From Magnolia sinica (taxonomy: Eukaryota; Streptophyta; Magnoliopsida; Magnoliales; Magnoliaceae): a DNA stretch of 64,000 nucleotides. The notes below the pieces were generated by a model. It made no database searches. It saw nothing but the letters and a program-made list of their open reading frames with translations, and was not told where the DNA came from. The DNA lies in assembly GCF_029962835.1 (NCBI RefSeq), contig NC_080584.1:78706862-78770861 (forward strand), written 5' to 3'. Shown in pieces: positions 1 to 64,000 of this stretch. Every line of letters begins with the position of its first letter. The stretch's first letter is position 1. A program made the position numbers and the translations under genes.

Positions 1-39
1 GGGCGACACGTCTCACCTAATCCCCTCTCTTTTTCCACA

Positions 40-233
40 TAGGGCTGTTCATGAGTCGAGCTAGCTCAACTAACTCGCTCGACTCGGCACGAGTCAGCTC
101 GGATTGACTCGGCTTGAATGATCGACTCGGGTCGAGTCAAGCTGATTTTTTGTAGCTCGAGTTAAGTTCGAGCCGAGTTCGACCAGGGGGCATTTCAACT
201 CAACTCGACTCGAAGCTATATATAAATATATAA

Positions 234-274
<41 letters not shown>

Positions 275-1408
275 TCACTGAAACACCCGACCGCACCCAA
301 CCCTAGCAAGCTGTCCCTTTCCCTTTCTTCTCTTTCTCTACCTGCCGCATGCCCGCTCGGCGTCCGACCAGAAGAAATCCACCGGACCACCACTACCGAC
401 GCACGACTAGCACACTGCCTACCTGATCGATCTCGCCGAGCAAAGAAGACCGCACGGTCGTGCGCCCAATCCCGACTCGGTTAGCACTTACCTGTCTCCT
501 GACACATCCATGCCTTTATTTTAAGAAATTACTCTTTGCTTCTTTTTTTTTTTTTTGGGTTTTCCCATCTCATCGTTTCCAAATCATCCTCTTTTTTACC
601 TTTTTTCTAAATCATCTGATGCAACCATGATTCGGATTTGGACACGGTTGAGCAATTAGAGATGGATTAGGAGGATGAACGGTTGCTCTTGTTACAACAC
701 TAGGTCCCTGTAACAAGGAGATGGAAATGCAATAAGGATTTTGAGAAAAAATGAAATTCGGTTTTCATTGAAAGTTAGACTTGAGAAATTATACAGTTGG
801 ATCGTTGGTTTTTTAAAGTGGGTCCCATGGTTTGACGGTCCATATTATTTTTATCTGGTCTGGTGGTGGATGGGCCACAATATAAGAATCTCCTTGGGAG
901 AATCCTACCATTACTGGCTGTAGATAGTTTACAAAGGGTGAAAAGATCACATGCGTGCGTTTGAGCTGTGGACCACATTCATGATGTGTATGTAGAATCT
1001 AAACCGTTCAACAGGTGAGATTCTTCATGGGGCACCATATATGCTAAGAATCATCTCCATCAAAATCTTGGGTGGGCCACACCAAAGGAAGCAGTGTAGA
1101 ATCATACCAACATCCTACATGTTCACTTGTTGTGGCTAAGTTCTAGTGGGTCCCTTGATCCTTGTGGGGCATACCTGATGACTGAGTTGGATGACATATA
1201 CACAACCATGATCGATCTACCCTTTACATATGAAAAAGCTCGAGCTCGACTCGACTCGAACCACTAGCTTGACTCGAACTCGACTCGACAACTTTGGCAA
1301 ATAAGCCAAGCTTCAATGTTGAGCTAGAGCTCGAACTCAAGTATAGCATGGACAAATCGAGCTGAGCTTGGCCCACCTCGACTCGACTCGGCTCGATGCC
1401 CACCCCTA
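40..1408. mobile_element. hAT-like non-autonomous DNA transposon, copy 1
   Basis: The element starts TAGGGCTGTTCATGAGTCGAG and ends with the near-inverted GATGCCCACCCCTA. It is bracketed by an 8-bp near-perfect direct repeat, tttccaca (32-39) and attccaca (1409-1416), one mismatch. An 8-bp duplication with TAGGGCTG-type ends is typical of the hAT superfamily. Subterminal regions (about 50-200 and 1235-1400) are packed with short CTCGA/GAGTC repeats in both orientations. A TA microsatellite lies at about 217-272. The interior has no transposase-like reading frame, so the element would depend on a partner transposase. Related copies lie at 23379-24694 and 52566-53169. Confidence 0.72.
217..272. 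repeat. TA-rich microsatellite
   Basis: Alternating TA with a few interruptions inside the first hAT-like element. A local ORF reading it as repeated Tyr-Ile is an artefact of the repeat. Confidence 0.9.
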
Positions 1409-1493
1409 ATTCCACACCATGTGGTGGTGACCTTTCAAACCTCGGAATAGTCAATGGATCCCTGTGGGCCCACTGTGAGGTCTGTGTCCATGT

Positions 1494-1811
1494 GACAACT
1501 CATTTTTAGGGCATGATGGCAAAAATGAAGTAGATCCAAATCTTAGGTAGACCATACCACAGGAAATGGTTATGATTGAATCCCCACCATTAAATACATC
1601 ATGGGGCCACTAAAATAGCTACTTCTCATCCAAACTACTAATAAAGTCACAAAGATCTGGATGAAGAGGCCACACAAACATCAACTTGATCCAAAACTTT
1701 TGTGCCCCATAAGAAGTTCTTACTGGTCGATCATCACTGCATCCATATTATGGTCCACCTGAGATTTGGATCTACTTCATTTTTAAGATAGTGCCCTAAA
1801 ATGAGCTGTCA
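1494..1811. mobile_element. Foldback (palindromic) MITE-like element
   Basis: The arm at about 1494-1562 (core 'aatgaagtagatccaaatct') is matched in inverse complement by 1745-1811 (core 'agatttggatctacttcatt'). The arms are about 65-70 bp with few mismatches and a spacer of about 180 bp. The outer right side runs into the long TA repeat at 1830, so the terminus and target duplication cannot be set. The 'ccatccatttt/aaaatggatggatgg' box is shared with the foldback element at 36607-37055 and the boxes near 38700 and 39605, pointing to one widespread family. No coding capacity. Confidence 0.6.
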
Positions 1812-1824
1812 AAATGGATGGATG

Positions 1825-1829
<5 letters not shown>

Positions 1830-1900
<71 letters not shown>
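1830..1900. repeat. Long (TA)n microsatellite
   Basis: About 70 bp of nearly uninterrupted TA directly after the foldback element. Likely hypermutable in length. Confidence 0.95.
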
Positions 1901-1902
<2 letters not shown>

Positions 1903-1903
<1 letters not shown>

Positions 1904-2982
1904 TCACATAAATCACGGTAGTCACACGGTCAGGGATCCCACCTACCCCGTGGATCTGGGGTTCCACGGAAGCCACACCCCCAAGTAAGACTTTCAAAAT
2001 CCCTGGCTTCCAGTTGGACCCCCTAGGTTCAAACGGATAGCTTCTACGGCCAGTATGGTAGCAGAACTTTCTTAGGGCTAGGACAAAGACATCAAGTTGC
2101 ATGTAAAAGACATTGCAGTGTGTGCCTTTATCTTTCGTTCTCAGAATCTTCCAAGGACCAAGCCAGGCGAGCTCATAGAAAATTTTAGAGCAACAAGGTC
2201 TTCATCTCTTCGCTGATGATGATAAGATTGTTTGGACCGTTAACGGTCATGGCCACGGATCCTTTGCTGTGGTGAAGGTGTGTTGAGCTTAGAACTACTT
2301 AGTAACAGGGGCTGATCTTAACTGGTCCAAAAGATTTATTTCAAAGTATTCTTTTAGCGCATAGTTGACCTTTCTTGGTAGGCTCAAATGGATTAAATAT
2401 TATAGGGGATTTATGCCAAGTACACCCTCCTTTTTGTGAGAGCATTGCAATAATATCGCTTCTCAAAATAGTATTTTTCTATACAAGAGGACACTATTTG
2501 TCTTTTCTTTTTTTAATGAAATGCTCGTAATCACCTTTTTTTTTATAATTTCTATGCACCTACTTTTTTATTTTTAGTACTCGTTAGCAAATTTTTTGAC
2601 GGAAACTCCCACATGGAAAGAATGGGTTCTTCTTTTTTCCTATTATGTTGACCTAGGTTTATTAGGAAAGAACATGAGAGAATTAAATGAAAAAAAATTA
2701 TAAATATTTTTCTTTTAAAGGATGGTCCTTATTCTTTTTATAAAGATTATATTCGGATGAGTTTTCTTGGGAAGAAACTTATATAAAGAGAGGAGAGATG
2801 AAAAAAAAAAACCTCTACTTTTAGATTATATGTTTTTCTTTATTCAAAAGATTATGTTTTAATTAGCCTTTTACCAAGAGCTACACTTTGAGCCAATTTT
2901 TAAAAGGTTAAATGGTATTCAAATAATGAGATGATTATAAAGTTATTTAAAAGTTTGCCGAATTATCTTTCCAATGTGGTTT
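1903..2982. other. Unassigned AT-rich stretch left of the gypsy complex
   Basis: I found no gene, terminal repeat or domain here. The sequence is increasingly AT-rich after 2400, with many T and A runs. It ends abruptly at about 2982, where strong similarity to 13163 onward begins. Confidence 0.5.
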
Positions 2983-3957
2983 TGAGGGAATGTGGGTTGT
3001 GGGTCCCCAAATGGAGGAGTTTTGTGCTCAAATGATTTGAGGTAAGAGGGTGAAAGGGTGCTTTGAAATGATTAGGGGCTAGAGGAAGTGAGGGGTGGTG
3101 CATGCAAGGATGGAAATGGGTTTAAGAAGTGGGAAGTGAGGATTTAGGAGAGGGAAAAGGGTTTAGATGGGTGAAATGTCTAGGAAGTCGCTTGGGGTAG
3201 GGTCCCCAGGCTTTTAAAAAGGGTAAACACGAATAGAGGGGGTCCCCACACGTGTGAGGGCCCCCGCACATCTATAGGACTGGTGGCGCGCCGTCGAGTC
3301 AGCGGTGGCGGCGGCGTCCTCTGGTCCTGGCGGCGGCACACCGCCGATCTGGTGGTGTCGCCGCCACCCTCTGGTGGTTCCGGCGGTGCGCTGTCGATCT
3401 GGTGGTGGCCAGCCACCCTTGGGTCGTCTGGGAAGTCTGTGGGGCCATTTTGGTCCCCCCTAAGTATTTGTTAGGTCCCTAGATTGTCGGGTTCGCCCAT
3501 CGCGACTCAAGGATCATTCCTTGGCGCTGATGAGGTTCCTTCGGGCTTAAGAATTTTCTTTAAACGCTGGCCCAAGTGGGCCTCAGGTACTTTAGGTTCG
3601 ATGCGGAGACGTTTAGTCTCATCCTGACTGAAATTTGAGCGAATTCTACGTCCAGTAGAACCGTTGACATGTACACTGAATGGTTCTAATCTCGTGAGCT
3701 ACTCGTGCAACTCAATACTACATCATTCGAGTTGGGTCGACTCGAGTCGTCGGAATGCTAATTAAGAAGTGATATGAATCACTTCGCATAGCCTAGGTTC
3801 TCTTAATATCAAGTCGTAGACTAGGGTTCTATTTTTGGATTTGCCAATGACATGATTTCTAAGTTTTATGAATGTCTCTAAGTTCAATCGCTCCCTCCTA
3901 AGTCGGAAATACGTCACGATAGACCCGTCACCCCAGGCCCAGCTTATTCCGAACCAT
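2983..3957 (-). mobile_element. Gypsy 5' leader duplicated outside the left LTR
   Basis: This block is closely similar to 13163-14118, the true 5' leader of the gypsy element, through the primer-binding site. It includes a GC-rich section at 3280-3430 with repeated CGGCGG/CTGGTGG motifs. In element orientation it follows the left LTR (6909 to 3973), where host flank would be expected. The similarity stops sharply at 2982/13162, just before the extra ORF begins. This is the signature of a tandem element later truncated, or of unequal recombination between copies. It has no coding sign of its own; GC-rich frames are by-products. Confidence 0.8.
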
Positions 3958-3970
3958 GCTCTGATACCAA
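3958..3970 (-). other. Primer-binding site (initiator Met-tRNA type), left copy
   Basis: On the minus strand this reads TTGGTATCAGAGC, the usual plant retrotransposon site complementary to the 3' end of initiator Met-tRNA. It lies two bases outside the LTR end at 3973. With no intact body following, it is probably non-functional. Confidence 0.85.
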
Positions 3971-3972
3971 GT

Positions 3973-6909
3973 TGTAACGCCCAGAAATTAAATGATCGAG
4001 TAGGAACTCAGCTCCCGAATTTTCAAGTGCCACGTGTACCCTAACGGGCCTCATATGCATATGAAGTGAAGAATCCTGTGGCGATGGAGAATTAAACCAA
4101 GCATAGTATGACATTGAACTATAAAGAAATTCAAGTGCCACTAACAAAATGAAACATCCAAAATAAATCCAAAATATCCAAAGTATCAACCATCAGGGAC
4201 CTAGTCCCATCCATACAGTAATACCCAAATGACTAAGGCCCTGGCCCAATCCCATGATCAACAAAATCAGCCTAGAAAGGTCCACCAAAAGTCTGGTAGT
4301 ATGCTCGCTCCTCATCGTCGTCCACATCAGCATCCTCCAGCACATCCAGCTCCATCAGCCCTGCATCTATAGTGGGTTCTGGTTGGTGTTTTAAAACACC
4401 GTCCTAAAGTGAGAGTGAATAGCTAACTCAGTGGTCCCATTAGCTATAAGTTACACAAGCTGTCATGCACAGGAGTAAATTTAGTGAAAATCATACATTC
4501 ACAGAATCCTAGATACTCTAGTTAATGCAAATGTATGATTTAATGATATAATGCACGCCTCTCACCATAACACTCCCTCTTGTGACACCATCTTACGTTC
4601 GTGAACTAACACTCCCTCAAGCGACTCAACTACCGAATCGCAAAAGTAACCAATGCATGTAATGCACATGTTAGCCAAGTTGATTAATTAAGTTCATTCG
4701 TCCAACAGGTTGGGGAAATCGAGATTCTTTGTCGGACCATTGCCATAATCCGATTGCGCAGCTCTAATGACCATAGTTGTATGGCTCTCACGATTCTTAG
4801 CCCTTGTGTGTTCGTCATTCCCATAATTATAAGCTCATACGAATACAATTAGTACATTAAAGTCCTACTCGCGGTCACTACGAGGAGGCTCGTCACCTCA
4901 GCATAGGCCGACAGCTTAGGAATAATGTCTCATACCACCATTCTCGGTTCATGAGTCTTCGGTGCTCACTGGTTATTACAGGGAGGCTCGTCACCCCAAC
5001 ATAAGCCGACAGCAGGGGCACAGTGTTACATACTGCCACCCCCAGCTCATGAGTTTTATGGGCCGCAAATCATGATTGTTAGTGGGCGCAAGGGTTACGG
5101 GGTATCTTAGGTTCCAACAGGCGTGCGCAAACATGGTTAACGTACAAAGATGGCCAACTAGTGGGCTAATCTGCCCCCACGAGACGAACTACAAATTGTA
5201 CGGCCTGAGAACAATGTCTCGTGTAGTCCAACTACAGTCGACAATTCACGGTTTGACTAGTTGGGCCAAACTTGCTTGTAGGCGGATCCAATGGAAAGAT
5301 TGCCCAAGGACTTTAATTTGGTTGATTGGTCAATCCATAAAGAAGCATGTGAGCAAGTATGTATAGCATTCATTCAACAAAATTTCAGGAGTTATTTCAA
5401 CAAACAAAATAGCATGTTTTGACTCCCAACAGCATGGACATCAATACACCCAACTTTCATCATTTCAATTAAAGGTACCCACATATAACTTGCATATCAA
5501 CAGGCAACATATAGATAGCACATCAGCAACAATCATATAAATCATAAATTAGCAACCAACATCTGACGTACAAGCCAACAATCAACATGTAACACACAAC
5601 CAGCCATATTTAGAGAAATCCTACTCAAAATTCCCTGAATTGGACTGATAAATCAGCAATCTACACATCAACATGCACTCAGAACTTAATCCTCTTTATC
5701 AAATTTGGGAAAATCCTACACATATGTTCTAAGATAAGAAATTTTTAAAATTCAGCAACATGCATATGCATTCATCACACAAAATCACTATGATCTACAC
5801 AAGGCATGATAGCCAGCCACCTAAAGGTAATGGTCCGTACCTATTATCGATCGGAAGCCTTTGCGGTCAGTCTAGCGGCGTCGGGTTCGCAAGCTCGACG
5901 TGCCGGGGCCCCGCGTTGAATGAAAACCGTAATGAGGTGCATGCATTGCCTAGATGTTAGAGAGAGATGGATAGGAGTCCAAATCTTACCTTGGATCGGA
6001 TGTAGCCTGATTCAACGGTGATCGGTCAGAGTTTTTCGGCAATGTAAGGATGTAGGTGTGGGGAATAACGATCTCCAAGCACCAAGGTGCAATCCTACAC
6101 CCTCTCTCTCTCTCTCTTTGAATTTCGGCTATTGATATTTCAGCAAATGAGGGAGAGAGGACTGGAATTTTATGTCCAGAATTATATCAATTGACCCTAC
6201 AGTTTGGTGTAATTCCCTAAATGGCCCTGTGGGCCCATTTTTTATCTTTAGGCGCTGCCCTGATGCTCCCCTGGCCCATCTAATTTATGGGATAGGTGCC
6301 CTATGGCCCGACGAAGGGCTGGGCAAAGTTTGATGGCAAACAGATGCGGGAATTTACCACAATGGTCCGATTTGTGATCAACGGTCATTGATCCTCGATC
6401 AATGGTCAGATTACATGGGTGAGTTCAAGGGAATATTATCAGCCTTCGGTGTGAATTTAGAAGAAACATGACAGCTAAAATGCCCAAATTTGTATACTCA
6501 AGTTGCGGGGCCAATTAATTTAAAATTCAGATTTTATATCCAAAACTAGGGTGATTTGCAATTCACAAGTGCTAATTGATAGCATGATTTGACCATTTCT
6601 AGGCATCATCCAAGCTTGTTGTCCATGATGGACTACAAGCCAATGAGGCCCCTGGCCTCCCAAAGTTTCAGAATTTTTTGTCCAACATTGGGCGGTCATG
6701 GCTCGAACAGGCAGCTGCTAAGTACAATTGGGCTAACTGGCTCTTCGGCCCGTGCTCGGCCTAAACATTATTGGATTTAATCTCATTAGTGGCTTAATTT
6801 GGATTAAATTATTGGTGATAAATCCACACATGCGATCGAATTATACGGTTCTGCGTTAAGTAACATGTGGACGCCTCAAGACACTGTTCCGATTGGACCG
6901 AGTGTTACA
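3973..6909 (-). repeat. Gypsy long terminal repeat, left copy (3' LTR)
   Basis: About 2937 bp. On the minus strand it starts TGTAACACTCGG at 6909 and ends GCGTTACA at 3973, a TGTAAC...GTTACA terminal inverted repeat. It matches the right LTR (14134-18860) over its whole length once the right copy's nested insertion is removed. A polypurine tract (AAGGGGGG) abuts its start at 6910-6922. It contains a CT microsatellite near 6101-6118. Many short frames occur but none is a domain. LTRs this long are common in the chromodomain Tekay/Del lineage. Confidence 0.88.
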
Positions 6910-6922
6910 ATCTACCCCCCTT
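6910..6922 (-). other. Polypurine tract of the gypsy element
   Basis: On the minus strand the sequence next to the LTR start is AAGGGGGGTAGAT, the expected plus-strand primer site. It lies about 35-45 bp after the pol stop codon. Confidence 0.75.
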
Positions 6923-6954
6923 ATAAATAAATTTCATCCTCAAAAATTTTGTAC

Positions 6955-9900
6955 CTATTCGTATTGCTTGAGTAGGTTTGGGTAGTGCTTACGGATCTCA
7001 GCTTCAGTCTCCCAGGTGGCTTCTTCTTCTCCGTAGTGCGTCCACAAGACTTTGACTAATGGGATCACTTCGTTCCGTAACACCTGTTCCTTCTTGTTTA
7101 GAATTTGGGTGGGCCTGAGGATATACGTGGCATTGTCTTTGAGTTCAACGTGCTGCCACCAGATGACATGAGTAGGGTCGGGGATGTACTTCTTAAGCAT
7201 GAAAACATGAAATACATTGTGCACTTCGGTAAGAAGAGTGGGCAAGGCCAAGCGATAGGCGACAGGCCCAATGTGATCGAGGAATTGGAAAGGCCCAATA
7301 TAACGTGGGGCGAGTTTTCCTTTCTTGCCAAAGTGTAGCACTCCTTTCATCGGTGAGATTCTTAGCAACACATGGTCCCCTACTTCAAATTCCAAGTCCC
7401 TACGTCTTGTATCCGCATACCTCTTCTGTCTACTCTGGGCTGTCAAGAGACGACGCCTAATGATTTCAATCTTCTCAGTGGTCGTCCGCACCAAATCAGA
7501 CCCTATTAAGCTTTTTTCACCAACCTCTACTTAACAATGAGGAGCTCGACAAGGGCGCCCATATAAAGCCTCATAAAGCGCCATGCCGATGCTAGCTTGG
7601 AAGCTATTGTTGTAGGCGAACTCTGCATAGGGAAGACACTCATCTCAACTATCCAAAAAGTCCAGTGCACAAGCCCTCAACATATCTTTTAGTGTTTGGT
7701 TCACCCACTCTGTTTTTCCATCTGTTTGTGGGTAGAAAGCAGTGCTGAATTTCAACTTTACTCCCATTGCCTCTTGAATTTGGGTCCAAAACATCGAGGT
7801 AAACCAGGCATCTCGATTCGATACGATTTCCAAAGGAACGCCGTGGAGCCAGATTATCTCCTTAATATATAGCCTGGCCAAATCATCGGCCGAGTAAGAA
7901 GCTCGAATCGGAAGGAAGTGAGCCGATTTTTTCAATTGGTCCACAATCACCTAAATCGAATCGTGTCCTTTCTGTGTCCTGGGCAAACCCGAAATGAAGT
8001 CCATAGATACGAAATCCCACTTCCATTTGGCAAGCGGCACGGGCTACAGGAGGCCTGGTGGTAAGTGATGCTTGACTTTGACTTGCTGACATGTGAGCTA
8101 CCGAGATACATAGTCGGCTATTTCCCTCTTCATGTTATCCCACCAATAATTCTGCTAGAGGTCCTGGTACATTTTGGTGCTCCCTGGATGCATTGCCAAT
8201 TTGGAGTTATGGGCATCACTTAGCAATTCTTCCTTCAATCCAGGGTGGTTTGGAACACAAAGGTGACCTCGAAATCGAAGGCCTCCATCAAAGCTGATCC
8301 TCCATTCGGAATCACTCCGGACTCTTGTAAATTCTCACATCTTTCTTAGTAATTCATCGCCTCTTTGGGCCTCGATGATCTGACTATTGATCATCGGTTG
8401 GACGTGAGTATGCGCGATGACTTTGTATGACTCTTCCACCGTCAACTTCAGTTCAAAGTCTCATACAAACTCCATCATGTTCCACTCTCTCACCATCAAC
8501 GGAGCTGTAAATTCCAACGTCTTCTTTTAGGTCAATGCATCGGCCACTAAGTTAGCCTTGCCAGGATGATAAAAAAACCTCGAACTTAAAATCTTTCAAC
8601 GTCTCCATCCAATGACGTTGTCTCATGTTCAAGTCCCTTTGGGTGAAGATGTATTTGAGGCTCTTATGATCGCAAAAGAGCTCAAATTCCTCCTCATAGA
8701 GGTAATGTCTCCATAATTTCAAAGCGAAAATGACTGCCGCTAATTCGAGGTCGTGGGTAGGGTAATTCTCTTTATGCTTTCTCAATTGCCAAGAGGCATA
8801 GGCAATGACCTTGTCCTTCTACATAAGGACGCAACCCAATCCCACATGGGACGCATCCGTGTAGATGGTGTACTTGACCCCTTGCTCAGGTAAAATGAGC
8901 ACTGGAGCTAAGGTCAACTTTTCCTTCAATTCTAGGAAGGCCGCTTCCGCCTTTTCATTCCAGGCGAACTTGAGATCCTTCCTGGTGAGCTGGGACAAAG
9001 GTCGGGCTATTTTTGAGAAATCTTTGATGAACCGACGGTAATATCCCGCCAATCCCAAGAAACTTCTAACTTTTGTAACTGAGCCCGGACATTTCCAATC
9101 TTGTATCGCTGTCGCTTTAGCTAGGTCCATAGAGATGCCTTCCTTAGACACCACGTGGCCTAAGAACTTGACTTCCTCTTTCTAGAAGTCGCACTTTCAG
9201 AATTGAGCAAATAACTTGTTCCGTTTGAGTGTTTCCAAGACAGCTCGCAAGTGTTCCTCATGCTCCTTGCGACTTTTGGAGTATATTAGGATGCCATCTA
9301 TGAATACGATGACGAATAGTACCAAAAAGGTCTGAAGACTTTGTTCATTAGGTCCATGAACACAGCTGGCGCGTTTGTGAATGCAAAAGGCATGGCTAGA
9401 AACTTAATAGTGCCTAAAGCTAGTTCTGAATGACGTTTTCGGAGCATCCTCGTCTCTAACCCTTAATTGAAGGTACTCGGATTGTAAATTGATCTTCGAG
9501 AAGTATGAGCACCTCTCAGTTGATCGAATAGATCATCAATTCTAGGCAGCGAGTATTTATTCCTTACGATAACTTGATTTAATATTCAATAATCGATGCA
9601 TAATCGCAAAGAGCCGTCCTTCTTTCTCACAAACACGAATGGGGCTCCCTAGGGCGACACACTGGGTTGGATGAAACTCGAGTCTAATAGGATGTTAATT
9701 TGGATCCTAAGTTCCTCCATTTCACATGGAGGCATCCGGTAGGTTGGAAGGGAGAAGGGCGTAGTACCCGACACCAAGTCTATGGTGAAATCAATCTCCC
9801 ATTGGGGAGGGAGTCCTGGTATGTGTTTAAATACATCAATGAAGTCTTTAACAATGGGTGTACATGTAAATGAAAGCTCTTTAACGTCCTCTTCTATCGA

Positions 9901-10339
9901 AGCATAACATAGAACTCGTTGTGGATAGCTAACCTGGACCGAAAACATAAAAGACAACCTATCATCTTCATGAATTGCCACTGTTTGGTCCTCGCAATTG
10001 ATCTTGGCTCTCATCGCAGAGAGCCAGTTCATGCCCAAAATTACATCATAATGGAAGACTCTGGTGACTACAAGATCTACACACATCCTCTTATTTCCCA
10101 GGTCTATAGGGTAACCTCAGTAGATGGATGTAGCTTTAGTGAAGGTTTCGGCTACCGCTATGATTCTTACTCCCGACATGGGGGTAGTTGGTAACCTCAG
10201 ATTCTTGATGGTCGTGTGTGATATGAGTGATGTCGTGGACCCAGTGTCCACAAGGAGAAAGATTGGGATACCTTGGATGTGAGTCGTCACTTTGAATGCT
10301 GAAGGCGTGGTCGTGGCTGCATCCATACCTTTTGCTGTT
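6955..10339 (-). pseudogene. Ty3/gypsy pol (protease, RT, RNase H, integrase), decayed
   Basis: The minus-strand order is protease-RT-RNase H-integrase, the gypsy order. The protease motif VDTGSTTSLIS lies near 10240. The RT region follows at 10086-9150 with a [12 protein letters not shown] block near 9390; its active-site box reads FIDG (9293-9301) instead of FIDD. An RNase H block ([23 protein letters not shown]) lies at 9150-8552. In the integrase core (7950-7645) the second catalytic position reads SNRD where SDRD is usual; the TEW glutamate remains. The C-terminus (7494-6955) ends with a chromodomain-like EEATWETEAEIRKHYP, which suggests the Tekay/Del lineage. Many in-frame stops and at least one frameshift make it inactive. 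It ends 45 bp before the 3' LTR. Confidence 0.9.
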
Positions 10340-11554
10340 AGAGTGTGTACACGAGCTTGTTGTGGCCTATTGGACTGATGTGTAGGTTGAGGCAGCAGTC
10401 TACTTGGAGGTGCTGGAAACTTATAGAGTTGTTGGGCCGGACCCGAGGCTCATGGAGAGTAAGCAGATAATGCTTGTTGAGGCGGTCGGTTGATATGCTA
10501 AGGGGGTACGTAGCCATGGTCCCTCATCTTGGAGAAGTAGAAGGCCTCAATGTGGCCCACCCTCTTACAATACTCGCATATACAATCGGGCTGGGAGTAT
10601 GTGGTTGGAGGAGGTGTATGTTGGGGAGGCAAGGTCGGGTGTGGCCTCCTTCCTGAGGAGGAAGAAGATTGTCCTCCTGATCTGCCTCGAGAGTCAGCTT
10701 AGAGGTGTGCTCGGGAGACCCACTCTCCATCCTGTTTCGATTGCAAAGACATTTCTACCAGCTTGGTGTACATATGAATATTCACACAGCACAACTTGGT
10801 GCGAATACCAGCTCTGAGGCCCTCGACGAAACGCCTCATCCGTGTTGTTTCATCAGCAACAATTCGAGGGGCATAGCGGGACAACTCGGTAAACCGGTTC
10901 TCGTACTTGGCTACCGTCATCCCTCCTTGTTAGAGATGCAAGAATTTATTCTCCTTCTCGTTCCTATAGGTCTTTGGGAAATACTTTTGAAATAAACAGG
11001 TTTCAAAGTCTTCCCACGTCCAGACAAAGTTGGTCGGGATGGTCCTTAACACGCCTTCCCACCATATGTCGGCCTCCTTCTTGAACAGGTAAGAGACCAA
11101 CTGAACTTGTTTTGCTTCAGTGCTGTGAAGGGGTCGAATCGCCGTAGTGACCCAATTTACCCAAAACTCGGCCTGTTCAAGTCAATGAGTTCTGGTGAAG
11201 GTGGGCGGCCTGAACCTTTGGAAACATTCGAAGAGACTGCATGGAGACATAGATGACCCAGGTTGCTCTGATGTGGTGGGTCATAGTCCCCACCAGAATG
11301 TTCAGGGTCTGTTGCTGCTGTTGCATAGCGTGCAGCATCTGCTCCATGGTGCCCATAGTCGGGGATGACTGGTATGCAGAGGTTGTGCCTTGATCTGGTG
11401 GTGCTTCAGGAAGGTGATCTAGAGTAAAATTTCCTATATTATGTTGGTCAACTGCCCCTTGGCGGCCTTGTTGTTCATTGGGAGCAGTGTGGTCTCGTTC
11501 ATCCATCCCATCAAGAGATAGGCGGACTAGGCGGCTATCACCCCGAGGCCTCAT
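10340..11554 (-). pseudogene. Ty3/gypsy gag, decayed
   Basis: It begins with an ATG at 11554. A charged, Gln-rich N-terminal region is followed by capsid-like sequence with WWEGVLR near 11060 and the block FETCLFQKYFPKTYRNEKE (about 11015-10960), characteristic of plant gypsy Gag. 10920-10699 continues the capsid (YENRFTELSRYAPRI). The nucleocapsid knuckle near 10585-10540 reads CEYCKRVGHIEAFYF, with the last cysteine replaced. Stops and a shift near 11210 break the frame. It joins the protease region downstream, as usual for a single gag-pol polyprotein. Confidence 0.85.
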
Positions 11555-11881
11555 TTCCTATAAGGCATTCTCATACCATTTAGTAGTATTAAATTATGAA
11601 TGCAACATTTAGCACACATACATTTCCATAGAGATGTTACGCAAGCATTATTATTCTTCACCACAACGTTTCAAAACATTGCGAAATTTGGCAACTTTAA
11701 GCATTCCATTAAACAAAATTGTCAGTGATACATATGCTGAGGCATTACATGTACAAAGATGGAAAATGCAAGGGTTGCCAATGCTAGGAAAGCTTTTTTT
11801 AAAAAAAAACTACAACTGAAAACAAGTAAAGAAGATTCATCTTAAGTCACTACTTAAGAAGGAAGCTATGGTATCGCCCTC
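11555..11881. other. Gypsy spacer between extra ORF and gag
   Basis: An AT-rich non-coding interval between the end of the upstream extra ORF and the gag ATG. No motif recognised; it probably carries sequence needed for gag translation. Confidence 0.45.
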
Positions 11882-13084
11882 CTAATCCTCCGACTCCGGC
11901 GAAGGAGGCAGTGCTCCCTTTTCCTGTACACAACACAAGATTTCTTTCATAGTGCGGGACAGTTTCTTCAGTCGCCCCTTCAGTTTCACCTGGTTCTCTT
12001 TGATCTTACCTAGGTGAGTGTCAAGTGCATCCAGACTCTTGTGCTCACTACGGGTGGCAGGAGGTTCCCAATCAGTGTCCTGGGCCTCTCCTCCTTCCTC
12101 TTCTTCTTCCTCCTCTTCAGTCTCGCTCTCTTCTTCATCTTCGCCCTCTTCCTCCACCTCGGCTCCAAACTCTTCTATACGAGCCCGATGCTACTTAGGG
12201 CCTATCTTCATATTGTTAAGAGTATTCTCATTGATCATCTTGATCAAAATGGGGAGCTCCTCAGGTTGCTTGTACCCATAGTTATGGGCATTCTTATAGA
12301 TCAGTCGGCCAAATGGAAGTGATTGGTTCTCACGAGGGGATTGCACAGCCCTTACAATCTGAGTTAGCACAAGGTTAGGCAGATAAACCTTCTCTCCCTG
12401 CCCTACTCAATAAAGGAAATCTACCATGAACCTAGTGCATTTTATGCGGTTGCTTGACCTCGGATACACATTATAGGTGCAAATGTGATGGACTATGCGA
12501 TAGTTAGGGGTCATGTCTGTCAACATGAAGCTATTTTTGCGCCCTCATTCGACAAGTCGGCTGCATAAGTGGCGCGTGTGGCTGTCCCTAACCGGCTTAT
12601 CCACTACGTTATCCTCACTGGCATGAACGGCCCCACGCTCTACCCCGAGGATGCGTGCAATCATGTTTACGTCGACTCGAGCCTCCTATCTGCCTAGGGC
12701 AATGGAGAATCTAAGCGGTTCGAGAGATGGCTTTTGCATGCGTGCATAGAAGGTCCGCACTAGGCCCTCATTGGCCCGATTCTTTCCTTCGAACATCGGA
12801 CCCCAACCATTCTCAAGAAGATGATCGAGTAGTTGATGCTCCCCGAATAGCTCCTCGTCCACATGCACCTCAAACACGATCTTACGGTCTTTAAACTTAC
12901 CATATTCGACGCCTGGCGGTAGCACTCTTGCCGGCGGGGTTAAGAGATCGAGATCCCTTTTTTATCTTCGCTCAGTGCTTGGGTCCGCACCGGCATTAAG
13001 CTTCTTCTTAGATCTCTTCTCTCGACTCGACCCAGCTTCATCGGAGGTCGCCGCTTCTTCCCTATGAGTGATAATTAAGAGCAT
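11882..13084 (-). pseudogene. Extra ORF upstream of gag (putative plant transposon protein domain), decayed
   Basis: A minus-strand frame from an ATG at 13084 to a stop at 11882, interrupted by several stops (for example near 12960, 12540 and 12190). The N-terminal half contains HQLLDHLLENGWGPMFEG and LVRTFYARM. The middle has a conserved-looking block through GQGEKVYLPNLVLTQIVRAV. The C-terminus is an acidic Glu-rich run (about 12157-12060) followed by a possible coiled coil. This resembles the 'putative plant transposon protein' family known as an additional sense ORF in some plant LTR elements; the match is from memory. It lies between the leader and gag, so it belongs to the element rather than the host. 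Its function is unknown. Confidence 0.65.
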
Positions 13085-13162
13085 GCGGATGGTGAAGATG
13101 GATGTCACCACCTCAAAGAAAGCCATGAATTGGAAGTTCTTGAAGAAGATGATTGCTAGGTG

Positions 13163-14118
13163 GTGGTTTTGAGGGAATGTGGGTTGTGGGTCCCTAAATG
13201 GAGGAGTTTTGTGCTCAAATGATTTGAGTTAAGAGGGTGAAAGGGTGTTTTGAAATGGTTAGGGGCTAGAGGAAGTGAGGGGTGGTGCATGCAAGGATGG
13301 AAATGGGTTTAAGAAGTGGGAAGTGAGGATTTGGGAGAGGAAAAAGGGTTTAGAGGGGTGAAATGTGTAGGAAGTGGCTTAGGGTAGGGACTGCAAGCTT
13401 TTAAAAAGGTAAAAAGGAATAGAGGGGGTCCCCACACGCGGGAGGACCCCACACATCTATAGGACCGGCGGCGTGCCGCCGAGTCGGCGGTGACACCACC
13501 GTCCGCTGGTCCTGGCGGCAGCACGCCGCCGATCTGGCGGTGTCGTTGCCACCCTCTGGTGGTTCCGACAGTGCGCTACCGATCTGGCGGTGGCCAGCCA
13601 CCCTTAAGTCGTCTGGAACATCTGTGGGGCCATTTTGGTCCCTCCCTAAGTATTTGTTAGGTCTCTAGATTGTCGGGTTCGCCCATCGCGACTCAAGGAT
13701 CATTCCCTGGTGCCGATGAGGTTCCTTCGGGCTTAAGAATTTTCTTTAAACGCTGGCCTGAGTGAGCCTCAGGTACTTTAGGTTTGATGCGGAGATGTTC
13801 AGTCTCACCCTGACTAAAATTTGAGTGGATTCTACGTCAGGTAGAACCGTCGACTTGACCACTAAATGGTTCTAATCTCCTGAGCTACTCGTGTAGCTCA
13901 ATACTACATCATTCGAGTCGAGTCAACTCGAGTCGTCGGAATGCTAATTAAGAAGTGATTTGAATCACTTCACATAGCCTAGGTTCTCTTAATATCAAGT
14001 CCTAAACTAGGGTTCTGTTTTTGGATTTGCCAATGGCCCTAAGTTCAATCGCTCCCTCCTAAGTCGAAAATACGTCATGATAGACCCGTCACCCCAGGCT
14101 CAGCTTATTCTGAACCAT
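13163..14118 (-). other. Gypsy 5' leader (untranslated), right copy
   Basis: Between the primer-binding site at 14119-14131 and the extra ORF. Near-identical to 2983-3957 apart from point changes and small indels (for example a 27-bp gap near 14035). A GC-rich CGGCGG-type patch lies at 13465-13600. It has the expected leader position for a minus-strand element. Confidence 0.75.
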
Positions 14119-14131
14119 GCTCTGATACCAA
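14119..14131 (-). other. Primer-binding site, right copy
   Basis: The minus strand reads TTGGTATCAGAGC two bases inside the 5' LTR end (14134). It is identical to the site at 3958-3970. Confidence 0.88.
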
Positions 14132-14133
14132 GT

Positions 14134-17100
14134 TGTAACGCTCCGAAATTCAAGGACCGAGTAGGAACTCGGCTCCCGAATTTTCGAGTGCCACGTGTAC
14201 CCTAACGAGCCTCATATGCATATGAAGTGAAGTATCCTGTGGCGATGGAGAATTAAACCAAGCATAGTATGACATCAAACTATAAAGAAATTCAAGTGCC
14301 ACTAATAAAATGAAACATCCAAAGTATCAACCATCAGGGACTAGTCCCATCCATACAGTAATACCCAAAATGACTAGGGCCTTGGCCGAGTCCCACGATC
14401 AACAAAATCAACGTAGAAAGGTCCACCGAAAGTCTGGTAGTATGCTCGCTCCTCCTCGTCGTCCACACAAGCATCCTCCAGCGCATCCAATTCCATCAAC
14501 CCTGCATCTATAATGGGTTCTAGTTGGTGTTTTAAAACACCGTCCCAGAGTAGGAGTGAGTAGCTATCTCAGTGGTACCATTAGCTATAAGTTACACAAG
14601 GTATCATGCACAAGAGTAAATTTAGTAAAAAGCATACATTCACAGAATCCTAGATACTCTGGTTAATGCAAATGTATGATTTAATGATATGATGCATGCC
14701 TCTCACCACAACACTCCCTCTTGCGACACTATCTTACGTTTGCGAACCAACACTCCCTCAAGCAACCTCGACTGCTGAATCGCAAAAGTAGCCAATGTAT
14801 GTAATGGACATGTTAGACTTGTTGATTAATTAAGTTCATTCGTCCAACAGGTTGGGGAAACCGAGATTCTATAAGTGTCATAGTTTATAGCCCTTTGTGT
14901 TATCAAATTTGTGATGCCAAAGACACTATTATGAAGCTTGCATCTGTGAAGAACAATGCACTACCCAAGATCAACTTAGGTTGACAAGCACTGTTCACAA
15001 GTCAAGAATCTCAAGGAGCTTTCAAGTTCAATCTCAAGATCACAAAAAGCTCTCAAGTTTAAACGACAGTAAGACTTTAAGCTCCATTACTTTCAAAGGT
15101 CACTCGTCTCTAAAGTTTCAATGTCTTTACTTCACTATTGAGGTATGGCTGACCTTAGGTTGACGTTTAGAGTAGGCCATTTTGGATACATAATTCATAT
15201 GTTTTATATAAATGAGTTTGGTCTGTTCTAAGACTAGTCCTGGACTTTGTTCGACTAGTCCTAGCACTGCTTCGACCTGTCTAAGAAATTCCTGAATCAG
15301 TCGTAAGTTTGTTACAAAAATCAAAAATTTTCTGTTAGGCTTCGACTAGTCCTGGGGACTGTTCGACCAGTTGTAGGAACAATGTCGACTGCATCTTCGA
15401 CCAGTCGTATACCTACGACTCAAAGAACAGCGTTGAAATTCGGCCACCTACGACCAGTCGAAGGAGACCTACAACCAGTTGAAGGAAAACTACGACCAGT
15501 CGTGAAACTACCAAATCTTATCGCGCCCGAATTTTTAAATATTTGTTGGTTCTATGACCAGTCGTAGAGGTCCTTAGACCAGTCGAAGACGTGATTTGCT
15601 CACCTATAAATAGAGCACGAATCTCAGAATAAAATAAGCAATTCACGTTAATTTATTTTGGTCTTCTGAGAGATAAGTCGGTGCTCCATTTAAGCTAAGT
15701 GTGCATATTTAATATTCTCTTTCTTTAGATTTGTTAATTGATTTTGTTTCTTGCATTCCAATCTAATCTGAAAAGAGGAATTTTGTTTTCCTTTTTCTGG
15801 AATCAAAATCAATTAGAGCTAGCCCTTTTGTTTTAATTTAAAATCTATTAGAACCTAGAACCCTTATAAAGTGAGTATTGGACATTGAACTTTGACATTC
15901 AAATCTCTACTCCGACTTGGTTCTTCTGGGCTGCTACAACGAAGGAGAAAATCAGGTATTTTACAATTTGTGTAATTTACATTATTTAGTTTTATTTTAG
16001 GTTAAGCAAGAAAAATCTCAAAGTTGTTGGTTATCTGAGGAGAGCCAGAAAACTCAGAAGTGAGGGTTTTTGAATTGTGTAAGCCCTTTGAAAAAGACAC
16101 AATTGTGAAGGTTTTGGGTGAACCTGTGAAACCTATTTGATAGTGAACGCTAATATCCCCTGTGTGAGGATATTAGGAGTGGAGTAGCATTCTGTGTGGC
16201 TGTTATTTACCAGTTGGTGAACACACAAGCGAACCACTATAATTCTCTGTGTTGTGGATGTGTGATTTATATTTCCTATCTTTTATCATTCAGAATTGTG
16301 AAATGTATGTGTGGATGAGAATGTTGTAAATTTTACATTTCAAGCTCAGTGGGGAATGTTGTAATAATTTAGATTTACATTTCAGCATTACATTTTTGCT
16401 ATCTCTTTATTACGTTGAGCTTCAATTTCTCTATTTATTCTAGAAATAAGGTTGTCCTACCATAAACTTTGGTTTTTGGTGTAAGGTTGTCCTCAGAACA
16501 ATTTTTGTTTCTATTTCTCTATTTTAGGTTGTCTTCCATTCCTATACTGTGATTGGTGTATAGTGCTATATATTCTTTGTTTCATATTCCGCAGTATTTA
16601 AATTTAATTTGGCATAGTCTTATTCACCCCCCCTCTAGGACATATAGCTTGGCCATTTCAGATTCCCTGTTGGATTATTTTCCTAATCCGATCGCGCGGC
16701 TCTAATGACCGTGGCCGTATGGCTCTCGCAATCCTTAGCCCTTGTGGGTTCGTCATTCTCATAATTATAAGCTCATACAAATACAATTAGTACATTAAAG
16801 TCCTATTCGCAGTCACTATGGGGGGACTCATCATCTCGGCGTAGGTCGACAGCTCGGGAATAGTGTCTCATACCACCATTCCTGGCTCACAAGTCCTCTG
16901 TGCTCACTGGTCACTACGAGGAGGCTCGTCACCCCAGCTTTGGCCAACAATACGGGCATAGTGTCCCACACCGCCATCCCTGGCTCATGAGTCTTGTGGG
17001 CCGCAAATCATGATTGTTAGTGGGTGCAAGGGTTACGGGGTATCTCAGGTTCTAACAGGCTTGCGCAAACATAGTTAACGTACAAGGATGGCCAACCAGT

Positions 17101-18860
17101 GGGCTAATCTGCCCCCATGAGATGAACCACAGACTGTACAGCCTGAGAACAACCTCTCGTGTAGTCTAACTATAGTCGACAATTCGTGGTTTGACTAGTC
17201 GGGTAAAACTTGCCTGTAGGCGGATCCAATGGAAAGATTGCCCATTGACTTTCGGTTAATTGGCTAATCCATAAAGGAGCATGTGAGCAAGTATATATAG
17301 CATTCATTCAACAAAATTTCAAGAGTTATTTCAGTAAACAAAATAGCATGTTCTAACTCCCGACAACATGGACATCAATACACCCAACTTTCATAATTTC
17401 AATTAAAGGTACCCACATATAACTTGCATATCAACAGGCAACATATAGATAACACATTAGCAACAATCATGTAAATCATAAATTAGTAACCAACATGTGA
17501 CGTACAAACCAACAATCAACATGTAACACACAACCAGCCATATTTGGGGAAATCCTACTCGAAATTCCCTGAATTGGACTGATAAATTAGTAATCTACAT
17601 TTCAAGATGCACTCAGAACCTAATCCTCTTTATCAAATTTGGGAAAATCCTACACATATGTTCTAAGTTAAGAAATTCTTAAAATTCAACAACATGCATA
17701 TGCATCCATCACATAAAATCACTATGATCTACACAAGGCACGATAGCCGGCTACCTAGAGGTAATGGTCTGCACCTATTGTCGACCGGAAGCCTTTGTGG
17801 TCGCTCTAGCGGCGTCGGGTCCGCAAGCTCGACGCAACAGGGCCCTATGTTGAATGAAAACTGTAGTGAGGTGCACGCATGTGCCAGATGTTAGAGAGAG
17901 ATGGATAAGAGTCCAAATCTTACCTTGGATCGGACGTAGCTTGATTTTACAGCGATTGGTCGGAGTTTTTCGGCAATGTAGGGATGTAGGTGCGGGGAAT
18001 TACGATCTCCAAGAACAAAGGTGCAATCCTACACCCTCACACACACACTCTCTCTCTCTCTCTTTGAATTTTAATAGCTGATATTTCAGTAAATGAGGGA
18101 GAGATGGCTGGACTTTTATATGTCCAGAATTATATTAGTTGACCCTATAGTTTGGTGTAATTCCCCCAATGGCCTTATGGGCCCATTTTTTATCATTAGG
18201 GGCTGCCTTGATGCCTCCCTGGCCCATCTAATTTATGGGATAGGTGCCCCATGGCGCGATGAAGGGTTGGGCAAAGTTTGACGGCAAACGAATGTTGGGA
18301 TTTACCGCAATGGTCCGATTTGCGGTCAACAGTTACCGATCCTCGATCAATGGTCAGATTTCATGGGCGAGTTCAAGGGAATATTATCAGCCTTCGGTGT
18401 GAATTTAGAAGAAATTCGACGATTGAAATGCCCAAATTTGCTGATTCAAGTTGCGGGGCCAATTGATTTAAAATTCAGATTTTATATCCAAAACTAGGGT
18501 GATTTGCAATTCACAAGTGCTAACTAGACAACGCGATTTGACCATTTTCGAGCGTCATCCAAGCTGGTCGTCTGCGATGGACCACAAGCCCGGTGAGGCC
18601 CCTGGCCTCCTAAAGTTTGAAAATTTTCTATCTAACATTGGGTGGTGCATGACTCGAACAGGCAGCTGCCAAATACAATTGGGCTGACCGACTCTTTGGC
18701 CCATGCTCGGCCTGAACATTATTAGATTTAATCACATTAGTGGCTTAATCCGGATTAAATTATCGATGATAAATCCACACGTGTTATCAAATCATACGGT
18801 CCTGCATCAATTCACACGTGGACGCCTTACGACACTGTTCCAATTGGGCCGGGTGTTACA
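14134..18860 (-). repeat. Gypsy long terminal repeat, right copy (5' LTR), split by an insertion
   Basis: Starts TGTAACACCCGG on the minus strand (18860) and ends GCGTTACA at 14134. The 4727 bp include a nested insertion at 14870-16659; without it and one duplication copy the LTR is about 2931 bp, against 2937 bp for the left LTR. A CT microsatellite sits at about 18040-18063, matching the one in the left copy. The scattered differences between the LTRs (many C/T and G/A) imply an old insertion. Confidence 0.88.
14870..16660 (+). mobile_element. Solo LTR of a SIRE-like copia element, nested in the gypsy LTR
   Basis: About 1.79 kb interrupts the gypsy LTR, flanked by the direct repeat agattc (14864-14869 and 16660-16665); the empty site is visible in the left LTR near 4727. 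It ends with TTCACCCCCCCTCTAGGACA (16623 onward) and CCATTTCA, the usual 3' end of SIRE/Maximus LTRs. A TATA box (CCTATAAATAGAG) is at 15603. The first bases are TA rather than TG, explainable by one transition. The stretch 15225-15590 repeats a GACCAGTCGTAG-type motif many times in both orientations. No internal coding region, hence a solo LTR left by LTR-LTR recombination. Confidence 0.75.
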
Positions 18861-20339
18861 GGTCCCCCTAAAATGTGCATAATTTTCTCATTACAGGTTG
18901 AATCAAGGCAATCTTAAGCTTGTTGGAAACATAATTCGATAAGCTTTTGAATGACTGTGAAATCGTCTCATTGAACATTGTTTTACCTTGCAAAAGTTGG
19001 CTCAACTTCTAGTTCTTGGAAAAAGATAAATCTAAATCTAATTTTTTGAAGAGGAAAAAAGAAGTTATCTTCTAAAAGTGGAATTTTTAATATTCTATCT
19101 TTATATCAGTTTCTTCTCAAGTAAACTAATTTGATTATAATCTGTATAGAAAGAAGAAGAACCCATCTTTTAAAAGTAAAATTCTCTCTTTTCTTTCCTT
19201 CTATTTATTTCTTTACAAAAGACACATCTAAGCAAAATCTTTTAAAAAAGAAGAAGAACACGTCTTTTAAAAGTAGAATATTTATAATTTTTCATCTAAT
19301 TTTCTCTCTTTCTTCCCAAAAAGCTTAGTGCTAATTAATAGGTAATAAGAAGAATAACCCATTTTTCTCTCATGGGAGTTTCCACCAGAGAACTTACCAG
19401 AGGGTAATGATAATAATAATAATAATAATAATAATAAAAGGTATGATTGCATAGAAAAATTAAAAAGGTGATTACTGGCATCTTCATTTGAGAAAAAGAC
19501 AAACAATATCCAAATGTGTAGAAAAATAATGTTTTGAAAAGCAATGTTATAGTGGCCCTCCCACGAAACAGTGTGCCCATGGGGTAAAAACTCAATATTA
19601 CATTAGATGAAAATTATACTATTTATAATGTCAAGTTAGAATATATAAAGCATCTTTTTTTCCAATGCTCTTTCCTTCTCTAACTTTAAAGGAAATCTAT
19701 GATAAATATTATCTTACTCTATAGTTAGGATCCTCCATAAGCCAAAGTGTGTAAATCTTTGTTAATATTATTGGAAATAAGCACGTCAGCAACATTACGA
19801 TCAAACTTTACTTTCAGAGCATTATGAGTAAACTTCAACTTTGTAAGTTTTTTAAGGAACAACAAGAGCATGAATGGCGTGTTGGATATGTACTAACGCG
19901 TGAGTGTGGGGTTTTGTGTGTAAAAAAATTTACCTTTACTAAAAAGGGTAATTTAGCTATTTAAATGTTGATGTTATGATATAAATGAAGTTGTGCAAAA
20001 TAGGATACCACGACTATGTGCAGAAACTTGGAACTTGGCAGAGCTAAGGAATAATGGCTATGTCAGGGGCATTTTATAAGAAGCAAACAAAAAATACAAC
20101 TATCTACTTAAACTAATATGAAAATTAAACTAAGTAAGGCAATTAACTTTAAGGCCTTCAAGCCATTAAAGGGTCCAATCAAATAGATTAGAAAAGATGT
20201 TATAATTAAGCAACTAGTATATAAACATGATAGTTTACATGTGTATGTAGGATATGTACAACTATTAACAACTAGCTTTCATTTAATCATGCATATATAT
20301 ATAATTAAACATTCACCATATAAGCATAATTAAAAAAGT
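18861..20339. other. Unassigned AT-rich region
   Basis: No gene or domain recognised. It contains a degenerate 'AAGAAGAACACATCTTTTAAAAGT'-like direct repeat family (about 19020-19280) and an (AAT)n microsatellite at 19409-19437. Directly at 18861-18869 the outward sequence resembles a polypurine tract on the minus strand (see findings). Confidence 0.4.
19409..19437. repeat. (AAT)n microsatellite
   Basis: About nine uninterrupted AAT units. Minus-strand poly-Tyr and poly-Leu frames over it are artefacts. Confidence 0.95.
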
Positions 20340-21598
20340 GCTTAAATAACAATCTCAAACACAACAACTCTCAGCGGACGCACTCAACCTATTAGTGTAC
20401 TGGATTTCACTATTAGAGGTTTTAAATTAGGTTCACCTTTAACTTTTATAATCATACACAAGGATTGGCTCCCGAAAGAGACATTAAGTGGATTTCTATA
20501 GGCTCGCCACGAACCTCAGTCCTACACAAGAATTCACTGATGTACGGACTCTTACATATGATAACTTACTTGTCGGATTGAACTTCTTTTGTAGTGCCTT
20601 CTCAGGTTGTTTGATTGATGCTCTCCCCTACTTCAATCAACTCCAAGATCAAACACCTTGTATGTGATACTCCGATGCAGTGACCAAGAAGATGGGATGT
20701 TGGGTAAAATCTCCTACAAGTAATGAGAAGTTGTAAGCCTAGGGAATTCTACTTGATGGAAACTCTAGACATTAATAGACACTTTTTCTATAAAAAATTG
20801 TGTCTAAACTCTAGAGATTGCTGAAGATCATGGTTTTCTTGTAGAGGATCTTGGAATCCTCATTAGAGTGAATAATCACTAAGAAGATAGCATAAATCTC
20901 ATTAAGATAGAGCATAAGAGGTTTAGTAGAGCCTAATATGCATTAGGTTTTCTAAAATAGCAAAATCCATCATTTTTACAAAGATTTAATTGATAGATTT
21001 ATATATATATATATAACTTTAATAGATCTATAATGGCTAGTCTTTGGTCACATTTAGTGCATGTTTGGTCGCACCGAATTGAGGTTTCGATCGAACTAAA
21101 TTTATGAAAGAAGTCACTTAATCGATTCGGGTACTTTCAATCTCCCTGAAGGTGGTCTTCGGTCACACCGAAAGTAGTCTTCAATAAGACCGAAAGTAGC
21201 AGTTGGTTGCAACTGAATTGCCCAGAAATCTGCCCCAACATACTATACTATTTTAGCCATTTTCAATCAGTCGACCGATGGTGGGTTCGATGGGACCGAA
21301 GGTTCCTGAAATTGTGCAGTTTTCTTAACAACACGGGACCTCTAAAGCTAAACTAAGGAAATAGCTTAAGGGATGATTAATAAAGAGTTTTTCAATTGGG
21401 TTTAAGATCATCTGGAGGTTTATGTTGTTTTAGTTTAAGGGTTAAGGTCACCAAGGCACCATGTTTACCTATTCTTTGCTTCTTGATACTCCACCTTCAC
21501 CTGTGTCTTCGTTTTTCAGCTTTTAAGGGCTCAATCAACTACATGACACAAGGTATCAAGTGATTTGTAAATAGGGTGCATAAATCAGTGCATTAACA
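20340..21598 (-). repeat. Probable LTR of a SIRE-like copia relic
   Basis: On the minus strand the presumed LTR start TGTTAATGCACTG lies at about 21598, directly preceded by the purine-rich GACAAGGTGGAGAT, which resembles a SIRE polypurine tract. The interior (about 21050-21310) has repeated 'GGTCgcACCGAA'-type words, as in SIRE LTRs. An AT-rich TATA-like run is at 20998-21017. The left boundary is a guess; no TG...CA partner or target duplication was found. Confidence 0.35.
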
Positions 21599-22119
21599 AT
21601 CTCCACCTTGTCAATTACATAATGAAAACCTAACCTAAGACTATGTCATGGTCCATACTAATGACATACTAAAACAACATGAAAATATTACATGTGAAAT
21701 TATAAATGATTTACAACTTTATATAAACAAGATATGTAACACTTGCAATGCTCCCCCATACTTGCTCCCTATATCTTATTAATTCCTGCAATAACAAACA
21801 AACCCTGCAAAATAGAATTCATTGTTTTGGTGAGACTTAATCTTTCCCTCCCCATTTATCAATATTTGACAAAGAGATAGTTCAAATAAATATACTAATA
21901 AAAACATAGTATAGAACTACTCTATAGATTTACCAATTATAAGGCACATACTAACAGATGTTTAAAAGGTGCATATAATCATTAAAAACATGAAGCATAC
22001 TAATTATGGTTATTGAATGGATATATCAATTAAAATAGTAATGATCAACGATAGTCTAAGCTAAAAATAAGTGATAGTGAAATTTAACAACTTTAAAGCT
22101 TAAGCTATCAAAATAAATG

Positions 22120-22970
22120 AAACTTAATCCTCATATTTAACTATTAAGCATAATATGAGGCTATAACATCAGATCCATCGATTAAGCTCATAATATGATG
22201 CTGAAATCCTCAAATTCAACAATTTAGCCCAAACAAACCTTCTAAGGTCATCTTCTTGAGGTGTTATAGTCTCCTAAATCTCTAGGAATGATATTGTGGC
22301 GTAAGCCGTTAAGACACGTAAGTAACTAAGTCTTCAATACTAAAAGAGTCTTCTGAAGTGTGTTGAGACTCCTCCGTATCATCCTATGTCACCATGATAG
22401 CCTTGCTTTTAAATCTTATTTTGCTAGCGCAATCAAGGGTTGTCTACAACCTTTACAGTTGTAACATTAGATTGTCTTAGGTTGTTTAACAGATTTTCTT
22501 TTTTGTTTCTCAACCGTCTTATCTTTCCTGTCACAACTTTTCCCTCTACTCAATTTGAGGAATTTCTTAAATTTTCTTTTGAAATCCTAATCATTGTCAC
22601 CTAGGTCATCTACACTTTGATAGACTCCCCCACTTATTTTCTTCTAGTTTTTTGTATAATCTGAAGGCTACTAAATCTTTCATTGATATTTCTTTCTCTT
22701 CATGTTATTTATCAATAAGTAAACATCTTCAATTTTCTCTTAGTATTTCTCATTCAACTGCTCCTTTTTCAAATTATGCACACTAATGTTCAGAGATCAT
22801 CCCTGATTTTATCCATGTCTAGTATACAATATTATGTAATCTTTATATGTAACTTCTCTAAATATACATGGATAAATTTTATGTGCTCCAATTCACAAAT
22901 ATTTCCATCATTTCAGCAAATTTATACTATGATAGCATGTAGTTCAAGAAAAAGATTGAAGTATACATTT
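22120..22970 (-). pseudogene. SIRE-like copia gag remnant
   Basis: The minus-strand translation around 22510-22420 gives a broken zinc knuckle starting CYNCKG with its His and last Cys lost. It is followed near 22405-22350 by a KAIMVT-stop-DDTEES segment, which resembles the acidic tail after the knuckle in SIRE-type Gag. Upstream (22640-22530) is a Lys-rich stretch. The frame is broken throughout. Pol is missing: gag is followed within about 0.6 kb by the polypurine tract and LTR at 21598, so most of the element was deleted or never present. Confidence 0.5.
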
Positions 22971-23378
22971 TTTTAAAATAGTTTGAGGCATATTTGCGAG
23001 ATTGAAAAGTTATTCGCAAAAAGATATTTCATAACACACCACAGCATAATAGGGTTATTGAATGAAAGAATCGACGCATTTTTGAAACAACCAATACCTT
23101 GATGATAAAGACCTTTGTTCCACCAACCTTCTAGGATAAAGTGGTTATACTCTATATATCTCATTAACTGTTTGTCAACTAAACTTTTTAGCAATGTTTT
23201 TCTTTATTTTATCATATTCGGTTCCTTGCCTACTTATTCCTTACTTCAGATCTTTAGGTGTATTTGTTATACTTATCTTTCTCCATATGAGCACTACAAA
23301 CTTTCTCCAAAATTTGTTCGTTGTATATATCTCAGATTCAGAGATAAATAAAAGAGCTATTGTTATTATAGTTCTCAT

Positions 23379-23764
23379 TAGAGCTGGGCATGTCTGACCC
23401 GTTCCGGTGGATCCGATCCGATCCGAACCGAACTGACGGCCTGGATCGGTGCGGATCGAGTTGGGACATTCATATCCGAATGTTTTTCGGATTGAGTTCG
23501 AATTGTGGTCAATCCGGACTATTCCGATCTGAAACCCGATCCGAATGGATCTGATTTAACCCGATCCGGAGTGGATAAACCACATGCATTCACAGTGGGC
23601 CCCAACAGAGTTTACTCAGTACCACACAGTAAGATACATCCTCTCTTATGTACTTATGGTAACATACAATAGTATAGATTTGCACTCTGTATTACCACGA
23701 GTAGAAAGAAAAGAGTGTTTATATCAATCAGGGTGGACGATGATATCATCCTATCATTTTCTGG

Positions 23765-23812
<48 letters not shown>

Positions 23813-24694
23813 TATATAGTTGTTGTAGCTGTAGGTACGTGTCGTGCGAAGACGAGTACTGACGCTCCTCGAGCTCCGAGTTGTACGAACGATTCAAAGG
23901 AGATCAAAGTTATATAGACCCCACAGTGATGTATTTATTATATCTACACCATTCATATATTTTTAGAGATTATTATAGAGCATTGTAAAAAAAAAGAAGA
24001 ATAATATCCAAAGATCATCTGGACCACACCACAAATAGTAGCAATGATAATGATTTTCACGATTAGACAATTCGTGTGGTCCACTTGATGGTTAGATCTG
24101 TCTTATTTTTTGTCTCAAGCCTTAAGACGAGCTCGCCAAATGGATGGACAGTTTGGATATAACACATACCCCATGATCAAACCCACAGAACTTGCTAACG
24201 TCAATACAACAAAGTGCACGTCAAGTGTCAACACAGCTACACTTTTGTGTTGTGCACGTCAACACAGTTATGCCTACACACCTCGAGCTTTGAGTTGTAC
24301 AAACAGCTCAAATGAGATCAAAATTACATGGGCCCCACAATGATGTATTTATTATATCCATACCCTTAATCCATTTTTCGTGATCATTTTAGAGCATTTG
24401 GAAAAAAAATGAATCATATCTAAAGCTCAAATGGACCACACTGAAAATAGTAGCGTGGATAATGATTTTCACCGTTAAAAAATTCGATTTGAATCGTACC
24501 TAACTCGATCCAACTCGGTTTCCCTGACCGAGTCGGACTCGGTTCGGGTCAGGCCAACCGTGCATTGGATCGGTTCGAGTCAGATGTCCCGGACTCGGTC
24601 CCGGATCGGATCGAGTTCGGGTCAGCCTATATAGATTTCAGACCGAATCGAGTTGGACCCAATTCGATCCGACTCGGTCCGATGCCTAGCTCTA
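23379..24694. mobile_element. hAT-like non-autonomous DNA transposon, copy 2
   Basis: Begins TAGAGCTGGGCATG and ends GATGCCTAGCTCTA, with a perfect 8-bp target duplication gttctcat (23371-23378 and 24695-24702). It interrupts a copia integrase/RT frame that continues on the other side. Both ends are rich in CGATCC/GACTCGG short repeats (23400-23580 and 24480-24690). The interior holds two direct copies of a ~200-bp unit (about 23866-24065 and 24278-24480), each containing a 'gatgtatttattatatc' core shared with the foldback family. A (GA)n run lies at 23766-23810. No transposase. Confidence 0.85.
23766..23810. repeat. (GA)n microsatellite
   Basis: About 45 bp of GA with one early interruption, inside the second hAT-like element. 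Confidence 0.95.
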
Positions 24695-26539
24695 GTTCTC
24701 ATGCTCATCGCGTCCGCATTCCGAGAAATGTCATCATATTTTTAGAAGATGTTCCATTTCATTCTCCATCTTCACCAACTCTAAGTAGTAGCTTTGCTGT
24801 TTGTCGGCATTAACATGGTTCCTTGAAGTACCTACTTTTTCACATAAAACTCTCATTCTTGTATAGTATTATCAATAACCAGAGCAAGAAGTACATTCTC
24901 CTCCTCCTCCTACTACTCAACCTATAGCCAATCCTTTGATCTACTTGATATCACATCCTCTTGATCGACTCATTTACTTTATGTTTTCTGGTCTTGAGTC
25001 TATCTCTGTCCCTGCCTCATATTCTCAAGCTTTTATACATTTGTCATGAAAGGATGCCATGACTAAAGAATTATAAGCTCTAATAGATAATTACATATTA
25101 GATCTTATTTCTTTCCGACCTGGTTGATAGGTGATTAGAAGTAAATGAGTATACTTTATCAGGCTCACATCTGATGGTTCTCTTAATCGATATAAAGTTG
25201 GTCTCATTGCTCAAGGATATAAATAGAAATATGACATTAACCATGAAGAGACCTTTACTTTGGTTAAGAAGATGAAGATTGTCCGCACACTACTTGTGAT
25301 TGCCATAACTCATAGTTGGCCTATTCAACGAATGGATGTAATGAATGCTTCTCTTCATGGAGGCCTACATGAAACTGTACATCACTCGACCTCCTGGTTC
25401 TAGCAAAGGTCAGAATAATTTGGTATGAAAACTTCTAAAAGCATTATATGCGATAAAACAAGCACCTTGTGTATGGTTTCAACAGTTCCACGAGGTTGTG
25501 ACAGTACGGGTTTTTGACAGAGTAGTCATGATCCCTCTTGATTCATATAGTCCTCCTCACATGCTAATATCATTCTACTTGTTTATGTTGATGATTTACT
25601 GTTGACCAACAATGACATAGATGGCATAATAGATATTCAGAAGGCTCTTTAGTCATCCTTCCACATGAAAGATCCAGACAATCTTAAATACTTCCATTGA
25701 TTGAAAGTTTTTAATACCAATCAGGGTATACTCATCATCCAACGAAAATATGCTCAGGATCTCATCAATATAGCACATCTTTCTGATAATAGTACTGTTG
25801 AGATGCCGATGCTAAATGTTCAACATGGTAAACAAGATGGTGACCTTTTGCATTAGCCTACCCTATATTGTCACCTCATTGGCAGTCTTGTTTACTTAAC
25901 AATAACTAGACCTAACATCGCATATGTTGTAAGAGTTTTTAGCCAATTCATTTCCAAACCCCGTACCTTACACATGATAGTTGTCTTGAGGATTATTCAA
26001 AACTTGAGTGACACCTTGGATTGATCACTGTTTTATTCCTCTACAACTCCTCTTAAGCATGTTGCCTATGCTAATGCTGACTGGGCAGGATGTGCCCTCA
26101 CTCGATGATCTACCACAAGATGTTATATGTTTTTTTGCCACTTCCCTTATCTATTGGAAGTGCAAGAAGTAAACCACATACTCCAAGTCCAGTACAGAGG
26201 GTGAATATTGAGGTATGTCTTCCATCTATAGTGAGATCATTTGGGTAAGTGGATTGCTTTTAGATTTTGGGATTCCACTTGCTATGATTCCATTGCACAT
26301 TGATAATACCAGTACTACCCAAATAGTGTCCAATCTTGTTTTTAAAGAAAAGACAAAGCACATTTAGGTTGATTGTTATTTCATTTGAGAAGAGTTTTAA
26401 TCGTGACTTATTTTGCTCCCTCAGGTGGCATTTCAGGATTAGATTACCGACATTCTTATGAATATTTTAACGACCATGAGACATTCTTTCCTTGTTGGCA
26501 ATTGTTGCTGGTTGATCACCTACATTGTTTTGAGGGGGG

Positions 26540-26698
26540 TGATATACATATCCTAATTGATTCCTCTTCCATATATCTATAGATTTCACTTCCATATATA
26601 TCGTCATTAATATTATTCATTGTATTACACATTGTTCATCTCTATATAAATCCTATTTTGGTATAAACAAAATATATGAATATCTGAAGAATTCTCCA
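26540..26698 (+). repeat. Probable short 3' LTR of the copia at 23115-26539
   Basis: A polypurine tract (TTTTGAGGGGGG, 26528-26539) is followed directly by TGATATACATATCC, the expected LTR start. A TATA-like CTATATAAATCC lies at 26641-26653. The end is placed at TTCTCCA (26698) on the CA rule only. No second copy was found to confirm the length. Confidence 0.45.
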
Positions 26699-28279
26699 AA
26701 ACCTTGTGTGTTTATCGGGTAATCAGTAGTTTCCCCATGAAACTGTAGAACGCGTAGTGTAGCTACCTCATTCATTTCACACTTGGATACACTTGAGTTG
26801 CACTTTACTAAACGAACAACTGACACAGACACATAAGTCATAACAGACCAAACCACTTGTAAGCATGACTATGGTGGGGTACGTTCCTAGGGCTTTATCA
26901 TTGAATTGTAGGCAACCTTCGCCAGAGAGATGTATCTCTAAACACATCACCCGACCACCGAATTATCAATCTTATTTGAATCAAATAAATCCCATCTCTC
27001 ATGATGTTAAGAACCACAAACACTAATCCAAGTTCATCCTAGACTGACCCAATGTAATCAACCCAAAGTTGAATCCTATCAATTGAAACCCTAAAATGAG
27101 GTCAGATTAACCTTTTCGCAGTAAAAGAAAAATCCAAAATCCATTGGCTTGCATCAAGAAGCTACCCCATCTCCCCAAAGTGAACAGTTTGTCAATCATG
27201 CATTGAAATTCAGGTAAAAATACACAGTGAAAATCTATTTTCCACTACCCCATTTCTACTCTAAAAAAGTCTGAGTCTCTACAATCAAAAGCCAACCAAT
27301 TAGGCATTTGGATTCAAGTTAAAGGGATGTATCGGAAATTTAATTTCCGGTATCCCTTTATTTCCTTCAGAAAATACCAATTATTTCCACAATCAACATC
27401 TAGCTGATCAAATGTCAAAATTGGGTCAATCACTACTAGCAAAAATTAAATTTTCACTTTTGATAACAACTCAATTATGAAATCATTTTCAGTTTTTCCT
27501 ATCAAACCCATTCTTACCATAAGCCTTTTCCAACTTTATTTATGAAAATTCCTAAAATGAAAAATATTTTATCCTTAATATTCGCCTAAATTACCAAACC
27601 TACTATTTCAACCAATTAATGAAAAGATATTATGTATCCTAAAAACTTTCAAGAGCCAATCATCCCAAGTCATGCAATATTTTACCCTGGTCTTAACCTA
27701 AATTGTTAAAATGTAATCATCATATCCTCTCTCATTTCCACCAGGCATGAATGTTCATTTCTCAGTCCAGCCTACCAACCTCTAAGTTCAGCCCAAATCA
27801 AGCCCAAAGCAAACTGGACATTGCCCACCTGACTCTATCAGGGCAGATCACCACAACAGCCATCGTGCTGGAAAATGGACTTTTTTATATATCATAATTG
27901 AGTTGAAATTCTATAAATGCAAATGATAGAGCACTAGCATAGAGTTATAAGGGCTGGGTCCAATACAAGAAGCTCGCACATGTTTACTCCTGATTTAGGC
28001 TAGTCATGACTCAACTTGGACTTGGTTGTCTACTCGATTGTCTGTGTCATTCCCTAGTTCGATCAACAAATGCTTCTCCCATGTATCACTCTCATCATTG
28101 TGGGTGTCAGGATCTCTATTAAGTAGGCCCCACATGATCATTAGGCTAGATCATATGATTGGATTCCTATAATGAGTTAACCGGTGGGACTCATTATGTG
28201 TGTGATTATCAAAAAGATAGGTCTAGAGTGGTTACACTCACGATGTGTTCTCTATACATATCATTTGGATAGACATGGC
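26699..28279. other. Unassigned AT-rich region before the CACTA element
   Basis: No gene, domain or bounded repeat recognised. Base composition is AT-rich with many short stops in all frames. Confidence 0.4.
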
Positions 28280-28284
28280 CACTA

Positions 28285-28770
28285 CAAGAAAATGGGGCTT
28301 TAGCCTCGGTTCAAAACTGTGGCTAAAGCCTTTAGCCTCAGTTTTGCCTCAGTTATCCAAACCGAGGTTGAAACCCCCTTGGATAAAGGCTTTAGCCTTA
28401 GTTTTAGCAACCAAGGCTAAAATGACTTTTATAGTCTCGGTTCTTCAAGTGAAGCTAAAATAACCTTTTTCGCTTCAGTTTTCTTGAAATAAGGCTAAAT
28501 CAAAATTTTAGCCTCCATTGTTTCAAACTGAGAGTAAATCCAAATTTCAGCCTCAATTGCCTCCAATTAAAACTAAATCTATTTTTAACCTCGGTTCTCA
28601 GCAACCGAAGCTAAAGCCTTTAGCCACGTGAGTTGTAGTATCAGTTTAGGTAACTGAGGCAAAACTGAGGCAAAAGATAGATTTAGCCTTTGTTGACATC
28701 AACTGAGGCTAAATTCAATTTTTAACCTCATTTATCAATAACGAGGCTAAATTTAGTTTCTATCAACAAA
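28285..28770. repeat. Left subterminal repeat array of the CACTA-like element
   Basis: More than a dozen degenerate copies of a 10-13 bp word (TTTAGCCTCGGTT, or its inverse AACCGAGGCTAAA), separated by 5-25 bp. In CACTA elements such arrays bind the transposase. Confidence 0.75.
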
Positions 28771-28951
28771 AGCTAACAATATTATAATCAACCAATGATT
28801 GAACCTGTGCGTGTTTCACCCATTTAACATCCGTCAAGACAACAATCAGCACAATACCAACAAAACAATTAATGGTCTATTTAAAGTTTTCAAAACAAAC
28901 AAACTGCCACATAGCCTTCCACATGAACTGTTTTAGTAAGGTCCCCTTCTA

Positions 28952-29147
28952 CGTGACTATTTTCTCTCGGATTGGATCAATCGGTTGGTTTGTAACCTGA
29001 GCAAACATCTGCTTGAAATACTCAAATGTAAGTTTCTCTCTGTTGGACATCACAGCCAAAGGAGCATCATTTCCCATTGAGCTAAGAGCCCCAGTGCCAT
29101 CTTTTGCCATGGACATCAATAGCATCTCCAAGGCTTCTGCAATGTAT
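28952..29147 (-). pseudogene. GLT1: NADH-dependent glutamate synthase exon fragment (captured)
   Basis: The minus strand encodes [37 protein letters not shown] and [20 protein letters not shown], strongly resembling the region between the glutaminase and central domains of plant NADH-GOGAT. That enzyme makes glutamate from glutamine and 2-oxoglutarate in plastids. A splice acceptor (TTATTCAG) precedes the exon at 29148-29155. The frame runs into a stop (28949-28951) right after IVT, where the real protein would continue. It lies inside the CACTA-like element and is far too short to work: a transduplicated genomic fragment. Confidence 0.82.
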
Positions 29148-29231
29148 CTGAATAAGGAAACTCGATGATTTATTTCATTTTTTTCAAACATGAATAAGAA
29201 AACATCACAGAAAAGGTCTGAAACTACTTAC
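29148..29231 (-). other. Captured intron of the glutamate synthase fragment
   Basis: Bounded by a donor GTAAGT (29226-29231, minus) and the acceptor TTATTCAG ending at 29148. Its presence shows capture from genomic DNA, not from a spliced transcript. About 84 bp, a normal short plant intron. Confidence 0.75.
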
Positions 29232-29305
29232 CCAAAAGCCTTCAATGGATCCAACAATCCATGAATTCCCATGTTTTCCATGTTATTATCATCATGTCAA
29301 TATAC
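29232..29305 (-). pseudogene. GLT1: NADH-dependent glutamate synthase upstream exon fragment (captured)
   Basis: Minus-strand translation gives DDNNMENMGIHGLLDPLKAFG, which in NADH-GOGAT directly precedes the sequence of the neighbouring exon. The codon split across the junction (GG/A) restores a Gly. A possible acceptor (TTTAG) precedes the exon at 29306. A stop before the DDNN part and the missing remainder make it non-functional. Confidence 0.75.
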
Positions 29306-30194
29306 CTAAAGTATAAATAAAAATGGCAGTAATGATCATGCTCAGAACTTCTTAAAATCAGAATACAAATAGAAAAACTACTTGAACAATCAAAATTGAT
29401 TGTGTAAGTTAAGGATATCTATAATGATTGTGTACCTGTCATATAGAGGAGAAGAAAAGATTATGTGCACCTCGTGTGCATGAAGATTTAGTGGGCACAT
29501 ATTTGCCACCATCCAACAATCATGGGTGGGAATCGTAACATGATTTTATAAATTGTGTTTTTCAAATTCAAATTTTGAATTGATTATAGATTCCCACCAA
29601 AAACCATTAAATGGTGGGAAATGATGTGCTGCCAGATATCAGCGCTCCCAGTCCGCACTGAAATTCTGCTCTCGGCCATTCTTCTTTACCCTTAGACCTG
29701 CATCAATTTTCCTTAGTCCAATTACTAATGATAGAACTGCATCAATTTGAACAAGTTTAAAATTGATAAAAATTAATTGCAAAATAATAATAGAAAGGCA
29801 ATTGTATAATTAATCTATAAAAAAAAAAAAAGAGAATTACATAGCATTAATCCCTTAATTTTACATGATTGCTTCATAAATTTTCCTTAAAACAGGTGCT
29901 TTGAGGGGCTATAATTTTCATTTTTGGACCACCTATTGGTGGGACCCAATTGCTTCAACAACAGAGAGACCACTTTGTTTAGTAGTCTTCTGGACTGACA
30001 TCACAATACATACTAATGGAAAAGGCACAGCTCATGGCAATCAAATCAAGTAGGATGCCAAAGTGAAAGTGCAGGGGGAAGTCATGGCCACCAGACCATG
30101 ATGATGATGATCATCATCATAGATAATAATAATAAAGGACACTATGGTACTTTTACCTTTTAAAAAAAGGTATTTTAAAAACTTTCCCTAGAGT
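29306..30194. other. Unassigned CACTA-internal sequence
   Basis: No domain recognised. May be further captured intron or element sequence. A short foldback of ATGATGATG/CATCATCAT lies at 30099-30120. Confidence 0.35.
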
Positions 30195-30199
30195 ATTTA

Positions 30200-30922
30200 T
30201 GATGTAGAGCAGGTCGCGGACAGTTTCATGGCCAAGATGGATCATAAAAGGCCCGGTCGACGACAGAAGTGATCCGGACCATCGGACCTTAGATCGGGCG
30301 TATCTCGCAATCCGGAATGAGTTAGCTTACGTAAAATATATGATTTTGGGGTAGAACGAGCTACTTTAGCCAACCAACCCGCTATGCCGGGTTGCGCCGC
30401 CCGGAATTGCGAAAAACCCCTTGATTGACGGTCGTTTCCCTGTTTTAATTTCGTTTTTACTATAAATAGTAAGTTTTAGTTTGATTATAACTCTTCATCC
30501 GTTGGGCTTTAGGAGTTGCGCCCAACGTGAAAAGAGCTTAGAATAATTAGGGGAACGGTTTGGTGAAGCCAAATAGGACACTTACTATTTTTGGCCGAAA
30601 ACCTTGCGCACTAGTAGACATCACGACCGTCTATAAATAGTAAGTTTACTATTTATAGTAAGTCGCGGATTCTAGGAGTTTGAGTTGTAGTTTGATTATG
30701 ATTTCTTTCCCATTGCTTGATACCCTTATTTAAAGGGTTGTGAACTCGATTTTAATCATTCATCAATCAATTTCGATTTTATTAGAATTTATTTCTATTT
30801 TCTGCTTTCTTTCCTCGTGGATTCGAGAAGTCTCTGTGAGGAGTCCAGAGAAGTTCCGTGGATTCGGAATAGTTATCCTCTTGAGGAAGACGGTGCTCGA
30901 CCTCACGTCCTCCCCTGCGTCA
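30200..30922 (+). mobile_element. Solo LTR inside the CACTA-like element
   Basis: 723 bp running TGATGTAGAG...CTGCGTCA with a perfect 5-bp target duplication attta (30195-30199 and 30923-30927). A related copy in opposite orientation is at 47152-47837. The stretch 30465-30660 has several CTATAAATAGTAAG words, including a perfect inverted repeat of 28 bp at about 30632-30659. No coding domain. I cannot say whether it comes from copia or gypsy. Confidence 0.78.
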
Positions 30923-31230
30923 ATTTAGCAACTCTACTCCTGTAACATGTGCTTACAATATCTGAATCATTCATTTAAGTGGGCCCCACCATGGATGGTT
31001 CATAGCCCAATAGCTCAACTGATTGGACCATCCCTAATCCTTGTACTGGAGAATTGTTCTATGTAAGGAATGATGAAGGGAATGTTGGTCAAATTTTATT
31101 TTTTTTAAATTACCCAATTGAACGGTTATCATTCTCTAATCATTGTGAAATCTGACCTTTACCCCATCAATGGTGGATCCTGTTGAATAACTGGTTCAGA
31201 TCTGGTACACATGTGGACCATTGCATAAAA

Positions 31231-31247
31231 ATAATCTCTTTCAACTT
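31231..31247. repeat. LINE target-site duplication, left copy
   Basis: ataatctctttcaactt, 17 bp, repeated exactly at 33298-33314. Confidence 0.9.
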
Positions 31248-33297
31248 CTTCTTTTTCTTTTTTTTTTTTTCTAAAGAAAGTGAGCTCATGCCACAAATAT
31301 CATTGATCACCAAAAACTGTACAGCCATTTCGGGTGGGACCCAACAAAAAGGGGCAGGACCCACCTATCCTATACGCTCAAGCTTTACAAAAGACACCCA
31401 ACAAAAGGAAGAAAAACATAGCAGACAGGAGAGGACATATCTGGATGAACATTAGATCTCTCTCATCGACCCAAGACCAAGTGCATCCATGTTATAGGGA
31501 CCTCTGACGCTGCGAGGGAGGTCGGAGAAGGTAAGGTACGATATGTGATGTTGGGACGATGCGGCTGCTTTAGCTAATGCATCAGCAGGCCCATTACCTT
31601 CCCTCAGGATATGAAAGATGACAAAGGTGACCCTAGTCTTTAGAATTTTGATCCGCGTCCACCAATATTTCCATATCCAAGCTGGGGAGGATTTACCAAT
31701 GAAAGCATCAACCACACATTTGGAATCAGATTCCAAAAAAACCCAATGATAACCCCGGTTAATACAAGTAGTCATTGCGTCGTGGAGGGCCCAAAGTTCT
31801 GCTCTATTATTAGTGCCAATCCCATAACCATTGGAGAAAGCAAAAAGAAAGACTCCAGAAGAGTCCCTGCCAATTCCTCCCCCACCTGATTTACCAGGAT
31901 TTCCCATAGCTGTTCCGTCTATATTCACTTTTATCCAGCCTTGATGCGGTCTGAACCAGTTAACAACCTGAAATGATTTAGGGGTGGGGGTGCGATGACG
32001 AATGTTGAGCAGCTGGAGCGAAGAGAGATCCGATCTGCTTAAGGGTCTGGTGTCGGGGCAGCCAGAGCTAATCCTTATAAGCGATCGTTTGATGCGGTTG
32101 AGAACGTTAACCACGTTTGGGCGGACATCATCAAAACGAGCCATGTTTCTTTCCTTCCAAAGTTCCCAAAGGATGAGACAGGGGATGGCACACTAGATCC
32201 GGGACAGGTTCCTTCCAGAGGGCAGAATGCTCCACCAAGAGGATAGTCTCTCCCAGACCGATACCTGGTGGGGAAGGTGGAAATGGAAGGCACAATTAAA
32301 GAAAGACCAAACTCTGGCAGTAAGGAGACCATTGATAAACAAGTGGCTGATGGTTTCCAGCTTAGGGGTTGCAGGGGAGCGGAGGAGACAGTAGCAGTTA
32401 CACGTTGACGCAAGAGAGACTCCTCTTCTCTGAATTCTATCATTAGTAGGGATCGCTCCTTGGATCAAACGCCAAATGAACATCGAAATTTTCAGAGGAA
32501 GAAGCGGGTTCCAGATCCTGTTGGACGATATCATCATGCCATTTCTAGTTCTGCAGAGATTCTAGGCGGAGTTAACAGTGAATGCTCCCGAACGGTCGTG
32601 AGGCCAGAAGCACTCATCAGGGGTAGAGGAAATGCAGAACCCCCCCGCAGTAATGTGGTGAACAGTCTCCTCTGGAAGAATAGTGGAGATATGCCTTGGG
32701 GGGGGGGGGGGGGGTGGGCGTCAGGAATAAGGACCTTCTTAACAGAGAGATGAAGGAAATCTGCAGGGATGGGCTGAAGGGCGAGATTCGCCAAAGCGCC
32801 AAGGCCAGACCAATTACAAGTTCAGAAATTTACCTCCCCTTGACCAATGTGCCATTGAGAGGCAGATTCTGCAAGCTGAGACATTTTAACAACCTGTCTC
32901 CACAACGGGGAGGAAACCTGATGAGGGGCGGGGGCAGAATCAGACTGCAGGGGCTAGCCATATTTTGAGGTAACAAAATCAGCCCAGATACTTGAGGAGT
33001 TTCTGGAAAGCAACGACCATGCCAATTTGAGACGCAGGGCATGCAGGACATCCTTTAGCCTGCGGATTCCTAAGCTACCCTCCTCTTTAGGAAGAGTAAT
33101 CCTTTTCTAATTAATCCAGTGGAGCTTCTTCTTTCCTTTCCGCCAGGCCTAGAAGAAATCGGTCATCTTTGCCTCCAAATTGGACAGAATCTGAGAAGGG
33201 ATATGAGCAGCTGCCATGGAATGAATTGGAAAAGGATTACTCTTCCTAAAGAGGAGGGTGGCTTAGGAATCTGTAGGCTAAAGGATGTCCTGCATGC
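31248..33297 (-). mobile_element. 5'-truncated LINE with inverted 5' end
   Basis: The insertion lies between perfect 17-bp duplications (31231-31247 and 33298-33314). Its left edge is a T run (31250-31271), the poly(A) tail of a minus-strand LINE. 31274-31451 is the 3' untranslated part and 31452-33214 is the C-terminal part of ORF2. The last ~82 bp (about 33216-33297) repeat, in opposite orientation, the sequence found at about 33037-33119. A 5' inversion inside the duplications is the mark of twin-primed integration. It sits within the CACTA-like element. Confidence 0.85.
31452..33214 (-). pseudogene. LINE ORF2 C-terminal part (RT thumb, zf-RVT, RNase H), decayed
   Basis: Reading from the right: a segment with KKKLHWINWKRITLPKEEGS (about 33140-33085) is the post-RT region of plant LINEs. 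32537-32193 holds the zf-RVT-like block (PLLPLKISMFIWRLIQGAIP). 32144-31452 is an open frame whose C-terminal 150 residues form an RNase H domain with VNIDGTAMGNPGK, NNRAELWAL, LESDSKCVV and NGPADALAKAA; the acidic catalytic positions appear kept. Upstream frames are shifted and stopped several times. The endonuclease and RT core are absent because of 5' truncation. Confidence 0.87.
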
Positions 33298-33314
33298 ATA
33301 ATCTCTTTCAACTT
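33298..33314. repeat. LINE target-site duplication, right copy
   Basis: An exact copy of 31231-31247. Confidence 0.9.
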
Positions 33315-33423
33315 AGAAAAAAGTGGCAATACCTGAAATGCAAGGAGTCAAGATTCCATCCCCTATGACCATGCAAGTTCCAAGAAGAGCCACAGAAAGA
33401 AGACATAACTTATCAAAAGGAGT

Positions 33424-33424
<1 letters not shown>

Positions 33425-33457
<33 letters not shown>
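33425..33457 (-). repeat. Poly-T run, possible tail of another LINE
   Basis: 33 uninterrupted T. The adjoining 33458-33700 could be the 3' end of a minus-strand retroposon, but no target duplication was found. Confidence 0.5.
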
Positions 33458-33458
<1 letters not shown>

Positions 33459-35604
33459 GAACAAAAAATAAGGTTTACATCAAGAGTTAGGATGAGAATC
33501 CCCAATAAAAAGTTTCTGCACGCACCTGGATGCAACTTTGAAACCCATGGAGTGTGGCCAAAGAGCAGAGAAAATCTTCAATCCGTATTACCATAAAGAC
33601 GTGACGAACATGACGTCCATACGTGTATAAAGGGCTTGTATAATGCAATCCTCCTGCACCAAGAACAAGAAAAAAGAAAAAAACAGGGGGAGAGAGATCA
33701 CCTGTGAATGGAGCTCCTATATCAAAGGAAGAACAGTTAAAAGACAATAGAGACAGAGGAAAGCAACAACCTAATCTTCAACAGCAGATGTCCACAAAGA
33801 TGTTTTCTAATAGCCAGGTATGGTACTCCCCTCAAAGATTCTATGGTACTCAAGTTCAAATCTTTATAGTTCAGAATCATTGTGATACAATTCAGTTGTG
33901 AATGAGCTTAATCATTGTGATTCGATTCAGTTGAGCTTCCAAACACACCTATTTGTTTAAGTGGAAATGTGCTGAGAAGTACTCCAACCTCCACTTACGA
34001 GATGGTTTCTTCTGTTTGAGAAACCAGAGATGGGTCTCACTGTTCAACTCTTGACCTTTTAGCATCTACACTTAAAACAAAACTCCAAATAACAGAATTC
34101 CAGTTTGGATTTTTAGGTTTTCCATTCTCCCTAAGGGTTCCGTAGGGATTTTCCATTTCCACATTCTGGATTCTCTCTATCCAAACACTAAAGAGAAAGA
34201 TGTAGCAAACAGAAGAGAACATGTAACCAAGTAGTAACTATTCGAGTATTAAAATGGCAAAGTGATGTAAGGGATAACCAAATTACACACCAGCCTGAGA
34301 AAGACCCAACATTACCAATGCGAGGGAGAGGAGGAGATGGTAAAAGAGTAATGACCCGTAGGACTGCCCAACCACTGTTTTTCCATCCTATACCTATCTT
34401 GGTCTTCTTTTCCCATAATATGCAATGATCAGAACCTCACAGGCACTATCGACAAGAGCATGCGAGCTAGCCCTGCCCTAGGGAATGTGGGTCTGACATG
34501 TCCAGAAAATCAATGGACTTTCCTGTGTTGTTTCATACTCTACTTGTTTCAGGATGAGTAAGACCAGAATGCAATAAGATAGCTATGATCAGGTACAATT
34601 TTCCAGGCCCACCCAAGTGCCATAATATTTTGAATTGGATTTCTGTTACCAACAAAGAGTCCTTTACTGGCTCAGAACATTTAAAAAAGAAGAAGAAGAA
34701 GAAGAAGAAGAAAGAAAAAAAGAATGGTTAAATGCTTAAAACGATTGAATAACAGAAAGACCTCTGTAAAGCTACTGGTTTCGTAGTGCATTGCCAATGG
34801 AGAGTAAGTTATAAAGTTCATCAGAAATCTAGAGCCAGCATGGATTTGAAGGAAAATTATGACTTACACAGAAAACCAAACCCAGCGGTAAAACATAAAA
34901 GAAGGTTAAAATGCAGAAAGATCATCGGAAGCATTAGTGGCAAAATGATCTGCTAGATCACATAATGGCAACAATCAATCAGACTAATCCAATTTCCACT
35001 TCTGAGCAATAAACCCAAAGAAAACCTGACATAGAAAAGAAAAAATATGTAAAGCGATTACAAACGATCGTAAATCTAAAAAAAAATTGGTCAGTTTAGC
35101 CACTGTCACAGCTAGAATGGCTTCAATCTCAGAATCCTTCTCAATAAATGATTATTTTAAAGGAATTTCTGCCAAGTCCTTTTCAACTGTAGACAAAAGT
35201 GTGTTTCAACATTGAGGTCTTGGGTTTGAACCCATAATTACCTATCAAAAATAAATAAATAAGTCATGTTCAACTGTACATTTGTTTGAAAAACTGTGAC
35301 CCAACTGACTATGGGACCAACCTAATTCTTGGGCCAGAGCATCCACATAGTGGAGCCCCCCTGATGAATGCATTCGACCTCGCAACTATGTTGCCACGTT
35401 GGCACATATGTAGTGCATTCAAGAGCTTTCGTCTACAGGCATGCAGACTTAGAAAAGTGATGCCATATGAGAGAAAAAAAGATTGATACTCTAGTAGAGT
35501 GTGATGCCCACAATTTAAAAAAAAACCGTGCAAGTTGCAACTTCTGGATCAAATTCCACCATTTAGGTAGTGGAAACAATGCTCTAATTAGCTGATTAAT
35601 TGAT
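33458..35604. other. Unassigned CACTA-internal sequence
   Basis: No gene or domain recognised. Contains an (AAG)n run at about 34687-34712. Its mixed composition is compatible with captured introns or older repeats. Confidence 0.35.
34687..34712. repeat. (AAG)n microsatellite
   Basis: Eight or so AAG units. Confidence 0.9.
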
Positions 35605-35706
35605 ATTAAATGGCCACCAATTCATGTTGCCATTTTATAGATTAGGTATTAAATGGCCACCAATTCATGTTGCCATTTTATAGATTAGGTATTAAATGGC
35701 CACCAA
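35605..35706. repeat. 43-bp tandem repeat, about 2.4 copies
   Basis: Units start at 35605, 35648 and 35691 with 'attaaatggccaccaa'. The first two are identical over 43 bp; the third is partial. Perfect identity implies a recent slippage or unequal exchange. Confidence 0.93.
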
Positions 35707-35808
35707 CTTCTGTAAAGAAATATTTTAGCTCTGCAATGAGCAGAAGATCATCTGAACTTTCAGGAGGGTTTCTACAACAGGATTTCCCTTCTCTGATTTC
35801 AGTTTGAA

Positions 35809-35811
<3 letters not shown>

Positions 35812-35843
<32 letters not shown>
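35812..35843. repeat. (TG)n microsatellite
   Basis: About 15 TG units. Confidence 0.95.
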
Positions 35844-35846
<3 letters not shown>

Positions 35847-35972
35847 ACATGCTCCTGAAACTGAGAAAGAGAAAGAAGAAGACGCACAAATCTGCTGCCA
35901 TTGACTCGACCGTTCCATCCAAACAATAGAAGCTGATGGCAAGAAATCCCTCCCAAAGCCATTCCTCTGCCC

Positions 35973-36305
35973 TTAAAGAACTGCCATCCCGTCTGCTTCA
36001 GCAGCATTCCTTTCCATAATCCTCTCCACGAAACGAGCCTCAGGGATCGGATCCAACCCCTGCAAAACCCTAGTTCTCCCAATCCACGAAAAATCCATGC
36101 AATACTCCCCTAAATCGTCACCTTCTTCCACATTCCTGCCAAACGTGGCCCTGCTCTTCGATCCATGCCCACGGATCTCTGCTTCCTTCACATCCTCCTC
36201 ATCATCCGCTTTCCTCGACATGAACCCGATCATCTCATCCCGCTCCTCAATGTTCTACCGCAACTTCTTGACACAGATCCACAATTCGGCCTCTGATTTC
36301 TCCAT
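35973..36305 (-). pseudogene. Second gene-like fragment in the CACTA-like element (unknown protein)
   Basis: The minus-strand frame starts at an ATG (36305) with MEKSEAELWICVKKLR, has one stop at codon 17 (36255-36257), then stays open to 35973 with ERDEMIGFMSRKADDEE, EYCMDFSWIGRTRVLQGLDP and ARFVERIMERN. The composition (charged helices, one compact hydrophobic block, higher GC than its surroundings) looks like real protein. A (GA)n run upstream (36466-36498) reads as CT on this strand, common in plant 5' leaders, and a GTAAGT-type donor occurs near 36352. I do not recognise the family. Probably a captured gene start, disabled by the stop. Confidence 0.5.
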
Positions 36306-36462
36306 ATCCTCGATTCGGAGCGTCGGGTCACCGATTTTAACGATACTTACCTCAATTGAGAGAGATGTTCCGAACGGAAGGTGAAGATGTTAGGAAGAGA
36401 AACGATTCGGTGGGGATGAATTGAGGTCGAGTGAGAAAATTTAGCAGAGATGGAGTTTCACG

Positions 36463-36465
<3 letters not shown>

Positions 36466-36498
<33 letters not shown>
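36466..36498. repeat. (GA)n microsatellite
   Basis: About 16 GA units, upstream (minus strand) of the second gene-like fragment. Confidence 0.95.
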
Positions 36499-36499
<1 letters not shown>

Positions 36500-36606
36500 G
36501 TTGAATTCGATCGAAGCTGAGAAACGAAATGGGGGATTTCAAATATATGGGGTGAGGTAGCAGCGGATTAGCTACTGACAGGTCCAGCAACGGATTAGCT
36601 ACTGAC

Positions 36607-37055
36607 GTCACCAACTTCTGTGGGCCCCACCATGATGTACGTATTATATCCACGCCGTCCATCCATTTGGAGAGATCATTTTAGAGCATGATCCAAAGAA
36701 TGAGTCAGATCCAAACCTCGAGTGGACCCCACCACATAAAACAATGGGAAGAGTGACGCCCACCCTTAAAAACTTCTAATGGCCACAAAAGCTTTTGTTC
36801 AAGCTGATATTTGTGTTTTCCCTTCTTTCATATCTGTGTTAACACATAAACAGGTTGGATTTCAAATAAACATCATGGTGGACCTTAAGAAGGTTTCAAC
36901 AGTAAGCCTCACTCCCCACTATTTTCTATGGTGGGGTCCAATCCAGCTTTGGATTTGCCTCATTCTTTAGATCATGCTCTGAAATGATCTCTCCAAATGG
37001 ATGGATGGTGTGGATATAACACGTATATTATGGTGGGGCCCACAGAACTTGGTAG
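36607..37055. mobile_element. Foldback MITE within the CACTA-like element
   Basis: About 449 bp. The left arm (36607-36760; CCAACTTCTGTGGGCCCC, then ccgtccatccatttgga) is matched in inverse complement by the right arm (about 36880-37055; GGGGCCCACAGAACTTGG). The arms are about 150 bp with moderate divergence around a loop of about 115 bp. Related sequence occurs in the hAT-like elements and near 1500, 38700 and 39605. No coding capacity. The target duplication is not clear. Confidence 0.72.
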
Positions 37056-37059
37056 ACTT

Positions 37060-37360
37060 TTAGCTTAAGTTCCCATACAACTTTTGGCCCTTTTCATCTC
37101 GATTCACATACAACTGAGGCAAAATAGTATACCTCAGTTCGTATGCATCTTAGGTTAAAAGTAGACTTTTCACCTTGATTCCTATGCATCTGAGGTTAAA
37201 AAGTAGATTTTTTCCCTGTTTCCTATGTAGCTAAGGCTAAAAAGTAGACTTTTAATTTCTTAGCAATTGAGATTAAAAATCAGTTCCTTAGTAACTGAGG
37301 CTAAAAAACACATGTAGCCTCCATTTTTTCAACTAATGCTAAAAAATTGTGGGTAAAAGC
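37060..37360. repeat. Right subterminal repeat array of the CACTA-like element
   Basis: Degenerate AACTGAGGCTAAA / TTTAGCCTCAGTT words as in the left array, decayed to forms such as 'ctgaggttaaaaagtag'. Confidence 0.65.
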
Positions 37361-37694
37361 CTATTTTCTTATCGTGTGGAACTCTTGACCATGTGGACAC
37401 TCATGAGTGGGGAAGAAGTTGTGATGGGCTCAACTTCTTCATGCACTCTCTTATATATTAGAGTCTTGATCCCTTCATCAAAATATATGAAACTATGATC
37501 CCATTGAAAAAGTTTTCTATATGGTAAGGTGAGGAAGATCCAAGCAGTTTCTTGCGTATTCACAAATGGCTTCCCATTCAGTTATTTTATTGTTTTATAG
37601 TTCATTGATAACATTATTTATTCTTCATCATTTATGCATAGATTGGTCCGTTAATTCCATAATTTTAGTCTAAAATAGCCTTAAATGGTGTTTG

Positions 37695-38180
37695 TGTTGG
37701 ACGTAGACCAGTGGGGCCCACTAGTAAGCAATCACTAGTGGGTGGGTCCCACATGTTTAGACTTCTTCCGGCCTTTTCCATTCGGTTGATATTTTAAATT
37801 CAACTTTGAAATTGAAATATGATAGGAGATAGGGATTTGACCGGATGATATGGTTTCATCCTATCTCATCCAATCTCTTCTTCCTTTCCTATAAAAAGGG
37901 ATGCGCTCTCTCTCGCATTGAATCATCAGAAATACCGAGGGTATACGGAGAGAGATAGTGTGCACCAGAGTCTATCCATTTTGGCTTGTCCTTGGGACGA
38001 TCTAATCCATAGATCGTGATCCAGGGCCACTTGTACCGTAGGATCAGAGGTGTGAATAGATCCATCTGCTCCAGTAGTAGATAGGCGGGCCGTTGGAGCG
38101 TCAATCTTCTACTTTGTGAAGGTTCCAAAACTCGTGTAGACCGTCAGATCTTGAGGACTCATCTTCCGCGCTTCCCTATA
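37695..38180 (+). repeat. Copia 5' LTR (486 bp)
   Basis: Starts TGTTGGACGTAGACC after the target duplication gtttg (37690-37694) and ends CTTCCCTATA. Matches 45774-46259 at equal length with a scatter of point differences. A TATA box (CCTATAAAAAGGG) lies at 37888-37900, followed by a pyrimidine-rich likely start region. Confidence 0.9.
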
Positions 38181-38181
38181 G

Positions 38182-38193
38182 TGGTATCAAAGC
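38182..38193 (+). other. Primer-binding site of the copia element
   Basis: TGGTATCAAAGC, one base after the LTR; one change from the usual initiator Met-tRNA match TGGTATCAGAGC. Confidence 0.85.
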
Positions 38194-38739
38194 GTTCAAT
38201 AGCAGATCTTCGATTAATTTTCATCTAAAAAGATAAGTGGCCTATCCTTTCTTTTTGGATTGGAATCCATGTTTGATTTTAGGCTGTAAGTCAGAAATAT
38301 TGCTTCTATATTGACGTCCATCCATTCGGCATGCTTGTTTTTTAGGCTTAAGAAGAAAAATAGAATTCAGATTACAATGGTGCACTTGATGTATATGAAA
38401 TCTAAATCACTTAATTAGCTGTCATGCTTGATTTATGGCCACAACATATTATATCAATGATAGATTTTCATATGAATGATTAAGATCTTGCTCTTGTTCT
38501 CCATATTAATGGAATGGGCCCCTCATGTATACCAAAATTTTAATGAACGGTTAAATAAATAAGGTTCACAGTTGGCCTAATTGATTTTCGGAATGGACAG
38601 TTTCTTAGCCATTAATGCATGAACTAAAAATGATCTACTAGCACTTTATCTTTGGATATGATTTTTTTTTTTGTAAACATGCCTTAAAATAAGCTGTCAA
38701 AATGGATGGACGGCATGGATGTATACATTCTGGTAGTTT

Positions 38740-39720
38740 ACATAAGTTGTTGTATTGAAGTACATACGTGTACATATCACCTAATATACAGTAATTGTTG
38801 TTGTATTGAACTACACCACGTGTACTTAAGTTGTTGGTGACATATTTCACCATACTTGAATGATGTGCAAGTATACATATCAGACCCATGTTTACACGTG
38901 TGTACAAAACAGACCCTTGTATTTGTACACGTGTTGTTTTATACATATATTATTTTATACACACTGTTTCTGTACACATGTCAACATGTTGTTATGTACA
39001 CATGTCAGCACATTGTTATATGATGTATCATAACACGCTAGCATGTTGTTTATACATGTAGTTTAACAGCAACACGTTTACGTGATGTACTATAACACGT
39101 TAGCATGTTTCACATGTAGATTGTTTACAGTAATACATCTACTAAAAATCTAACTGAAACACATGTGATTAGCTGGTGTGTTTTACACATGTAACTGGTG
39201 TGCAACACATATGCTGTACACGTGTAACATTGGCTACTGTACATCTCACGTGTATATCTCATTAAATCATATATAGCAACGTATTGCACTATGACACGTT
39301 GGCTGATGTACATCTCACATGTTAGCTATTGTACACGTGCAACGTTGGCTGACGTACATCTCAGCAAATCATGTTAGCAACGTATTGCACTAAGACATGT
39401 TCGTTGAACTATGAAACATCAGCCGCACATGTTGGTTAAACACATATTATTCTGTACAACATATCAGCCGCACATGTGGGTACCACTCATTGGCAAGCCG
39501 TATTGTACTATAACACATGTGGTAATATACATCAGTCGCACATGTGGATCTGATCCGTGTATAACACAGATCTCTTCACTAGATATGTGTTGAATCCAAA
39601 CCGTCCATCCATCTGATGAGCTTAGATTTATACTGGAGAAGTACAATAAGCACTTGGTCAATGTGCTAGTGTATACGTGTTGGCAGATGTACGTTGATGT
39701 ACAGGTGTAGCAACTATGTT
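38740..39720. repeat. Degenerate array of ACACGTGT/ACATGT-type words in the copia leader
   Basis: About 1 kb built from short, diverged, largely palindromic words such as ACACGTGT, CACATGT, GTACACGTG and GTTGGCTGATGTACATCTC. At least six CACGTG cores occur between 38815 and 39335. It is bracketed by oppositely oriented GGATGGACGG boxes (38702 and 39600) of the foldback family, so it may be a separate insertion in the leader. Not a CRISPR: unit and spacing are irregular. Confidence 0.6.
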
Positions 39721-40538
39721 TTAGTTTTGCCAATTCCACATGTGTAGATCTGTTGAAAAATGAGTGCACATATATGATGATTTCATGCTTAATCTACAAA
39801 ACAATTATGTGGCCCACATTCAGATATGTTGCAACCTGAATGTGATATCCTGATTTTATTTTTTTTGGAATTTGATCATATATATATTTCGTATGAGATG
39901 ATAGACACATATCAAGAATGTTGTTTCCTTTATGATATCTTCTTCATTGTTAATTTAGAGCTCATTAGTGATCGAAATTATTATCAACCATGATGATCAA
40001 TGTTGATGAAAGGATCCATCATCAACAATGATCATTAACGGTAACGATTGAATCCATCACTAATGGTCATGATCACAGGTAAAGATAGAACTCTCTTGAT
40101 ATCTTAGCACTTTATTTTTCTTTCTGATGATGATGTTTATATGTGTGAAAATATTTGACTTGATGTGTTTAGATCTAAGCTCCTTATATTTTCATTGGAA
40201 ATTATAAAACTTAGTGTTAGAATTCTTCCTAAAAATAAATGTTGTGCATAACCTGAGTGGGAGAGTTGGAGTTTATTCTCCTCCACCAAATGATGCATGC
40301 AACCATATAATGGAAGGTTGTATGTTATACAATCATAATTTTATAAAAGTACCAATTTCATCTTAAATAGAGAACTTGATTGTTCTACACCACCCATTTG
40401 GGTATGTGGACTTTCAGATCTCGTTAAGATTGTTGACTACTTTTATATTCTAAAAATTTGTATAACACGTAAAAATGCTAATGATTAGTGTCAATACCTT
40501 AGATCTTAGCTAAGTAATGATACTCATGAAATGTAGAA

Positions 40539-41180
40539 ATGACTACCAAAGCGTTAATCGCTGAACAGCTGAAAGGACAACATTTCGACGGCAACAACTA
40601 CGAAGACTAGTCCTGCGTGGTGCGATGCCTTTTGGATGAGGACGACATATCGCACACACTCAATGAAGTTCAAGAGGAATCCATATTGGCTGAAAATAAA
40701 AATTTACAAGAACATAGGGCTGCGATGACTCGCTACAATAAGTGGCGAAAACAAAATCGTTCAGCTCGTAATGTCCTTCTTAGCACTATGCACAAAGAAC
40801 TCATACCTATGTATGAAGTGCATGAAACCGCTAAGGGAATCTGAGAAGCACTAACAAATGCCTATGCGCAGAAGTCAGATGCAAGAGTTCGGGCTATGAA
40901 ATTAGAATTTCAGGAGTATAGGATTCCTGTCGGCTGCCCCATCAAAGATCATATTCGTAAGATGGAGCAAATGATAGGTGCCCTTAGGAATGTTGGGTGT
41001 AAATTGACTGAAAATCAAAAGATTATAGTCATGCACCATTCCTTGCCTAAATTTTGGGTCCAAATCAAAAGAATTTTGAACCATACTGATTCTATCACTA
41101 CGTTCAGATACTTTTATGGCCACTTGGTACATAAGGTTGAAATGAATAAATTCAGCCAGGTTCGGCCAAGGCCTTTGTAG
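40539..41180 (+). pseudogene. Copia gag, decayed
   Basis: Starts with MTTKALIAEQLKGQHFDGNN and has a stop soon after (40607-40609). The frame 40617-41180 then runs with one stop near 40842 and includes the UBN2-like core (LTNAYAQKSDARVRAMKLEF, then IRKMEQMIGALRNVG). It loses frame near 41150. A Lys-rich stretch (about 41165-41310) follows in another frame, where the zinc knuckle would lie; only a damaged remnant is visible. Confidence 0.82.
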
Positions 41181-41449
41181 TAGAGACTCATAAGCGGAAA
41201 GCTAACAAGAATCGATCCAAAGCTCGCAAGAAGGCAAAAAAGAATAACCAAGAACAGAAGACCACAGCACCTCCTCCAAATCTCAAGAAGGGGAATGGAA
41301 AGAAGAAGTAGAAAACAGACAAATATAGTCTGCTTTGTCTGTAAAAATTTTTGCCATTATGCTTAGCAGTGTGCCCATAAAAAGATGGTAATTTCTCAGT
41401 CATTAGATACTTTATATATAGGCGTTTGTTCTGAAATCCTTTCCGTTGA

Positions 41450-44400
41450 TACTATATCTAATGAGTGGATTTTGGATTCAGGCACAACAAAGCACATGAC
41501 ATAGAGTCGTCGAGGACTCGAGGAATTCTGGCCTGTAGCCAAAGGAAGTTACAAGCTGTACATAGGCAATAACATTGTTGAAAACGTACTAGGAATTGGC
41601 GTTCTCCATCACCGTACGCGCATAGGGTAAACAATAATCCTTCGTGATACTCTTTTTGCACCAAGGATGCGTCGGAATTTAATTTCTATTTCTAGGCTAT
41701 TATTTGATGGTTTTGATATTCGATTTTCCGGGACAAAAGTTTCTTTGAAACTGAATAACCTCATCTTTATATGGAGAAATTTAATTTCAGATTTATTTAT
41801 TCTAGACTTATATTATGATAATGTCCCTCTTGCTTTATCTGTTATGTCGAATGAAATTGTATTATCTGAATCTCAAAAATGGCACGTGAGGTTAGGTCAC
41901 ATAGGAAAGGATTGTATGACAAGACTAGTACGTTCTAGTCTATTAGACTCCTTATCAAAAGTTGATTTTTCATTTTGTGAACATTGTGTGTTCGGGAAGA
42001 CTTCGAAGAAACCATTTTTCAAAGTGGCTAGGTCCAAGGGCACACTAGAAATAATTCATTTAAATATCTGTGGACCCTTTAATGTACATGCCAGAAATGG
42101 ATGTCAATACTTTGTCACTTTCATTGACGATTACTCGCACTATGGATATGTGTATCTCATCTCACACAAATCTGAGACTTTTGATTATTTTCTTAAATAT
42201 AAAGCTGAGGTGGAAAATCAGCTTGAGAAAAAAATTAAAATCCTTCGATCTGATAGAGGTGGCGAGTATACATCTGAAACGTTTAAATCATATTGTGAAA
42301 ACGTTGGAATTATTCAGCAATACACAATGGCTTACACTCCACAACAAAATGATGTTCAGAGAGAAGGAATAAGACACTATTGGACATGGTTAGATCGATG
42401 ATGGCACAAGCCAATCTCTCTACTACATTCTGGGGAGACGCACTGTTAACAGCGTCTACATCCTTAATAGAGTCCCAACTAAATTCATTCCTAAGACTCC
42501 ATATGAGATGCGGTCTGGGAGGATTCCTTATCTAGCCAACCTACGCCCTTGGGGATCTTTAGGATATGTTTTGCTACCTACTCCGCATAGAGGTAAACTT
42601 GATAGTAAAACCATTGAATGCGTATTCATTAGGTACCCTATATATTCAAAGGGATACATTCTAGTTTATGAGGACCATGGACGATGAATTGAAATAGAAT
42701 CTCGGGACGTAACCTTCGTTGAAGATAGATACCCAAGCCGAATGCAGCAAAAGGTTCCAACAGAATTTTTTGAAATACCCGATGTATCTCAGGAGAGTGG
42801 AAGTTCTGCTTCTCAAGATGGGGATGTTCCTATAGTTTGTCACGGCTTCTCAAGATGGGGATGTTCCTATAGTTCGTCATGACAGTGGGAGGATATCTCA
42901 GCAGGCTCCTGAGTTACGTTGAAGCGAAAGATGATTGATTCCCCGAAGATACTTCGATATTGAGGGGACAAACATTCTCTTGTATCGCAGTTGATGATGA
43001 TGAACCTGATTCGTATCAGGATGCATTATTATCTTCTAATTCAGCCGATTGGGTCAATGCTATGGACGAAGAGATTGCTTCCATAGAGAAGAATAAAGTC
43101 TGAGAACTTGTTGATCTGCCTTTCAATCACAAAGCGATAGGTAACAAATGAGTACTAAAGATCAAAAGAAAGGCAGATGGTACAGTGGACAAGTATAAAG
43201 CATGATTAGTTGTTAAAGGTTCTACACAATAAGAAGGCATTAATTACGAGTAGACTTTTTCACATGTTGCAAAGTTCTCCTCAATCCACATGACCTTGTC
43301 CATTGTCACGAGTTTAAACTTAGAGTTATATCAGATGAATGTAAAGACTGCATTTTTGAATGGTGACTTGGATGAAGAAATATATACGCAACAGCCCATG
43401 GGTTATGTGGATAAAAAGCATCCAAAGAAAGTCTGCAAGTGTTGAAGTCTATCTATGGGCTGAAGTAATCTTCAAGACAGTGGTTCATGAGGTTCCACTT
43501 GGCCATCACCACTTTTGGATTCATGATGAGTGAAGAAGATTATTGTGTATACATGAAACGGTCCGTAAGGTCTTTTTTGATACTATCTCTATATATAGAC
43601 GATATCCTATTAGCTGGTAATGACATGCAATTGTTGATATTGACTAAAGATTGGCTATTCTCGAACTATGAGATGAAAGACCTCGGTGAAGCCAACTTTA
43701 TTCTCGGGGTAAAAATCATCAGGGATCGCCCTAAGAAATTTTTAAGCTTGTCTCAAGCAACCTATATATAAAAGATCTTAGAGCGGTTCAAGATGGAAAA
43801 TTCAAAAGTTGTTGAAACCCTTATGGATAAAGCTACCAAGTTAGACAGGAAATCGTATCCCCAGATTGAAGCTGAGAAATTGAATATGTCCTCAATACCT
43901 TATGTTAGCGCAGTAGGGAGCTTAATGTATGCTATGCTTTGCACCAGACCGCAAATTAGATATGCAGTTGGCATAGTCAGCCGTTATCAGAGTAACCCGG
44001 GACAATCTCATTGGCAAACCGTCAAACGCATATTTGGCTATCTCATAAAAATAAAAGACCTAATGTTGTGTTATGAAGGCACAAGCCTTGACCTCAAAGG
44101 ATATTCTGATGCTGCTTGGGGTAATGACGCCGATGAGGAAAAGTCTACTTCAGGGTATGTATTCTTACTCAGAGGAGGAGCTATCTCATGGTCGAGTAAG
44201 AAACAGACATCCACAGCTCTTTCATCTATGGAGGCTGAGTACATTACATGTTGTGCTGCAGTTCAGGAGTGTGTATGGGTTCGCATATTTCTATTGAGTC
44301 TGGGTATTGTATCGAGTGTTCGTTAGCCTATATTGCTGAAGATAGACAATACTTCTGCTATTGACTTGGCAAAGGACCCTAAACAGCACTAGAAATCTAA

Positions 44401-44563
44401 GCACATTGAGATCAAGTATCATTACGTCCATGATCAAGTGAGAGATAAGAAGGTCACCCTCAGCTACATTCCTACTAAGGAGATGATAGCTGATCCCATG
44501 ACGAAATCTATAGCTAGAGATCTATTTCAGGTTCACATCAGGCAGATGGGATTGAGGAAAGCT
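41450..44563 (+). pseudogene. Copia pol (protease, integrase, RT, RNase H), decayed
   Basis: Copia order. The protease motif WILDSGTTKHMT is at 41467. 41667-42401 is open: HVRLGH...CEHCVFGK is the integrase zinc finger, the first catalytic block reads HLNICGPF where HxDxxGP is usual, FIDDYSHYGYVYL is present, and QQNDVQREGIRH replaces the usual QNG...ER glutamate block. RT runs from about 43000 with an intact YIDD box (SLYIDDILLAGND, about 43588) and KDLGEANFILGVKI near 43678. RNase H shows KGYSDAAWGND near 44095 and SSMEAEYITC near 44225. Several stops and two or more frameshifts inactivate it. A small direct duplication ('cacggcttctcaagatgggg') near 42785-42870 looks like slippage. Confidence 0.9.
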
Positions 44564-45773
44564 TGACTGATGTACTTATTTTTTTAGTACCTTTGATCTT
44601 TCATTAATGAATAATATATTCCATTTATTTAGTATTGAACACTAATATAAACTAGGTAAGTAAATCATCAGCATTTACTTTGAGATCATGTAGGATTTCT
44701 ATTTTTGTCGGCAGGCCGGTCACCCACTCGCACGAGATGACCAACCTTGAATGTACAAGAGAGGTACATTTGGGGTCATGTTTATACATTAAGGAATGAA
44801 CTTCTCTTTATTTGAATAATAAAGGATGAGGATATGAGTGAGTTGTATCCGCCTACAATCTTTTAAGATTGAAGATGATACTGATAAAGTTGAATAACAT
44901 AGTCACACCATTCTTTTTATGCGATCAATGTTATGACCTGAATTTAAAAGTCAGGTTATGAGGTTATGAGATGAGTCGCACCTCATGTAAAATGACCTGA
45001 GTATTGTAAACCCAATATTCACCCAGTATTGTCTACTTTACGACATGGATTGTAGCCACGTGCTGAGACCTTTTACCTACAAATTTCTTTGATTCGATCT
45101 AATCATTACAATGTGCGAGTAGCCAGTCCCGTAAGTGACTTTTTATGTCCTTAGCTACCCTCATCTTGTGTATATGAAGATGAGATTGAGTGTTGCTACT
45201 TTAGTGTACTATGACGAAAGGTCCTTGATTGGCCAGACTCGGTTATGCTAGAAAAGCAGCTTGATTGATTCCAAATTACACATCTGGGTGGGGAAGATCC
45301 CGTGACAGCTACATCAAATTTTTAGAACTTTAAATACACACTTGAAGACTTATTCGCCGGCAGTATCGAGTTGTTTTTAATAGACTTTTTCAAATAATAT
45401 TTTTTTTTCTTAAAAGCATATATATATATATAAGTATTGCTTTAAATCGATTTTAGTCGAAGTTTGTGAAAAATCAAGTTTTTAGAATAACTCGATAAGT
45501 TGGATAAGTGCGTATGTTGGCAGAGTACTCCAGATCGGGAGTTAACTCCATTTGGTGTGGTTATACAGACTAGGACAGGCATTGTAAAGCTTGGGTTATT
45601 GAGTACTAGTTAGGTGGTCACTTAGTACTTAAACACCTGTGAGAAGATTACGGTGATCCAACTGGTCCCACGCCTCTGATTCTTTTGATTGCGATGTTTG
45701 GTCTTTGATTGTTATTAGGCAAGTTAAATGGATAAATTTTTGTGCCTATCCTACAATGTGATTGAGTGGGAGA

Positions 45774-46259
45774 TGTTGGACATAGGCCAGTGGGGCCCAC
45801 TGATGAGCAATCACTAGTGTGTGGGTCCCACATGTTTAGGCTTCTTCCAGCCTTTTCCATTCGGTTGAGATTTCAAATTCAACTTTGAATTTGAAATATG
45901 ATAGGAGATAGGGATTTGACCGGATGATATGGTTTCATCCTATCTCATCCGATCTCTCCTTCCTTTCTTATAAAAAGGGATGCGCTCTCTCTCGCATTGA
46001 ATCATCAGAAATACCGAGGGTATACGGAGAGAGATAGTGTGTACCAGAGTCTATCCATTTTGGCTTGTCCTTGGGACGATTTAATCCATATATCGTGATC
46101 CGGGGCCACTTATACTATAGGATCAGAGGTGTGAATAGATCCATCTGCTCCAGTAGTAGATAGGCGGGCCGTTGGAGCGTCAATCTTTTGCTTTGTGAGG
46201 ATTTCAAAACTCGTTTAGACCGTTAGATCTTGAGGGCTCACCTTCCGCACTTTCCTACC
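45774..46259 (+). repeat. Copia 3' LTR (486 bp)
   Basis: Preceded by the purine tract GAGTGGGAGA and starting TGTTGGACATAGGCC. Ends CTTTCCTACC, followed by the target duplication gtttg. Contains the TATA box TTATAAAAAGGG at about 45968. Confidence 0.9.
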
Positions 46260-46264
46260 GTTTG

Positions 46265-47151
46265 TGTGTCCATGGCTCTATTGACCAATGCACCCATGTG
46301 TGCTTTTGGATAAAGTGGATGCTATCAATTGAGCACCATGCCCTAAGATAGGCCTGGCCCAGCCCAACACAATAAGGATCAAACCCAGCCTAAAAATTCA
46401 CTGGACCAGTGGCCAACCTGGCATGCCTTGAAAATTGATCTAATCCATATTTCACTCAGCAAGTATTCCATACCCATCCGTTGATCAAGTGGCCGCACAT
46501 GCCCAACAAAGCAGCCATTTATAGAGTTGAAAACCGACATCTATTTGGCATGCGTTGCCCAACCAAACATTGAAATGGCATATACGATAAAATACAATAA
46601 ATCCTGATGTGTCGGAGCATGAGGATTGACATCCGGCCGGGCCCATCATTATGTGGGGCCAGCCTAGAACATGCCTTGTCACGTAAATCAGGTGGATGCA
46701 CTCATCAATCACTTACTATCTTACCCTTAACTTTACATTCGACAGCCGTTATTTGGGCTTGTTTTATATGATTTTATAGATACCCTCCATCCAATGTGGA
46801 ACCAACAATTTCGATGGTCCAAATTGCTGTACATCAGTGCTAGGCGTGGGGGATGAGTCACAACCATCTTTTGAATTGTGCAAACTAACATACGAGTCTG
46901 CCCCATCCTTGAGCAGTTAGCCAGGCCAATACTCACCATTATTTTTGGAGAAGACAACATCCGAACCAGTCATCCAGAGCATTCAACGACATATGGGCCA
47001 CAATCCAAATATCCACCCAATCGTACAATCCCAACTGCTACATCGTAACATGGCTGAAAATGCAAGTAGATTGTTTTTTCGTCATCCCAAATTCAGCTGT
47101 TGGGATCGTCTAAATGGATCAGATTTTGGGCCATTGATTCAGGGATTAAAT
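46265..47151. other. Unassigned region between copia and solo LTR
   Basis: No gene or domain. Near 46340-46400 a 'taggcctggcccagcccaa' stretch resembles the end of another hAT-like MITE, but no partner end was found. Confidence 0.35.
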
Positions 47152-47837
47152 TGATGAGGTCGATCACCGTCTTCCCGGGAGATTATTACTTCGAATCCAA
47201 GGAGCTTTTGTGAACTCTTCACAAAGATTCCACGAATCCACCATGCTAAAATAGGAAAATAGAAATGATTCTAATAAATTCAAAACTATATTAATTGATG
47301 ATAAAAATGAAATTACAACCCTTTAAAAAGTAATCTCGAACTTAGGAGGAAGTTTTAAAATCAAACTCCAACTCAAACTTCCTAAAAAAATGTGACTTAC
47401 CATAAATAGTATTGTAAATTTACTATTTATAAACTATCATAGTTTCTACTAGACTTTATGGCTTTCGGCTAAAAGTAGTTAGTGTCCAATTTGGCTCAAC
47501 GGCGTTATTCTCCTAAAGGTTATGACTCTTAAAGCTCAATGATCGAGAGTTATGATCGAATTAAAATTTATTATAAATACTAAATATGAAATTAAAAAGG
47601 ATTTTTGACCTTCGATCTGATGGAATCTCACAAATCCGATGTCGGCAACCCGGGTACCAGGTTGGTTGGCTAAAGTAGCTTTTCCTACCGCAAAATTATA
47701 TAAGGTCAAAACTCATGATTCCGGTTTACGAGATATGCCTATTTTAGGATTCTGATTGTTTTGATTACTTCCGCCTCTGATCAGGCCTTCTTTGGTCCAT
47801 CGTGGACATGAAAGTGTCTGCTATCCACTCTACATCA
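47152..47837 (-). mobile_element. Solo LTR, second copy of the family at 30200
   Basis: On the minus strand it runs TGATGTAGAGTGG...GGTGATCGACCTCATCA and aligns end to end with 30200-30922 (shared 'CAACC.GCTA..CCGGGT', CTATAAATAGTAAG words, 'GACGGTG.TCGACCTCA'), with many differences. The 5-bp flanks do not match, so ends may be worn or one flank deleted. About 0.5 kb downstream of the receptor kinase gene. Confidence 0.62.
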
Positions 47838-48350
47838 CCCATCGCTCATTTATTGTGGGCCTACTAGATGTGCGGTTTGGATATTCAACTGAAAGAAATT
47901 CAAACAATAATAGATCAAAATGATAGAACTTGGCCAGTATACCTCGAAGCTTCAATCCAGCAATAGTAATCTAAATACGACAATTTCAAGCAGCTGTTAT
48001 TTCTATAGGATTTCAAAGAAACCTATGGCGCTTTTGGATCCTCAATCTAACTGAAACACAATAATCGGACGGATACAGAACAATTAGCTTAGTGGGAATG
48101 GCACCATTGCGATTCCATGGTTTCAAGATGGACCTGAAACAATAATCTAAACCACAAATTGGGAGCACTATTCGACTGAATTCAATTGAACATCCAAACG
48201 TGGCCTATATATAAAAACAAAAACTAAACAAGCCAAAGCTAATAAAACAAACTGTAATTTCTATGCCATTATCTGAATTGGAACATTCGGACGGTCCAGA
48301 TCTCTCCACGACGATCATTGTTACTTGTAACTTGCCCACAAAGAACTTTT
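47838..48350. other. 3' flank of the receptor kinase gene
   Basis: Non-coding AT-rich sequence after the stop at 48351. It should contain the 3' untranslated region; no clear polyadenylation signal could be assigned. Confidence 0.4.
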
Positions 48351-50795
48351 TTACCTTGAATTCATTGAAGTATTGCTTGGCACCTGAGAGATTTGACAAG
48401 CAGACGGCGAAGACTCAGAGAAAGAAACCATGTTCTGATCTTCCATGAGAATCTGAAGCGATCTTGGTACTGGTGGCACATTCACTTCCAAAACACCCTC
48501 CAAAATTTGAACAATCTGCCCCATCGACGGCCTGTCATTCTCGTTGTCCTGAATGCACCAGCCAGCGACTCTGCAAGCTCGGCTGAGCTCTTCCATGTTC
48601 GCATTTCCCTCCAATCTGTAATCCAACAAGCAATAGATTTTGCCGCTGATGATTTTCCTCACAGCCCAAGTTGGGAAAAACGCCCTTTCCCCAACCGCCC
48701 ATTGCTCTGTATTCCTCCTCCCTGATATGATCTCGAAAACCATCATCCCATAGCTGTAGACATCGGCCTTCGGCGTGATCGCCAGGCCTGAAATCCATTC
48801 AGGCGCAAGATAACCTATCGTTCCTCTCATGGTTGTTAAAACCCTGCTGAATTCCCGCCCAAAGAGCTTTGCCAGGCCAAAATCTGAAACCTTCGGGCAG
48901 AACCCAGCATCCAGAAGTATGTTTTCTGGCTTAATGTCGCAATGTATGATACAGTTTCGGCATTTCTCGTGAAGATAATCTATTCCTCTTGCTGTCCCAA
49001 TCGCAATCTGGTACCTCGTCGGCCAATCCAGGATGTTGGAATTCTGACCAAACAGATGAGAATCCAAAGAACCATTCGGCATGTATTCGTAGACGAGCAG
49101 CCTTTTAGCCACCTCTGAGCAAAACCCACGAAGGTGGATGAGATTAACGTGCTGGATCATCCCGATCGTGCTTACCTCCATCCGGAACTGCTTCTCTCCT
49201 TGCTGAAGCCCTTCAAGCTTCTTTACTGCCACGATTGTTAGATCAGTCAGAGTCCCTTTGAAAACAGAACCAAAACCTCCACAGCCTAATTTCTCCGAGA
49301 AATTCTTCGTTGCAATCAGCAGACTTTTGTAGTTAAATGCAATCAAGGAGTCTTGAACCACCTCCGAACGTTCTATATTCCGTCGCTGACGCCACCTCCA
49401 AATAAAAAACCCAACAATACTCGATAGAAAAATAGACCCTGCAACCGCACCTACAATGGCCCATGTAATGGTACCCTTAGGACCGTCCGAATTCTTCAGT
49501 TCAGACATCGCAAGGCGGAGATGAAGAGTCCTACCTTCAACATTTCCATCAGACAGCTGCTGCAGATCCAACAAATCTCCATTCCATATCAAACACCTGC
49601 CCTGGAAAGCATAAGCAGTGCAAGAACATTCATATAAGCAAGCCCATTCGCATTCTCGGGTAGTCCCAACCGCCAACGAACGCGAACGCAATCCGGCAGG
49701 AAGCTTCATGTCAGGCAAAACCCAGAAGCCATTTTTCTTACCAGTAAACGATCCATTCTGCCCGCACCCCAAATGGGTTTTCCGCATGCAACCCCCTGAC
49801 CAGCTCCCCAAATTCCAGTCCTTTAGAGACTTAGGCTCAAAACCAGGCAAGCACGTACAGAATGGCGATCTCTTCCCATTGCAGCTCCCGAAGGCCCCGC
49901 AGAGACCATAAACCTCGCATTGAGATATCGGCTGCGACCAGAACAGATTCCATATATGGAAGTCTTTCAACCATGTAAGCTGCTTGATCTGGCCTGAAAG
50001 ATCCATAACGAATCTTGAAAGTGTAGAATCATTTTTCATTGAGTAAGTGAAATATTTCCTCTGTTCATCTTCGATGAAGCTGAAATCGAACATATAGTTC
50101 ACCCCCATTTCAGGGACTTTGCTGAAAATCACCCCATCCCAAATCCCACTAGTCCAGTACTTTTCAGTCCCATTCCACATGATAAAATACTGGTTGCTCC
50201 CGCCTGGGTCTATCTCAAGAGAGAACTGCCCAGGGGCCGGATCTTCTGAGTTCTTCCATGAAGTAAGCTGTTGCTTTTCACCTGTAGCCTTGTTTAATCC
50301 GAGCCAACCTCCAGGCAGCCATGTATGAGTTGGGTGATCAAAGCTCTGCCAGTGCACGATGGATGGATCAAACCGATCTCTCATAACGAGATTTCCAGTT
50401 TCTAGGAGGACCACAACCGTCGAATTCAGCGGCTTGGATGTTAAATTGGTGGACCAGATTGGCAAATTTTTGGGGCTGAGGAGGACTAGATTGCCATCTT
50501 CTGCAATTTTTAAGATTGAATCAGAGAGAGCTGGGAGGGGTTTTTCTCTGTTGGCTACCCAGACAACTGTTTGTTCAGAGACTTGTTTGTACCAGATGCC
50601 TATGTAGTAGTTTTTGGACTTGCCTGGTGTGAAGAAACCCAGTTCAAATGTCCCACCTTGGGAGGTTAGGTTGTGGGGCCAACTAAGAGGTTGAGTTGGG
50701 TTGATGGAATCTGAACCATTGGAGAGGTAGGCCTTGAGAGAGAGGATCAAGAAGAAGAGGAGAGAAGGAGATGGCGTGCTTCTTCTGGAATCCAT
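48351..50795 (-). CDS. G-type lectin S-receptor-like serine/threonine kinase (SD-2 type), intact
   Basis: A single-exon 814-residue frame starting at ATG 50795. A signal peptide is likely at residues 1-27 (SLLFFLILSLKAYL). Bulb-type lectin domain about 30-150 (GGTFELGFFTPG, TVVWVANREKP, GNLVL); S-locus glycoprotein region about 200-310; EGF-like Cys-rich part about 293-316 (CEVYGLCGAFGSC); PAN domain about 345-428; transmembrane helix about 443-467. The kinase starts near 498: GCGGFG 504-509, VAVKK with Lys525, HCDIKPEN with Asp620, DFG 638-640, APE 664-666. HCD instead of HRD makes it a non-RD kinase, a class often linked to immune receptors. Length and lack of introns match the Arabidopsis At2g19130 group. 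It sits in the plasma membrane and probably senses an extracellular ligand, which is unknown. All key residues are present. Confidence 0.96.
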   Translation of the reverse strand: MDSRRSTPSPSLLFFLILSLKAYLSNGSDSINPTQPLSWPHNLTSQGGTFELGFFTPGKSKNYYIGIWYKQVSEQTVVWVANREKPLPALSDSILKIAEDGNLVLLSPKNLPIWSTNLTSKPLNSTVVVLLETGNLVMRDRFDPSIVHWQSFDHPTHTWLPGGWLGLNKATGEKQQLTSWKNSEDPAPGQFSLEIDPGGSNQYFIMWNGTEKYWTSGIWDGVIFSKVPEMGVNYMFDFSFIEDEQRKYFTYSMKNDSTLSRFVMDLSGQIKQLTWLKDFHIWNLFWSQPISQCEVYGLCGAFGSCNGKRSPFCTCLPGFEPKSLKDWNLGSWSGGCMRKTHLGCGQNGSFTGKKNGFWVLPDMKLPAGLRSRSLAVGTTRECEWACLYECSCTAYAFQGRCLIWNGDLLDLQQLSDGNVEGRTLHLRLAMSELKNSDGPKGTITWAIVGAVAGSIFLSSIVGFFIWRWRQRRNIERSEVVQDSLIAFNYKSLLIATKNFSEKLGCGGFGSVFKGTLTDLTIVAVKKLEGLQQGEKQFRMEVSTIGMIQHVNLIHLRGFCSEVAKRLLVYEYMPNGSLDSHLFGQNSNILDWPTRYQIAIGTARGIDYLHEKCRNCIIHCDIKPENILLDAGFCPKVSDFGLAKLFGREFSRVLTTMRGTIGYLAPEWISGLAITPKADVYSYGMMVFEIISGRRNTEQWAVGERAFFPTWAVRKIISGKIYCLLDYRLEGNANMEELSRACRVAGWCIQDNENDRPSMGQIVQILEGVLEVNVPPVPRSLQILMEDQNMVSFSESSPSACQISQVPSNTSMNSR

Positions 50796-50825
50796 GCCTA
50801 CTGAAATATGGTTGGATATGCAAGA

Positions 50826-50836
50826 TACATATAGGG
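50826..50836 (-). promoter_or_regulatory. Possible TATA element of the receptor kinase gene
   Basis: The minus strand reads CTATATGTATC about 30 bp before the start codon. That is unusually close, implying a very short leader, so it may be coincidental. Confidence 0.25.
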
Positions 50837-50920
50837 ACGAGAAGATATAATGAGGTTGGTTGGAAGAGGTTGCTCGGTATTAAAATGCTAAGTTAAAATT
50901 ACTAAAATACCCCATGGTTA

Positions 50921-51425
50921 CCAAGGGTTTGATTGGTGCTTTTAAGTTGAAATTCTGTGGCTGAAAAAAACCTTTGTAAACATGGTCCAAATGTCGAGTG
51001 TCTCGTCGTACTGTGCTCGTGTCAAAGTTCAAAAACCAGGAAAGATGACTCGGTTTGCTGTCCAGTCACGCAGAGTCGACTCAAAGACTCAATGCGGTCC
51101 TTGCATGCATAGTTCTAGAACTCGCTAACTCTTCTCTAAATTCATCTGGGTCAACTCAACTTGGTGAGATTTCAAGCTGAGTCATGGGGAATCCAAGGAT
51201 TGATTGGTGATTTTAAGCTGAAATTACGTACGTGGCGAAAAAAATCTAGCTAATCATGTTCCAAATTTCCGAGCTTGTATCAAAGTGCAAAAATGTGAAA
51301 ACTCAAAACTTGGCTCACTGTCCACTCGTATTGAGTCTAGTTGAAGATTCGATGGAGTCCTTGCATGCATAGTTTTAAAACTCGCCTGGGTCAACTCGAC
51401 TTAGTGATACTTCGAGCAAAGTCGG
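50921..51425. repeat. Tandem duplication (~270 bp unit) upstream of the receptor kinase
   Basis: Unit 1 (50921-51192) and unit 2 (51193-about 51425) start 'ccaagg.tttgattggtg' / 'ccaaggattgattggtg' and share 'gtccttgcatgcatagtt', 'aaactcgc' and 'tgggtcaactc'. They are diverged, with indels. The array starts about 125 bp before the ATG, so it occupies the presumed promoter. Confidence 0.75.
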
Positions 51426-52377
51426 TAGAAAACTCAAACGGGGAGGTGCCTCAATACTCACTCAGGAAGACTCATCAAGTCTACTTGACACAACTCGAAC
51501 AGGACAAGGGAATTGGACCATGGTGTGCTACCAATAGATTAGCTATTGTTTTACTTTTACATTATTTCTAACTAATTTAAATGTCAATAGCCACTGTTGC
51601 TACTACTATTTTATAGTCATCAAATGAGGGGAGTAGGTGTTATATCTTTATCGTGGAATTGACAGATCATCTATGCATCAATAATGGAGATTCAACACAA
51701 TAATCTTAAAGCATGTCTGATTGAGAAGATATTCTCGATGTCTCGATGTCACCAATAGGAATCTTGATCTTCCACACATCACACCGTTCAGTGGAACCTC
51801 TCAATGGGAACTAGGTTTTTCTCTCTTATATGGGTGAGGAGGCCAAGACATCTATTCATACGAAAGATTGTTAAAGAAGCTTACCCATCACACTTCTCTC
51901 CTCTAGGAGCTCCACATTGTAGGTTTCCATATCCAGTTTAATAATCGTGTATAGGGACCATTCAAGTGTCCCACCCCTAACCCATTTACAATAATCACAG
52001 CTATAGTGGGGCCCATTAAAGCACTCAATTTAAATAATCCGATGGTCAAATGTAAAACAATAATCATGTGTAGCCCACCTGATAAGAGTCTTATATTCTC
52101 CAACTTGAGCTACACTGATCTCCAAAAGAAAACAAAACATTTTATTTTAATTGTGAATATAATTTTGTAAAATGCATTTGCTTTTGAAAGTTCCTAATGA
52201 GCGAGCGCCTTACTGAATTTCAAAACAGCATCGTTCGATAATTATGAGTAACACTTGTCAGATTCAGTCCATCAAGACTATTGATAATGGATCCTAATAG
52301 TCAATACAACATTTATACTTTTCGAAGTGCAAGAAATCAATGTCATAAATATCTATGACCTTAATAACATAGATCAA
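51426..52377. other. Unassigned region upstream of the receptor kinase
   Basis: AT-rich, no domain or bounded repeat recognised. Confidence 0.4.
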
Positions 52378-52388
52378 GGATATGGGGT

Positions 52389-52390
<2 letters not shown>

Positions 52391-52424
<34 letters not shown>

Positions 52425-52518
52425 AAAAATAAATCAAAACACAACCTTCATATCATGAGAAGAAATTACATGGACTGTACTTCGGGAAGACCCGAGGCTA
52501 GCAAAAAGATATAGCCTC
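52391..52518 (-). mobile_element. Severely truncated LINE/SINE tail
   Basis: 128 bp starting with about 30 T, flanked by the perfect 13-bp duplication ggatatggggtgt (52378-52390 and 52519-52531). On the minus strand this is a short retroposon 3' end with a poly(A) tail. Confidence 0.82.
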
Positions 52519-52565
52519 GGATATGGGGTGTGGTATGAAGATTATACGTTTAATGTGATCACACG

Positions 52566-53169
52566 TAGGGCTATACATGAACCGAGTTAACTCAGTTAGC
52601 TTGCTCGACTCGACTCGAAAAAGCTCAATTCAACTTGGTTTGAAACTGAGTTTGAGCCGAGTTGAGCTGATTTTTTTAGCTCGAAAAAATTTCGAACCAA
52701 GTTCGAACTTGGCCGAGCTCGACTTGACTCAGATCGAACCCCAACTCGAATCGAACTCGGATTGAACCAATTTAGTGACTCGGTTACTTTGATATTGATG
52801 TTGCTCACTAAGTGTTTGATGAAATGACCCAACGAAGTATTGACAGGTGATAAGGAAGGTATGTATGTGAAACAAATACCCCTTTTTCTTGATTATGATG
52901 TTGCCTACAAGGTGTTTGATGAAATACCTATAAAATTGATGCTGCTATTTTACAAACAGTGAGAATTTGAAGGTGCAGTCCATGTGTTTGTGAAAATGCC
53001 GCAGAGGTGAGCTTGGCTTGAACTGGCCCGAGCTGTTAATTGAACCGAGCCAAGCTGGCCAGTCAGGCTCAAAGACCGAACCGAGCCAAGTTTGAGCTGG
53101 GGTCAGCTAGTGGTCGAGCAGAGTTGAGCCGTGCCAAGCTAGACTCGGTTCAACTTGTGTATACCTCTA
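52566..53169. mobile_element. hAT-like non-autonomous DNA transposon, copy 3
   Basis: 604 bp. Starts TAGGGCTATACATGAACCGAG; the right end ...CTTGTGTATACCTCTA is its near-inverted copy. 8-bp target duplication atcacacg (52558-52565) / atcacatg (53170-53177), one transition apart. Subterminal zones are full of CGAACTCG/GAGCCGAG words as in copy 1. No transposase. Confidence 0.75.
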
Positions 53170-53367
53170 ATCACATGTGCCTATCTTCAAGTGGTCCATC
53201 TGAACGTGTCACCAAGATACAAACTAAAGTCTTACTTACTCAAAACTAAAAGTGCACACTAAAGGAGAAGCAAGATATAAACTGAATAAAAGAATCATCA
53301 ATGCATATAAAAGAGATCTCTGAAATGTCTGTACATAATGGATCAAAACTGAAAAAACTCTCACTGT

Positions 53368-56300
53368 TCAAAATACATCATTGGGATTTACAACACCCAT
53401 AGATGTCACATGTTCCTTAAAGATCATGATAGGAAGGCCTTTATTGGGAGAATTTGTTATCATCTGCCTCGTGCTAATGAGTTCTACAAACACTTGATGA
53501 TTCTGAAATCTCTCCTTCACAATAAGGTACTTAATATCAATATGCTTTGGCATCGATGAATGCTTGCTGTTATTTGAGAAGTTAATTGCAACTGAACTAT
53601 CACAATAGATTTTCAATGGTTTCAGGATCATCTGCATAACCCATAAACCAGAAAAAAATTATGAAACCAGATTGCTTGACTCATGGCTTCAAGACAAGCT
53701 ACATACTCTGTTTCATGCTTTTCTATGATATGGCTCCACCAACTATCAAGAATACACAGCCTGAGGTGGACTTCTTGCAATCGAGACAGCCCACAAAATC
53801 TGCATTTGTATATCCAAGCAGCTCCAAATGGTCGGATCTCTTATACGTGATTGTGAAGTCCTTTGTTTTTTTGCAGGTAGCACAACACTTTCTTAACAAA
53901 TATCCAATGATTCATCCATGGATTGCTAAGGTACCTGCCCAACATTCCAACCATAAAAGAAATATCCAAGCGCGTATAGACCCACTCCCTACTGCTGATG
54001 CATACGACATATCTTTCATCATGTCCTTTTATAAATCATTTTTAAAACACTGAAATTGGCCAAACATATTACCTTTTACAATAGATGCTTAGCCAGGAGC
54101 ACAATTTTGCATGTTAAATCTTTCGAGAAACTTATTAATGTAGGCCATTTGTGACAGGCCAAATAGTTCATGTGATCTATCTTGGATAATCTGAATGTCG
54201 ATGACAAATGATGCATCATCAAGATCTTTCTTCTCAAAGTTTTGAAATAGAAATTTCTTAGTCTCATGCAATAATCCAATATCACTATTGTCCAACAAGA
54301 TGCCGTCAATATACAAGACTAAAATAATAAACTTACTCCAACTGACTTTCATATATATACACACATCTGCAGTATTTTTAATGAAATCATATGAGGAAAT
54401 GACTTCATGAAACTTTAAGTACCACTATCATGATGCCTGCTTCAACCCATAAATGGACTTCTTGAGCTTACAGATCAGATATTATGAGTCCTTGGCTTTT
54501 AAACCTTCTGGTTGCAACATATATACATTCTCACTTAAGTCTCTATTGAGAAATGCAGTTTTCACTTTTATTTGATGTAACTCTAAAACCGAATGAGCCA
54601 TAAGAGCCATAATGACTCTAAAGGAGTCTTTCTTGGACACAGGTGAGAAAGTCTTATTAAAGTCAATGCCCCTGCGCTGACTGAAACCTTTGCAATTATT
54701 CGGGTTTTATACCTTTCGATATTTTCCTTAGAATCCCGTTTGGTTTTCAATACACACTAACAACTAATCAGCCTAATCCATTCCGAAAATTCAACGATGT
54801 GACTTTTTGATTCCTCATGGATTTTTATTCATCCTTCACGGCATCGAACCAATGAGAAGAATTCATATTTTGTTTGACTTATGGAAAAGATATAAGATCA
54901 TTTTTAGCCCAAATGTCAAATTCATGCTCCTGTAGATAGATGATATAATCGTCTGGAATCATAGATTTTCTCTCTTTATGTGATCGTCTTAAAGACTCAT
55001 TATTCTGAATTAGATTTTTTTTTATATCCTCATCAATGGATTATATTTGAGGCTCTACATGGTCATCCATGGGGATCTCAGGGTCCATTGTTGGATGGAC
55101 GACCATGCTTCTCTGAACAATTATAATGAAAATCACAATCCACTCTTCCTCAAACATAGTATTTCTTAAGTTTATGCTCCCACTATATTTAGCATTTTCA
55201 ATAAACCTAGCATTTGTAGTCTCAATGACTGTATGGAATAGGATGGACAATAAAATCTTAATCCTTTGAATCTTTCTGGGTATCCAATAAAGAAGCAACT
55301 AACCGTTCTAGGGTCAAGCTTTCTTTCATGCGGGTTATACAATTTGGCTTTTACAGGACAACCCCATACATGTAAGTATCGTAAACTAGGCTTTCTCTCT
55401 ATCTACAATTCATATAGAGTTTTCGTTATAGCCTTACTTGAGACTCTATTTAAGATATGCACAATTGTTTTCAACACATCACCCTATAAAAATTCTGACA
55501 TCGTTAAACTACTAATAATAAACGGTATCATGTCCTTTAGGGTGGGATTATGCCTTTCTGTTACACTATTCTGCTCTAGAATATCAGGCATGGTATATTG
55601 GGTGACAATGGCATAATCTTATAGGTATCTAGCAAATAGCCCTAGATTATGCCCAGATTCATGACACCTTCCATAGTACTCACCACCACGGTCGGATCTG
55701 ATGACTTTGATCTTTCTATTGAGAGAATTCTCGATTTCATCCTTAGAGATCTAAAATGTATCAAGGGCATCTAATTTAACATTAATAAGGTATAAGTACC
55801 CATAACGAGAGTAGTCATCTATGAAAGTGTAAAATACTTCTATCTATTCCAAGATGTTGTAGGGAACAGTCCGCCAATGTTTGTATGAATCACTTCCAAG
55901 AGTCCTACACTCATAATGACACCATTTTTCCTAGTTATAGTATGTTTACATTGAATGCAATCTATCAAACTCCAAAGTCTGAGAAGTCCAGAGAGTAAAG
56001 AATTCCTTCATGCACAAGTCTTTCTAATCTCTCATAAGAGATGTCACCTAATTGCTTGTGCCACTACATGGAGGAATTTTTATAATATAAACTTCGCTTG
56101 ATGCCTTTAGTATTTCCATGTGAGGAGTTATTATTGTAGACTTGTGAAACATTCAAATTTAGCTGATAAAGGTTATTAATTAAAGTGCCAGAACCAATTA
56201 TAGCAGAATTATAGAAAATATTCAATTTTTCATTTCCAAATTTAAACTCATAACCATATTTGTCTAAACAAAAAATGAAAACCAAATCATGCCTTGTAAA

Positions 56301-57480
56301 AGGCACACAAACAGTATCTAGTAGATCAAGAAAGTGTCATGATGATAACCTAGGCCTACAAACTCCAATATCTTCCACATCTACATCAGTTGGTGTCTGA
56401 CTTTAGAATATATCATCCATTAAATTACATATGTGAATAGTTGCACCAGAATCTATCCACCAGGAGTCTGTGGATATATTAGTTAAATTAGATTTAAAAT
56501 AGACTAAAATTTGATTCTTACCCTTAGAAATGAGCTATTCTTTAAATTATGCGCAATCCTTCTTTTGATGACCAAGATTCTTGCACAAGAACCAACCATC
56601 TTTAGGACCTCGCTTTTTCTTCTTTGTTTTTCTGTCATAATTAGGATGATTGCCACCCATAGGACCCGTAGGATGCTTTCCTGAATTGTGTTTACTTTTC
56701 TTATTTTCTTTTCATCCTTGACTAGATATCACTAGGTGTGCACTCTATGCCTTGCCTAACCTTTTGGGTCTCTCTTTCTCCTGAACACTGAGATATCAGT
56801 TTTTTTTCAAGAAAACTCTAATTTCATTCATAAAAACAAAGCTGCTTTATAGAAGACATACAAAATTCGGGCTGGGCCTCCATTTCAAAAAAGTTGGAGG
56901 AGGCAGTCTATCAGTTCGTTCAATGTCCACTTTTCTTTTTGAGTATTATAACTTATTTTAAATTGACCTAACTATGGAGGTAGGGAGTTCAGAACTAAGA
57001 AAATCAGGACTTCATCCTCAATCTTAAGGCCCAATACATAAATTTTGGCCACCGCATCAAACAACCCACCGATGTACTCCCTGATGTTTCCTTGACCATT
57101 ATAGGTGGCTTGAGTCAGCTTACACAGAAGCGAACTCGGGTCATCTTTATCCGACTTCATGAATTGGTTCTCTATTTCAGTAAGGAACTCTTTAACTTTC
57201 TCAATATTGGGCATGATGCCCTGTATAGTCTAAGAAATCGAGTTCTTTATGATCTTCAGACACATCTCGTTCGACTTGTTTCGAGCCTCGTATTAAGCCT
57301 TTTCTTAATCCGTACTAGAATTAGATGGAATGGGAGGCTTAACTTCTTCCAGGGCTAGTTCCAAGTCCATGCAACCTAGGACTATTTCAATGGATGACTT
57401 CCATTTTTTATAGTTGGACCCGGTAAGGAAAGGAATGGAGTTGAATTAGTTTGGAACATTGGAAATAGTCATGGCTAGAT
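53368..57480 (-). pseudogene. Ty1/copia gag-pol on the minus strand, heavily decayed
   Basis: Gag starts about 57472 (MTISNVPN, then LTGSNYKKWKSSIEIVLG) and includes IEKVKEFLTEIENQFMKSDK (57214-56972). The knuckle region near 56560 reads CKNLGHQKKDC. Protease WWIDSGATIHICN is near 56450. The integrase finger is near 56050. RT is scattered through 55000-54070; its box reads YIDG (ORF 54364-54089) in place of YIDD, and WVYTRLDISFMVGMLGRY follows near 53960. RNase H blocks YTNADFVGCLD and CDSSVAINFSNNSKHS (about 53610-53570) end it at 53368. Stops are frequent. No LTR or primer-binding site was found on either side. Confidence 0.85.
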
Positions 57481-60182
57481 AGACAAAGCATAACACTCAC
57501 ATTAATTAATAAACAAGTCCCGCAAAATATTACGTGAATGTAAACCATAAAAATTATGAATATATAAACATTTGATTGATTTGGGCCTTCAATCAAATGA
57601 CCTAGAATGATGATGGGTCATAATCATCAAATTCTGGTAAGAGCCCAGTGTATCATAGCGACTCCTCCTTTTGGTGAAATTATAACATACTAGAGGCTCT
57701 ACTAAACATGAAGTTGACCAGTGCTAGTAAAATAAATCTCTCAAACTTATATCATCATCACCAATCACTTCACTCCACTCATATCCTGTTAAGTAATGAT
57801 ACCTCTTTGTTCTAACCACCACCCATTATGGATACAAACTTAACTGAATGCAATCCTAAGATGGATGATCGCTGATTTCTATATCCTGAAATCTAAAAGA
57901 AAAACTTTCACCAGTCAAGGTCACTTTGGTAGCTGACACAACGAGGTCCAATTTTCACTCCTAGACTCAAGGATTGTTATATTATCCTACCCACAACAGA
58001 CCCATTTGTAATACTTCTGATTCAGTCCAAAATACAACTAATTTTGACTGCCCATAGGCTCAAACATATTCTAAAATGATGATTGGATTAAATTCTTAAT
58101 GGTCAACTATTTAATATTAGCCTCTAACAGATGGGTAATTGCCATATTTCTGGTTAAATCAGAACTAAATAATACATTTGACCATATTTATAGAATTATC
58201 AAGGACGTTTAACAAGTGTAGGTTTCCAACCATCAATAGGCCAAGTATGTTAAATTTAAATAGTTAATACCAACATTGGGCCTGGATCTGTCATAAATGG
58301 ACTCAAAAAACCCAACCACGTTGTAAATATAAGCAAAATGGGCCGAGGGCTAGCCCGTTAAACCACCAAAACAAGCCTAAGCATTAGACCCAATGGATAG
58401 GCCCAACGACCTAATAGACAAGCCCATACGAATAGACCTATGGATCTAATAGGCACATGCCCAAAATAAAAGACCTGAGTCACGGTCCCATTCCATCTAA
58501 AAACAGCAACAACTTATTAATGTAAAACCCTACAACGCCTAATCTCCTTACAGTTACAAAACCCTAGTTGTAACAACTATACAGAGCAGCCACGACCATC
58601 CCAAATCCTAGCCATATCTCTCTCTTCTTCCTCCACTGTAGTTGATGAGCACTGTAATGGTTGCCGTGGTGAGGGATTTCCCATTACATTGGCCACAATG
58701 GCCTTAATCATAGTTGTGACTATTAGCACCAAGGAAGATGGCGACCCATTACTTCTGCTCGAATCTAAAGAGGAAGAGATGAGGAAAATAGGTGGTATTT
58801 CTACCACCATCCTCGATCATCTTCTCCATAACCGGTGGCCTCCGTTGTCAGAATTAATTGCAAATGCAATCAATTGCATTTATTGTACTCAATAATGCCA
58901 CCTTGCTGCAGTAGGGCACATAAAAAATGATGGCCGTTATCATTTCCTATAGTGGTGGCACCCTCTGTTCAATGATGATGAAAACCCATTGGGCCACCAT
59001 GGTTGTCAGAGGTCCGTCATTAATTGATGTGCTTGAGCTTGCCTCTAATGCTGGAGACGACGTCACTGCTGTTGATCGAGAAAAATTATTATTATTATGG
59101 CATTGTCCTGATCTGTGGAACATCATATATCTCATTTTCATTATAAACTGGTCAATTCTTAATCATACTTCCAATTAATTTATGTGACATAAGGGCATTT
59201 CCAAACATAGTGATCTGACAACCTTTCAACTAATATTCTGTCTCTTAAAAGTTTATTAGAGTAATCTCGTGTCCACTCAGGCATGAGCATGACAAAATCC
59301 TAATTTTAAAATTCTACCAAAAATCAAAATCCTACAGCAATGTGGAAATCAATTAAGAAGAGAGGGGAACGGCGTTATCGGAAGAGAAAACTAGATAATC
59401 CTACAAAAGAGAAACAAGTAAATGATGTTAGTAATGTTAGAAAATCTGGAAAAATCTTAACTAGAAATTCTAAAATCTAAAAACCCTAAAAAAAAAAACC
59501 CTAGGTTAGAACAAAAATTCAGAAAAAAAAGAGCGTAATTCCTGATATAAATGTAATGTATTCTTAGCCTAAAATCTCTCAGTAATGACACTAAAAACTT
59601 GATCGAACCCAATGGTTGACAACCCCAAGTGAAGGGCTATGATGTAGTTTTAACTTGGTGAGACTAAATAGTTGGTTATTTCTGTTATTTGATTGTTTGA
59701 TTTTTCAGACTTTTTTCCATCTTCAATACTTGGTTTTCTTAGATCTTTTGCATATCATGTCCTTGTCTTCAAGCTCCAAATCTTCATACCTTTAACTGGA
59801 ACTCCTTTAAAGCTTAATTCTAATAATTTGAGAATATATTCATCATTTGTTCCAGAATTAGCTCACATGCAGAAAACATATGTTAGTGGATCAATTTGAC
59901 ACGTAAATGCAGTCGAAACTAATGCAATTAAGAGGATAAATATACAATATTTGAGTCTTAACAAAAGGCTTCTAAGAAGAAATTCTTAAGTTTTTGCTCT
60001 TTATAAATTATGATTTACACTGATCACATTAAGTGTAAGTAGACTAGGACATGGTTGACCAATTCTGAATCCTTCTTACAAAGCAAACAAGCGTTGGGCA
60101 GCAGCATACACCTCCTCCAAAGATTATCTATCATTAGAACCCTTTCCTACCCTACCAACCAACAGAATGTTGCAACCTTTGT
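57481..60182. other. Unassigned region
   Basis: No domain recognised in either strand. The part near 58570-59160 is less AT-rich, with short open frames on both strands, but none resembles a known protein. It could be decayed repeat or a very old gene piece. Confidence 0.35.
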
Positions 60183-61010
60183 GTTGGGGGCACACGCGGA
60201 AGAAACCCCAAGTTAGAATCAAACAATAAAAGATCAAACAAACCAAGCACACAGAAAACATAAGATTTCACATGGAAAAACCCTCGCGGGAAAAAAACCA
60301 CGACACAAAGCAACAACAAATCCAAGTGCTACCAATTGTGTAGAACTCTTAGAGGTGATACATACAGATACTATGGATCATTCCCCACTACATCCTAAAA
60401 TTTGTAGCAGTATTCTATCACCTTTATATGACTACTCTTGTTGTGGGTACGCATACCTTATGTATGATGAATAAACTACACGAGGTGCATTTAAGTTTTA
60501 CAAAATACTTACAAGATTGTGACATCATCACCTAATACACCATGCTTGGCCTGGGATGCCAGTGCACAATTTAGTAGCTACAAGGCATAATCATACCATA
60601 AGGACATGGTGAGTAGCAACATGATTAATAATTTAACGTTATTAGAATTCTTGTAGAGTGATGCAATCAAAACTGTATATATATATATATCCTTAATCGA
60701 GTCCGGCCCAAGCAAGGTTTTATCGAAAACTTTAGTTTGCAATGCCTTCATGTATGAGTTTGTCCTACAAAAGTCAACTTATATTACTTGCAAGAAAGAA
60801 AACTTGAAGTTCAAATAATTAATTATTGGATACCCTAAAGGATTAAAAGGTTTCAGATATTCTCCTTCACACTCTATTAGAATTGTGCATACTAGAAGTA
60901 CTAGGTTTATTAAGAATACTAAAAATATTGGAAGTGTTAATTCTCTGAATTGATGTCATAAATGATGAAGTAAAACCAATGAATGACAAAAAAAATCTAA
61001 AATATTATTA
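60183..61010. other. Unassigned, with an LTR-like start
   Basis: TGTTGGGGGCACACGCGG at 60183 resembles an LTR start, and 'tggaaaaaccctcgcggg' near 60272 is a word often seen in plant copia sequence. No second end or partner was found. A short TA run is at 60676-60691. Confidence 0.3.
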
Positions 61011-62077
61011 AATGATCAGAAGGGATTAAGTTGATTAGTAGTAAATGGGTATTAAAAACTAAATGGGACTCTGTGACTAAGATCGAATAATATAAAGACA
61101 AAATAACTACTAATGGATTTCAATAAGCAAAACCATTAATTTTGAGACAAAAATTCTCTTTAGCATAAAAGAAAGTGTTATGACATTTACAAATAGACAA
61201 AGGACATTGCTCACACATATCAGAGATCCATTCATTTAGAATTGATTATATATATAAACACAGACCTCGTTAGTTGTCTCAATAGTAAGGACTCCACCTC
61301 TGGCGATGTTTTTATAATTGAACTATATCATAAAAAACATGAAATGTTGTGACTTTAAGAATCAGAACACATAGCTTGTCTTAAATCCACGCATCAGGCG
61401 ACGTGGCTCCATGTCATTCTTGGTATAGAATTGCCAAGTATCGGTAGAACTCATTTGCATGAAGAAAATGGTGGATGCACTCTTTTGAGGTTGTCTTATC
61501 GTATTATTTATAAGGTATATATCTTCCATGGGAGTTGTTGACCCCAAGGAAGTATCGGATTAGTGAGAGATTCAGTTTGATCCAATTCATGTACAAACAT
61601 TCAGAGATCTCATTTATTTTGATAATTTTTGATAATTATTATTATTTTTTCTTCGCCTTTACTGTGCACATTTGTTTTAAGTGGATCTTTGATTCCCATT
61701 AGAGACATGAAGCTCCTAATAGAGATAATTGGACAACTTGGAGATATACAAGCGTGATGACATAAGACGTGTAATCTCCGTACCACACTTCTATATATTG
61801 AATTTTTGTTATTGAGATTGCTAATATTTGTGGTCTTGATTCATCTCACCTTTAAAAAATTACATGTTATAATGGCTACCATGCATGATTTAATCTTAGT
61901 GATATTAACAACCATATTTAACAAGAGTTCTTTCTATCGTCCAACAGTAGCAATTTTAAAATCTAGCGGGTACCCATTAGGAAGTTTTAAACAAAGATGT
62001 TTTATAAAATGTTAATATTTTTATAAAATAAATAATTTATTTTCTTTTAATTGATTACTGTAGCCCAAGTGGGAGAA
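61011..62077 (+). pseudogene. Copia remnant (RT fragment and 3' part)
   Basis: Plus-strand translation near 61030-61100 gives LISSKWVLKTKWDS, the conserved start of copia RT, followed by a decayed continuation with stops. After it the sequence is unreadable until the purine tract AAGTGGGAGAA at 62067-62077. The YxDD and RNase H parts are not seen, so a large internal deletion is likely. Confidence 0.55.
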
Positions 62078-62510
62078 TGTAAGACTTTTATTAGGTGGGC
62101 TCTACATAATCATTGCTTTCGATCTGACTATTGGATTAATTAGATTGATGAACACTAGCGGACCCTACTTTAGTTGTGATTTATTCCGATACGTAGAGGG
62201 GTGGTGCCTTTAAATTATGCCATGTATGCACTTGATTTTAGATAAAGATGTATTTTATCTAGTGTGGAGACTCCTGTAGTAGTTGTGATTGGTTAAACTA
62301 CTCCAGTGCTCATCCATATAAGTACAAATCTTGGCTCCCTCACATATAGGTGCAAAAACCCATCCCATTGAAGGGTTTCTAGAAGGGTGTTAAGTGAAAA
62401 AGATCAAAATAATTCAAGTATAACATCATCATCAATATCATGTGGAAAGAGTATGTGATTTAGATTAAAATCATATTATCTCCATTATTGATGCATTGAT
62501 CAATCTTACA
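62078..62510 (+). repeat. Copia LTR without a visible partner
   Basis: 433 bp from TGTAAGACTTTTATTAGG to ATCAATCTTACA; the ends form the inverted repeat TGTAAGA/TCTTACA. It directly follows a polypurine tract, so it is a 3' LTR. A TATA-like CCATATAAGTAC is at about 62315. No upstream copy was found in the window. Confidence 0.7.
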
Positions 62511-64000
62511 TTCCGAATTATGTTTAACAATTGTGAGTCACATTGAATCAACCAACAGATGAGTATCTCCAAAACCCTACTAAGTCGCACTCAAAATTAA
62601 AGTTTTTCAATGAATACATTTATAACTCTTTAAGTCGAGTTGATTTGGATGAGTTTTTGTTTACACCTAAGCTGACGCAGTCCACATTGCCCAATGAAAC
62701 ACCGCCACATGTTAGCACTTATGTACGAATGGCGGTGGCAAATCATACTCGCACTCCAAGAAATCTTCAATCCATATCCTTCAATGACACATAGCATACT
62801 AAAAGGAAATGACTCGGAGCCATGTGTATGTTTATGATTGAGAAATGAGAGACATTGCTTGAAGGACACACAACCAGCACATGTGTGACACGTATGATCT
62901 GTAGTGTACGCAAGAAGCTACTTAAAGTCCCACCAGTGCCGAATATTATGCAATACAGTATATGCACAGTAAAGCCATTTCACACAATTATTCTAATACG
63001 AGAAACTTCCAAGTGACGATCAATACCTTCGCGAAGACCACGAAGGATTAGAGTGATAAAATGGAAAGTCCATTCGGAGATAGAAGGAAATCATATTACA
63101 ATAGCATAAAGTGTCTGAATCCTGCTAGTACACGACCGATCACATATTCGATGACTAGCAAGGAAACTCTAGCATGGCTATCGCCTATTCAAGCCTATGT
63201 AAGCAACACTCAATGAAAAGCTTCGGGCTGTCTGTTGAGGGTCAAATATTGCATATTAGACCCCTGTTATTGCCTAGATTTATGAACATGGTACTGTTTA
63301 ACGGCCCGATTTAATCGTGTTTGTGATGCAGGGTACATTTGCGAGCTTGGACCGAAATAGGGTGCTAAAAGCTGAGATTTAACACTCAGAATTCACCAAA
63401 GCATGGGACGGACCCCAGGGGATTAAGATCGATGGATTTATATGCCAGATATTCGAGAAAATCGAGAAACTGAAGCTCAAGTGGCCTAAAAGTCAGACAG
63501 AATGCAAAATCACAGGGTTTCCACCATCCATTCAGCTCAAAACTTCATTCATGGCCTGAGGACCATAAATTAACCGTATATATCAAATTTCAGCTGTTGG
63601 ATCCCTGTAGAATTGGCCCAACGGATAGATCAGCCCATAAACCATTGATTTTGGGCCCACCTGCTATCTGCATATGCTTTAAAATTGGTCTTGATGGTTT
63701 AAATGATATGATGGTTTAAATGATATGTTAGAACAGATGGACGGAGCGGATTTCATATATACATCATCAATGGACCCCACTGGCAGCGCTAGTGCACAGT
63801 GCACAAGTGCACTTGATACGCACTGGACCAAGATCCCCAGTCAATTGAAGGAGACCCATCTCCTTCTCCTTCTCCAGCACGGACGACCAGCGGACGCACG
63901 TGGTCTGCCGGTTTCGTGCAGTGGGGCCCACTAATCATCCAAATCATCAATTTGGACCGTCCATTGTGTAAATAGGTGGGGTATTAACCTCACCTAGGTG
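62511..64000. other. Unassigned region to the window end
   Basis: No gene recognised. At 63232 TGTTGAGGGTCAAATATTGC looks like an LTR start; if real, the LTR runs past the window. 63698-63728 has a short direct repeat ('atgatatgatggtttaa'). Confidence 0.35.

Follow-up and report, generated by a model that had tools for sequence, protein, structure and literature searches.

The 9.1-kb interval between positions 28280 and 37376 of the window (the whole 64-kb stretch of DNA that was analysed) is probably an old, non-autonomous CACTA (En/Spm-type) element of the Pack-CACTA type, which would have moved as a unit and would now most likely be immobile. Between its CACTA-type ends, each associated with a subterminal array, it encloses two exon pieces of a glutamate synthase (GOGAT) gene together with the intron and splice sites that separate them [Table 1], as the first-pass annotation of this DNA had described. 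Retention of this canonical intron supports the further proposal made there, that genomic, intron-containing glutamate synthase DNA was captured between CACTA-type ends, and argues for capture at the DNA level as opposed to insertion of a processed copy.

Table 1 Features of the interval, with positions in the window
Feature	Position	Strand	Remarks
Left terminal inverted repeat, CACTACAAGAAAA	28280..28292	+	Exact
Left subterminal array	28280..28770		Short units built on TTTAGCCTCAG / CTGAGGCTAAA, present in either orientation; partial self-complementarity
Captured GOGAT downstream exon piece (Glu_syn_central)	28929..29147	-	In frame to IVT (28952), then a stop, then an EGDLTKT remnant in another frame to ~28929
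Retained GT-AG intron, 84 nt	29148..29231	-	GTAAGT...CAG
Captured GOGAT upstream exon piece, NNMENMGIHGLLDPLKAFG	29232..29300	-	Approximate outer limit; named in part after plant GLT1 sequence
LTR-like piece	30200..30905		~70% identity to 47155-47837, which lies in the opposite orientation; outer limits uncertain
LINE target-site duplication, copy 1, 17 bp	31231..31247
Nested non-LTR retrotransposon (LINE) fragment	31248..33297	-	RVT_3/RNase H and zf-RVT domains; inverted related piece at the high-coordinate end
LINE target-site duplication, copy 2, 17 bp	33298..33314
Gene-like region	35973..36560	-	Possible 5' UTR; 110-codon frame beginning at 36305, interrupted by one stop
Palindromic MITE-like repeat	36610..37053		Arms of 142 nt with 87% complementarity; relatives at 24074-24441 and 1649-1835
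Right subterminal array	37075..37376		~41-bp units in the middle part; CTGAGGCTAAA in one orientation
Right terminal inverted repeat, CACGATAAGAAAA	37364..37376	-	2 mismatches to the left one

When the intron (29231-29148, minus strand) was spliced out in silico, the reading frame ran uninterrupted across the exon junction. The resulting 84-residue peptide matched PF04898 with an E-value of 4.9e-28 (residues 15-84 against profile positions 3-72 of 277), and its best match in the PDB was the large chain of an NADPH-type glutamate synthase (3.2e-20, residues 9-84). Judged by these homologies, the identity of the piece as glutamate synthase is clear. A ferredoxin-dependent glutamate synthase came second (1.8e-18), above three further NADPH-type entries, and on this ranking the piece seems more likely to be of the NADH/NADPH type than of the ferredoxin type; it probably derives from plant GLT1 (NADH-GOGAT). 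The upstream exon piece is short, contributing 19 residues (1-19), of which the best structure match spans the last 11 only. In tblastn searches with ten bacterial GltB proteins, the downstream piece was matched and the upstream piece was not found separately, and the naming of the latter draws on the in-frame join, on these 11 aligned residues and on plant GLT1 sequence.

The coding potential of the piece has decayed. Its frame stops after the residues IVT (28952), and an EGDLTKT stretch follows directly in another frame. A similar stretch lies eight residues further on in bacterial relatives (for example, loci L041 and L007), a difference in spacing which indicates that sequence has been lost from the piece and the frame shifted. 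At the 38 columns conserved in at least 90% of 80 bacterial loci, the piece agrees in 31, and some of the seven departures may be plant-specific; in one column, a proline present in 80 of the 80 bacterial loci is replaced by glutamine. We take the GOGAT piece, which makes up ~0.4 kb of the 9.1-kb interval, as a broken fragment that is truncated, frameshifted and altered at a conserved proline.

Collinearity of the piece with the rest of a GLT1 gene, named in the first-pass annotation as the observation that would speak against capture, was not seen. Ten full-length GltB proteins of 1504-1606 amino acids, picked from the 80 bacterial loci, were used as tblastn queries against the 64-kb window, and all ten matched it significantly at the GOGAT piece and nowhere else, every other match having an E-value of 1.1 or more. 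A degraded GLT1 gene still in its original place, into which transposons had inserted, would account for the preserved order of the exons and for the intron between them, but none of the ten queries gave a significant match to any other GOGAT segment in the 64 kb; as a source of the GOGAT piece, such a gene is largely refuted within the window and is exceedingly improbable.

The ends of the element were only in part as strong as had been claimed. The CACTACAAGAAAA pattern found intact at the left end occurs eight times in the 64-kb window when up to two mismatches are allowed, compared to a mean of 2.76 in shuffled sequence, and eight matches were reached in 3 of 100 shuffles. The right terminal inverted repeat, CACGATAAGAAAA, is identical to the left one at 11 of 13 positions and has lost the CACTA start. 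It is the sole inverted candidate at an edit distance of at most 2 in the 15 kb downstream, the same 15 kb holding four further inverted candidates at an edit distance of 3. A match with up to two mismatches arises in 15 kb at a mean of 0.28 per shuffle, with 13 of 60 shuffles containing one or more, and is thus unremarkable on its own; the right-end match gains its weight because it is situated at the outer edge of the right array. In a 200-bp stretch around that edge, a stretch picked post hoc, such a match was obtained in 9 of 1000 shuffles.

CACTA elements generate a 3-bp target-site duplication. The 3-bp flanks here, GGC on the left and TGG on the right, are unequal, and a TGG/TGG pair is obtained only when an additional C is assigned to the left end. 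For the CACTA set of PMC8903248, a 5-nt target-site duplication is given in the passages considered here. The left end stands as claimed, while the right end is degenerate and the target-site duplication imperfect. Among other candidate ends, those at 40.7, 53.1, 20.8 and 27.4 kb yielded short partial matches upon alignment and were taken as chance, as were the listed end matches at 20584, 22637, 27119 and 62752, at none of which lies a window of at least four array motifs. A small complete CACTA element inside the left array was likewise rejected, its sole inverted-end match (28479-28491) being weak, at an edit distance of 3. Viral contigs contained neither an exact match to the end pattern nor a GOGAT relative.

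The matching subterminal arrays reported at both ends were, in contrast to the right terminus, borne out. The left array (491 bp) and the right array (302 bp) have a motif in common, CTGAGGCTAAA, which at up to two mismatches on both strands was matched 20 times in 28280-28770 and six times in 37075-37376, against a maximum of two in 300 shuffles of each; the motif was picked after the arrays had been seen, and the shuffles overstate the surprise for a single array, less so for the sharing of the motif between the two. Sliding windows of 300 bp with at least four matches numbered 18 in the 64 kb, every one of them overlapping the left or the right array, and the two arrays are the densest clusters of the motif in the window. 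Local alignment of one array with the other scored above all shuffles in either orientation, at 35 inverted (maximum of 30 in 200 shuffles) and at 37 direct (maximum of 32 in 200 shuffles).

These arrays bear upon the possibility that the interval was never a single element, and that two independent CACTA remnants, a left end at 28.3 kb and a right end at 37.1 kb, lie by chance on either side of 8.3 kb of unrelated DNA. The GOGAT piece would then never have been moved by CACTA transposition, having arrived instead by segmental duplication, as filler in the repair of a double-strand break, or with another transposon. The imperfect target duplication and degenerate right end are in keeping with such a history, as are the frequency with which a right-end-like match turns up in shuffled sequence and the unrelated repeats that fill the interval. 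However, the right array is placed where the right end of an element would be expected, terminates in an inverted terminal repeat and has a motif in common with the left array, and we regard two unconnected remnants, the main alternative, as less likely than a single element.

A Pack-CACTA-type element is the reading that we retain. In one model of capture, a single element picks up DNA through faulty gap repair. In another, described in passages of PMC8903248 and PMC13317346, two neighbouring elements are treated by the transposase as one and the intervening DNA is moved along; the anatomy of the interval fits this two-neighbour model without proving it. Host DNA enclosed by either route would have comprised the GOGAT piece and possibly also the gene-like region at 36 kb, and the whole unit would have been moved to its present site by a transposase supplied from elsewhere. 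Later decay would have rendered the right end and target duplication degenerate and abolished the GOGAT frame, and the LINE would have inserted. The present role of the interval is most likely none beyond that of repeat DNA.

The combination of host coding sequence and a lack of transposase, a feature of Pack-CACTA elements, is found in the interval. Twenty-nine stop-to-stop frames of at least 70 amino acids overlap it, and no transposase was detected among the 23 that were scanned (the GOGAT frame in its spliced form); besides the GOGAT and LINE domains, the scan returned two matches to unrelated families, both below the cut-off (E 0.022 and 0.35). The length of the interval lies inside the 300-15,000 bp range of packFinder, a program that removes singletons, as set out in the cited parts of PMC8903248. 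Points against a Pack-CACTA unit are the imperfect target duplication, the degenerate right end, the minor share of GOGAT sequence and the large amount of other repeat DNA.

The Pack-CACTA and Pack-TYPE elements of Arabidopsis, rice and maize, as presented in the same parts of PMC8903248, are likewise non-autonomous and carry host gene sequence between CACTA-type inverted ends, and the present element further resembles them in its lack of a transposase (in the frames scanned here) and in a length within the range surveyed. It is, however, far longer than the Pack-TYPE cluster examples, which average 311-535 bp, and differs in its imperfect right end and target duplication and in the later insertions that it has received (PMC8903248, passages cited). 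A better studied case is the 5.7-kb soybean transposon Tgm-Express1, which carries five fragments of host genes and in which, according to the portion of PMC1947982 cited here, CACTA ends also surround host gene pieces that keep their exons, introns and canonical splice sites. In contrast to Tgm-Express1 (PMC1947982, same portion), the element described here has only one identified gene piece, decayed ends and no interrupted gene known to us. No published case of a GOGAT piece inside a CACTA element was found in the literature searched, a limited collection. If the Pack-CACTA reading is true, the interval adds one more CACTA element enclosing intron-bearing host gene DNA to those known from soybean, Arabidopsis, rice and maize; overall, it is real, old and decayed, and represents a kind of event already known in plant genomes. 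Greater importance would attach to it only if RNA made from the piece proved to affect the nitrogen-assimilation gene.

Small-RNA effects have been proposed in general for captured gene fragments. The first-pass annotation had suggested that minus-strand transcription of the element could yield antisense or small RNA against the parental gene. The antisense part does not hold, in that the GOGAT coding sense itself lies on the minus strand (frame -1) and a minus-strand transcript would be sense RNA. Because of this orientation, antisense RNA would need transcription of the plus strand. Regulation of the parental GLT1 gene in trans, by antisense or small RNA from the element, would be compatible with the Pack-CACTA reading and not exclusive of it. 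The sequence homologous to the GOGAT coding region that the element contains would be in line with such a role, but in view of the strand of the GOGAT sense, and of a decayed frame that shows no constraint on coding (which an effect through RNA would not require), we give it hardly any credence. Small RNA acting on the parent gene is possible but unsupported.

A more elaborate version would involve a second host gene. The gene-like region on the minus strand at 35973-36560 resembles a gene's 5' part, directed towards the GOGAT piece and in the same orientation as it; its 93-residue portion (35973-36254) matched no Pfam family and, up to an E-value of 1, no PDB entry. In a Pack-CACTA element with two host genes, a captured promoter region at ~36.5 kb might produce a chimeric sense RNA that extends into the GOGAT exons and serves as a source of small RNAs directed at the nitrogen-assimilation gene, a scenario that we consider highly improbable.

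The interval is otherwise composite, with a LINE, an LTR-like piece and a palindromic repeat in addition to the gene-like region, none of which the first-pass annotation had mentioned. The LTR-like piece may be a solo LTR. The two 17-bp duplications that flank the LINE are identical to each other and the 17-mer occurs at no third place in the window; the insertion of the LINE is later than the surrounding DNA. At the 5' side of the LINE, an 84-nt stretch is present in two copies of opposite orientation that are 90% alike. Inversion at the 5' end of LINEs is called twin priming, which this inverted pair recalls, although a 10% difference between the copies does not suit a simple overlap produced in one event.

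Beyond the right end of the CACTA element, a decayed Pack-CACTA-type candidate, two direct copies sharing 93% identity enclose reading frames which, by their look, we take to be copia-type; these copies are probably the LTRs of one retrotransposon starting ~0.3 kb past the element. Within the CACTA element, the insertion of the LINE, a non-LTR retrotransposon fragment, is bounded by a perfect 17-bp target duplication, and an 84-nt stretch at its 5′ side has a second, inverted copy (90% identity). The gene-like region resembles the 5′ region of a gene, with (GA)n and a possible splice donor; its 110-codon frame contains one stop, and a 93-aa part yielded no family match in Pfam and PDB up to E 1.

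Elsewhere lie a long direct duplication (87–89% identity), the second copy of which is interrupted, and an uninterrupted 842-aa reading frame for a G-type lectin S-receptor-like kinase with B_lectin, S_locus_glycop, PAN_2 and Pkinase domains.

Positions of the features in the window
Feature	Position	Strand
Long duplication, first copy	2976-6909	
Long duplication, second copy	13163-18860	
Interruption in second copy	between 14870 and 16660	
LINE insertion with target duplication	31231-33314	minus
Gene-like region	35973-36560	minus
Direct copy (probable LTR)	37695-38178	
Enclosed reading frames	41631-44326	
Direct copy (probable LTR)	45774-46257	
Receptor-like kinase frame	48351-50879	minus
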